Assembly: GCF_041381155.1 (NCBI RefSeq)
Contig: NC_091134.1
Span: forward strand, 69,172,469 to 69,236,468
Origin: Argopecten irradians
Taxonomy: Eukaryota; Mollusca; Bivalvia; Pectinida; Pectinidae
Length of the DNA stretch: 64,000 nucleotides
Direction: 5' to 3'
Part shown: positions 1 through 64,000 of the stretch, in pieces
How the letters are laid out: each line of letters starts with the position of its first letter
Position numbering within the stretch: position 1 is the first letter of the stretch
Notes under the pieces: generated by a model
Seen by the model: only the letters and a program-made list of their open reading frames with translations
Told to the model about the DNA's origin: nothing
Database searches by the model: none
Position numbers and translations under genes: made by a program

Positions 1-1137
1 TTCAAACACCTACAACAATAACATCAGAAAAATATCCAAAATGTCAGCAGTTCAAACATCTACAACAATAACATTAGAAAAATATCCAAAATGTCAGCAG
101 TTCAAACACCTACAACAATAACATCAGAAAAACGTCCAAAATGTCAGCAGTTCAAACATCTACAACAATAATATCAGAAAAACATCCAAAATGTCAGCAG
201 TTCAAACACCTACTACAATAACATCAGAAAAACATCCAAAATGTCAGCAGTTCAGACATCTACAACAATAACATCAGAAAAACATCCAAAATGTCAGCAG
301 TTCAAACACCTACAACAAAAACATCAGAAAAATATCCAAAATGTCAGCAGTTCAAACATCTACGACAATAATATCATAAAAACATCCAAAATGTTAGCAG
401 TTCAAACATCTACAACAATAATATCAGAAAAACATCCAAAATGTCAGCAGTTCAAACATCTACAACAATGACATCAGAAAAATATCCAAAATGTCAGCAG
501 TTCAAACACCTACTACAAAAACATCAGAAAAACATCCAAAATGTCAGCAGTTCAAACATCTACAACAAAAACATCAGAAAAAGATCCAAAATGTCAGCAG
601 TTCAAACACCTACAACAATAACATCAGAAAAATATCCAAAATGTCAGCAGTTCAAACACCTACAACAATAACATCAGAAAAATATCCAAAATGTCAGCAG
701 TTCAAACACCTACAACAATATCATCAGAAAAACATCCAAAATGTCAGCAGTTCAAACATCTACAACAATAACATCAGAAAAACATCCAAAATGTCAGCAG
801 TTCAAACATCTACAACAATAACATCAGAAAAATATCCAAAAATGTCAGCAGTTCAAACACCTACTACAAAAACATCAGAAAAACATCCAAAATGTTAGCA
901 GTTCAAACATCTACAACAATAACATCAGAAAAACATCCAAAATGTCAGCAGTTCAAACATCTACAACAATAACATCAGAAAAACATCCAAAATGTCAGCA
1001 GTTCAAACACCTACAACAATAACATCAGAAAAATATCCAAAATGTCAGCAGTTCAAACACCTACAACAATAACATCAGAAAAACATCCAAAATGTCAGCA
1101 GTTCAAACATCTACAACAATAACATCAGAAAAACATC
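1..1137. repeat. 50-bp minisatellite in the last visible PAAF1 intron
   Basis: About 22 head-to-tail copies of a 50-bp unit containing ATGTCAGCAGTTCAAAC fill the sequence from the window edge to six bases from the exon ending at 1144. Units differ by single bases such as ATC/ACC and CAATAA/CAAAAA. The array lies in the PAAF1 intron after exon 8. On the PAAF1 (minus) strand each unit carries a CTGAC branch-point-like word, then about 34 bases with no AG, then TTGTTGTAG. The short open frames here arise from the repeat (50 is not a multiple of 3) and are not genes. Confidence 0.95.
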
Positions 1138-1143
1138 CCCTAC

Positions 1144-4100
1144 CTTTTTGCGACTGTGTAAACCGTAGCCTTGTAAAGTTTTGTTCTCACAGCCCAGCAG
1201 GAGTAACTTCCCCTCTGTAAGGATTTCTCTGTCACCTGTAATCACACATATCATCTTTTGTAGGTACAATCTGTATCATTTTGATGGTCAAAGTAAATTG
1301 TAAAACGCTTTCTTATGTGGATATGAAGGAAGAAACCTGAAACCTGAAAAGGTGATGTAAAACCTCCGGCTTGTCGAGGGTTTTACAACATTTTGTGATC
1401 TTGAGGGTACTTTATATCCATATATGAAAGAGTATTTTACTTTCTTGCCTAAACGTTTTTTATTTTTAATTTTACAATTATGATATCTAGCCATTTTTAA
1501 ATAAAACTGTGACTGTAAGTCAATTATCCATTTGTGAAAATTGTGCAATTTTTTTAAGACACATCCCATTGTTTGCCTTCTTTATTATAGTTGATTATAG
1601 TAAAACTGACCTAGTTTCTAAAAACATGTTAAAAATGTACCAAGAAAATAGTAATTTGTTTACATATTAATGTCATGAGGTACATGTAATACTGAGATGA
1701 CATGAGTGTTTTGCATGGGATAAGAGAACAATATTAATTTGAACTATTTCATGTGCCCCTCTAGAGCCCCACTGAGACTCTAGAATACTATATTGTTGAT
1801 CATCACTATACAACATTTCAATGTTGGTTTGATCATTTTATTAGTGACGTCACAAATAACCTTTGAACCTGCCCATTTAAGTAAACAAGAGATCCCAGAG
1901 GGATCTTGGCGCCCACCAACAAATGATCTATGTCTGACAACAGAAAGAGGGATTTTTTCTCTGCTTTTCAAACTTTTACTACATACTTTATATGAAATTT
2001 GGTGGTGGGTTAAAAAAATTAAGGTCGGAAATCTAGATTTTAGTATGAACCTTGAAACCTGTCATTTTGAGGTAGACAGATATATGAATGTTCTCAATTG
2101 ATAGAGGATAAATTAGTAAAGGAAGGAAAGAGAGAGAGAAAGGTATTAAAAATAGCAATGATATAAAAACAAAAAACAAGTCCCATATGCAGGTTTTTGT
2201 CTCCAATGACTCTTTCGCAGTGACTACAAGGCAAGAACTTCTGCTTGATTTACATGAGTACTGTTAGTATTCATCATAAAATAGCAACAATTGGAAATCT
2301 AGATACAAACTGTTACAAAAACTTGTATATATTATTACATAGCTATCAAATACTGTCGGCCGTGACATATATGTTCCTAGAATATCTTCATTATTCTGAA
2401 ATCTACTCATCATAATGGCAGGACCAATAATGTTTTATTGAGATTTCATCCATCAACATGATTTCAAAAAATTCCCCTATATTTAATATAAGGACACAGT
2501 TACTGAGAGTGGCACAATTATTAAAGCTTTTACAAAGTGGGATTTTAGAAGTTTGATAGTTTTTTATTTCAGAAATTGTTTCTAATACACCAAAGTTATG
2601 ACAATTTTGTATCCAAGAAAATGTAAATGTTGAAGATTTTGTCCCACGCTGATATGACATGCATAGCCATTAGATAACAACTTTTGGTGAGTAGTAAGAC
2701 ATTATCAGCCATATATCTTAAGAAAAAGAGAATTAAACACATACTTGGTGGAGATTGTGGTTGTCCTAAATCACCACATGATTCAGAAGGAACTCCGATA
2801 CTACAGCAGTTCACCTCCCCACCACAGTCAGAGAATATCTTTAGACAGGTCTGCTGTCCTACGTCCCAGAGTCGCGCCGCACCGTCCCTTCCACAGGACA
2901 CGACATTCCGTCCACGATCAACAATGGCAGTATCTAGGATACCTAACACAGAACAACAGGATTACAGGTAGATATAGTTGATTGGCTAATCTGTTTAATG
3001 AGAAAGATTGTCAACAGTTTTTTTAACATATGACAAAAAGATACTGTAATCAACCCATTAAGTGAGTCGTAAGTCAATTTGCAAAAGAAATCAAATAAAG
3101 AAAACATTGGTTTCTTTATTTCGCGTCTGCATTTATTCAAGGTCAATGAAAATGAGGCATCTAAAACAGGTGCTTACATGGATGATGCCACTTATTTGGT
3201 CGAATATGGTAAGATTTCCAGAGAAATGTTGACTAACCTGCTCTGTGTCCGATGAGTGTGGCTCCACATTTGCCTGTCTCAGCTGACCAGATTTTGAGCT
3301 GCATGTCAGCACCCCCGGACAATACCACCAACCCCGAGGGGAAAAATCGACAGGTATACACATCGCCTAAGTGTCCTTCTAACTCTCTCTGCAATAATAG
3401 GGGAAGTAATACTCTAAGCTCCTGAATAAGGGGAGGTAATTGACACGGTTAAAAATGAAGGAGAGGTAAATGTTATAGATGTAGATTAAGGGGAGATAAT
3501 TGTCACTTCTATAAATTACAGGGAGGTAACTGTCATAGCTGAATAATGAGAGATTTCAGCTGCAGAGGCAATTGTCACAGCTGCAGATTAAGGGGATCAC
3601 AGGGACCTGGCACGAAAATTTTTAACCAATAGTATACATATATATATTATAGTATCAAGGGTATGAACTCGGTGGTCGAAAAAAATGGACCTATTTTTTA
3701 AAACCGTGATTATTTTAATAAATTGGTTCTATACAACATTGACGGATATGGTGGTGATGGTTAAAGCAAGTGAGCTACATGATGTTTAAATGGAGTTTCT
3801 ACAAAGTACGGGTCATGACACCTCCAAAGGAGATTGTGGATGAATACAGTTATGGGTACTGTTTACCACCACAAGCGTAGATTTTGTGATTTTGGCTTGG
3901 TTTTTGAGGTACCCATTAGAGCCAAGACAACATTTCGACCGGACAGGGAAATGTCTACCTAGCATATTTGACGTAAATTTCCCGATTCATCAAGCCATAA
4001 CTTCGTCAATACTTGGCCAATTTTGTTCATCAAGCACTCAATGGAAATATAAATTATTTCTCTTTAAGGTAAGATATCCGTCAATGTTGTATAGAACCCA

Positions 4101-6594
4101 TTTATTAAAATAATCACGGTTTTAAAAAAATAGGTCAGTTTTTCTAGACCGCCGAGTTCATACTCTTGATACTATAATATATATATGTATACTGTTAGTT
4201 TAAAAAAAATTGTGCCAGGTCCCTGTGAAGGGGATATAATCATTAAAGCTGAAGATCAAGGGGAGGTAATTGTCAAAGCTGTAGATTAAGGGGAGGTAAT
4301 TGTCAAAGCTAAAGATTAAGGGGAGGTAGTTGTCAAAGCTGAAGATTAAGGGGAGGTAATTGTCAAAGCTGTGGATTAAGGGGAGGTAATTGTCAAAGCT
4401 GTAGATCAAGGGGAGGTAATTGTCAAAGTTGAAGATCAAGGGGAGGTAATTGTCAAAGCTGTAGATCAAGGGGAGGTAATTGTCAAAGTTGTAGATTAAG
4501 GGGAGGTAATTGTCCCAATCTTATTAAAATTAGATTTTCTATGTCAATCTAATTAGATTGTAATTGACATAGCTGTTTATTAAGGGGAGGTATTTGTTAC
4601 CCTGGTATCGCCATTGCTTGTCTGCCAGATCCTCAGTTTGCCCAGACTATCAGCGGACACACCCAGCCCTCCTGGTGTTGTATCTATACAGGATATCTGA
4701 TATCAAAGATTAAACAGTTTTACTTTTCTAATCACACAAAATAAGAGTTCATGTAAGATTCAAGGAATATTGAAGATACATATACAAAGACATTATTTTT
4801 TTCATGATTCACAATGACACCTTGTTATGACTTTAAAATACTAACAATCTTTTATTGTAATTCTTTAAGCATTAAACTGCATTCATTGGAATTCATACCC
4901 CCATAATTACTAACTGAATGCAGTTCAATTCTATGAAGAAATCTTAGAGATTTTGAATTAAAAATTAAGGTATCCAAAAACAAGGAAGAGTAATTAATCG
5001 TTTGAACAGTCGTCTGCTGTGATTGATAGCATGACAATTGTGACGTCATGTTTGGGTTTAGTGTTTATTAGTTTAACATCCTATTAATAGCCACAGTCAT
5101 AAAGGATGTGCCAGGTTTGTTTGTGGAGGAAAGCCAGAGTACCCTGAGAAAAACCAACAACCAGCAGTCATTACCTGGCAACTTCCCCATATGGAATTCA
5201 AACTCATGACCTAGAGGTGGAGGGCTTAGGGTAATGTTGAGACATGTTAACCACTTAGCCCCGCGGCCTTGTGCTGTCACAATGATAATGACGTCATAAT
5301 AAGTGGATGACAGTTCATCGAATGATGAATGCCAACTGCTCTTGGTAGTGTTACATAGTGGGGCTGCACTAGAAATGTAACTATGTAAATCAAAGGTAAT
5401 ACATGCAATAATAACAAATATAAGCACATGTTTATGTCTACATAAAAAGAGTATAGTTGTAATGCAATCATACTCACCGTTTTCCCCAGTGTGTGTATAG
5501 TGGAGAAAGTGACTCGAGGAGCCAGAAATGTCCTGGTAAGATCTATAGAATCTATTCTGTATGTCACTGATATAGACTTCTGTAAGTAAAACATGAATGT
5601 ATGGTAAACTCAGTCAAACCAATGGAGAGAACAAAATTTAAAAGAACAATGAAAAAAATTCAAACATTTAATATGAAAAAACCACATCATTATAGAAATG
5701 TTTAAAATAAAAAATTTCAAAAACTTTGATATACAAAATGTAAATCTACAATTTTACGGTTTTAACAAAACCCATTTTAAACTTTTATTATACAAGTCTT
5801 GCAAGAGCCAAAAAAAGTACTAATTGTCATAAAATATGTAACCTTAGTAACTTCCTGCACAGCAAATCCGTCTGACCCTGTGACATACGGAATGCCTTCG
5901 GTGGAGACTCCTTGTGATGTTAAATTTCCCTGAGTACTCGGTGGTACTGTACAGAAGAAACATTTTATGTTTAATTTTAAAAAGGAAAGAGAGTACCGTA
6001 GATTTTCTAGTCAAGCTCAAAATTTAAACATTGTTAATTTGATCATAGTGAATGAAAATAAAGTAAAACAGTACAAGGTTCTACATGTAAAATACAGATT
6101 AATGTAATATCAAAAGCATATACATACATATAATACATGTTTCTGGAAATACATTGTATGTACATTTTGTAAATTTTACAATGTAGACTTGTTTTCCGAT
6201 ATACGGATAATACAAAATAAAATAAGAATTAGATCTTACAAATTTAGAATTTTGTTCCAGCAGAGTGTCATATAAAATCTAGATGCCCATCAATGAATTT
6301 TAGTATATGATAAAAAGCCAACAAACTACACGATACAATGAAATTATGAATCGTTCCTGTAAACAATATTGTCATAGTTAGTACCCTCACAGACAATATT
6401 TACCACTTACTTTCGGTTTTAAACGTTATCCATGTGGATTCGTTCGCTTTTCTGAAACACAAAAGACATCCCAAGTGATTATATATGAAAATATCACATG
6501 ACAAGTTCTAAATCCATAACTACACTTGTCATACATACCCCAACACTTGGTCCCAATCAGACTGCAAAATTAACCGTCCCATGGAGGCGGCCAT
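1144..6594 (-). CDS. PAAF1: PAAF1-like WD40 protein (proteasomal ATPase-associated factor 1), 3' end missing
   Basis: Eight coding exons are visible on the minus strand: 6594-6539, 6451-6411, 5946-5843, 5579-5478, 4696-4601, 3388-3238, 2942-2745 and 1235-1144. All have GT-AG borders and compatible phases, giving 840 nt or 280 codons. From memory, human PAAF1 is about 390 residues, so roughly 110 C-terminal residues lie beyond the left edge. The start MAASMGRLILQSDW matches the family's N terminus. Later segments are equally recognisable: FFPSGLVVLSGGADMQLKIW, ILDTAIVDRGRNVVS and RDGAARLWD, the last two being WD-repeat blades. In other animals PAAF1 binds proteasomal ATPases and restrains 26S assembly in cytosol and nucleus; that role is inferred here from similarity. 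Two introns and the 5' flank are dominated by minisatellites. No coding defect is visible in the exons seen. Confidence 0.93.
1236..2744. other. PAAF1 intron 7, no gene seen
   Basis: This intron separates the exons at 2942-2745 and 1235-1144. It begins with GTATGTGT and ends with GATTACAG on the minus strand. It is AT-rich. I see no tandem array and no convincing coding region; the small open frames match nothing I recognise. Confidence 0.8.
3389..4600. repeat. 30-bp minisatellite filling PAAF1 intron 5, split by a MITE
   Basis: A 30-bp unit (plus strand AAGGGGAGGTAATTGTC, then AAAGCTGTAGATT) recurs from about 3391 to 3597 in diverged form and from 4228 to 4600 in well-conserved form, with a hAT-like MITE between. 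The array reaches both splice sites. The donor at 4600 (GTAACAAATACCTCCCC on the minus strand) and the acceptor at 3389 both align to repeat units. On the PAAF1 strand each unit reads TTTGAC, then the pyrimidine-rich ACCTCCCCTTAATC, then TACAG. Confidence 0.92.
3598..4227. mobile_element. hAT-like MITE, 630 bp, with 8-bp target-site duplication
   Basis: Ends are inverted repeats beginning CACAGGGACCTGGCAC and stay inverted for about 150 bp with some mismatches. Both flanks carry AAGGGGAT (3590-3597 and 4228-4235). The host 30-bp repeat normally reads AAGGGGAG, so the shared final T supports a true 8-bp duplication. There is no coding capacity. The 8-bp duplication and CA(C)AGGG ends suggest the hAT superfamily; the assignment is an inference. 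Confidence 0.85.
5056..5276 (-). mobile_element. tRNA-derived SINE in PAAF1 intron 4
   Basis: Read on the minus strand, it starts with a tRNA-like head (GGCTAAGTGGTTAACATG, an A-box-like word) followed about 50 bases later by GAGTTTGAATTCC (B-box-like). It ends with a body close to a common bivalve repeat, finishing AATAGGATGTTAAACTAATAA. It lies between the exons at 5579-5478 and 4696-4601 and looks old, with both promoter boxes diverged. Confidence 0.75.
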
Positions 6595-6675
6595 TTTGGT
6601 GATTATAAAGTTAGAGACATTGTGACGGTCCGGAATATAATCCGTACGCATCTGTATCAGGTGTTCAGCTAAACT

Positions 6676-7235
6676 TTATAGACAGGTATTGGTTACATAT
6701 ACAGTTGACCTTTATAGACAGGTATTGATGGTATATACATATGTGGCCTTTACAGACAGGTATTGGTGTTATCTACATGGTGGCCTTTATAGACAGGTAT
6801 TGGTGTTATATATATATGTGGCATTTATAGACAGGTATTGGTGTTATATACAGGTGGCCTTTATAGACAGGTATTGGTGTTATATATAGGTGTCCTTTAT
6901 AGACAGGTATTGGTGGTATATACATATGTGGCCTTTATAGACAGGTATTGATGGTATATACATATGTGGCCTTTATATACAGGTATTGGTGTTATATACA
7001 TATGTGACCTTTATATACAGGTATTGGTGTTATAAACAGGTGACCTTTATAGACAGGTATTTGTGTTATATATATATATATGTGGCCTTTATAGACAGGT
7101 ATTGGTGGTATATACATATGTGGCCTTTATATACGGGTATTGGTGTTATATATAGGTGTCCTTTAAAAACAGGTATTGGTGTTATATACAGGTGGCCTTT
7201 ATAGACAGGTATTGGTAGATATACTAGTTCAGGAT
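6676..7235. repeat. ~37-bp minisatellite upstream of PAAF1
   Basis: About 15 copies of a 27-43-bp unit (core CTTTATAGACAGGTATTGGTG, then a variable ATATACATATG stretch) begin about 80 bp upstream of the PAAF1 ATG. Read in the PAAF1 direction, most units contain TATAAAGG, a TATA-box-like word. The array could sit in the promoter or in a 5'-UTR intron (see 7386-7456). Confidence 0.9.
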
Positions 7236-7385
7236 ATTTACCCCTTGGAGGTGGTAATCAACACATGTAGATTACACCATCTCGGGTTAGATAATATGAA
7301 CTAAAGCACAGTAACCCATGAACTATTTGTGTAATAATTTATGTAGGTGTATAGATCGGGGTAGAGACTCAGAACATTGACTTAC

Positions 7386-7456
7386 CTGCGGTTTCTGTGT
7401 TTGACAGTCCTGACTGATTACATGTGGGAATCCTATGGAAGCGCGTTACTGACAAA
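7386..7456 (-). other. Possible non-coding 5' exon of PAAF1
   Basis: On the minus strand there is a perfect donor, CCGCAG followed by GTAAGTC, with its last exonic base at 7386. A possible acceptor-like CTTTGTCAG lies about 70 bases upstream. An acceptor candidate, CCTGATACAG, sits between the minisatellite and the PAAF1 ATG. Together they suggest an untranslated exon joined across the 6676-7235 array. There is no coding evidence, so this is tentative. Confidence 0.3.
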
Positions 7457-7769
7457 GACTAAATCAAATAGAAACAGAAAATTGCTTTGCTCAAAAGGCA
7501 CGAAATCCTCAAAGTTTTGAAATAATATGCTAAAGAAATTAATATTCGAATTAAGAAAAGGACTTATTTCAGAGTCCAGTCTTACCAACATTCCAAACTT
7601 TAAGGTTCATTCCTTAACCGGAAATTCTCCATAAGAAAGCATTACAGAAGTTAAATGCTTTCCTATGCATGAGTAATTTTATGTAAAGGAAATTCTTTAA
7701 AGTAAGTGATAGAAATTCTTAAAGTTAATAGATGTTCGTGAAATAGGATCCTGATAATTTTTATCTGTC

Positions 7770-7895
7770 TATCCGGATCACAGTGACCCAGTGGGTAAGG
7801 CGCTATTTACCAATATCCCTTTACTTATAGACCAAAGTTCGAGTCTCTTCTATAGCAGTGGCCTGGAACTAACCGTCGGTCGATGGGTTTTCATC
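7770..7895 (+). mobile_element. tRNA-derived SINE fragment
   Basis: GTGACCCAGTGGGTAAGGCG resembles a tRNA A box and AAAGTTCGAGTCTC about 50 bases downstream resembles a B box. The following text, ending in CGATGGGTTTTC, resembles bodies of mollusc tRNA SINEs. It is not a functional tRNA gene: the spacing is irregular and no cloverleaf closes. Confidence 0.5.
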
Positions 7896-8143
7896 GTAAA
7901 ATTTGTAACTTCCGCTATATTGAGGTCAGGGGTTATATTCTCGTTCTGTTCCTCTTCTGTTACATTTATCGCAAAAATAATTATAGACAGTAATACATTT
8001 ATATTAGATTAGAAAAGAAACGTTTAGTGACATTTTCGGTCCGTATTTTAATGATTCTCGATTCCAAATCTGCACTAACTACATAAGAAGTATGCGATCT
8101 TCAATAGTTCAAATCAATCCGTCTTGACTGCCCCTTTGGGCTC

Positions 8144-8160
8144 CCATATATTATATGCAG
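8144..8160 (+). promoter_or_regulatory. TATA-like element upstream of GALNT copy 1
   Basis: CCCATATATTATATGCAG lies about 65-75 bp before the start codon at 8219, a plausible TATA position for a short 5' UTR. The neighbouring GALNT copy has a comparable element at a similar distance. Confidence 0.35.
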
Positions 8161-8218
8161 TCGGACCCGTGTCTGACAGTCATATTATTGTAGGGACGTT
8201 AGTTCAAACATTTTAAAT

Positions 8219-9970
8219 ATGGTCGGGCTCTGGAAGAGATCTGTCCATAAAAAAATTAAGATCATTCTCGCTGTGGCCTTGGTGGTTGGCATGGCGCCGG
8301 TTTTGTTCCGGATTAACAAAGACACCAGTGTATCGGTGATATCCGGAGATATCCCTCCCCGGGACCCCATTGCTGTCACAGGTATTGGAAAATCAGTGGA
8401 AAATCGGAAGCAGCCATCAGACAACAGTTTTGAAATAGATGAACCAACCGAAAGAAAGCTTTACAGTTATTCGGACATTATCAAGGACTTTAACATTTCC
8501 CTATACAAGGACATAGATCCATCTCGCTTCTTTGTTAACGTTACCAAAACTCACGAGACGTCAGTGAACAGGAAAGTATTGGACACACGTCCTGGGGAAT
8601 GTGCCTCGATTGTATACAAGCTGACGTCACTTCCCGCTGCCTCCATAGTAATACCAGTCTATAACGAGCCATGGTCGACGCTGGAGAGGCTCCTTAACAG
8701 TGTAATCAACAATTCCCCTAAACTGCTTCTACACGAAATCATCATCATAGAAGATCAGAGTAACTTAGAACATCTTGGGGCTCCATTTGATAAATATGTG
8801 GAGCAATTCTCTTTCATGCATCTCCATAGAACAAAAGAAAGATTAGGAACAATGAAGACAAGAGTGTTGGGTACTGAGTTGGCTAAAGCGGACGTAGTTG
8901 TTTTCTTGGATTCACATACGGAAGTTAATATCGGCTGGCTTGAACCCTTACTGTTCGAAATAAGTCAAAACAAAACTGCAATCGTGCAACCATCAACTGA
9001 TGTTGTGGACGCACAAACATTCGAATATCGGAAGTACTTTGATAACAATATGAGAGGCCATTTTAAATGGAATATGGCTTATCATTTTGTCCCATTACCC
9101 CCAAAGCAAATGGAAGAGGTTAAAGCACAGCCAACCAAATCTTTCGACTCTCCCGCCATTGTAGGGTGTGCGTTTGCAGTGAACCGGAAGTACTTCCTTG
9201 ATATCGGAGGACTTGATACGGGCATGCGCACTTGGGGCGGAGAGGACGTAGAGCTGTCTATCAGAGTTTGGCTTTGTGGCGGAAGTATGAAAATCTCACC
9301 GTGTTCTCGTGTTGGTCATATTTTCAAAATAGACCATCCTTTTAAATGGGATTATAGCGAGCTTGTGTCCAACAACAGACGCACAGCTGAGATGTGGCTC
9401 GGTGACTACAGGAAATATTTCTACTATTTCAATGCTGGATTTGCAAAACCTCCGAATGATTCAGATAAATTTGATATCATGGATCCAATCAAAAAGAGAT
9501 TTAAATGTAAAGACTTCAGTTGGCTCATTCGGAACGTTTTCCCCGAGCTTGAAGTCCCACCGGAAGGTGCTATATATTTTGGAACGCTGCGTAAGGAGAA
9601 TTCCGGATGTTTCAGTCCATCTGATACAGAGAAACTACAATCATATCCTTTACTAGCTCCTGCCGATTGTTTTTTGTACTACAAGGCAAGGAACTTTGCT
9701 CTGCTTGAAAACGGCCGTTTAATGATCGACGGCAAATGTGTCAATGTAAAGAAGGACTCGCTGGTAGTGGGCCCCTGTAGATCTGGGGTCGCCAAGTGGA
9801 GTTACAAAGACAAGCTACTAATGTATACCAATGGAAAAGGCTCTAAATGTGCAACACAGGCGTTCAAGGGCGATAACTCCAAGAATGTGCAGATCATAAA
9901 ATTAATAGCATGTGAAAGTTCAAGCCAGGTGTCAAAGTGGGAGTTTGGTAATAAAATATTCAAGGACTAA
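8219..9970 (+). CDS. Polypeptide N-acetylgalactosaminyltransferase-like protein, copy 1 (GT27, intronless)
   Basis: A single open frame of 583 codons encodes a typical GALNT layout. Residues 1-12 are cytosolic and basic, about 13-30 form a signal anchor (IILAVALVVGMAPVLF), and 31-100 are a stem. A GT-A catalytic domain spans roughly 120-410 and a ricin-type lectin region roughly 448-583. Family landmarks present are IVIPVYNEPWSTLERLL (143-159), the metal-binding DSH (231-233), WGGEDVELSIRVW (339-351) and PCSRVGHIF with His367. The family transfers GalNAc from UDP-GalNAc to Ser/Thr, starting mucin-type O-glycans in the Golgi. The sequence is divergent: HTEVNIGW follows DSH where vertebrate enzymes have HCECN, and the UDP-contact segment reads RLGTMKTRVLG. 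It has a diverged tandem partner at 15323-17779. The exact isoform cannot be assigned. Confidence 0.92.
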   Translation: MVGLWKRSVHKKIKIILAVALVVGMAPVLFRINKDTSVSVISGDIPPRDPIAVTGIGKSVENRKQPSDNSFEIDEPTERKLYSYSDIIKDFNISLYKDIDPSRFFVNVTKTHETSVNRKVLDTRPGECASIVYKLTSLPAASIVIPVYNEPWSTLERLLNSVINNSPKLLLHEIIIIEDQSNLEHLGAPFDKYVEQFSFMHLHRTKERLGTMKTRVLGTELAKADVVVFLDSHTEVNIGWLEPLLFEISQNKTAIVQPSTDVVDAQTFEYRKYFDNNMRGHFKWNMAYHFVPLPPKQMEEVKAQPTKSFDSPAIVGCAFAVNRKYFLDIGGLDTGMRTWGGEDVELSIRVWLCGGSMKISPCSRVGHIFKIDHPFKWDYSELVSNNRRTAEMWLGDYRKYFYYFNAGFAKPPNDSDKFDIMDPIKKRFKCKDFSWLIRNVFPELEVPPEGAIYFGTLRKENSGCFSPSDTEKLQSYPLLAPADCFLYYKARNFALLENGRLMIDGKCVNVKKDSLVVGPCRSGVAKWSYKDKLLMYTNGKGSKCATQAFKGDNSKNVQIIKLIACESSSQVSKWEFGNKIFKD

Positions 9971-10211
9971 TGACACAACAAAATATCGAGCGCAAACGAA
10001 TGAATCTGGTCATATCGTACAAATTTTATCCTGAACGAGGTCTTGATGAATTTCTCATATATAAATGCGATCATAAAGTACACCGATGTAATCACCACCT
10101 GTGTGACACCTGTATGCTACAATGTCTAGTTATCTTAGCTTTCGATCACATTAGTCTGTGTGAGAGTATTTTATTCATGCACGTAAAACCCCGGATAGAA
10201 TCATTTCTTTA

Positions 10212-10217
10212 AATAAA
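10212..10217 (+). terminator. Polyadenylation signal for GALNT copy 1
   Basis: AATAAA lies about 240 bp after the stop codon at 9970, with a T/G-containing stretch following. It is the first canonical signal downstream of this gene. Confidence 0.5.
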
Positions 10218-10635
10218 ATCTACCTTTATCAACTAGTAACCAATTTGTGTTTGATTTCCGCAGTCAGTGGTGTTTCTGCCTTTTATCCGATCATCTCAGC
10301 AATTCCCGACAAAAGATTCGATATGAATAAAATCCATGAGTAAAATTACCTCAAGTTTTAATTTGCGTTTGCGTCAACAAAGAAAGTTACCTGGTTACAG
10401 TCATTTGTTGTACGTTCGCATGTGGTAAGATTTAATCCAATCTATTAAAATTATATCTTCTATATGTCGCTTCCCGTACAACCTTAGAAAAATGTGCGGC
10501 AATCTTCGGAAGGCTAAATCAGAAGCAATCCTTTGATAACCTTGGTGTAACTCACTCTGTTTCCACAGAAACAATCTTTGGATATTTCTATTAGTCCGGT
10601 GGCTTATGTAACACGTGATGAAGTTTGACACCTTA
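10218..10635. other. Intergenic, no gene seen
   Basis: Unique AT-rich sequence between the GALNT copy 1 polyadenylation signal and a TIR element. I recognise neither coding potential nor repeat structure here. Confidence 0.7.
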
Positions 10636-13355
10636 TATCAAAATGTTCTGTAGGCCACCCTCTTTCAAAAAACGATGGTGTCAATTTTTTTTTTGACCAT
10701 GTGGAGGGGTCAAAGTTCAAATGATTTATAAGCTGAAAAACGGCAAAAAACTGGCGGGAGTGAGATTATATTTTGACATTTAGAGCCCATAACTTGATTT
10801 TTCTTCTTCAATATATGCCATATGTATAATTTATTCACTAATGACTTTTTTGTTAGTTCATAATGGGAAATTAAAAAGGTCAGATGGAATAACGGTCAAA
10901 GGTCATATTAGCTAGTTTCTTTCATACCCAAATGAAATCAAAACATAGTGACATCAATGCTTACATATATTACAACAAAGTATTGAAAATTAAGTGTCAA
11001 ATGTACAAAAATATACAACATATGAATGATTACTCCATTACAGGGAAATCTATCAAAATTAAACCCCCTAGCAACTGATTTTATATCCTAGCAACCGAAA
11101 ATCAATCTTCATTTCGACCACAAAAAACATACCTTTTCAAAACTAAATTTCTTGGAAACGCAGCAATAGTTGGTATTGAACATCATATCAATGTTATGGC
11201 ATAAATCTGCGCTTAAAAATCGTCAAATAAAAATCCGTAGCAGGCATCTCTTTTTTTGTCAAATTACCAATCAAAATATGCTGTTCTCATAACTTTTTAA
11301 AAAAGAATTTTAGCATGTTTTTTTCCTATATTTCATATATATTATGCCAAAAAAATAAAATTATGTGCCAAGTTTACAAAAATATATCACATATGGATGA
11401 TAGCCCTATTACAGGCGATTTACTTAGAAAAGTATCAAAATTAAACCCCCTAGCAACTGATTTTACACCCTAGCAATCGAAAACCAATCTTCATTTTGAC
11501 CACAAAAACAAACCTTTTCAAAAGTAAATTTCTTGGAAACGGAACCGTTATTTGGTATTGAACATCATATCAGTGTTATGATATATATATATATCTTTGC
11601 TAAAACTTCATGAAATAAAAATCAGTGTTCAGGCATCTATTTTTTTTTTAATTATCAATAAAAAAAATGCTGTTTTCATTACTTTCAAGAAAAGGATTTT
11701 AGCATATTTTTACGATATTTCATAAACCGGTATATTATGCAAAATATGGAAAATTAGCTGCCAAAAATATACATGTATTACATATGGGTGATAGCCCCAA
11801 TACAGGTGATTTGTTTAGAATTTGGTCAAAATTACACCTCCCTAGTAACTGGTTGTATACCTTATCAAACCCTGAAAGTATAGCACCCGTCAACAATGGA
11901 TGGAAAATGGAACTCTAGTGCCTGTGATGACAATGTGTACCGCTGAATCCGACGGGATATATGCATATGCATATTAAGTGTTATTACCATTACGATAATG
12001 TGCAAAGAATACGTAACTAGTATGTCGATTTTCTAAAAAGAGTTTCAAATATTTGACAGATGGGAAAAATAGGACACAAATCATAGTTCCAGTTTTCCAT
12101 AAAATGACCCAAGATTTTCCTTATAAAAATGTTTCAAGAACTCATTTCTCTAAAGATATATTGAAACATTCTCTTACAAACTTATTTGTGCCGATGCAAA
12201 AAGAATAAAAGGTATTTTACTTTAAAACTTACGTTTCTGGTTACCAAGGCTCCATTATTATTGCATATTTGACCATGAGAACTTTGACCCCTAACCATGA
12301 TCCTACCGCATGATCGAACAATTGACGCTCCATTTACAGATATTGTTAAATATTATTTACAAGTGAAAACGAATTAAATCCATGGCAACCAAATGTTCCT
12401 CCATTGTTTAATGTCCATGGTGATCGCTATTGAAGGATGTGATATGTCAAATTATAGACATATATCAGTTACAGTAATTGACAAAGTTTAAACATATTTG
12501 ATCCAAGAACTAATGAGTTATTGGCCATTTTACAAAACTTGTGTATAGTGACCAGGTTACCATGGCAACCATTATGTCAACAAATGAAAACCTGCTTGCT
12601 CATCTACACATGTTCTTCAACATTACTGTGAAGATAAATTGATATTGGACCAGTATTTCAAGAGTTTTCCGGAGTTATGTTGTTTGAGGTTTTTTTTTTC
12701 TTTCTACAAAAGACCCAAACATTGCTTCAAGTTTCAATGAAGTTAGAGTTACTTGAAAACAATTTTCTTGTAAAAGACAGAAATACAGACAGACAGACAT
12801 ACAGGCAAGTCAATATTCAATATAAACACACACACCCCTTGCCACTGAACTCTTTTTTGTTGGGCGGATAGGGGTGGGGTATAGCGATGTTTTGAATTTA
12901 TATATTACATTTTCAAAAGGCATTCTTCAGATAATTCTTAAGTTTTTTTCAATGTGTCTGAACTAACATAAAACATTGATTAAACCATTTCGGGGAAAAG
13001 ACTGATTTAATAGTGTTTATTAACTAATTATGTGTATAACAAGAAAATGACTGTTATTTAACTTGCCCTCAGTTTTCCCTAAAATGACCAAAACTGATAT
13101 TGTTTTGGCGATATTTTGACAAAATATTTATCTTAAAGTATTATAAAACATTCCACTATACATAATTAGGATACTTAATGTTAGAATCATAGGGAAAAAA
13201 GGGTGATCTACCTTGAAGTTCGGGCTGCCAAAGGAGGTATTATTGCATATTTTACCATATGACATTTGACCCCTAACTTTGACCTCACCACATGGTCAAA
13301 AAAATTGACACAATCATTTTTTCCGAAAGAGGATGGCCTACTGAACATTTTGATA
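10636..13355. mobile_element. 2.7-kb TIR element with internal ~380-bp tandem repeats
   Basis: The two ends are inverted copies. The left reads TATCAAAATGTTCTGTAGGC and the right, reverse-complemented, TATCAAAATGTTCAGTAGGC. Similarity continues for more than 100 bp, including AATTTTTTTGACCATGTGG. From about 10920 to 11880 a unit of roughly 375-390 bp is repeated almost three times, marked by ATTACAGG, CCTAGCAACTGATTTTA and TTTCTTGGAAACGCA. No transposase frame is visible, so this looks non-autonomous. A second copy at 42013-46865 shares the left part. The target duplication is unclear, possibly TA. Confidence 0.7.
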
Positions 13356-13439
13356 TACGTATGGTGTCAATCTTCATCACGAAATGCCCACGGAACCCCC
13401 AAAACCCGACATAAGCCACCGGACTATATCGGGAGATTT

Positions 13440-14165
13440 AAGTTGAAAGCTGTTAATATGAATTACCTTGACCTTGACATGTATTCAAGGTCACACGGCC
13501 CAAAACACATGAACTCCTCAAATTACTTCTTGTGAAGTTTTAGAAGGCCTAGAGACCCAATATTAGGCATGTAGCATGCTGACATAAATGGCTACCAAGT
13601 TTGTTACTACGAATGACCTTGACCTTTACTGAAGGTCAAAGAAGCAAAAAAAAACACTAAAATCTTCAAACGACTTCTTGTGAATTTCTGGAAGGCCTAG
13701 AGACCTTATACAAGGCTTTCATTTCTGGTCACAGGGACAAAAACACAACTAAAATCTTGAAACGAATTCTTGTGAAGTTCTAGAAATGCATAGAGACCTT
13801 CTATTAGGCCTGTAGCATGAAAAAGTCTAGAGACCTGATATTGGGTCTGCGGTATGTTGAGATAAAGGGCTAGCAGATGTGTTAATTTGGATGACTTACA
13901 CCTTCATCTACGGTAACAAAGGCCAATTAACCTAAAATCTTTAATCAACTTCTTGGCAAGTTCTGAAAGGTCCAAACTAAAGACCGGATATTGGGCCTGT
14001 AACATGCTGACACAATAGGCTACCAAATTTGTTAATATGAATGACCATAACTTTCATTCATGGTCACATAGACCAAAAAACATCAAATCTTAAAAGTACT
14101 TCTTGTCAAGCTCTGAAAGGCTTAGAGACCTCATATTGGACCTGTAACATGCTGAGATAAATGTA
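13440..14165. repeat. ~146-bp tandem repeat (about five degenerate units)
   Basis: Successive units begin with GTTAATATGAATGACCTTGACC-like words at about 13456, 13602, 13881 and 14029. They also share CTTCTTGTGAAGTTCTAGAAG and GCCTAGAGACC. Units are diverged and spaced at about 146 bp or twice that. No coding frame is evident. Confidence 0.75.
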
Positions 14166-14578
14166 GCCGCTCACCTATGCGGTCCACATCATGTTTTTTT
14201 TCTAAAAAGTATTCTGAAATTAAAAAAAAAAAACTAATCATAAAAGCCATTTTAAGCGTGCCAATTTCCGCTATATAAGTGTAAGTGTTTAGGTTTATTA
14301 TTTCATTCACAAACAGAGCTTCACTGCAAAGAGGTATATAAGGTATGTTCTGTGTCGTGCAAAAAAGGCAAATCTTATCTTGACTGTAATTCTTTGTTGG
14401 CTAAAAGCCTGTCAAATTGTCCAATGACAATTTTTTTACGTGATAAAGTACATGTGCCTTTCTTAGTTTACGTGTGTGTATAAATATATTCACCTGTAAT
14501 ACACATGGTCTTACGATCGATTGCCGATCACGTGTATGGAAACTCAACATCACCCTCCAAGAAGGGTCATACACGTCG
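14166..14578. other. Intergenic, no gene seen
   Basis: AT-rich unique sequence between two tandem arrays. An 89-codon minus-strand frame at 14401-14670 runs into the next minisatellite and matches nothing known. Confidence 0.7.
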
Positions 14579-15040
14579 GAACATATCAGCAAATTCCAGT
14601 AATTCTCAGAATTAAAAGTCAGAACATCTTGGCAAGTTCCAGTAATTCTCGTAATTAAAAGTAGGAACATCTTGGCAAGTTCCAGTAATTCTCGGAATTA
14701 AAAGTCGGAACATCTTGGCAAGTTCCAGTAATTCTCGGAATTAAAAGTCGGAACATCTCGGCAAGTTCTACTAATTCTCGGAATTAAAAGTCGGAACATC
14801 TCGGCAGGTTCCAGTAATTCTCGGAATTAAAAGTCGGAACATCTCGGCAAGTTAATTCTCGGAATTAAAAGTCAGAACATCTTGGCAAGTTCCAGTAGTT
14901 CTCGGAATTAAAAGTCGGAACATCTCGGCAAGTTCCAGTTATTCTCGGAATTAAAAATCGGAACATCTCGGCAAGTTCGAGTAATTCTCTCGGAATTAAA
15001 AGTTGGAACATCTCGGCAAATTCCAGTAATTCTCGGAATT
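14579..15040. repeat. 43-bp minisatellite upstream of GALNT copy 2
   Basis: About 11 copies of a 43-bp unit containing AATTCTCGGAATTAAAAGTC and GGAACATCTCGGCAAGTTCC, one of them shortened. The array ends about 280 bp upstream of the GALNT copy 2 start codon and could influence its promoter. Confidence 0.95.
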
Positions 15041-15237
15041 CACAATGTACCGTGCGTTTTAACGCTAGATTTCGCGTACCTGTGGTAACATCTACATGTT
15101 GTTATTTGTAAATTAATTTACTTCGGCTGAAGGAATATTACATACAAGTAAATGTGACTATATATATTTCTAAATAAATGTTTACAAAAGCCAGATTAAC
15201 GTACACAGAAACAAATCTATTTTTAGGCCGGTATGAC

Positions 15238-15254
15238 CTTCCATATATATATGG
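15238..15254 (+). promoter_or_regulatory. TATA-like element of GALNT copy 2
   Basis: CCATATATATATGGCATG lies about 75-80 bp upstream of ATG 15323. No ATG occurs between the expected start site near 15275 and that codon, which supports ATG 15323 as the start. Confidence 0.4.
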
Positions 15255-15322
15255 CATGGGCCGAGCCACACGTGCGACAGTACGCCAACCGTTGTTTACA
15301 CCCGACAGTTCTCTCCGTGACC

Positions 15323-17779
15323 ATGTTCCCCAGAAAGTTACGCGTGGTCCTGATGCTGGCTGCCATGTTCATGTGGACGTCCGTCATCGTCTGGGTAACC
15401 AAAACACAACAAGAAAATTCTCGGGAAGATGGCAGTCTGTTCGAAAAATTGCCGTTTTCCTGGTACTTCCGGTTCTGACCATGAATTGAGTACATGAACC
15501 TATGCGTTTGTTTACGTTAGAAATAATTCAATAGTGAAATTTACATTATATAATATAGTTCAAGATCATCATAAGAAGTCACGGATTTAAAATATAACTA
15601 TATAATTAATTTTTCTTTGTTTTCATACCAAATCTGGCTTTCTGATTGGCCAATATTTTTTTTTTGCATACCACTATGAAAAAAAAAATCCGAGAATGGC
15701 GCGAAACCCCGACGTTATCGTGACGTCACAGTAGAGACATTGACGTTGCGTATTGAAAAAAATTGTTTGCAAACTTTTATTCACACAGTTTGCAAACAAT
15801 TTTTTTTCATACCCCGATAAAATTAAAAAATAGTGACATCGATGCTTAAATGAAGCATGCTAGTATTTATATGTATTTTGTAAAAGCAAAATCGACCGCT
15901 ATCATCATACATATGTATGTTCACAATCCAATTGGTATTTTTGTGTTTTTTTTTATAATTATGGTACACGAATTAGGATAGCTTTATACCAACTGCTTAT
16001 GAGGTGAATCTTTTGAAAACATGGTTTATCAGTAATCCTTTGTTTGGTTTCATTTCTAGTGTTATGATACAGATTAATTCTGAAATAAATCGACAGTAAA
16101 TTCACTTTCATTTCACTTAACTTATAGGGAACACGAATTTGACAAAGACATGGATAGAAGATTCACAGCTTTGGAACGAAACGCGCGACAGAAAAATGTT
16201 GACAAAGTGCTCCATACAAAGAATGAACTAGGCCCAAAGGGTAACGATGTGGGGAATCCTAGAGAAAGTTTTTCTGCTATCATCCAGAGTTTTGGCATGT
16301 CTTTATTCAAATACACAGACCCAGCTCGGTTTTTCGTCAACGTTAACAAATCTCACGAGATATCTGGTTCTCGTGAAGTACCAGATACACGACCTGACGA
16401 GTGTGCATTAATTCATTACAATGTTTCGTCACTTCCTGTGGCTTCTATCGGGATACCGTTACATAACGAACCCTGGTCAACTTTCGAGAGACTAATTAAC
16501 AGTGTCCTGAAACACTCGCCACTCTCTCTTATTCGCGAAATCATTATCATTGACGACCTGAGTGATTTGGAACATTTGGGGGCTCCTTTGGACAAATTTG
16601 TAGACCAATTCAACTTTATGCGAATCTATAGGGCGAAAGAAAGGCTTCTTGGAACTAAGGTCTCAAGTGCTGACGCAGTGGTTTTCTTGGACTCGCACAC
16701 AGAGGTTAACGTTGGCTGGCTGGAGCCTCTACTATACGAAATAGGTCAGGACAAAGCTTGCGTCGTTCAGCCTTCAATAGATACAATTAACTCCGAAACA
16801 TTTCAATACAAACGATATTTCGCTAATGATTTAAGGGGCCATTTTCAGTGGAGTATGGCTTACACGTTTGTACCCCTTACACCAAAACAAAAAGCGGAAT
16901 TGGCTGCCAATCCAACCAAAGCATTCGATACCCCCGCCATTGTAGGATGTGCGTTTGCGGTAAACCGGAAGTACTTCCTTGATATCGGAGGACTTGATAC
17001 GGGCATGCGCACTTGGGGCGGAGAGGACGTAGAGCTGTCTATCAGAGTTTGGCTTTGTGGCGGAAGTATGAAAATCTCACCGTGTTCCCACGTTGGTCAC
17101 ATTTTTAAAGCAGGGCATCCATTTAAAATGGATTTTTCCGATCTTGTGTACAATAACAGACGCACGGCTGAGATGTGGCTCGGAGACTACAGAAAATATT
17201 TTTATTATTTTAATAATGGCCTTGTGAAGCCCCCCCGAACCGTCTGAAAAATTCGAAATAATGGATAAAATCAAGGAAAAATTCAAATGTAAAGACTTTG
17301 GATGGTTTCTACAAAACGTTTATCCCGAACTGGAAGTTCCTCCAGAAGGAAGCGAATATTTTGGACACATGCGTAACATTGGTTCCGGATATTGCTTTGG
17401 CCCTTCGGATACTCCCGTCCTTGGATCTTATCGTATCTTAGTATTAGGGGACTGTTTCCTTTACTACCATGTTCGGAATTTTGCCCTTCTTGGAAATGGG
17501 CGCCTTATATTGGACGGGAAATGTATAGAAGTAGAGAGAGGTTTCCTTGTTGTTGCGCCGTGTACTCCCGGAAGTGGTAAGTGGGAGCTGAAGAGGAAGT
17601 TACTGCACTACACGGATGATGTTGGTACTAAATGTGCCATGCAAGTTGTGAAAACAATCAACTTGGTAGAAACAGCAGTTGCCATGGTTTTGTCTTGTGA
17701 TGATTATGACTTAAAATATGCGGAATGGGAAATTGGTACAAAATTGTACAAAACTAAGGAATCATGGGAAACAAATTAG
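15323..17779 (+). CDS. Polypeptide N-acetylgalactosaminyltransferase-like gene, copy 2 (two exons, frameshifted)
   Basis: Exon 1 (15323-15462) encodes a type II anchor, MFPRKLRVVLMLAAMFMWTS onward. A GT donor follows codon phase 2 and an acceptor TTATAG precedes 16128, where the frame continues as EHEFDKDMDRRF. The splice restores a TGG codon, but the donor (GTACTT) is weak and needs RNA support. Exon 2 carries the GT27 catalytic domain with VFLDSHTEV, WGGEDVELSIRVW and PCSHVGHIF, then the lectin region. A run of seven C at 17230-17236 breaks the frame; the same protein continues in another frame from about 17240 to 17779. Relative to copy 1 it lacks seven residues (GTMKTRV) just before DSH. 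It could be a recent pseudogene, an inactive enzyme, or an intact gene with an assembly error in the C run. A 125-bp block (16963-17087) is identical to copy 1. Confidence 0.78.
15752..15814. repeat. Hairpin-forming inverted repeat in GALNT copy 2 intron
   Basis: Arms of about 24 bases, AAATTGTTTGCAAAC and its complement extended by A/T runs, flank a 13-base spacer (TTTTATTCACACA). It may be the core of a small MITE-like insertion spanning about 15620-15835, but I cannot place its ends. Confidence 0.6.
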
Positions 17780-18614
17780 CTAAATGTATAGATATACAAC
17801 TGAATTAGTATAAATTATAATTTTATTTTCTCATCAAGTCGGTTTTAGGTGTATTTTCTTTTTTTTTTTTTTTTTTTTTAATGTTTGTGTATCTATTATT
17901 ACATTGATGTATTTAGGTCCCAGTTAGAAAGGACCAGTAAAATGTAACATTAGAACTTAGAACAGTAATTTTATGGCAACTGTGATTGGCAAACTCTGTC
18001 ATACTCTCGCCAGTGTAGACTATAACCTTTGACATTTCCGTCAAGTTGTATTCTGTCGGAAATTCCAGAGGATGTTCCGATAATGGACAAGGTTACAGTT
18101 ATATACTAGGCCAATGTACGATATTATCGAATGTTTCCGCTGGTATGCTGGCGGCCTTTTGTTCCATTATATCAATTATTTTATGTAAACACTGAACTAG
18201 CTGTTATTTTCCTAGATTCAATTGTAGACCATTATTATTTTCCAAAGATATCTCATATCCAGCATGCTGTTCAGTTTACCGTCTATATCAAACATGGAAG
18301 CCGGCTCCTGTTATAAATATTATTGAATCACGCGGTATTACCTGGTAGTAGCGATTGTTGTCCAATTTGAATAATGAATCTCCGCTTAAGTTGACGTGTG
18401 CATTAGGTAGCGCGCGATGGTCCAATTCCGGTCCATACCAGACATACATGTATTATATGACCTTGTTAATGGGCTGGAGTCAATACCATTCTTAGTGACT
18501 AAAATGTATCTATTTTATCTCCATAATAAAAAAAAGATAGCATCATCGATTCATTTTCACTGAATAATGAATAGTTTCTATTTAAAAGATTAAAAAATAC
18601 TGAATGTATTTCAT
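17780..18614. other. Intergenic, no gene seen
   Basis: Follows GALNT copy 2. It contains a T run of about 20 bases near 17860 and otherwise unique AT-rich DNA. No canonical AATAAA lies close after the stop, and no further gene is apparent. Confidence 0.7.
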
Positions 18615-21600
18615 AGGGTCTTACTACAATACTATCATTACCAGGGAGTCACTACAATACAATCATTACCAGGGGGTCACTACAATACAATCATTACCAG
18701 GGGGTCACTACAATACAATCATTACCAGGGGGTCACTACAATACTATCATTACCAGGGGGTCACTACAATACAATCATTACCAGGGGGTCACTACAATAC
18801 TATCATTACCAGGGGGTCGCTACAATACTACCATTACCAGGGGGTCGCTACAATACAATCATTACCAGGGGGTCACTACAATACTATCATTACCAGGGGG
18901 TCGCTACAATACAATCATTACCAGGGGGTCACTACAATACTATCATTACCAGGGGGTCGCTACAATACTATCATTACCAGGGGGTCACTACAATACAATC
19001 ATTACCAGGGGGTCGCTACAATACTATCATTACCAAGGGGTCGCTACAATACAATACAATACAATCATTACCAGGGGGTCGCTATTATACAATCATTACC
19101 AGGGGGTCACTACAATACTACCATTACCAGGGGGTCACTACAATAAAATCATTACCAGGGGGTCGCTACAATACAATCATTACCAGGGGGTCGCTACAAT
19201 ACAATCATTACCAAGGGGTCGCTACAATACAATCATTACCAGGGGGTCACTACAATACTATCATTACCAGGGGGTCACTACAATACAATCATTACCAGGG
19301 GGTCACTACAATACAATCATTGCCAGGGGGTCGCTACAATACAATCATTACCAGGGGGTCACTACAATACAATCATTGCCAGGGGGTCGCTACAATACTA
19401 CCATTACCAGGGGGTCACTACAATACAATCATTACCAGGGGGTCACTACAATACTATCATTACCAGGGGGTCACTACAATACAATCATTACCAGGGGGTC
19501 ACTACAATACTATCATTACCAGGGGGTCACTACAATACAATCATTACCAGGGGGTCACTACAATACAATCATTACCAGGGGGTCACTACAATACAATCAT
19601 TACCAGGGGGTCGCTACAATACAATCATTACCAGGGGGTCGCTACAATACTATCATTACCAGGGGGTCGCTACAATACAATTATTACCAGGGGGTCGCTA
19701 CAATACAATCATTACCAGGGGGTCGCTACAATACAATCATTACCAGGGGGTCACTACAACACAATCATTACCAGGGGTCACTACAATACTATCATTACCA
19801 GGGGGTCACTACAATACAATCATTACCAGGGGGTCGCTACAATACTATCATTACCAGGGGGTCGCTACAATACAATCATTACCAGGGGGTCGCTACAATA
19901 CAATCATTACCAGCGGGTCGCTACAATACAATCATTACCAGGGGGTCACTACAATACTATCATTACCAGGGGGTCACTACAATACTATCATTACCAGGGG
20001 GTCACTACAATACAATCATTACCAGGGGGTCGCTACAAACAATTATTACCAGGGGGTCGCCACAATACAATCATTACCAGGGGGTCGCTATTATACAATC
20101 ATTACCAGGGGGTCGCTACAATACAATCATTACCAGGGGGTCACTACAATACAATCATTACCAGGGGGTCGCTACAATACTATCATTACCAGGGGGTCAC
20201 TACAATACAATCATTACCAGGGGGTCGCTACAATACAATTATTACCAGGGGGTCACTACAATACAATTATTACCAGGGGGTCGCTACAATACAATCATTA
20301 CCAGGGGGTCGCTACAATACTACCATTACCAGGGGGTCACTACAATACAATTATTACCAGGTGGTCACTACAATACAATCATTACCAGGGGGTCGCTACA
20401 ATACAATCATTACCAAGGGGTCGCTACAATACAATCATTACCAGGGGGTCACTACAATACTATCATTACCAGGGGGTCGCTACAATACAATCATTACCAG
20501 CGGGTCGCTACAATACTATCATTACCAGGGGGTCGCTACAATACTATCATTACCAGGGGGTCACTACAATACTATCATTACCAGGGGGTCGCTACAATAC
20601 AATCATTACCAGGGGGTCACTACAATACTATCATTACCAGCGGGTCGCTACAATACAATCATTACCAGCGGGTCGCTACAATACTATCATTACCAGGGGG
20701 TCGCTACAATACTATCATTACCAGGGGGTCGCTACAATACTATCATTACCAGGGGGTCGCTACAATACAATCATTACCAGGGGGTCACTACAATACAATC
20801 ATTACCAGGGGATCGCTACAATACAATCATTACCAGGGGGTCGCTACAATACAATTATTACCAGGGGGTCACTACAATACTATCATTACCAGGGGGTCAC
20901 AACAATACTATCATTACCAGGGGGTCGCTACAATACAATCATTAGCAATGGGTCGCTACAATACAATCATTACCAGCGGGTCGCTACAATACAATCATTA
21001 GCAGGGGGTCACTACAATACTATCATTACCAGGGGGTCACTACAATACAATTATTACCAGGGGGTCGCTACAATACAATCATTACCAGGGGGTCACTACA
21101 ATACAATCATTACCAGGGGGTCACTACAATACAATCATTACCAGGGGGTCGCTACAATACAATCATTACCAGGGGGTCGCTACAATACTATCATTACCAG
21201 GGGTCGCTACAATACAATCATTACCAAGGGGTCGCTACAATACTATCATTACCAGGGGGTCGCTACAATACAATCATTACCAGGGGGTCGCTACAATACA
21301 ATCATTACCAGGGGGCGCTACAATACAATCATTACCAGGGGGTCACTACAATACTATCATTACCAGGGGGTCACTACAATACTATCATTACCAGGGGGTC
21401 ACTACAATACTATCATTACCAGGGGGTCGCTACAATACAATCATTACCAGGGGGTCGCTACAATACAATCATTACCAGGGGGTCGCTACAATACAATCAT
21501 TACCAGGGGGTCACTACAATACTATCATTACCAGGGGGTCACTACAATACTATCATTACCAGGGGGTCACTACAATACTATCATTACCAGGGGGTCGCTA

Positions 21601-23825
21601 CAATACTATCATTACCAGGGGGTCGCTACAATACAATCATTACCAGGGGGTCACTACAATACAATCATTACCAGGGGGTCACTACAATACAATCATTACC
21701 AGGGGGTCACTACAATACTATCATTACCAGGGGGTCACTACAATACTATCATTACCAGGGGGTCGCTACAATACTATCATTACCAGGGGGTCGCTACAAT
21801 ACAATCATTACCAGGGGGTCGCTACAATACAATCATTACCAGGGGGTCACTACAATACAATCATTACCAGGGGGTCACTACAATACTATCATTACCAGGG
21901 GGTCACTACAATACTATCATTACCAGGGGGTCACTACAATACTATCATTACCAGGGGGTCGCTACAATACAATCATTACCAGGGGGTCGCTACAATACAA
22001 TCATTACCAGCGGGTCGCTACAATACAATCATTACCAGGGGGTCACTACAATACTATCATTACCAGGGGGTCACTACAATACAATCATTACCAGGGGGTC
22101 ACTACAAAACTATCATTACCAGGGGGTCGCTACAATACAATACATCACTACAATACTATCATTACCAGGGGGTCACTACAATACTATCATTACCAGGGGG
22201 TCGCTACAATACTACCAATACCAGGGGGTCGCTACAATACAATCATTACCAGGGGGTCGCTACAATACAATCATTACCAGGGGGTCACTACAATACAATC
22301 ATTACCAGGGGGTCACTACAATACTATCATTACCAGGGGGTCACTACAATACAATCATTACCAGGGGGTCGCTACAATACAATCATTACCAGGGGGTCGC
22401 TACAATACAATCATTACCAGGGGGTCGCTACAATACAATCATTACCAGGGGGTCACTACAATACAATCATTACCAGGGGGTCACTACAATACAATCATTA
22501 CCAGGGGGTCGCTACAATACAATCATTACCAGGGGGTCGCTACAATACTATCATTACCAGGGGGTCGCTACAATACAATTATTACCAGGGGGTCACTACA
22601 ATACTACCATTACCAGGGGGTCACTACAATACTATCATTACCAGGGAGTCACTACAATACAATCATTACCAGCGGGTCGCTACAATACAATCATTACCAG
22701 CGGGTCGCTACAATACAATCATTACCAGCGGGTCGCTACAATACAATCATTACCAGGGGGTCACTACAATACTATCATTACCAGGGGGTCGCTATTATAC
22801 AATCATTACCAGGGGGTCGCCACAATACAATCATTACCAGCGGGTCGCTACAATACAATCATTACCAGGGGGTCACTACAATACTATCATTACCAGGGGG
22901 TCGCTATTATACAATCATTACCAGCGGGTCGCTACAATACAATCATTACCAGGGGGTCGCTACAATACAATTATTACCAGGGGGTCGCTACAATACAATC
23001 ATTACCAGGGGGTCGCTACAATACAATCATTACCAGCGGGTCGCTACAATACAATCATTACCAGGGGGTCACTACAATACTATAATTACCAGGGGGTCGC
23101 TATTATACAATCATTACCAGGGGTCGCTACAATACAATCATTACCAGGGGGTCGCTACAATACTATCATTACCAGGGGGTCGCTACAATACAATCATTAC
23201 CAGAGGGTCACTACAATACATCATTACCAGGGGGTCACTATAATACAATCATTACCAGGGGGTCACTACAATACTATCATTACCAGGGGGTCGCTACAAT
23301 ACAATCATTACCAGGGGGTCGCTACAATACAATCATTACCAGGGGGTCACTACAATACAATCATTACCATCATTACCAGGGGGTCGCTACAATACAATCA
23401 TTACCAGGGGGTCACTACAATACTATCATTACCAGGGGGTCACTACAATACAATCATTACCAGCGGGTCGCTACAATACAATCATTACCAGGGGGTCACT
23501 ACAATACAATCATTACCAGGGGGTCACTACAATACTATCATTTCCAGGGAGTCACTACAATAAAAGCATTACCAGGGGGTCGCTACAATACAATCATTAC
23601 CAGGGGGTCGCTACAATATTATCATTACCAGGGGGTCGCTACAATACAATCATTACCAGGGGGTCACTACAATACAATCATTACCAGGGGGTCACTACAA
23701 TACTATCATTTCCAGGGGGTCACTACAATACAGTCATTACCAGGGGGTCGCTACAATACAATCATTGCCAGGGGGTCGCTACAATAGTATCATTACCAGG
23801 GGGTCACTATTATACAATCATTACC
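18615..23825. repeat. 28-bp minisatellite, about 186 copies (5.2 kb)
   Basis: Near-perfect head-to-tail copies of a 28-bp unit, TCRCTACAATACWATCATTA followed by CCAGGGGG. Two positions are dimorphic along the array: A/G in TC(A/G)CT and A/T in AC(A/T)ATC. Rare indels and CAGCGGG variants occur. Because 28 is not a multiple of 3 and units rarely contain stops, frames of several hundred codons run through the plus strand. They would encode a repetitive 28-residue peptide and are regarded as non-genic. Confidence 0.98.
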
Positions 23826-24735
23826 AACTCGATAAACAGTGACTTTACTACGCAGTTATACAATCTGGTTAAAACCATACTGAAAGAGATATCAATATGT
23901 CCACAGTCACCATCGATACATCATGGGTTACCATCACTAACATTATATTCATCCCTGAAATATGTCATAGCAAAACTGAAGGCAACAAATGACGGATCGT
24001 TTAATGTTTTAGTGTATCAGGGGCGGATATAACGACAGTGATAGTAACCCATGGAGTATCGAGGATGGTCCACAGTAGACAATCATTGACATGTTGACTG
24101 CCGTCAAGGTCTAGGAAGCATTTCGAAGATTAAGAAGAATCGGTACCTGTGGGGGAAATATGTAACAGTGTAAAGGAGAAACAAACTGGGGTTAAAGTTC
24201 GGGACCTTCGAACTCTCACCAGTCCACTTCAATTCGCTTGCATTTTATAAAGTTGCTTTAAAAAGTAAAACCACCAAGTGGTATTAGTTATTTTATTGTC
24301 TGTGTTCGATTATAAATTTAAAAGCAATTTTATAAAATGTAAGGGCCGTAGCTTTCGCCATTTACGGAACTGCCATTTGCTTTCTGAAATGTTTCTGTTG
24401 TAGTGATTGGTTATCTTGTGTCTCTGATACAGAACTCAATTCTAATTTACAGTCATTTTCGTGCATAAGCTGGGACAGCTTCTTTGAAAAATAAGAGTGC
24501 AAATCGAGTTGGCTTGAGGATTGTCACGGACTGTTGATGATTAGTAACACGGTCTGGTAGGAATGGACTCACACGTGTGGTTTGGAAAATTATTGGACAT
24601 CTTAGACAAGTTTTGGTTAAAACCAAATGGTCACCTTTCTCTCTATGTGGAGGTCTTGAACATAACAATAAGTTATAAAATGGATACCAAGTTTCTACAT
24701 ACTGATATAATGGTTATGGTAGCCTTTTTGGGAAG
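23826..24735. other. Intergenic, no gene seen
   Basis: Unique sequence between the 28-bp array and a MITE. Open frames here are shorter than 80 codons and show no recognisable motif. Confidence 0.7.
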
Positions 24736-25504
24736 CAGGGCTGGGGAAATGTACTCGTCCGCTCGTCTAGACGAGTGGATTTGGCCATCGGACGAGTGAA
24801 TGTTGGCATCACGCTTGTCCGTCGGACGAGTGAAAAATTCTGACAATGACTATATGACCTACACCTTATTAATTATATCGTTTCTCGATAAATTTATATA
24901 GGGTCTGACATTCGTAACGGTTTCTTAAAAATACGACGAAGCAATGATAAGCTTTCGCTTTCTGCATCATTCTAGGAATTCCCGACTTTCGTTTTCAATG
25001 CGCATGCGCATGTACAGCATTGTAACATGAATAAATTCGAGGTCTATTGATATCGTAATCAAGAGTCTAGAGGTGTATCGAAAAACAAGAAGTCACAGCG
25101 AAATTTGCTTCAGTTTTTAGCGACATTCGCCTCAAAAAAATCTTACCAGAAGCTAATGGAGTTAAAAATAATATATACCTACTACATTGGAAAGTAAGTT
25201 AAAAATATCGACCCTTTAAAAAGATATCTTTTTTAACACTTCCATACAAAATTGTTTGGGAATTAAATGTTTTGTCGGTCTTCTTGTAAAACTGTCTGTT
25301 AGTCATGTTATCCCGAATCGGCATCAATACAGTTCTAACAATCAAATGGATATATCTAAAACCGCTGTAGGCTAATATATACAGTCACATCTACTTATTT
25401 ATCTGACAAATATTACGGACAAGTAAAAATGTCATTCGGACGAGTAGATTGTGATGAAGCACTTGTCCGACGGCCGAGTACATTTCAAAGTTTTTCGGCA
25501 GCCC
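24736..25504. mobile_element. hAT-like MITE, ~770 bp
   Basis: The left end reads CAGGGCTGGGGAAATGTACT, and the right end reverse-complemented reads GGGCTGCCGAAAAACTTTG, then AAATGTACTCG. Both subterminal regions carry CTCGTCCGACGG-like words several times. TGGGAAG flanks both sides (24729-24735 and 25505-25511), giving a 7-8-bp duplication. No coding frame. The hAT assignment rests on CAGGGCTG ends and duplication length. Confidence 0.75.
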
Positions 25505-26787
25505 TGGGAAGTTAGTTCTTACAACACTTCCAAGTTAGAACCCGGCGTCAGTATATATAATGTTGACCTGGTAACATGTTAGCCAGGCTGCTATAAGATA
25601 AAGACATAACCAGACCTCATCGAATGGTTGTATTTCATACAAAAACATCAACTATATCATTCAAACTATTATTTTACTATCTGCATTTTAAAAGTTACTC
25701 GGCACATAAGTTGACAAACTACCAGCTCATCGATTTCTAACGGATAACTATCGTTTGAATTTAATCACCTTATACATAGTCAACTAATCTATGGAATGTA
25801 CCATGTCCATAATCAGAGACTCGGTAAACTTTTCTATTTCTTATACACATGTCGTGCATTAAACATGATTTCTGTTTGAATACGACAAGCCCCTGTGTAC
25901 TAAACATAGAAACGCACGTTACCCAATTTGTCTTTTATTGTTTTAATCTAAGCATGAAAATAAAAGAGAAATCAATAAATGTGTTAATGTGTCATTTCAT
26001 ATCGAACAAAAGTTTCAGGGAATTTGTACTTAGAACAAAAGTCTTTAATAATTTATACATTGGAAAAAAGACCGTTTAAAGTAACTGAACAAATGAGTAC
26101 ACAAACAAACAGATTATCAATACAGTAACACAGACTAGGTTTTAAACCTATAGACATCAATCATAACCTGACAGCCGATATATACATGTATGTTCACATA
26201 AGAACACCAATAATAAATGACAGTCTCTAACTTAATCTATAGATACAGCGAATAATTGTTGTGCCGAACTGATTTACATGCATCTTGAGTTCAGACCACT
26301 ATTCTTATGTCACTTCGAAGCAAATCAATTTCATACATATGTTTTATAAAATTTTCTGTTAGTTTATGACCTACAAAAATATATGTAAACAATAATGCAT
26401 GGCATCCACTTTGTTTGGTGGTATTGCCGTGCCAGGTATGTCGCGATAATTCCATCAATTTACGACACTAACAAAGAGAAATTTTTCGCAGAAAGCCATG
26501 TTATGATTATATTTTATGGCTGATTTTAAACATACAATTGTGCAATAATACTTTACACGTGCGTCGCCGTGATTGCATGTTCCATGCTATTAGAGCAATA
26601 TAAAAGCTATTCAAATTCCGGAAACTATAGTCCGCCACAAATTAAGCGGGAATCGATGTAGCACACAAAAATAAAAATATTGTTAAATACTATCAAGTGA
26701 AAACGTTTGAAATTTAATTCTTTCAAAACTGAAACTAGATATCACACATAGCACTTCCGCTTACACAAGTTCCCTAAAACTGTTCCA
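25505..26787. other. Intergenic, no gene seen
   Basis: AT-rich unique DNA. A 76-codon plus-strand frame at 25849-26079 has no recognisable feature and no splice or homology support. The right part holds the 3' flank of the minus-strand gene at 26788-27501. Confidence 0.7.
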
Positions 26788-27501
26788 TCAAATATCCTGT
26801 ATTTCCAACTTGTGGGCGATATGGCGGTATCGTCGATTACCCCGCCGATAACGACGTGCTAATTGTTTCACACAATTTAAATGTTTCAGAAAGTGGTCTG
26901 ACCCCAGAGCGTCGGATTCGAGCAACTGAGCTACTGGTACCTGGAAATGATGGTACGTCCGTCCGGTAGACGGCGCGCTTGATGCAGAATCAGAAACATC
27001 ACGGGCACGTGATGTTCGGTGATGCTGAGGAATGTCTTTAAATCTCGTTTTCTTGGTTTTGGGAGTTTTTGGCTGATTATCACTCTCAAGCGGTTCCTCT
27101 TTCTGCGATTCCTGTGTTTTTTCACGACTTTTAGGTGGAAACATTTTATTTCGTAATTCTTGATATTGCTGCTCTAAGTCCCTGTGTTCAGCGGTACTTC
27201 CGTCCATGGCGGCCGCCTGTAGGAAATTTAACATTCGGGGACTCCCTAAGGGAGAGGCACTGTGACGACTCCCACGACTGTCACAGCGCCGTCTGTTTAA
27301 GTACAACTGCTCCTTGAGTCTTGCAGCATTTAAATTGTCTATCATTTCCTGACGAGTTTTCTGTACTTTCTCCATCCAGGATGGTGTGTAGGCCCAATGA
27401 CTTTGTCGCTGTACAGTGATATTATACTGGCGAAAAGATGTCCTTCGCGGCCGGAAGTGTAGAGCAGGCTGAGACCGCTCCTTAGAGTGCACCGAAGCCA
27501 T
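26788..27501 (-). CDS. Uncharacterised basic protein, 237 residues, intronless
   Basis: A single open frame runs from ATG at 27501 (ATGGCTTCGGTGCACTC) to the stop at 26788. I do not recognise the family. The protein is rich in Arg, Lys, Ser and Gln. It begins MASVHSKERSQPALHFRPRR, with possible helical stretches near residues 40-70 (WMEKVQKTRQEMIDNLNAAR) and 103-118, a charged low-complexity middle (about 120-180) and an Arg-rich C terminus (QLARRYRRGNRRYRH). No signal peptide or membrane segment is visible. GC content is clearly above the flanks, which supports real coding. A 5'-UTR intron is possible (ATTGTAG lies just upstream). ATTAAA occurs downstream as a possible polyadenylation signal. 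Its composition would suit a nucleic-acid- or microtubule-binding protein, but that is speculation. Confidence 0.7.
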   Translation of the reverse strand: MASVHSKERSQPALHFRPRRTSFRQYNITVQRQSHWAYTPSWMEKVQKTRQEMIDNLNAARLKEQLYLNRRRCDSRGSRHSASPLGSPRMLNFLQAAAMDGSTAEHRDLEQQYQELRNKMFPPKSREKTQESQKEEPLESDNQPKTPKTKKTRFKDIPQHHRTSRARDVSDSASSAPSTGRTYHHFQVPVAQLLESDALGSDHFLKHLNCVKQLARRYRRGNRRYRHIAHKLEIQDI

Positions 27502-28830
27502 TTCAGACTATCTACAATCACGTGGTCTGGGAACTGCAGCTTTTGGGTACATAATAGATCTGTCTGTGTACTTGTATCGCTTGCAGTAGAGAGTCCACAC
27601 GTAGATTATATTTTCTGTGTTCCAATATGTACGTCTGTATGAGATTTATATTCTATAATCACTTTCTTTGTCCACTAATCCAGACAATGGGTTGAATTTA
27701 AAATTAACAGTTTATGATTAGTCAGGTAATTTAACCCCAATACACAGTCGGGTAACACAAGCCGCGTAATCTCCAACCAAACACTAGTGAACTTATGTAA
27801 AAGAAATTCTGGTCTTCCAATGATGGCGTTGAACTCCAATGTTTTGAAATTTACTGGCGATTTGTCTGTGGTAACACTGGTCATGAGCACGTCCTTACCG
27901 TCGATATAGCACGGTCCTACGGGTAACTGTACAGTTGTGTTTACTCTGGCACAGCCACAAATTGATTGAAAAACATCGTAAATTGATTTCCAGTCGAGAT
28001 ATCAAACTGGTACTCGGCAGAATCCACAGGCAATCTCAGGTAAAAAATACCAGGTGAAAATGGAGAGAAAACACGTGGTTTGGTTTTCTACAGATTACTT
28101 ACTGTTTGTTAGAGGATTCTCCCATTTATTTGTTTTCTACAACAGGTGCATCCGTTTGTCAATAATCTTATCACAAACCGAGATACACATCTAGCCTTTC
28201 TACTCATTGATCCGACAGCGATAATCAAATACCGTATTGGGGATTTAAAATCTACATTTGCTTTTTTGTATCACCAAAGTCAAGCATTGGACATTTCAGC
28301 GAAAACCTTTATTTACAATAATAATAAGTTTGGGTATCAATCAGATAAGTATTATTTCTGTGATATGTTCCGTATACATAGGTTCTGATCAAAATAAGAT
28401 ATCTGCATTATTCTGAGGAAAGTATAATGTTTGTCGATCTTGTCAGCGTGCAACTTAAAGCAATACCATCTGTTTTATTATTCATTTTATTTGTTATTTC
28501 CATCATTCATCTCTTGCCAGCTTTAAAAGTAACCGTCGTTTGCTGATCGGAGTTAATACCATAGTATCTTTATAAATGTGGCTATCTAACCCAAACATTA
28601 CACATTGGCACACGACTGTACAAACACTGTAGGTCAAATCAATTGGCAAAGTACACACGGTGTAATATATAACATATAAAACTTATTGGTTTTATGTTAT
28701 TGCAAACAGCATTATCTATTTAGACGTATACTTTGACCAAAGATTTAGATAAGGGGCCATATTCATTTAAACTTGGCATAGCATAATCCCTTAATCAAAA
28801 TGGAAAGTTTACATATCAGGTGTAACTTAT
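27502..28830. other. Intergenic, no convincing gene
   Basis: Contains a 71-codon minus-strand frame at 27675-27890 whose last part faintly resembles the end of an aspartic protease domain; it is too short and isolated to call. Otherwise AT-rich unique DNA up to the 32-bp array. Confidence 0.6.
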
Positions 28831-30774
28831 AATAGCCTGTTAGTAGTCACCACAAAATTATGGCCCTGCTGTTAGTAGTCACCACAAAATTTTGGCCCTG
28901 CTGTTAGTTGTCACCAAAAAATAATGGCCCTGCTGTTAGTAGTCATCACAATATAATGAAGCTGCCGTTAGAAGTCATCACAAAATAATAGCCCTGCTGT
29001 TAGAAGTTACCACGAAATAATGGCCCTGCTGTTAGTAGTCACCACAAAATAATGACCCTGCTGTTAGTAGTCACCACAAAATAATGACGCTGCTGTTAGT
29101 AGTCACCACAAAATAATAACCCTACTGTTAGTAGTCACCACAAAATGATGGCGCTGCTGTAAGAAGTCATCACAAAATAATGGCCCTGCTGTTAGTAGTC
29201 ACCACAAAATAATAGCGCTGCTGTTAGTAGTCACCACAAAATGATGGCGCTGCAGTAAGAAGTCACCACAAAATAATAGTCTTGCTGTAAGAAGTCACCA
29301 CAAAATGATGGCGCTGCTGTAAGAAGTCATCACAAAATAATGGCCCTGCTGTTAGTAGTCACCACAAAATGATAGCGCTGCTGTTAGTAGTCAACACAAA
29401 ATGATAGCGCTGCTGTAAGAAGTCACCACAAAATAATAGCTTTGCTGTTAGTAGTCACCACAAAATAATGGCGCTGCTTTTAGTAGTCACCACAAAATTA
29501 TGGCACTGTTTTTAGTAGTCTCCACAAAATTATGGCGCTGCTGTTAGTAGTCACCACAAAATAATAGCCCTGCTGTTAGTAGTCACCACGAAATGATGGC
29601 GCTGCAGTAAAAAGTCACCACAAAATAATAGCCTTGCTGTAAGAAGTCGCCACAAAATGATGGCGCTGCTGTAAGAAGTCATCACAAAATAATGGCCCTG
29701 CTGTTAGTAGTCATCACAAAATAATAGCGCTGCTGTTAGTAGTCACCACAAAATAATGAAGCTGCGGTTAGTAGTCACCACAAAATAATGGCGCTGCTGT
29801 TAGTAGTCACCACAAAATAACGACCCTGCTGTTATTAGTCACCAAAAAATTATAGCGCTGCTTTTAGTAGTCACCACAAAATTATGGCGCTGGTGTTAGT
29901 AGTCACCACAAAATAATAGCCCTGCTGTTAGTAGTCACCAAAAAATAATGAAGCTGCTTTTAGTAGTCACCACAAAATTATGGCCCTGCTGTTAGTAGTC
30001 ACCACAAAATAATAGCCCTGCTGTTAGTAGTCACCAAAAAATAATGAAGCTGCTTTTAGTAGTCACCACAAAATTATGGCCCTGCTGTTAGTAGTCACCA
30101 CAAAATAATGAAGCTGCGGTTAGTAGTCACCACAAAATAATGGCCCTGCTGTTAGTAGTCACCACAAAATAATAGCACTGCTGTTAGTAGTCACCACAAA
30201 ATGATGACGCTGCTGTTAGTAGTCACCACAAAATGATGGCGCTGCTGTTAGTAGTCACCACAAAATAATGGCCCTGCTGTTAGTAGTCACCACAAAATGA
30301 TGACGCTGCTGTTAGTAGTCACCACAAAATAATGGCCCTGCTGTTAGTAGTCACCACAAAATAATGGCCCTGCTGTTAGTAGTCACCACAAAATAATGGC
30401 CCTGCTGTTAGTAGTCACCACAAAATAATGACGCTGCTGTTAGTAGTCACCACAAAATAATGGCCCTGCTGTTAGTAGTCACCACAAAATAATAGCGCTG
30501 CTGTTAGTAGTCACCACAAAATGATGACGCTGCGGTTAGTAGTGACCACAAAATGATGGCGCTGCTGTTAGTAGTCACCACAAAATAATAGCCCTGCTGT
30601 TAGTAGTCACCACAAAATGATGACGCTGCTGTTAGTAGTCACAACAAAATAATGGCCCTGATGTTAGTAGTCACCACAAAATAATGGCCCTGCTGTTAGT
30701 AGTCACCACAAAATAATGGCCCTGCTGTTAGTAGTCACCACAAAATAATAGCCTTGCTGTAAGAAGTCACCACA
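28831..30774. repeat. 32-bp minisatellite, first block
   Basis: About 60 copies of a 32-bp unit, GTCACCACAAAATAATGG then CCCTGCTGTTAGTA. Variation is concentrated at a few sites: CACC/CATC, TAATGG/TGATGG/TAATAG, CCC/CGC, and TTAGTA/TAAGAA. The block is cut at 30774 by an inserted element and resumes at 32030. Confidence 0.97.
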
Positions 30775-30932
30775 TAGGGATTGGATTTCGTTTTTATGTT
30801 AACCATGCGTGTATGGAGCAATTCCTCTAAGAATATATTCTATGGGGCGCGTTAGCGCCCCATATTGAATATATTCTTAGAGGAATTGCTCCATACATGC
30901 ATGGTTAACATAAAAACGAAATCCAATCCCTA
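30775..30932. repeat. 158-bp near-perfect palindrome
   Basis: Arms begin TAGGGATTGGATTTCG and CGAAATCCAATCCCTA and match almost throughout. The centre GGGGCGCGTTAGCGCCCC is itself nearly palindromic. It should extrude as a long hairpin. It forms one end of the inserted element. Confidence 0.95.
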
Positions 30933-32029
30933 TATTTACACTCACACGACTTTTTATTTATATTTTATGCAATAAAATCGTCATTTGAAAGTGACGTAAT
31001 TATTAAATAAAAGTCGATCAAAAGTGGGAGGAGCTTACTCAATTGAACAGCGAATGATGACGCTTCACGTAAGGTAGAATTATTCAGCCGCGACGACAAA
31101 AAAGTTCAATATTTTAGTGTAAAATAAACATGACAAACAAAATAAATGTCAGAGATAACTTTATTTAATCAGATCAGAACTTTAAATATATATTCAATTT
31201 TGCTAAAAGTTAATATATATAGCGTAATAACATAAAGAATTTGTACACGGCCACATGTGTGAACTCGGTGACCGTGCTGCGAGGCGAAGCTGACGCACGC
31301 TTACACACTTGAGTTTGCCCAAGTTGTCAAAACACCGATTTTCAAGTAGCTCAATGTGTTTGAGATGTCGTCTGACTTGACGATATTACATCCTTGGGAG
31401 CCATGTGATTATATAATCTACGCTTAGATCCATATCGCCATCGATAGATGAAACAAATTCACTTGTGTTCGATGGATACCTACAATGTATTTGTGGTGAC
31501 GCGTAACTGTCAACACGTGGATTATTAGCGGTGCATGTTTTATAATACACATGATTAAATTCTCAAAGAACAAAGACAAGAGGATATGTTTATAACTGGC
31601 CTCTATCAGAGGGTCTCATGCCCGTCCACCCCAAAGGCTCGATCGTAGGACGAACATAGGCACAGAGGTAATGTTTACATTTGACACCCATCAATTTTAA
31701 CAAAAATGAAAGCACGTCGCCCCGGTCGGGATATTTTTCCGTTTCTTTATACAATTGTTGATTTAAAAATTGTTTGAATCATATATAAATATATAACATG
31801 TATATATTGTTTACATCTTTCCAAAATTCTATGAAAAACAACAATATACACGTAATGTTGCGTCAAAATGTAAACAAAGCCATGTGTTTCTTTTAAAAAA
31901 AGTAGTCCTTTTACGTTGCACAGAACATTTTAATACGCAAGTTCAAAGGTCAATGTTACCATGCAGTTATGGTAAACAAAATCGGCTAGTATTAGCGTAT
32001 AGTGACAAAGCCTAGCAAGTGTAAATATA
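30775..32029 (-). mobile_element. Helentron/HINE-like non-autonomous element, 1255 bp
   Basis: Read on the minus strand it begins TATATTTACACTTGC and ends CCAATCCCTA. It is inserted exactly between two T bases with no target duplication. The 12-bp start TATATTTACACT recurs inverted, ending at 30931. Beyond that, a 158-bp palindrome (30775-30932, arms about 75 bp around GGGGCGCGTTAGCGCCCC) forms the minus-strand 3' end. Inverted ends offset by a terminal stem-loop and a T|T target are hallmarks of Helentrons and their derivatives. The unoccupied site is seen at about 38415. No Rep/helicase coding is present. The palindrome is longer than usual for the group, so the class is an inference. Confidence 0.65.
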
Positions 32030-34740
32030 AAATGATGGCGCTGCTATTAGTAGTCACCACAAAATGATGACGCTGCTTTTAGTAGTCACCACCAAATAAT
32101 GGCCCTGCTGTTAGTAGTCACCACAAAATAATGGCCCTGCTGTTAGTAGTCACCACAAAATAATGACGCTGCTGTTAGTAGTCACCACAAAATAATGGCC
32201 CTGCTGTTAGTAGTCATCACAAAATAATGGCCCTGCTGTAAGTAGTCACCACAAAATAATGGCCCTGCTGTAAGTAGTCACCACAAAATAATGGCCCTGC
32301 TGTTAGTAGTCACCACAAAATAATGGCCCTGCTGTTAGTAGTCACCACAAAATAATAGCGCTGCTGTTAGTAGTCACCACAAAATAACGACCCTGCTGTT
32401 ATTAGTCACCACAAAATAATAGCGCTGGTTTTAGTAGTCATCACAAAATGATGGCCCTGCTGTTAGTAGTCACCACAAAATAATAGCGCTGCTTTTAGTA
32501 GTCATCACAAAATTATGGCGCTGCTGTTAGTAGTCATCACAAAATAATGGCCCTGCTGTTAGTAGTCACCACAAAATAATAGCGCTGCTGTTAGTAGTCA
32601 CCACAAAATGATGACGCTGCTTTTAGTAGTCACCACCAAATAATGGCCCTGCTGTTAGTAGTCACCACAAAATAATGGCCCTGCTGTTAGTAGTCACCAC
32701 AAAATAATGACGCTGCTGTTAGTAGTCACCACAAAATAATGGCCCTGCTGTTAGTAGTCATCACAAAATAATGGCCCTGCTGTAAGTAGTCACCACAAAA
32801 TAATGGCCCTGCTGTAAGTAGTCACCACAAAATAATGGCCCTGCTGTTAGTAGTCACCACAAAATAATGGCCCTGCTGTTAGTAGTCACCACAAAATAAT
32901 AGCGCTGCTGTTAGTAGTCACCACAAAATAACGACCCTGCTGTTATTAGTCACCACAAAATAATAGCGCTGGTTTTAGTAGTCATCACAAAATGATGGCC
33001 CTGCTGTTAGTAGTCACCACAAAATAATAGCGCTGCTTTTAGTAGTCATCACAAAATTATGGCGCTGCTGTTAGTAGTCATCACAAAATAATGGCCCTGC
33101 TGTTAGTAGTCACCACAAAATAATAGCGCTGCTGTTAGTAGTCACCACAAAATGATGACGCTGCTTTTAGTAGTCACCACAAAATTATGGCGCTGCTGTT
33201 AGAAGTCACCACAAAATAATGGCCCTGCTGTTAGTAGTCACCACAAAATGATGAAGCTGCTGTTAGAAGTCACCACAAAATTATGGCCCTGCTGTTAGTA
33301 GTCACCACAAAATAACGACCCTGCTGTTATTAGTCACCAAAAAATTAAAGCGCTGCTTTTAGTAGTCACCACAAAATTATGGCGCTGGTGTTAGTAGTCA
33401 CCACAAAATAATAGCCCTGCTGTTAGTAGTCACCAAAAAATAATGAAGCTGCTTTTCGTAGTCACCACAAAATTATGGCCCTGCTTTTAGTAGTCACCAC
33501 AAAATAATGAAGCTGCGGTTAGTAGTCACCACAAAATAATGGCCCTGCTGTTAGTAGTCACCACAAAATAATAGCGCTGCTGTTAGTAGTCACCACAAAA
33601 TGATGACGCTGCTGTTAGTAGTCACCACAAAATGATGGCGCTGCTGTTAGTAGTCACCACAAAATAATGGCCCTGCTGTTAGTAGTCACCACAAAATGAT
33701 GACGCTGCTGTTAGTAGTCACCACAAAATAATGGCCCTGCTGTTAGTAGTCACCACAAAATAATGACGCTGCTGTTAGTAGTCACCACAAAATAATGGCC
33801 CTGCTGTTAGTAGTCATCACAAAATAATGGCCCTGCTGTTAGTAGTCACCACAAAATAATAGCGCTGCTGTTAGTAGTCACCACAAAATAATGGCCCTGC
33901 TGTTATTAGTCACCACAAAATAATGACCCTACTGTTATTAGTCACCAAAAAATAATAGCCCTGCTGTTAGTAGTCACCACAAAATAATGGCCCTGCTGTT
34001 AGTAGTCACCACAAAATAATAGCGCTGGTTTTAGTAGTCACCACAAAATAATGGCCCTGCTGTTAGTAGTCATCACAAAATAATGGCCCTGCTGTTAGTA
34101 GTCACCACAAAATAATAGCGCTGCTGTTAGTAGTCACCACAAAATGATGACGCTGCTGTTAGTAGTCACCACAAAATGATGGCGCTGCTGTTAGTAGTCA
34201 CCACAAAATAATGGCCCTGCTGTTAGTAGTCACCACAAAATGATGACGCTGCTGTTAGTAGTCACCACAAAATAATGGCCCTGCTGTTAGTAGTCACCAA
34301 AAAATAATGACGCTGCTGTTAGTAGTCACCACAAAATAATGGCCCTGCTGTTAGTAGTCACCACAAAATAATGGCCCTGCTGTTAGTAGTCACCACAAAA
34401 TAATGACGCTGCTGTTAGTAGTCACCACAAAATAATGGCCCTGCTGTTAGTAGTCATCACAAAATAATGGCCCTGCTGTTAGTAGTCACCACAAAATAAT
34501 AGCGCTGCGGTTAGTAGTCACCACAAAATAATGGCCCTGCTGTTATTAGTCACCAAAAAATAATGGCCCTGCTGTTAGTAGTCACCACAAAATAACGACC
34601 CTGCTGTTATTAGTCACCACAAAATAATAGCGCTGGTTTTAGTAGTCATCACAAATTTATGGCGCTGCTGTTAGTAGTCACCACAAAATGATGACGCTGC
34701 TATTAGTAGTCACCACAAAATGATGGCGCTGTTGTTAGTA
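32030..34740. repeat. 32-bp minisatellite, second block
   Basis: Continuation of the 32-bp array after the inserted element, about 85 copies. It contains a 544-bp (17-unit) duplication (32064-32607 and 32608-33151) and is cut at 34740 by an LTR element. Confidence 0.97.
32064..33151. repeat. 544-bp higher-order duplication inside the 32-bp array
   Basis: The unit order starting GATGACGCTGCTTTTAGTAG with the rare variant CACCACCAAATAATGG recurs exactly 544 bp later (17 x 32), followed by the same series of unit variants as far as I compared. This implies a recent duplication of a 17-unit block. Confidence 0.85.
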
Positions 34741-35395
34741 TGTAGTATAACAATGCCTTGAAATGGAAATTTAATTTAAAGATTTACGTGAAAGTAAGCT
34801 ATATATAATTTGATAATTTGATTGACCAATGTGAATATGTCTTCAGGCAGTTGATTCAGGAACATCGTCTAAGAATTAAGCCCATATAGGAAGTTAGTTC
34901 ATATTTAGGAAGTTGTTATTGAATCATTGCCTGACATAATTTTAGGAAATCATTACCTTTACGCCATTCCTGCTTCCTGGTATCGAATATATAAGAGACT
35001 CGAGATATTCTTTTAACACACTCTACACTCTACACTCTACACTCCATAGACACTCTACACTCCACAGACACTCCGGACACAACATACACTACAGACATGA
35101 CACACTTCACACCAGGACAGTTATGAAGATACCAACACTAGGAAGCATGGAAATAATTTTGTACATGTATTTTAGTAGACGGAGAAGTTATGATTGTAAT
35201 TCCCGTCAGGATGTATAGGACTATATGGTCCTTTATCCACTGTACTAAATATGCATATGGAACCAAATAAAAACCATGCAACTGAAAATCAACGCCTCCA
35301 TCATCATTCAACTCATTCAACTACAACGACATGAACATCACAAGCAACATCAAGCCTTCCAACTATATTTTAAAAGAAAAAGACATTTCATTATA
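34741..35395 (+). repeat. 5' LTR
   Basis: Contains a TATA-like word GAATATATAAGAG near 34986 and then a short CTCTACACT tandem near the expected transcript start. AATAAA follows at about 35265, giving a conventional U3-R-U5 order. Confidence 0.75.
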
Positions 35396-37707
35396 CTGAT
35401 GCCGTGACAATGCGATGGAATTTTGGGTTCCGCGGATATCACCAACGGAGCTACGCCACTATACGATCATCAGTGCCACAAGAACACAGCCACCAAAACC
35501 CATCACCACAAACCACACAAAGAACAAAACAAGAGGAACCAAAATGCAGAGACCACCAACAACACCCTACTGACCACTACACAACCAGCACCGTGAATGA
35601 GCCATCAACATAAAAGACAGAAGATCGAAGACAGAAGACAAACAAAATTGAACTGTAATTACTTCTTAAAATTTTTGACATTTATAAATGTGTTTTCATA
35701 TATTGGGAATTACTTTTCGGTAATGTATAGTGTTTTATTGTTTTATAAACTGATATACTTATACATTTTTTTAAAAAAGTTGTTTTCATCTAAATATCAT
35801 ATGTTTTAAGGTACAACGTATCAGTAAATTTATGATTATTTTTTTACATACATATAACAGGATGATAATTGTTCTAAGCGGAACGTTTTGTAGTAATGTA
35901 ATACTTTTTTTTAAAATTCAATATGGTAAATATAATTTACTGCATTACACTTAAATATTTAATATTACCATACTATCAATTTCAATTTTATATTTTTTTC
36001 CTGAGCTAACAGATTTTTGAGATTGTTTGATAAATAATGTTTAGTTAATTTCATTTCTATTAATATGTTCATGACTTGTGCTGTTCATTTATGTCATTCA
36101 CAGAGAAAGTTCCTCAACATACCTTTTTGTTTTAAATTATTATTTTTCATTTACACAAATACATTTTTTACACAATATATATTTTAAACGTCTGGTTTGT
36201 TCTGCTGACATGGTTAACATGCAGTATTAAAATGTAAATTGGAACAACCAGTATGTCTTGAGTACAATAGGGTGGTGAGGTATCTCATTAAGGCCCATTG
36301 TCTCGTTATTTATGACATATTTACGTTTATATATATTATTTCACGTTGGGAGGAATACCCGATGCAGTTCAATGCCGGGCACACACAAGTTTTTATGTTT
36401 CTTTCAACGTTTACATACACAAATACACAATAATGGAACTTTCTTTGCAAAATGATTTTCATTTCATTTTTATTATTAAAGATATCAGCTTTAATTGGAA
36501 AGCGATATTTCATCCGTTTGTTTTTAAGACGATTCAACGTCAAATTCAAACAATTTTTTTTTTTCTCATTAACGTCATTTTTTATACAGCACAAGTCTTA
36601 ACAGTACTAGATCAGGATAATTGATTTTTTTTCTCTTTTGGATTTAATAACTATTTATAATTGATTTTTATTTTGCTTACGAACTGTTATCATCCTATAT
36701 TTTACAAAATCAAAACATTTCAATATGGAACAATTACGTTATTCATTTCAGTTAACACATTTTGTAATGGTTGGTCAGGTATCTGCCTGAAGACATATCT
36801 GCTTCCGCTTTGACAAATTGTGCCCCAGGTCAAAAAACACTTATAGATATCTTATTAATATATATTTGATAATTACGGTAGCTTAACTGTTCATATTAAC
36901 AGTACAATTTTTTTTTTAAAGTTTTATAACATTTTATTTTTAAATTTCTAATACACGTTACATCTTACTTTAAAAAAACTCATCCAAGTCGCATTAATTT
37001 TTTTACAATGACTTGTTCATGATTATGCTGTTTTTATATACTTAATATTCATATGGAAGTTCTTTTAACATTTTTTTTTACTTTATTTGTTGACACGTAT
37101 ACACAATTTACATATTATATATACTTATGGGAAGTTTCTCTCACGTGCTAATGCATGGAGAATGAAACGTATCTATAAACTTCCCATTTTTATGTTAGAG
37201 GCGGAGTAGTGATGTGATATAACACACACATTTAATTGTTGTTGCTCCGACGTTCTAATAACATATCACGCACAATTCACAACATTTTTTTTACACAATA
37301 ACAAAGAACTTCCAATTTCATTTTCATTTGTTCCTTCTGATAACAGCATATCATGAACCTTAAAAGTCATACAGAAGTAAGGATTTTTTTTTATTGATAA
37401 CATCATTAATTTACATACCACTTAATATCATCAACATATGTCAATCCAAACATCATTGTTACATTGTACATTTACCCGAAAATTTATTTTAATGTGTTTT
37501 GTTGAAATATTTACATTGTATGGCAAAAGAATAGTGTACAGTTATGTTAATTTTGACAATATCTTTTTTTTTGCATATTTCACAGTGAACTTTCTTCAGA
37601 TGTTTTTAGTATAAACGATGCCTTAATATGGAAATTTAATTTTACTTTTGTAGCATAATGATTTCAAATTTTAGCTAATTTGAAATCATATATGAGTATA
37701 AGGCGAA

Positions 37708-38374
37708 TGTAGTATAACAATGCCTTGAAATGGAAATTTAATTTAAAGATTTACGTGAAAGTAAGCTATATATAATTTGATAATTTGATTGACCAATGTG
37801 AATATGTCTTCAGGCAGTTGATTCAGGAACATCGTCTAAGAATTAAGCCCATATAGGAAGTTAGTTCATATTTAGGAAGTTGTTATTGAATCATTGCCTG
37901 ACATAATTTTAGGAAATCATGACCTTTACGCCATTCCTGCTTCCTGGTATCGAATATATAAGAGACTCGAGATATTCTTTTAACACACTCTACACTCTAC
38001 ACTCTACACTCCATAGACACTCTACACTCCACAGACACTCCGGACACAACATACACTACAGACATGACACACTTCACACCAGGACAGTTATGAAGATACC
38101 AACACTAGGAAGCATGGAAATAATTTTGTACATGTATTTTAGTAGACGGAGAAGTTATGATTGTAATTCCCGTCAGGATGTATAGGACTATATGGTCCTT
38201 TATCCACTGTACTAAATATGCATATGGAACCAAATAAAAACCATGCAACTGAAAATCAACGCCTCCATCATCATTCAACTCTACAACTACATCGACACGA
38301 ACATCACGAGCCATGGGACAAGAACAACCCACATCAAGCATACTCCATAAATTATCAAACATGAAAATATTATA
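37708..38374 (+). repeat. 3' LTR
   Basis: Matches the 5' LTR almost base for base for about 565 bp, including the TATA-like word, the CTCTACACT tandem and the AATAAA. It then carries a different tail of about 90 bp ending ATATTATA. Confidence 0.75.
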
Positions 38375-40358
38375 AGTAGTCACCACAAAATAATAGCCTT
38401 GCTGTAAGAAGTCACCACAAAATGATGGCGCTGCTATTAGTAGTCACCACAAAATGATGACGCTGCTTTTAGTAGTCACCACCAAATAATGGCCCTGCTG
38501 TTAGTAGTCACCACAAAATAATGGCGCTGCTGTTAGTAGTCACCACAAAATAATGACGCTGCTGTTAGTAGTCACCACAAAATAATGGCCCTGCTGTTAG
38601 TAGTCATCACAAAATAATGGCCCTGCTGTAAGTAGTCACCACAAAATAATGGCCCTGCTGTAAGTACTCACCACAAAATAATGACCCTGCTGTTATTAGT
38701 CACCAAAAAATAATGGCGCTGCTGTAAGTAGTCACCACAAAATAATGGCCCTGCTGTAAGTACTCACCACAAAATAATGGCCCTGCTGTAAGTAGTCACC
38801 ACAAAATAATGGCCCTGCTGTAAGTAGTCACCACAAAATAATGACCCTGCTGTTAGTAGTCATCACAAAATAATGGCCCTGCTGTTAGTAGTCATCACAA
38901 AATAATGGCCCTGCTGTTAGTAGTCATCACAAAATAATGGCCCTGCTGTAAGTAGTCACCACAAAATAATGGCCCTGCTGTAAGTAGTCACCACAAAATA
39001 ATGACCCTGCTGTTAGTAGTCATCACAAAATAATGGCCCTGCTGTTAGTAGTCATCACAAAATAATGACCCTGCTGTTAGTAGTCATCACAAAATAATGG
39101 CCCTGCTGTTAGTAGTCATCACAAAATAATGACCCTGCTGTTAGTAGTCATCACAAAATAATAGCGCTGCTTTTAGTAGTCATCACAAAATTATGGCCCT
39201 GCTGTTAGTAGTCACCACAAAATAATAGCGCTGCTTTTAGTAGTCATCACAAAATTATGGCGCTGCTGTTAGTAGTCACCACAAAATAATAGCCCTGCTG
39301 TTAGTAGTCACCACAAAATAATGAAGCTGCTTTTAGTAGTCACCACAAAATTATGGCGCTGCTGTTAGAAGTCACCACAAAATAATGGCCCTGCTGTTAG
39401 TAGTCACCACAAAATGATGAAGCTGCTGTTAGAAGTCACCACAAAATAATGGCCCTGCTGTTAGTAGTCACCACAAAATTATGGCCCTGCTGTTAGTAGT
39501 AACCACAAAATAATGGCCTTGCTGTTAGTAGTCACCACGAAATGATGGCGCTGCAGTAAGAAGTCACCACAAAATAATAGCCTTGCTGTAAGAAGTCGCC
39601 ACAAAAAGATGGCGCTGCTGTAAGAAGTCATCACAAAATAATAGCCCTGCTGTAAGAAGTCACCACAAAAAGATGGCGCTGCTGTAAGAAGTCACCACAA
39701 AATAAAAGCCTTGCTGTAAGAAGTCGCCACAAAAAGATGGCGCTGCTGTAAGAAGTCACCACAAAATAAAAGCCTTGCTGTAAGAAGTCGCCACAAAAAG
39801 ATGGCGCTGCAGTAAGAAGTCACCACAAAATAATGGCGCTGCTGGTAGTAATCACCAGAAAATAATGGCCCTGCTGTTAGTAGTCAACACAAAATGATGG
39901 CGCTGCTGTTAGTAGTCACCACAAAATAATGGCTCTGCTGTTAGTTGTCACCACAAAATAATAGCCTTGCTGTAAGAAGTCACCACAAAATGATGGCGCT
40001 GCTATTGGTAGTCACCACAAAATGATGACGCTGCTTTTAGTAGTCACCACCAAATAATGGCCCTGCTGTTAGTAGTCACCACAAAATAATGGCTCTGCTG
40101 TTAGTAGTCACCACAAAATAATAGCCTTGCTGTAAGAAGTCACCACAAAATGATGGCGCTGCTATTAGTAGTCACCACAAAATGATGACGCTGCTTTTAG
40201 TAGTCACCACAAAATGATGGCGCTGCTGTTAGTAGTCACCACAAAATAATGGCCCCGCTGTAAGAAGTCACCACAAAATAATGGCCCTGCTGTTAGTAGT
40301 CACCACAAAATAACGACCCTGCTGTTAGTAGTCACCACAAAATGATGGCGCTGCTGTT
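38375..40358. repeat. 32-bp minisatellite, third block
   Basis: Resumes directly after the LTR element with about 62 units. Its first 100 bp (38375-38475) match the sequence on both sides of the Helentron-like insertion but without it, giving the unoccupied site. Towards the end it is enriched in CTGTAAGAAGTC variants. Confidence 0.97.
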
Positions 40359-40679
40359 AATGCAATGCTTCACTGCTTTATTGAAACTATACTGTTTGTT
40401 TTTTTATTTTTTACACTTTAACACATTAGATGGAGTTTGACTTCTGTCGGTGAATACATTAAGGTACATTTACCATATTACATTAAACAAAAAAATCCTT
40501 ACGAACGACCTATATAGGCTATATTGTTGTGGTTACACTCTTTTGTAGCCGTTTGAGCGTCTTCGCACAGCCCAAATGACATGGCAACCGATTTACTTGA
40601 GATACTTAATCCTTGGTTTTAAATTGCAGTAACAGAAATATCGACTTAATTAGGTAGTTCCATCCTGTGGATTTGGTTG

Positions 40680-41170
40680 GTTGGTTGAATTAACGAACAA
40701 ATCACAGGGTCATGTAAGGACGGCCTCTCATTTATTCGGCATGTTGCGTGTATGAAGGGCGGGTGCATGTTTAGGGAGACTGCGATATATTAATTTGTCT
40801 TCTTGTATAGTGGACTGAAGCATGCCACCGAAGACACCAAGCAACACACTCTGCCTGGCCATATCATACGGACTACGGACGAACGTGAAAGTCCCACTCC
40901 CTTAATATTGAGCGTTAAGCAGGAGCATTACTACCATTTTTTATAGAATTTGGTTTGTTTCGGCCAAGGAACAGAACCCAAACTATCTCACAGGAGCGAT
41001 TGCTCAACGGAAGATCAAAAGTCAGGTGGTGTGAAGGGAGAAGTTAGAACGAAGAAAGTCAGGACGAAGAGAAAAGATAATATACTAATTTTAGTCGCCT
41101 TCTACGATCATGCAATATAGGCAACAGGTACAATTCTAACGCCCTGCCTGCATGGCATCTATCCTGTCGA
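40680..41170 (+). mobile_element. Dispersed bivalve repeat, copy 1
   Basis: Shares with four other copies a series of conserved words: GTCTTCTTGTATAGTGGA, GAAGACACCAAGCAACAC, TAAGCAGGAGCA, GGCCAAGGAACAGAACCC, TTTAGTCGCCTTCTACGA and CAGGTACAATTCTAACGCC. No coding capacity. The type (SINE or small DNA element) is unclear. Confidence 0.65.
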
Positions 41171-41440
41171 GCAAGCTGCAAGGAGGTACCAGTGGCGAAT
41201 GGACGGACTGCAAAGTCTCAATTCAAATCATGTAAATAAGGCTGGTATCAGAATTCAACTCCGGGTACCACTTGACCCAGACCAGTATCACCCAATAGAC
41301 TCTGCCTGATACCTGTCGTGACATGCCCTCAGTGCAGATTGAGTTGCCACCAGAAATAGCGATAGATAACCGAACTAAACGACGATTACTGGAAGCACGT
41401 GTTACACGCTCTCCACAAGTTGTTTGATTAATTAATTGAC

Positions 41441-41990
41441 GAAATTAACTTCTTATTAACACACAGAGTAATTTAAGGACGACATCCTATGTATGTGGTG
41501 CATTGCGTGTGTAATTTGTTTAATTAATTAACGTCCTATTAACAGCCTCCCATGAATGCGATGTACAACGTGTAAGTACATGTAGTGTGCGTTGTACAGC
41601 GTGTATGGAGTTTGCGATGTACAGCATGTTTGTAGTGTGCGGTGAACAGTGTGTATGTTGTGTGCGGTGCGTCATTTGGGAAACCGTGGTATATTCGTGT
41701 TGTGTCTTCTTGTATAATGGAACTTTTTTGCTCTTTTTATAGTACTATCTTACTGCAGCTTGCTGCCGAAGATACCAAGCAACACACCCCGCCCGGTCAC
41801 ATTATACTGACATCGGGCGAACCAGGAAGAGAATCTACCACTTTAATAGACAATGATGCGTGTCGGCCAAGGAACAGAAGCAAGGTCCTTTCTCAGAAAG
41901 GCGAACACTCAACCATAAGCCTAAAGTGATGCGATGTCAATGGAGACGTTAAAAAGAAGAGAAAAGATAATAGTCCGGTCCCTTATACAA
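41441..41990 (+). mobile_element. Dispersed bivalve repeat, copy 2
   Basis: Same family as 40680-41170. It contains CGTCCTATTAACAGCCTCCC, GTCTTCTTGTATAATGGA, GAAGATACCAAGCAACAC, CGGCCAAGGAACAGAAGC and AAGAGAAAAGATAATA. An insertion-like expansion of GCGATGTACA words lies near 41560-41650. It ends where the older TIR element begins at about 42010. Confidence 0.65.
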
Positions 41991-42329
41991 TTCCGTGGGC
42001 TTTTCAAGATAATGTTCAGCAGGCCACCCTCTTTCAAAAAAAGGATGGTGTCAATTTTTTTGACCGTGTGGAGGAGTTAAGATCAAGGGTCAAAAGTAAA
42101 GCGGATAATAAGTTGAAACACTGCAAAAGCTGGCTGGCGTGAGATTATATTTTGACATTTATAGCGCATAACTTGACTTTTCTTCTTCAACATATGCCAT
42201 ATGTTTAATTTATTCACTAAAGACGTTTTTGTTAATTAATATTGGGAAATTTTTGAAAAAGGTCGGATTGAATTAAGGTAAAAGGTCATATTAGCTACAG
42301 TTGGGAGCAAGCTAAACTTGGTAGTGAAG

Positions 42330-42512
42330 TGCACTGGAGTGCACAAGTAAAGTTAACTCCGGTTCACTAGCTAGTGCACTAGAGTTAACATCGTAGTGCA
42401 CTAGAGTTAACATCGTAGTGCACTAGAGTTCACATTGTAGTGCACTAGAGTTAACAACGTAGTGCACTAGAGTTAACACTGTAGTGCACTAGAGTTCACA
42501 TCGTAGTGCACA
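42330..42512. repeat. Left subterminal GTGCAC/GTTAAC array
   Basis: About eight units of GTAGTGCACTAGAGTTAACA. GTGCAC and GTTAAC are both palindromes. It mirrors the array at the other end of the element. Confidence 0.85.
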
Positions 42513-42689
42513 AGATAAATGAGCCTGATACTTCTACTTACTGCACAAATTGTACATGTACAATATGTTCATGTATATATTTCATTGAATGATTTTAAAT
42601 ATCTTTCAATTATTTCAGATGAATTACCAAATGTACTCTATTTAAAAATTAGCATAACTAAGTCAATTAGTATGTAAATAATTAATTTA

Positions 42690-43096
42690 TTAAAGGCCCA
42701 CTACCTTTCCGGAGCAAAATTTATAGGTTTCTTAAAAACATTAATAACAAAAGAAAATATATATCGATGGCTCAAGATGAGGTTACAACACCAAACATAT
42801 GCAAGATTTCCTGTCTAATGAACGATATCAGTGGAGATTCCTTTCGCTGTTTTGCCGTCTGGCGCAGTGATAGTCAACTACCGCGCGGCAATTAGGACGA
42901 CGGCGGGAAACATAAAACGACCCGCGTTATGAAAATTAACATTTTATTTATTCTAATTAAACAGTTCTGAAGTGATGATAAGTATGCTAGTAAACGTGTA
43001 GTTAATAACTTCTGCGACTCTACAAAATTATTGATCTCGTTTTACATTCCTATTTTAAAAATTAAAAGCCGTTTCGGAAAGGTAGTGGCCCTTTAA
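42690..43096. mobile_element. MITE nested in the 3.9-kb element
   Basis: The left end TTAAAGGCCCACTACCTTTC and the right end reverse-complemented TTAAAGGGCCACTACCTTTC form good inverted repeats. The core includes a GC-richer stretch (CCGTCTGGCGCAGTGATAG). No coding frame. The ends run into A/T flanks, so the target duplication cannot be fixed. Confidence 0.75.
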
Positions 43097-44689
43097 ATAA
43101 AATGGTTACTTTTATTGGTGTACATATATGGGTTTCATCTGAGTAATTTAGCCTAATATGAGTTTTAATATTAAAGTAAAGAATATACCGTAAGCTGCAA
43201 TATGGCTTGACCACATGCATCTTTTCTTTAGATAATTTTTTTTTCAGAAAATAAATGAATTCATTTGTTAATGAGGATCAAATATTTTATACTTGTTATA
43301 TTACATTTACTAATAGCTACATTTATTACTCAGATCAAATATTAGGTATTCTAGATATAAATAGCTATATTTATTTTAATTTATATCATGTATTTAATTT
43401 TTTTTTATTTGATTTTATTATTTATTTATTTATTTATTTATTTGAATCATATATCTTTGTTTTTGCCATTCTAGAAATATATGTATAATTGTATTTCACA
43501 TTTAGAATGTCAGATTTTGTACATTTAGCAGTTTTGGCTATTACACTTTTATTATACCCTCAGAAGTCGCTTGGTGAATTTTACCTGTACTAGCCAGGCT
43601 CCAGGGCAAGAACCAAGCTAGGGGTCACCTGTCTTGTTATGCATGACTGCCCCTCCCCTAATCCTGTAATTACCTATGAAGCCAGTTCAATTAACACAAA
43701 AATTGTGATTCGATCCTTTGAACAGGTGCCCTATGAGTATTGATTTTTGAAAAGTTACAGAACTTTGTATTTTGTCAAAAGTCAACAATTTAACTGAAAT
43801 AAAATAGGTTGAAATTTATTAAAACGTTCTTATTATTAGCTACCTTTGTACCCAAATAACTCTGTCAGAGACATACAAATATAGATTGTATATGTCTCGA
43901 TCTGACTCTGTTAATTAATTCTAGCAAGAAATGTATGTGCTTATCTAACAGCTGTGCGATTGGGACAATCAGTCAATCCAATTCGCGAAATCATTCCATA
44001 TGATAATTATAAACGGACCACGTTGATGAGTCTAATTATTTAAATCAAATCCTTATTTCTGTTTAAGCATATATTTCTACACATGTAATATTACATCATA
44101 ATATGTGAAATATATTTTGATTGATGTATTAAATTTTGATTTATTTCTATATAATTATCTATGTATAAACATATGAAATCTATATTAAAATTAAGCAGCA
44201 AAAATTGTTTACATTTATTAAAAGTGATGATCATCGACCTGCATGTACATTAAAATAATGTGGAGTATGTGTCACATATAATTCATTTTGTGTTTTAGTG
44301 TTTACAATATTTTTATCATATATATATCAAGGATTTCTAACTTAACTACTTTCGTGTACATATTAATTATTTAATTTTTATCATATTTAATTGATGTTTA
44401 ATTGGTACAAAAGTCTGTCACGTACTGTACATTGTACATGGGGACACAGGTATACACTGTACCCGCATAAATGACTTGTATACTGTAAACTCTAGGCACA
44501 CAGGTCTGTCGTTATGGTTACTGGGCCTAGGGCGCTATTCTCCCTCTTTCCCCATGCATCCCACCGCCTGAGGTGACTCAATTTCTTTATTAATTTCTTT
44601 ATTAGTTTAAGCTTTACAACTTATTACTGGTATATAAAAACACAATTCAGTTATCATATTATGTAATAGTGTAACATGTAAACGCTCAT

Positions 44690-44850
44690 ACAATAATACT
44701 ACATTGCACATTCACACACACATACACACACCCATTTTAACACGTACGGACGTACGCACGCACACACGCACCCTCACACACACGCACGCACTCACACCCT
44801 TACACGCCTTCTCATACATATACAGTCTCACACTCTCTCACTCATCCATA
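44690..44850. repeat. CA-rich low-complexity stretch
   Basis: Interrupted ACAC/GCAC/CTCAC repeats such as CACACACATACACACACCC lie inside the 3.9-kb element. Simple sequence without other features. Confidence 0.8.
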
Positions 44851-45989
44851 TACAGCATCATGGCTTATTCTTTCTAGTTTCTAATTCTTAATTAATAATT
44901 AACAATGTACATGTCTGAATGAATTGTCTTCTACGAAAATCATTTAATTGGTAGGAGAGTGAAAAGGACTGTTCACTTAAACAATTATAACAGCAATCGC
45001 AAATTAAAGTTACAAACTTCTTACCCGAGATGATTAGTCAGGCGTCACAGCTAAGGTATACATATTTACTTTAACCCCATGGGGTCCATTATAGCATTCA
45101 ATCAACAGATATATAGCATGCTATGACAGCCTCTGTACCTGATTAGTTTAGTAAAGTCTAACTGCCTACTTGACCCCATGTGGTTTTGTTTCATATACTA
45201 TTAATAATTATAAACTTATAGCTACTTTTTATCAAAATACGCCTATTCTTTCAATTGACAATAATTGTTATAATATTGTTTTTTCCCTCAAAATGAAGAT
45301 AACGTATTCACATTGTTTTGTATCTTGTTTTTATTTTATTTATATTTTTTGAGGAGATGGAGAGGGGTTAATTAATTATGTATAGTTAAATTTATAATAC
45401 ATCTGTACATGGACATGTACATGTACAACTATATGTGTATTCCAAACATGCTTCGAGACAATACCCCTTGGGCTCCTTTATACCCCAGCCCCACCCCAAA
45501 CCTACCTAGCTATATTGTATGTGTATTTCACCACTCTGGTACTTATTCTGCCCTCTGGACATGAATTATTTTACCTGAAATTTAACAAACATGCTGGCTC
45601 AGGTATACATACGAAGATCATACATACTAGTCCAAGAAAAAGATGTGATTACGTGAATGAACGTACGTAAAATCAAATTTTTAGATAATATACTGTATAA
45701 ATTTCTGGTAAAACCTATAATCTAGCTGGAATAAATGTAGCTTCATGAACACTGTATCTAAAAATGCAAGTTATTTAATTGACAATTTTAATTGTCCAGG
45801 CACACTGTTGGGATAACTTTCATCCCAAATTTTACAATTGTTAGTAATTGTAAGGATCCATATGGTGTCTGGAAAATTCATTCATTTATTTATTTCAAAA
45901 TGAAGATAAGTTATACCACAAATTTGAATATACTTGTATTTGTAAGGTTACACTGGAACATGTGTGTATCACGTACAGGCACTGTAAAA

Positions 45990-46175
45990 CTGAAGTGCAC
46001 TATGAAGTGCACTAGAGTTAACATTGTAGTGCACTAGAGTTAACATTGTAGTGCACTAGAGTTAACACTGTAGTGAACTGGAGTTAACATCGTTGTGCAC
46101 TCTAGTGCACTACAATGTTTAGTCTAGTGCACTACGTTGTTCACTACGTGTGCACTACAAAGTGCACTAGATACC
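45990..46175. repeat. Right subterminal GTGCAC/GTTAAC array
   Basis: Several GTAGTGCACTAGAGTTAACA units, then inverted GTGCACTACAA units toward the terminal repeat. It is the counterpart of the left subterminal array. Confidence 0.8.
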
Positions 46176-46869
46176 AAGTTTAGTTTGCTCCCAACTGTAG
46201 TTTCTTTCATAGCCAAATGAAATCAAAACATAGTGACATCAATGCTTAAATATATTACAACAAAGTATTGGAAATTAAGTGCCAAACATACAAAAATACA
46301 TTACATATGGATGATAGCCCCATTACAGGCGATTTATTTAGAAAATTAAAAAAAATCACCCCCCCCCCTCTAGCAACTGATTTTATACCCTACTATCAAC
46401 CGAAAACCGATCTACACTTCGACAACAAAAAAAAAATACTTTTTCAAAAGTAAATTTCTTAGAAACGCAATCATAGTTGGTATTGAACATCATATCAATG
46501 TTATGGCATAAATCTGCGCTAAAAATCTGAAAATCAAAATCCATAGTCAGGCATCCATATTTTGGTCAAATTACCAATCAAAATATGCTGTTCTCATAAA
46601 TTTTTAAAAAGGATTTTAGCATATATTTTTCCTATATTTCATATATATTAAGCCAAAATATTAAAGATTAGGTGTCTAATTTACAAAAATGCATAACATA
46701 TGGATGATAGCCCCATTTCAGGCGGTTTATTTAGAAAAAGTATCAAAATTAAACCTAGCAACCGAAAATCAATCTTCATTTCAACCACAAAAAAAACCCA
46801 GAATTTTTCAAAAGTGAATTTCTTTGAAACGCAACCATAGTTGGTATTGCACATCATATCAATGTTAAA

Positions 46870-47340
46870 AGGTGATGTATTTAGTCGCCTTTCACGCTAT
46901 CATGCAATGTGTGCATCAGGTACGATTCTAACGCCCTACCTGCAGGGCAATTGCCCCAAATAAATATATTGGTGTTATGTTCTCTTGTAATTGAGGAACT
47001 TTTGCCCTTTTTATAGTGCTATCTTAATGAAGCTTGCCCCCCGAATAACCCCAGTCACATTATACGGTACTGGAAACGGCGAGCCACTCGTTCCGCAACC
47101 TTTATGCTGAGCACTAAGCAGGAGCAGAAGGTACCCCTTTCAAAGACTATGGTATGTGTCTGCCAAGGGACAGAACCCAGAGCCTTCCTCACAGGGGCGA
47201 ACGCTCAAATTGAGACCTAAAGTGGTGCGGTTTTAAGGGAGACGTTAGGAAGAAAATATAAGATCCTGCATTCAGTCGCCTTTTACTCCATCATGAAATG
47301 TGGGCAGCAGGTACAATTCTATCGCCCTATCTGCAGGACC
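46870..47340 (+). mobile_element. Dispersed bivalve repeat, copy 3
   Basis: Same family as 40680-41170: TTTAGTCGCCTTTCACG, CAGGTACGATTCTAACGCC, CCCTTTTTATAGTGCTATCT, AAGCAGGAGCAGAAGG, CAAGGGACAGAACCCAGAGC and a second TCGCCTTTTACTCC end. It looks like one fragment joined to another copy. Confidence 0.6.
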
Positions 47341-47521
47341 GACCCCTCGTAGGAGGAACGCTCTTCAACCCAGCGAGCGCTAAGTCACCTAGAATAGAGA
47401 AGCCTGGTAAGGCTATTTCGGTCCTTGCTCATAACATACTTCCTCCCCAGCATATTACAACCGGAAATGGCTATTTAACAATAGAAAGCAACTCCTTGCA
47501 AGTTCTGCGATACCTCTCGTC

Positions 47522-48015
47522 CCTGCAGGTAGAGTATTAGAATTGTACCTGCTTCCCCTATTGCATGGTCGTAAAAAGCGACTTTTAGTTTTTTTTAATC
47601 TTTTATCATCTTCCCTACTATCTTTTCATTCTAACGTATCCTTTCAACAACGCTTCACTTTTGGCCTTCTGTTGAGGTAGGCTCTATGTTCTGTCCCCTA
47701 AGTGGTAGTCGGGAATGGTAGTTTTTGCTCCTACTTAGCGCTCATTACTAAAGGAGTGGGACGTCTGGTTCACCCGTTGTCGGTATGTGACCTGAATGGG
47801 TATGTTACTTATTGTCTCCGGCTGCATGCTTCAATAATATACCACAATAAAAAAGGGTAATAGTTCCGCTATACAAGAAGACATAACACAGATATACCGC
47901 AATCTCCAAAACCACCCGCCACGCACTTCACACACGCAACATGCACTTCACATACGCAACACACCACATGGGAGGCCTTACATGACTCTGGCTGTTAATA
48001 AGACGTTAATTTAAT
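47522..48015 (-). mobile_element. Dispersed bivalve repeat, copy 4 (inverted)
   Basis: Reverse orientation of the same family: it starts TGCAGGTAGAGTATTAGAAT with TTGTACCTGC and passes CTATACAAGAAGACATAAC. It ends TGGCTGTTAATAAGACGTTA, near the CGTCCTATTAACAGCC word of copy 2. Confidence 0.6.
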
Positions 48016-48194
48016 CAAACAATCATGCGATACTTCATTTAAGCTAATGTTACTACCTTACCGCAATGACAATCACTCGTGCCTGGCCCGTTGCACTTAA
48101 CAATTCGAGGCATCCGTGTCCAGTATCAAGATACGTCCTGCTTTCAGTTAGCCAAATGTCCTCTTGCGCACTTCATGTATGAACCAGTCGTTCT

Positions 48195-48465
48195 GCTCCC
48201 TGAAGGCTGGGCACTAAGCAGGAGCAGAAACTAATACTTTTATAGACTTTGGTGTGTCATGACCAGAGGGACAGAACCCAGAGCCTATCACACAGGGGGC
48301 GAGCGCTCAACCGAAGGCCAAAGTGAGGCGGTGTCAAGAGAGACGTGAGGAAGAATAATGTCAGGAAGAAGAGAAAAGATAATATCCTAAATTTAGTCGC
48401 CTTTTACTATCTTGAAATAGGGGCAGCAGGTACAAATCTAACTCCCTACTTGCCGTTCAACTCCG
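48195..48465 (+). mobile_element. Dispersed bivalve repeat, copy 5 (3' half)
   Basis: Carries only the second half of the family: CTAAGCAGGAGCAGAAACTA, GAGGGACAGAACCCAGAGCC, AAGAGAAAAGATAATATCC, TTTAGTCGCCTTTTACTA and GGGGCAGCAGGTACAAATCT. Confidence 0.6.
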
Positions 48466-49479
48466 AAGCTTTTATTTTAAATAAATAATTGTTTTGTTTA
48501 AGCTACACAACTCACTATTCTTCAAAAATGTTTGGGAAGAAACAAAATATGTGTTTTGGGTTTCTATGTTAAAGGAAGGTTTCGCCCAATGAAATATAAA
48601 GACTACGAAATTTGAAATGTATTCTGTACATAGATATAAACTTTCATTTTCGATGCATACAGAGAACAATATGGGTTGTCAGTTGCCTAGCTTGACCAGG
48701 AAATACTCCTCTAAAAATAGGGCGAAGTCAAGTGTAATATCTTGGGTTCCGTCGATATTCAAAACACAACTCGTGCAAATGGCGGTGATCTTACTACCAA
48801 TTTATTCTAACAGTAAACCCCGGAAACCGGATACAGAGTTCCGGACGTCATCCTAAAAGCGAACAACAAGGTTACACATGATGTAGCGACAACACACCTT
48901 GAACAATTAATGTCACTACACTACATCAAGCTTTACATAGAACATGACGTACTTTTTTTTCCAAAACGAGGTCGCATCAACAAACGGAAGCGTGTAACAA
49001 AATGTCAAATAGAAGTGACAGTCTTGTCACGGCATGTTTAATGAAAAAAAAACAAATCGAAGTGCGACGGATTGTTAATACATATCATATAATTCATAAC
49101 ACTTCAAGTTACTTACACACGCTCGCTAGCTTAGTACATCAATCATATATGTAGTTAGTCTGCCGCTGTATGTGCTCTGGCATATGTGTTTAACTCACCA
49201 CGTGCAACACGAGTCCCAACAGTATCCAGACAAGTTCCGCTTGAGATGTGGCTTCTGTTTCTTGCCATCTCTGAATTCATTTCCTAGAGATATCCTAGGG
49301 TGCTACCGATTCCATTCTGTTTCCACTGTTTCAATGCGTACTACGAAGCCAGTTGAAATCGACATTTGATTGTGTATCGCAGTTTTGATAAGTTTACAAG
49401 AGTTAACTCCCTTCGGCCACTTTGTATTATTATCTGCCGTAACAAAGACTTCCATAAATCTTACTTAGTTGATACTGAA
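48466..49479. other. Intergenic, no gene seen
   Basis: Unique sequence between the dispersed repeats and the LINE. Open frames are under 80 codons and show no motif. Confidence 0.65.
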
Positions 49480-49868
49480 CGCAGGCCTTTAGGCCTCTGT
49501 ATTCAGATCTAAATCCCCATTGTATATAAGTAGTAATTCTGTTGTCACTTCCAGATGATATGATGTGATTATTGTTTGTGTTGGTGATGTAGCTCCTGCC
49601 TTTGTGTCGCCAATGTTTATACAGCCTGTTCTCAAAGGTGATGAGCGTTGGTAACTGTACAACTTCTGGTAACGAGTTTCAATCATTTACAACTCCTTGC
49701 GAAAAAGAGTATTTTCTTATACCCAGTCGTGATCTTGCCTTTTCCAAACAGTATGAATTCCCTCTTGTTCTCTTGTTACATGTACTTAAACCAGACCAGC
49801 AAAACCTTGTTTGTCATAGAACCCTCGTACAATCTTAAAAGACCTCGATCATGTCTCCTCGATCCCGT

Positions 49869-50830
49869 CTATATTTCAATGATGGCAACTACAGCTTCTT
49901 CATTCTTTCTTCGTATGCGGTATCTTCCATCCCTGGTAACAACTTCGTTGCTCGTCTCTGCACATTCTCTTATCAAATTTATATCCTGTATTTTATGAGG
50001 ATTCAATATACTCGCGCCATACTCTAATTGAGGGCGAACCAATGCCTTGTACATGTATAATAAACAAAACGACCTCTCATTTAAATATGTGTATGTTCTT
50101 ATTGTCTCTAGGATCCTATTTGCCTTGTTCACAGCTGTCCGGATATGTTGTCTAAAATTCAACTTATTGTCCACAATGACTCCCAAATCCTTTTCTTCCT
50201 CTTCTGATTTCAAACAAGTCTCCCTTCTTATCCAACTGACTCCTTATACATAAGAATATTTGGAGCTGTTGAATCATTTCCTACCTCATGTGGTGACACT
50301 TATCAGGATGGAACTTAAGCAGCCGTGTATCCGACTTATGGATTGGTTAAAAATATTTTTCAGTGGCTTTGTTGCAGATTTTTTCAATTCCTTTAACAAC
50401 CTTGGGTGTATGTTGTCAGGTCCCTGGGATTTACTTACATTCAAGTTTTGTATAAGTTTCTCTGTCTCATCTTCTATTATTTCCTTGTCCATAAACACCT
50501 CTTTTATTTCGTTTACCTGAAGCTCGGGTACCTCTCCATCTGGTTATTGAACAAAAACACTTGAAAAAAGTCCACTAACGCCTCTGCTTTTTCTTCATCG
50601 CTTCTTGCAATATGTTTTAGCACACCATTATCTTTCACATACAGTTCTGCTATCCCCGTCCTAGTTTTGGCTTTCGAATTTCCATTACTCCAAAATTTCT
50701 TCGGATTTATTTTCACTTCCTCCGCAATATTTTCTTCAATCCTCTTCTTAGCATTCCTAACCAAATTGTTCACTTTATTTCTGGCTTGGGTGTATTCTCT
50801 GTACTTACTTTCTTCATCCTTTGTTTCCAT
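49869..50830 (-). pseudogene. LINE ORF2 connector and reverse transcriptase remnants
   Basis: The 50830-50513 frame holds an arginine/lysine-rich connector with EEVKINPKKFWSNGNSK. The 50498-50286 frame begins the RT domain with SKSQGPDNIHPRLLKEL. The 50213-49869 frame is the C-terminal RT/thumb region with EKDLGVIVDNKLNFRQHI and KALVRPQLEYGASILNPHK. The catalytic palm with the A and FADD motifs is absent between them, consistent with an internal deletion of several hundred bases plus frameshifts. Confidence 0.85.
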
Positions 50831-51055
50831 AAATCTTTTTCAACTTCCAAGCTTTCTGTGTATTGCTTTAACAATACTTCCATCTAGTGGTTGTTTGTAC
50901 TGCTTCTTAGTTGATTTCCTCACTGGTATATGATTGTTTGTTGCATTCATTATTTTCTCTACAAATATATTGTAATTTTCATCTACATCTCCGTTTAATA
51001 ATAATTCCCAATTTATTTCGAGCTCTGCTCTGATTTTTTCATAATTCCCTCGATT

Positions 51056-52133
51056 CTACAGCATTTTCCTATCCGTGCAATTTGGTTTATCACTGGTACA
51101 CACAAAATTGAATTCAACACATCCCTGATCACTTTTGCCCAGAGCACTGGTAACAGTAAATGTTTCACCCATATTTTCTTCATTTGTAAATACTAGGTCC
51201 AGCACACTTGGCTCTTGATTCACTTTTATCCTTGTTGGCTCTTGATTCACTCTTATCCTTGTTGGCTCTTGATTCACTCTTATCCTTGTTGGCTCTTGAT
51301 TCACTCTTATCCATGTTAGCTCTTGATTCACTCTTATCCTTGTTGGCTCTTGATTCACTCTTATCCTTGTTGGCTCTTGATTCACTCTTATCCTTGTTGG
51401 CTCTTGATTCACTCTTATCCTTGTTGGCTCTTGATTCACTCTTATCCATGTTAGCTCTTGATTCACTCTTATCCATGTTAGCTCTTGATTCACTCTTATC
51501 CATGTTAGCTCTTGATTCACTCTTATCCTTGTTGGCTCAAGAACATGTAGAAATAAATAATTATCACGGACTATCTCCACAGATTCGTATTCATTCTTGT
51601 TTTTGTAATCAGCTGCGTTCGAGTTCCAATTAATGTTTTTGAAGTTGAAATCTCCCATAATTAATAGATGTGAGTAGTTTGTTTCACTTGCTTCTGTTAT
51701 TAATTCATATAATTTCCTATTGTTCTCTTCACTACTGCTTGGGCTCCTGTAAACACAAACAATGAGTAGTTTATTCCCTCTGCTGAGGTTCATAGAGACC
51801 CATATTTGTTCTTTGAAAACAGGTTTCATGGTAACTTCTATTGCCTTTAATTCTGATCTTATATAAAGTGCTGTTCCTCTTATCCCTTCATCGTTTCCTA
51901 TGTTATTTATAAACATGTCACATCCATCTATGTGCAGTGGTTGGAGTATATCTACTGTTTTTTTGGAAAACTGCATTGATTCCTATTATTATTAGATCAT
52001 CACTTAAAATCCTAGCTTTCAATTCATCCAGCTTGTTGGTTCTTGTATCCGCATTTGTGGATAAACATTGGAGATTATTCCTTTGCTTTTGTTTATTTTT
52101 AAACATACCAGTAGAATTATCAAAACAATTCAA
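51056..52133 (-). pseudogene. LINE endonuclease (AP-type) region with internal minisatellite
   Basis: Two overlapping frames cover the endonuclease. The first (52133-51918) contains NLQCLSTNADTRTNKLDELK. The second (51976-51056) contains IDGCDMFINNIG, GTALYIRSEL, VCVYRSPSSSEENNRKLYEL, LLIMGDFNFKNINWNS and FTVTSALGKSDQGCVEFNF. These match the AP endonuclease order of CR1/L2-type LINEs. Where the family usually has one EPTR...NEPS...LDLVF stretch, this copy carries 12 in-frame 9-residue repeats. Confidence 0.88.
51212..51538. repeat. 27-bp in-frame minisatellite within the LINE endonuclease
   Basis: Twelve 27-bp units on the plus strand (GGCTCTTGATTCACTCTTATC then CTTGTT) translate on the minus strand as E(P/L)T(R/W)I(R/K)VNQ repeated. 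Unit variants CATGTTAG against CTTGTTGG give LTW or PTR. The units match the sequence of the natural single-copy EPTRIRVNQ site. Confidence 0.97.
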
Positions 52134-52169
52134 ATTTAAATTTTTAACAAAATCACTATTTACATTTTG

Positions 52170-53226
52170 TACATTTACACCTTGTCAAGTTTCCTCTATT
52201 GGCTATATGTTGGTACTTTCACTAGCTTTCTGGCCCAAGGCGGTCCCCGAATCTTGAACATGAATTCCCACGATTTCATTCCTTTTCTTGGCCTCCTCCC
52301 ACATTTCTTTTTCCTTAATCCTCTCTGCTTTTGCATGTCATTGCTTAGCCTTATGGCATCCAGCGTTGGATTTCTCCTCAACATGGCAATGTTCTTAAAT
52401 AGATCCCTTTTAGTTTCCACCTTGTACAGAACAGCTAAGGGAGGCCTCCTGGCTAATTCTCGTCTATCTTCAGAATTTTTTACAACCGTCCCTTTCCTTC
52501 CTAGTCTAGTCTTATGACTTTCATGTTTTCAATATTTCCTTAATTATTTCCTGATCATGCTGTTCTCTTTCCTCCTTACTTTCAGCAGCGCTCTCGTCTG
52601 ATCCGTATATCATAATGTTACTTTCACGATTTTTTCTTTCATTCAGCTCTGTGATGATTGTATCAAAATGATTTTGTTTATTGGGTACCCCTCTCAAAGT
52701 TGCCTGTACATTTCCTCCGTCATGTTGATTAACTGTTGTTTTTTTTCCAATTCATCATTAACGATGTTTCCCACTTCTTTCTCATCATATTTATGTGTAA
52801 TCTTTTCCTCAAATGTAGTCAACCGGTTCTCATTATCTGCCATGATCTGTTTGCATCTTTCCTCAATCTTAAGATCTGTCATTATGTTCTTTTCAACAGA
52901 TTCCCTGCACCTACCACAGAACCACATTGCATCTGATTTCTGAAGGAAATTATTTTCATCTTGGCTTTTGTCCCGGCATACGATGCAAAAATGTAACTTA
53001 CATCTTTAATATTCCATCATCATGGCCTGTGGGTCATCAAAAACCTTGCAATAGTTTTCGCATTTCCATGCTATGTCATTAATTTCCTCCTCATCACATA
53101 ACCAATGTGCCTTAAAGGGAGATTCCACTGGCGATTGTGTCCTTGAACTGGGTCGTGAGGGACCCCTGGATCTTGTTCCCCTTTTTGCTTTTCCTCTTTT
53201 TTGACTCGGCGAACGGCGATCCTCCA
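52170..53226 (-). pseudogene. LINE ORF1 remnant (PHD-like finger, coiled coil, RRM-like segment)
   Basis: It starts MEDRRSPSQKRGKAKRGTRS at 53226. Cysteine and histidine pairs follow in a PHD-like order: WLCDEEEI, WKCENYCKVF, a CKLHFCIVC segment and MWFCGRCRESV. A charged coiled-coil stretch near 52694-52900 comes next, then NIMIYGSDESAAESKEEREQ (RRM-like) and finally RNPTLDAIRLSNDMQKQR with GPPWARKLVKV. Several frameshifts and stops interrupt it. This ORF1 architecture is known from CR1/L2-related LINEs. Confidence 0.75.
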
Positions 53227-53460
53227 TCTTGTAAACTGCTGCTGGCCATGGTAACCGTATAATAAACTTCCAAATTATGATGTTTACGGCAGAATCCCGA
53301 AGTATGGAGCTCTTAACTTTAAAAATGAACCAAGATTTACCACCTTTTAACATTATATATAAACGTCATACAGTTTAGAGCAATAATAACCTTGATTCCT
53401 TACTTGAAGTAACGGAGCTGTCAAAAATTCCATCTTTACCGGTCAACCGGAAATGACGTA

Positions 53461-54043
53461 TCTTATGATATCATCGAATGGTGCTCGATCAGTTGACCGT
53501 TTGTCTAGAAATGCCAGTCCGATTTGATATAGCTGGCATGTCTGTGATTTAGGCCAACTGGTGCGGGCAGGACACGGAACCAAACTAAAACGTATGATGG
53601 TATTTCGGAGCCTTTCGTTGCATGTATATTAATTGTCAAAAAATGTACAGAACAGTGCACTTTGGTTACCTCCCTTATACCATATGTTACCAATCTTCAT
53701 TTGATTAATTCCAAATTCTCTTCGACGCGGATTGTATGTATAATAAGAGAAAACTCACCAATCTTAAAATGATTTCAATATCTGTCTAATGTCTATGTAT
53801 ACATAGTATAGTAAGACACAAATACATTGTAAAATACCAAAATAATACGACTGTATGCCCATACTATTGTCCGGACCGGCCCGAACTATTCCGGACTGAC
53901 ACGGTCTTTGTTTAGTAGGACTATGGAATAGTTTGATTGTTCACAGATCACAACTGATTATCAAACCCCTGTGATAGCGAAAAATATATTGTCAGGTTTT
54001 TTGATATTAATTGAAATACGATAACTTGTCAAACAAATGTATT
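53461..54043. other. Intergenic, no gene seen
   Basis: Unique AT-rich sequence between the LINE 5' flank and the 17-bp array. It may include some LINE 5' UTR. No coding signal is recognised. Confidence 0.6.
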
Positions 54044-55450
54044 TCTCAAAGTCCATGAACTTCCCAAGTCCCAAGTCCATGTGTTTCCCAAGTCCATATT
54101 TTTCCAAAGTCCATGTGTTTCCCAAGTCCACGTGTTTCCAAAGTCCATGTGTTTCCCAAGTCCGAAGCCCATGTGATTCCCAAGTCCCAAGCCCATGTGT
54201 TTCCCAAGTCCATGTGTTTCCAAAGTCCATGTGTTTCCCAAGTCGATATGCTTACCAAGTCCTAAGTCCATGTGTTTCCAAAGTCCATGTGTTTCCAAAG
54301 TCCAAAGTCCATGTGTTTCTCAAGTTCCAAGCCATTGTGTTTCCAAAGTCCATGTGTTTACCAAGTCCCAAGTCCATGTGTTTCCCAAGTCCATATGTTT
54401 CCAAAGTCCATGTGTTCCCCAAGTCCATATGTTTACCAAGTCCTAACTTCATGTGTTTCCCAAGTACATATGTTTACCAAGTCCTGAGTCCATATGTTTC
54501 CCAAGTCCATTTTTACCAAGTCCCAAGCCCATGTGTTTCCCAAGTCCATGTGTTTCCCAAGTACATATGTTTCTAAAGTCCATGTGTTACCTAAGTTCTA
54601 AGTCCATGTGTTTCCCAAGTCCATATGTTTTCCATAGTCCATGTGTTTCCCAAGTCCATGTGTTTCCCAAGTCCATGTGTTTCCCAAGTACATATGTTTC
54701 CAAAGTCCATGTGTTACCTAAGTTCTAAGTCCATGTGTTTCCCAAGTCCATATGTTTTCCAAAGTCCATGTGTTTCCCAAGTCCATATGTTTACGAAAGT
54801 TCATATGTTTCCAATGTCCATGTGTTTCCCAAATCCCAAGCCCATGTGTTTCCCAAGTCCATATATTTCCTTAGTACATGTGTTTCCCAAGCCCTAAGTC
54901 CATGTGTTTCCAAAGGCCATGTGTTTCCCAAGTCCATGTGTTTCCCAAGTACATACGTTTACCAAGTCCATGTGTTTCCCAAGTCCATATACTTCCAAAG
55001 TCCATGTGTTTCCCAAGTCCCAAGTCATTGTGTTTCCCAAGTCCATATGTTTCTTAAGTCCATGTGTTTCCCAAATCACAAGCCCATGTGTTTCCCTAGT
55101 CCATACATGTATGTTTCCCAAATCCATATGTTTCCTAAGTCCATGTGTTTCCCAAATCACAAGCCCATATGTTTCCAAAGGCCATGTGTTTCCCAAGTCC
55201 ATGTGTTTCCCAAGTACATATGTTTACCAAGTCCATGTGTTTCCCAAGTCCATATGTTTCCAAAGTCCATGTGTTTCCCAAGTCATTGTGTTTCCCAAGT
55301 CCATATGTTTCCTAAGTCCATGTGTTTCCCAAATCACAAGCCCATATATTTCCAAAGTCCATGTGTTTCCCAAGTCCATATGTTTCCAAAGTCTAGGTGT
55401 TTACCAAGTCCTAAGTCCATGTGTTTCCCAAGTCCCAAGTCCATGTATTA
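54044..55450. repeat. 17-bp minisatellite, about 80 copies
   Basis: Head-to-tail copies of CCCAAGTCCATGTGTTT with variants CATATG for CATGTG, CCAAAGTCC, and inserted CCCAAGTC steps that lengthen some units. Several overlapping frames run open through the array on both strands; these are consequences of the repeat. Confidence 0.97.
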
Positions 55451-55525
55451 TCGACAGCCCAATTGTTTCTACACCAGGTCTAGATACTACCTGACTTAAT
55501 CAAACTAGTATCTATACAGGCCTAT

Positions 55526-56877
55526 GGCAAGCCGTTTGGGTATTGAAGATATATGAAGATATCTGTATTCAAAATGCAGATATCTGTATTTCTACAGCAA
55601 TTAGAGATATCTTTAATTAAATTAGAGATATCTGTATGTGAATTACAGATATATCTATTTAAAATAGAGATATCTCTAATTAAACACGAAATATTGGTAT
55701 CTCTAATTCAAATACAGATATATTTTATTCAATTAAAGATATCTTTATTTTGATTAGAGATATCTGCATTCCAATATAAATAAAGATATCTGCTTTTAAA
55801 ATACAGATATCTTTAATTCAAATACAGATACCTCTAATTCAATCAAAGATATCTCTAATTCATTTAAAGATATCTCTAATTGTTGTAGAAATACAGATAT
55901 CTTTATTTTAAATACATATGTCTCTATTTGAATTAAAGATATCTTTATTTGACATGAAATAGAGATATCTGTATTTAACTATCAAATAGGAAAAACGACT
56001 TCTCCCTTGACTCTTTGTTTTGCGCATGACGGAAGTAAAGCAGTAGTGACACAAAATGGCGGAGAATGCAGACGGTGTTACAACGTATCTGCTTTCAATA
56101 TTATTCAATTGTAGCTGCAACAATTCGCTCTGTTTTCCGGAGAGCAGTTGCCATGTTCTGTTCTTAAGAAACCCCCTCCAAATAGCAGGTTTATCGGTTT
56201 AGTAGACCTACATTTATCATACATCTTAAAATCCAATTTAATTACAAGCGTTTCATTAACATTGATCAAAATTAGGGTGTAGTCATTATTTTCTCTGCGT
56301 TTCAAAATTATTGTAAATACAGATATCTTTAATTTAAATAGAGATATCTCTATTTTCAATAAAGATATCTGTATTGCAAAGTAATTGCAGATATCTCCAA
56401 TTCAATTAAAGACATCTTTATTTGAAATAGAGATATCTGTATTTGAATTAGAGATATCTGTATTTAAAATGAAGACATCTTTATATAAACAAAATATTTT
56501 TATTTAAAATATGGATATCTTTAATTCAAATAGAGATATCTCTATTAAAAATAAAGATATCTTTAATAGGACAATAATTAAAGATATCTCTATTTAAAAT
56601 AAAGATCTCAATTACGATTTAAGATATCTGTAATTCAAATAGAGATGTCTGAATTTGAAATAGAGATATCTGTAATTTAAAAGAAAAAATTTCTATTTTC
56701 AGTAGAAATAGAGATATCTGTATTTAAATATGACATATCTTTATTCAATAAGAGATATCTTTATTATAATTACAGATATCTTTAATTAAATAGAGATATC
56801 TTCATTTTAAATAGAAATATCTTTAATTAAATAGAGATATCTTCATTTCAATAGGTAAAAAACCCAAACGGCTTGCC
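55526..56877. mobile_element. 1.35-kb TIR element built from AGATATCT palindromes
   Basis: Terminal inverted repeats GGCAAGCCGTTTGGG lie at both ends, flanked by TAT (55523-55525 and 56878-56880). Both arms are degenerate arrays, about 18-20 bp per step, of the palindrome AGATATCT separated by T/A-rich spacers such as CTATTTAAAAT. I estimate about thirty GATATC sites. A unique core (about 55985-56315) includes ACTTCTCCCTTGACTC and GGAGAATGCAGACGG. No transposase frame is seen. The class is unknown; the 2-3-bp flank would allow a mariner-like or Harbinger-like element. Confidence 0.75.
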
Positions 56878-59531
56878 TATCGTATAATACATGCCCACTC
56901 CTAGCTTTTGTACCTACCTTGTTTTTTATACATTTTGCTCTACAGTGCCGTTTTCAATTATGCGGTTTGACTGGTAGGACATAGTTGATCGTTTATGAAT
57001 TAAAGATGGACCTCATGATTTTATACCGTTTTCAGACGAGCCTTGACAAAGCTCTCACAGGCCTGTATCATAAACTGCAAGTCCGTCAGGATTTATACTT
57101 GAAAATTGCCCTGGGCTGCCCTTACGACAGTCATGTATAATCATTTACACCAGAAACCGGTTTTTCACGGATATTTCCTTGATTTCGTGTAGCATCGAAA
57201 ATTATCTGAAAATTATAAGAAAAAGATAAGTTACATTTACATGTACTCTTAAAACCAAATCGCGAAATCGTTACGATTTCATGTTCTCTTCAATGAGTTC
57301 GCTTTGACCCACACCAATAGTAGGCGGCTATAAAATATCTGCTTTGTATTTTCTTGGTATATTTATTACCATGATTATGGGAGTATTACGTAACAACTCC
57401 GATCATGGAGACCGACATATGCCAGTTTAGTGGTAGATGTTGCAAACGCCAATTACTCCACGTAGACTGTATTTATACCGAACAGTCGCTGGTAAATACA
57501 GACCTAAACAGACAGCAATCTCAGCATTCCGGAGTAAGTGAATTACAACTCAATATTTACGATATAGCTAGTAACTTAAATCGTTTTGCACGACGGACTC
57601 AGTTTGAAAATAATTTTGCAAGGTATTGATTTTCTAGTTGATTCTTTTTGGCAGAGATATAATTCAATAGAAGATGAGTTCCATATCCATTATTTTAAGT
57701 ATTACAATAATACAGATCGTGTCACATCGATAGGTTTCTCGTGTGTGTTAAAATCCTCACAGTAAATACGTGTGTTACCCAATGGTTTGTCAGAAAACTT
57801 CAGAGGAATACAAAACCATTATTATCTCCAAATCAAAGTCGATAGATACACAGTTAATCCAAGCCATGTTTTCTATCGTTTTTAAACTTAATATAAAAAC
57901 GGAAGACACGAGGACGATCATATGTTTTGTATTGTTTTTCCCATGAAAATAGTTCCAATTAAAAACGCAAAAATAAGATTTGATACCAAATTGTTTGATT
58001 CTATGTAGGTACAGCAGGAAGATGTATGAAGACAACAGCGGACAGGTACATGTACCTTTATCGTATTTTCGCTTGTTTTTCCATCATTTCTAAGTTGTTC
58101 TTTACATCGGAAGTAAACAAACGATTGCTCGTCTTTATCAAGTTCAAGGTTAACAGTTTTATCATAATAAAAAAACCTTTTGATTCTGTGGATTTCTTCA
58201 AAAACGACCTTGACATTTTATAGATGAAGGCCAGTATAATTAGCCGGCGCGCGGTATATATGTTCTTTATTGAACGTCGTAATGTAATTGACATTTTATT
58301 GTTTTTTCGGGATACCATTTTAGACGTAAGATGCCATCTAAAGAAATGTTTATTAATGTGATTTTACGGGACTATTTCCAAAGGCCACTTCCAATGTATT
58401 TGAAACAAGAATACATAATAAAATTGTTCTTTAAGAGATTGATTTGATCAGTTTTTCATCATAATATAGGATTGCAAACGCAGATTAGGGTTTGAGACAA
58501 GACGTTTTGGTAAAATGATGTTCTGGTACGGCTTCAATATGTTATCTGGATGCACATCAAGCTGTTTCTACTCTTTATTAATCATTAAATAACGAATGAC
58601 ATTTTAATACAGTTTAATACTATGTGATGTAAACGTATCTCATAAAACACAGACAAAACATGACAAAGTTTTCATAAGATTTATGTTCGAAAAAGCTCTA
58701 TAAAGCCAAATTTAGATACACATGATTGACCTCCATGGAGAACTTACAACCATGTTGCTGTTTGACGATATGTTAACAATATACAATGTTACAACTTAAA
58801 ACTCATTAAATGGCGGTAGGTTGTTCAAAATATCAAAAGATATACTTATGAAACATTTTCCGTGGAATGACTAGAACCATTGCGACACAGCCTGCGGTTA
58901 ATACTGGTACCCGATTCTAGTGAGCAACATCAGTTGCGGGTATGCTGTTGTATTTCTAGTATTGATATATTACATTTTAACGTTTGGGACAAGCCGCAAT
59001 GTATGGAAATGCCGCGTGTGGCAAAAATAAGACATGCATTGTTATATTGTTTACACATATCTTCCAAATACGAATGAAGATATGGTTAATAAACAGTATA
59101 TGGTAGATCGAGATGTATATTGTAACAGAATGTGTGATCATTAAAGTTATACAAACTAGTGTACATTACCGACACGCTTTATAAACCGTCCTAAGCGGAT
59201 CACGTGCCATTTTGAACCAATTAGGTCGAGAACTTATGAGCAGGGGATTAAGGTCTTGGAGTGTTGTCAAAATCTATCCATAACATGGAATCTGTCCAAA
59301 TCAATTTGAATTTTAAAACTTTCTTTAAGGCCATTTTGTTCACTACAAAATCAGCATTTACGTTCTACTGATATACTTGGGCTGATTATTCAGACAAAAA
59401 TGAAAGGTTGGATATAATGTATATAGCTTCCACGTGTCACATCACAGTTTACTTAAAACCCGCAGTCATTCGAGCAACATCCACCTGCTTCCTACAAAAC
59501 AAAAACACCTAGTCCTACTCTAACACACACG
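56878..59531. other. Intergenic, no convincing gene
   Basis: AT-rich unique DNA. A 74-codon plus-strand frame at 57405-57629 (METDICQFSGRCCKRQ) has a plausible start but no homology, splice or composition support. The others are shorter or clearly accidental. Confidence 0.6.
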
Positions 59532-61520
59532 TCAATGTTTATGGTTGGTATCCTTTAAGGTACATAATGTACAGTTTTTTCTGTTCTCAGACCGGGGGCT
59601 TGAAATTCTGTCAAATATTTTAACACTTGCCGAAAATCTCATCACCGGAGAGGTACGACGTGCAAGTCCATAACCGGAAGTGTTCGTTAGGTACTTCCGT
59701 TGTATTGGAACACTTCCGTTAACTCGTCTGTTTTTGTGTATGTCCGGTAGTTTTCTGTCTCTTTGTTTAAAAGATTCATAAGATGACGTGTTAATGTAAG
59801 GATGAATCTCGAATTGACCATCCGGTTGATTTGTAATATAAAATGATCCACGAGAAGGCGCCCTACTGTTCTCTTCAGTATTTCCGGGCGACGGCGGATG
59901 TGGGACTGTATCTACACGACTGTCAGCTCGATCACTATGTGGTCTAACATAGGGTTTGGACACTACTGTAAAATTTGGCGACACAGTTCGTTCTGTCATG
60001 TGACTATTTTTAGATAATCTTGAAGCACGAGAAGTTGCAGAACCAATCCTTTTTAAACTATTCACCTCCCATGCCTCCTTTATAGCTAACTCCCCGGGGG
60101 TTGAAAAGTTCCGGCTCATCCTACTTTCTGATTGTTGTCGCGACGCTGCAGGTGTGGCGTTTGGTCTGTACTTTCCAAATATCTCATCGACAGGCTGAGA
60201 ACATAACGATTTCAACCAGGTGGTGTTGGTTTCTCCTGAAAGTTTGGTTTGAAACTTCTTATCCACATAATAGTAATCGAAATTTTTCTTGCGTGCATGT
60301 CGAAATGGAGATTTGAATTTCGATGAGACTTTGGCTCCCGGTCGATGGATTGTGTGTCTCGGTGAACTCTCGATCTGACTACAGTCTATCGATACAAACT
60401 TCAGACTCTCCGGCATCTTGACATGATGCAATGGACGTTTGGATTCGTTCATCGGAGTAGACACCGGACATTTGTAAAGAGAACCGTCTGCCGGAACAGG
60501 GGACAACCGAAATACGTCATCCTGGACTACCGGAAGCTGTTTTATCACAGTGGTATCCCTGCTTCCGGCCGTCGTCATCACCATCTGCAAATAAACTGAA
60601 TTACTAATTAAACATGGCAATTAACTAGTATCTTAAAATATGAAAACAAGTTGATCATGTTCTATCGCTTGTAACACTTGTATAAGTACCGGGAATTCGT
60701 TCATACAAAAATGGTTCATAGTAAACTTAATAGTAAACAATTGATACATAAAGATCAAAGTTAATGCCTTTAGATTTATCTATGGTCGCATGGAAAATCA
60801 GGTTTCGCTTCACAAGTTGATAATCCGGGATATCTCGTCATCGGTTTCAGACTCTTTTATGTTGGTTAAGCTTGTGGTAAATAAAGCTCTTAAGGCCTCA
60901 CTAGGAATGACTGAACCAAATTACGGTTCAAATTTTCGTTGGCGGTCGATCATGTCCATAACACACTATAGTAGTATAATTATAAGAGCGACTTTGCTAA
61001 TAGGATTTATTCGCCATAGAAAAAAGTCTACAGTCGTGTGTGATCGTTGAAGTCATTGTTAGCAAAAAAACTTTAAAAAAGGACACAGGAAATGGTTTTG
61101 GTTATCTTTCTGATTTTACGACACGTTTTCAAAATATACGACATTTTAATTGTGAATGGAAATTAGATTGGTTAGATTTTGTATATAGTGGTTATATATT
61201 GTATAAAGTTATAAAGTACTTAACTTAACTGAGGTAAGATTCTTCATTGACAGTTGACACGGTGTGCGGTAAGTTTAATCCGATAAAAATAACCCAGATT
61301 TTGATAAAGCATATAGACGTTCCAATTAGCATAATTGAATATTTTAAATCACTAAAAATTTCAAAAACGGATTCACTGTACGTAAATATGTACATATCGC
61401 ACATATTAGGTTTACCTTGTACGTTCGTGAGTTCGCTAATCCGTTCGCCGGTCTCCGGGGACTCATTTTCATGGGTGATTTCGGGAAAATGTGAACGGCT
61501 GTTTTTGACGAAACTGCCAT
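59532..61520 (-). CDS. Uncharacterised basic, Ser/Arg-rich protein, two exons, 385 residues
   Basis: Exon 1 (61520-61416) starts ATGGCAGTTTCGTC and encodes MAVSSKTAVHIFPKSPMKMS through SRTYK. It ends AAG before GTAAACC. Exon 2 (60584-59532) follows TTTATTTGCAG and encodes MVMTTAGSRDTTVIKQLPVV to the stop after CTLCTLKDTNHKH. Both borders are phase 0, so the joined frame is open. I do not recognise the family. The protein is hydrophilic and probably mostly disordered, with Ser/Arg-rich runs (SATSRASRLSKNSH) and Pro-containing stretches (TVPHPPSPG). A possibly ordered block lies near KNFDYYYVDKKFQTKLSGE. No signal peptide or membrane helix is seen. Translation might instead start at the exon 2 ATG. 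GC content exceeds the flanks, supporting a true gene. Confidence 0.75.
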
Positions 61521-63040
61521 TTTTGTTAATATTTTTAACGTCCTATTAAACAATCCACTACAATTATTAAAGTCCGCTGTCGGTGTCTATTATACACAAA
61601 TTATATACCGAACTTTAAATCAATTGAATTAGAACGATATTGGGCGTCTAGGGTTTCGCATGCATAATATGACGACCGGCGGGAATAATATACAGCCGTA
61701 TTGTGTTACCAATTAGATAGTTACCTACACATTTTCTGGTTATACGATATCCTAAGTATTCCTGTAAGGGGAAGAGCCTTGCTATTGGTACCACGTCGAC
61801 TATATATCAGTACTGTATGCCAAGCGGCAGATTTTGTACAGACAGTACCACAACACGTACTACATACACATGTATGTATTTATAACGGATTTTATTAAAT
61901 TCTTTTGTTTGTCAGCTCCAGGCAAAATTCCTAATCTAATTTTTCGCGCAAAAAGTAAACATTATTGAGAAGATAACACAAAACAGTGACCAATGAGGTT
62001 ATTTTGAAGCCTTCTATTGCTTTCTGTACAAATAAATGTATTGGTACCGAGATACGATGGGTTAGTGATAAACATTAAGTTAACAATGAAGACTTCTGTG
62101 CACAATCATGTCGCTGTTTTGTTTTTTAAACGAAGGACATGTCTTCTTGCAGACATTTAGAAGTTCTGATAAGTTATAATACACGTGGTCCTTCATGGTA
62201 ACTTACTTGTTTTAGGAGTTCAGAAGGCAAACAAATTGGTATATATTAACTAACACACATCATACAATATATTGGCCTGTATACCCCGAGTACCCGACAG
62301 TCATTACATAAATGCGTAAATTGAAGATTATTGTAACGTTCTATAATTTTCCTGTATCTGTTGATGTATTTTCATTATTTTTTATTATATTTTCCAGTAC
62401 ATATTTTTCTTAGTTTTATCATCTTTATCAATAGTACCTACAAAAGATATCAACAATTTCCCCAGGACTATTTTTATCGAGACAATAAACTGTTCAGATT
62501 GTTCCTATCTGAAACGATATATCATCGCAGGACAATAAAACGTCCAATAAAATGGCGATACAATGCCCTCCTTGACGCACCATTTCAGAGGGTAATAATT
62601 TGTGTGTGTTACTACGGCTATGTGAAGTAAATAGAAGGAAATACCGAACATAAATTTAAAGAAAGTGAAAATGGACAATGAAAACACCAACCGCCGCTGT
62701 AACAAAGGACACTGATATCTGTGGTGCCATGGGGACCGAGACGACCTTGGTAACTCCTAACTCACTCATACATCACTGTAATTGGTAAGACGACTCGGAG
62801 TTTATTAGTCTAGTTAGCTATATACAACAGTTGAAAACTAACTTCCTTTTCATTTATTTATTTTAAATAAATGTGCTGTCTCATAAAATGAATGTCTTCT
62901 AGTCTTCTTGTGTTTTACGAGACTACGGCTAATGAAGGCGAACAACTGGCTACGTGTTATATACTGGTCGTATAACTTTGAGATTTTTCAGAAACAATTA
63001 CACGCCAGCATGAAGTGACAAGGTATAGATAAGATGGTCA
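61521..63040. other. 5' flank of the minus-strand gene and intergenic DNA
   Basis: AT-rich unique sequence. ACGTCCTATTAA beside the start codon resembles a word shared with bivalve SINE tails but may be chance. No further coding region is recognised. Confidence 0.6.
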
Positions 63041-63850
63041 TATGCAATGTCACGGCGCCAAAGTAAAGGACTGGAATTATGTCACGGCGCCAAAGTAAAG
63101 GACTGGAATCACGGCGTCAAAGTAAAGGACTGGAATCACGGCGCCAAAGTAAACAAGCACTAAGATCATGTCACGGTGCCAAAGTAAACAAGGACTGGGA
63201 TCATGTCATGGCGCCAAAGTAAACAAGGACAGAGATCGTGTCACGGCGCCAAAGTAAACAAGGACCGAGATCATGTCACGGCGTCAAAATAAACAAGGAC
63301 TGGGATCATGTCACGGCGCCAAAGTAAACAAGGACCGAGATCATGTCACGGGGCCAAAGTAAACAAGGACTAAGATCACGTCACGGCGCCAAATTAAAGA
63401 ATGACTAAGACCATGTCACGGCGCCAAAGTAAACAAGGACTGGAATCATGACACGGCGCCAAAGTAAACAAGGACAGGTATCATGCCACAGCGCCAAAGT
63501 AAAAATGAACTAGGATCATGCCACGGCCCCAAAGTTAAGAAGGACTGAGACCATGTCACTGTGTCAAAGTAAGGAAGGAGTGGGACCATGTCACTGTGTC
63601 AAAGTAAGGAAGGAGTGGGACCATGTCACTGTGTCAAAGTAAGGAAGGAGTGGGACCATGTCTCTGTGTCAAAGTAAGGAAGGAGTGGGACCATGTCACT
63701 GTGTCAAAGTAAGGAAGGAGTGGGACCATGTCTCTGTGTCAAAGTAAGGAAGGAGTGGGACCATGTCACTGTGCCAAAGTAAGGAAGGAGTGGGACCATA
63801 TCACTGTGTCAAAGTAAGGAAGGAGTGGGACCATGGCACTGTGTCAAAGT
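63041..63850. repeat. 35-bp minisatellite with two subfamilies
   Basis: The first part (63041-63540) has units ATCATGTCACGGCGCCAAAG then TAAACAAGGACTGGG. The second (63541-63850) has the same unit drifted to ACCATGTCACTGTGTCAAAG then TAAGGAAGGAGTGGG, much more homogeneous. The period is 35 bp, with a few shorter units near the start. Confidence 0.95.
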
Positions 63851-64000
63851 ACAGAGCCTTCAACCCGGTCATAGACAATGCCATCGTACAAAATTCAGAA
63901 CTTTCCTTACCTTATAGTGTCGAGCGCTTCACTCAAGGCTAAAGAGACAGGGCAATGTGGACTGGGTCAAATTGTAGAAACATTGTCTGTTTTATAGTAG
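63851..64000. other. Unique sequence at window end
   Basis: Follows the 35-bp array. No feature recognised. Confidence 0.6.

Follow-up and report, generated by a model that had tools for sequence, protein, structure and literature searches.

A 30-bp minisatellite fills an intron of a PAAF1-like gene and overlaps its homology-inferred acceptor

An intron of a PAAF1-like gene consists, from donor through acceptor, of a 30-bp minisatellite interrupted by a 630-bp hAT-type element. The minisatellite is real, both in filling the intron and in overlapping the inferred acceptor, and its anatomy, register, splice-site scores, reading frames and insertion were observed directly. To account for its origin we propose, as the probable course of events, that a dispersed genomic word seeded an intronic minisatellite, which came to fill the intron with its last, worn unit overlapping the acceptor. 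The intron lies in a 64-kb window (the whole stretch of DNA analyzed) within contig C1; genome-wide counts refer to a genome of 846 Mb in 1,508 contigs. The coordinates of the features are collected in Table 1.

Table 1. Features of the intron and its surroundings, in window coordinates.
Feature	Position	Strand	Basis or detail
Intron of PAAF1-like gene	3389..4600	-	GT 4600-4599, AG 3390-3389; 1212 nt; intron number 4 or 5
Upstream exon, 96 nt, phase 0 end	4601..4696	-	tblastn with human PAAF1
Downstream WD-repeat exon; donor GTTAGT follows	3238..3388	-	tblastn match 3391-3236; boundary from sequence
Donor-side array part	4228..4600	-	uniform units 4245-4514, AT-rich insertion ~4513-4566, then donor-reaching unit
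Uniform array part	4245..4514	+	nine TRF copies, 30-bp period, 92% matches
Putative hAT-type MITE, inside one unit	3598..4227	.	630 bp; long inverted ends starting CACAGGGACCTGGCAC; 8-bp target duplication
Target site duplication AAGGGGAT	left 3590..3597, right 4228-4235	+	sequence
Acceptor-side array part, worn	3389..3597	-	12-bp slip between 3548 and 3590
Terminal unit with homology-inferred acceptor	3389..3418	-	20/30 to unit consensus
Competing candidate acceptor TTATTCAG/GAG (slash, junction), second-last unit	3422..3423	-	score 10.7; 33 nt upstream of 3389, in frame
Unit 3′ end, gene strand			pattern TTTGACAATTACCTCCCCTT..CAG

The gene was delineated by tblastn with a sequence of human PAAF1, which matches minus-strand exons at 67% over 52 residues, 57% over 67, 55% over 33 and 52% over 33. 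Beyond the exons that flank the intron, further upstream exons were placed at 5941-5843 and, by a weak match, at 5543-5490, and the most 5′ exon was located by eye. Because three upstream exons are thus found by tblastn and a first by eye, the intron may be number 4. The junction protein, NGDTR/RELEGH, aligns without gaps to the human protein. WD40 repeats were detected in the gene by Pfam, and the 60 matches listed (of 543) from a search of the PDB are WD-repeat proteins or contain them; PAAF1 does not appear by name among the Pfam and PDB matches listed. An Rfam scan of window positions 1-9000 at gathering thresholds gave no match. The borders that the earlier note on this DNA had assigned to the intron are exact. 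The acceptor at 3389 is nevertheless a putative one, so that the repeat unit overlaps a splice junction placed by protein homology alone.

The repeat has the structure of a minisatellite, i.e., head-to-tail 30-bp units with worn copies further out: its middle is uniform and both its ends are worn. The core of the unit, AAGGGGAGGTAATT on the + strand, is exact in 8 of the 9 copies delimited by TRF, with one mismatch in the ninth, and forms a pyrimidine tract on the gene strand. The 30-mer that ends at 3389 is in register with these units; it matches their consensus at 20 of 30 positions, and is identical to the 14 other in-register units at 14 to 20 positions. None of the 125,222 other 30-mers of the window outscores or equals it, one tying on identity, and none of the 1,759 among them that end in CAG reaches 20/30. 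By part, the match amounts to 11/13 in the core complement, 5/8 before the core and 4/9 after it, and TTTGAC is absent from this terminal unit. At the other end of the intron, a donor-side unit (4602-4573) matches at 23/30, with the similarity beginning at intron base 2. The earlier note had placed both the donor and the acceptor within units of a single array; both placements hold, that of the acceptor without gaps, although the identity of the acceptor unit is 20/30 rather than 21/30, and the units do run from donor to acceptor but are split by the hAT-type element at 3598-4227. Unit similarity of this extent, with little left over except insertions, would also fit an intron that had itself been made by a repeat, in the manner of an introner. 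However, the similarity ends at the exon, whose 30-mer beside the acceptor matches the unit at only 6/30, and to our knowledge core arrays elsewhere are not known as introns. We consider this origin highly improbable.

The 630-bp element begins CACAGGGACC, is flanked on both sides by AAGGGGAT, and leaves the register of the array preserved across it. With its first 160 bases as query, 40 non-self matches were scored out of 1,909 candidates, and 39 of these begin at base 1; their identity is 95-97% in 39 and 87% in one. Two pairs of matches, on opposite strands and less than 1 kb apart, are probably the two arms of single elements. Given the 8-bp duplication, the inverted ends and the dispersed copies with a common terminus, we interpret the sequence at 3598-4227 as a hAT-type MITE that recently entered one of the units. 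Its class, which we take from the 8-bp duplication and the ends, agrees with the features of hAT MITEs, namely an 8-bp target duplication, CAGGG-type ends and many near-identical copies; no difference from them was seen.

Read on the gene strand, the array resembles a series of 3′ splice sites. Eight units, from 4488 to 4249, are clean. TTTGAC is present in all of them, ACCTCCCCTTAATC in four, GATC in four and TACAG in three; seven end in AG, and one, ending at 4429, in AA, its AG having been lost. The word TTGAC lies 24 nt upstream of the AG position. Thus, of the elements that had been ascribed to each unit, the branch-point-like word is constant, while the tract and TACAG are not; the absence of any AG between branch word and acceptor does hold in the clean units. 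Sites were scored with a vertebrate matrix, which may not fit the host species. By this measure the seven clean-unit AGs score 4.6-8.1, six of them 7.3-8.1, and the inferred acceptor scores 7.9, seventh among the 45 AGs of the intron. The six AGs above it are three in clean units, those at 3581 and 3422 in worn units, and one at 4223, on the right edge of the hAT-type element, which has the best score in the intron (11.7). Two other acceptors of the PAAF1-like gene score 2.5 and 5.6, and the 95th percentile of the 876 same-strand AGs in window positions 1-20000 is 6.4.

These scores were compared with those of shuffled units. In plain shuffles (n=5,000), 6% reach the AG score of the unit and 2% that of its complete site; when the core is held fixed, these fractions become 17% and 5%. 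Because shuffles do reach the scores of the unit, and do so more often with the core fixed, the splice-site likeness that the earlier note had proposed exceeds chance, but marginally, and much of it is due to the core. We considered whether core arrays resemble splice sites in general, and rejected this: among 16 other core units, read on the pyrimidine strand, five have an AG that scores at least 7.3, and none has a complete site as good as that of the intron unit.

The choice among these AGs has different consequences for the protein. Each of the seven clean-unit AGs meets a stop after one codon, because each unit continues CTT TGA. Stops follow after one codon at 3581, 3539 and 3509, after 8 codons at 3560 and after 16 at 4223, and four AGs (3422, 3419, 3414 and 3412) reach the next exon without a stop. 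The array part contains nine GTs on the gene strand, including the donor, and none is in the uniform units; since these units lack GT, they cannot pair into pseudo-exons. As a separate observation, the uniform array is open in one frame on the minus strand (4203-4520) and would translate there into NYLPLIYSFD-like repeats of 10 residues.

Site strength does not explain a choice of 3389, since the AGs at 3422 and 4223 both score higher. The first of these is a competing candidate. It is preceded by 84 AG-free nucleotides, with TTAAC 27 nt upstream and no AG in between, and its use would add 33 nt, i.e., 11 in-frame, stop-free codons that encode ELRVLLPLLLQ. If 3422 were the main acceptor, with 3389 minor or unused, the protein would be longer by these 11 residues, and the account of the array proposed above would be unaffected. 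The score of 10.7 versus 7.9, the spacing from the previous AG and the open frame all point this way. Against it, human PAAF1 has no insertion at this position, the scores come from a vertebrate matrix, and a hydrophobic insert next to a WD repeat would probably be unwelcome. We therefore treat 3422 as a possible main acceptor, though a doubtful one. Because this AG looks stronger and keeps the frame, the statement of the earlier note that only the last AG is genuine is unproven. Exon definition and nonsense-mediated decay (NMD) are established mechanisms; together they would mask misuse of the clean-unit AGs, without deciding between 3389 and 3422. The intron thus offers a natural example of several near-equivalent candidate acceptors within one intron, in which RNA could reveal how selection is made. 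Three classes of junction are predicted: at 3389, at 3422, and at clean-unit AGs followed by an immediate stop.

On the opposite strand, the pyrimidine tract of the intron unit reads GGGGAG(A/G)TAA, specifically GGGGAGGTAA, a word that is common genome-wide. There are 6,758 copies of GGGGAGGTAA, compared with 1,290 of its reversed control (5-fold), and 15,814 of GGGGAGATAA, compared with 702 (22-fold). Same-strand pairs 5-35 apart number 891 versus 96 in the control for GGGGAGGTAA, and 1,719 versus 32 for GGGGAGATAA. By our own count from the pair listings, the roughly 100 GGGGAGGTAA pairs listed represent at least 26 loci across ~167 Mb, while the 96 control pairs, listed completely, come from 10 loci genome-wide. 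The core arrays have unit bodies that differ from locus to locus (e.g., L070, L071, L088, L101 and L103), with periods of 16 to 45 bp in pair searches that allowed 15 to 45, and up to 51 bp by TRF. By extrapolation, hundreds of arrays genome-wide would carry the core. Searches of the literature for GGGGAG(A/G)TAA, covering the motif, repeats, SINEs and introns, gave no relevant title among the matches listed.

The genome is rich in arrays where it was sampled. The window holds 16 TRF arrays with periods of 14-100, some of which have a common unit, and one of the 16 has the core; elsewhere, the core is found in 0 of 13 TRF arrays in loci L072-L086 and in 4 of 14 in twenty loci chosen for unit similarity. 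Two arrays of the window (28837-34740 and 38375-40359) have one common 32-bp unit, and TRF reports one 18-bp repeat at both 35032-35073 and 37999-38040; a larger duplication is the likely source of both pairs.

The core could also be an active signal for duplication or recombination at which arrays are born, similar to the human minisatellite core, a view that is compatible with seeding by a dispersed word. Array loci make up 4/29 and 3/61 of the listed core loci, compared with an estimated 11/1,180 for the reversed control (Fisher p 0.0003 and 0.03); the core is thus over-represented in arrays and could do more than seed them passively. Changing position 7 from R to Y (GGGGAGYTAA) leaves 56 pairs in 17 loci genome-wide, by a complete listing. 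GGGGATRTAA pairs occupy at least 4 loci of C1 among the matches listed, one of them huge, compared with at least 9 in C1 for GGGGAGGTAA and, among the roughly 100 GGGGAGATAA pairs listed, at least ~22 within the initial 37 Mb of that contig; by pair count, however, GGGGATRTAA is also high (631 versus 195 for its own control). Nor is the core much better conserved within arrays than the unit body, with means of 0.91 and 0.88 and a higher value for the core in 15 of 20 arrays (p 0.012). This comparison started from 26 loci, six of which proved unusable, having either too few complete copies or a consensus that lacks the core; to reduce ascertainment, as many as three copies with the exact core were taken out of each array, and either A or G was accepted at position 7. 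These values speak against a maintained function, and selection on the core within arrays, which was also considered, was rejected as weak.

Dispersal of the word, moreover, is partly ordinary, as 4 of 20 isolated GGGGAGATAA sites match a 167-bp, TA-flanked MITE of locus L127 (E <0.001). We also considered, and rejected, the idea that the core belongs to a single dispersed repeat: apart from these four sites there is no long common flank, and pairwise blastn of the 20 isolated contexts finds no exact common stretch longer than 18 bp, core included. The MITE itself (L127, 201-367) has ends GACTGGCCACCAG, lies within another tandem array and carries the core word near its centre. Separately, C3:65212263-65230502 and C6:45115779-45131898 contain copies of AAGGGGAGGTAATTTTAAAAA, mostly ~1745 bp apart, with an opposite-strand core between them; these stretches are a large tandem repeat that carries the core. 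Taking both sides together, we regard an active role of the core as conceivable but not as the expected outcome. The fuller proposal, in which GGGGAG(A/G)TAA is a sequence-specific core where duplication starts, hundreds of arrays arose independently at it, and one of them swallowed an intron whose acceptor it now supplies, is put forward as equally tentative. A short word common to many unrelated arrays reopens the question of whether minisatellites arise at specific sequences.

A point that counts against the origin from a dispersed word is that the AG of the unit coincides exactly in register with the inferred AG, as it also would if the array had grown from the acceptor. The earlier note had suggested such growth, with the intron's own branch point, pyrimidine tract and acceptor being duplicated again and again to form the array. 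The acceptor AG at the AG position of the unit, within a 20/30 match unbeaten in the window, speaks for this idea, as does the rarity of equally good complete sites in plain shuffles. On the other hand, the core word, found again in many unrelated arrays, explains the pyrimidine tract. Once the core is set aside, the acceptor unit agrees with the consensus at 9/17 positions, the AG being obligatory, and it lacks the branch-point-like word. Since both ends of the array are worn and its middle is uniform, there is no sign that it grew from its acceptor end. With scores close to those of shuffles, the suggestion is not supported as stated. The array may have grown out of the acceptor, but nothing requires such growth and it is unproven; we judge it unlikely.

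The origin that we favor, from a dispersed word, would involve the following steps. A 30-bp piece containing the word (+ strand, AAGGGGAGRTAAYT; gene strand, TTAYCTCCCCTT) would have been duplicated in tandem, and unequal exchange may then have homogenized the middle units while the ends decayed. Insertion of the hAT MITE into a unit would have come later. At the exon end, the final worn unit overlaps the inferred acceptor, with the core complement presumably acting as its pyrimidine tract. Splicing would most likely occur at the AGs closest to the exon, that is, at 3389 and perhaps also at 3422, as exon definition would favor the acceptor nearest the downstream donor. Transcripts spliced at clean-unit AGs, with TGA one codon past the junction, would be expected to undergo NMD.

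Two known systems invite comparison. Jeffreys' human minisatellite core is a short, G-rich sequence common to arrays with differing unit bodies. GGGGAG(A/G)TAA is likewise short, G-rich and found in arrays with differing bodies; the two core sequences differ, however, and the likeness is one of composition and of occurrence among arrays. The nearest precedent for the intron is the minisatellite of human IFI6 (6-16, G1P3), whose repeat units act as splice sites according to the account in PMC4526556, which cites Turri et al. 1995. Here, too, a repeat unit overlaps a splice site, although a putative one. In that account the IFI6 minisatellite multiplies donors, and RNA shows use of downstream units (PMC4526556), whereas the array described here multiplies candidate acceptors, recognized from the DNA.
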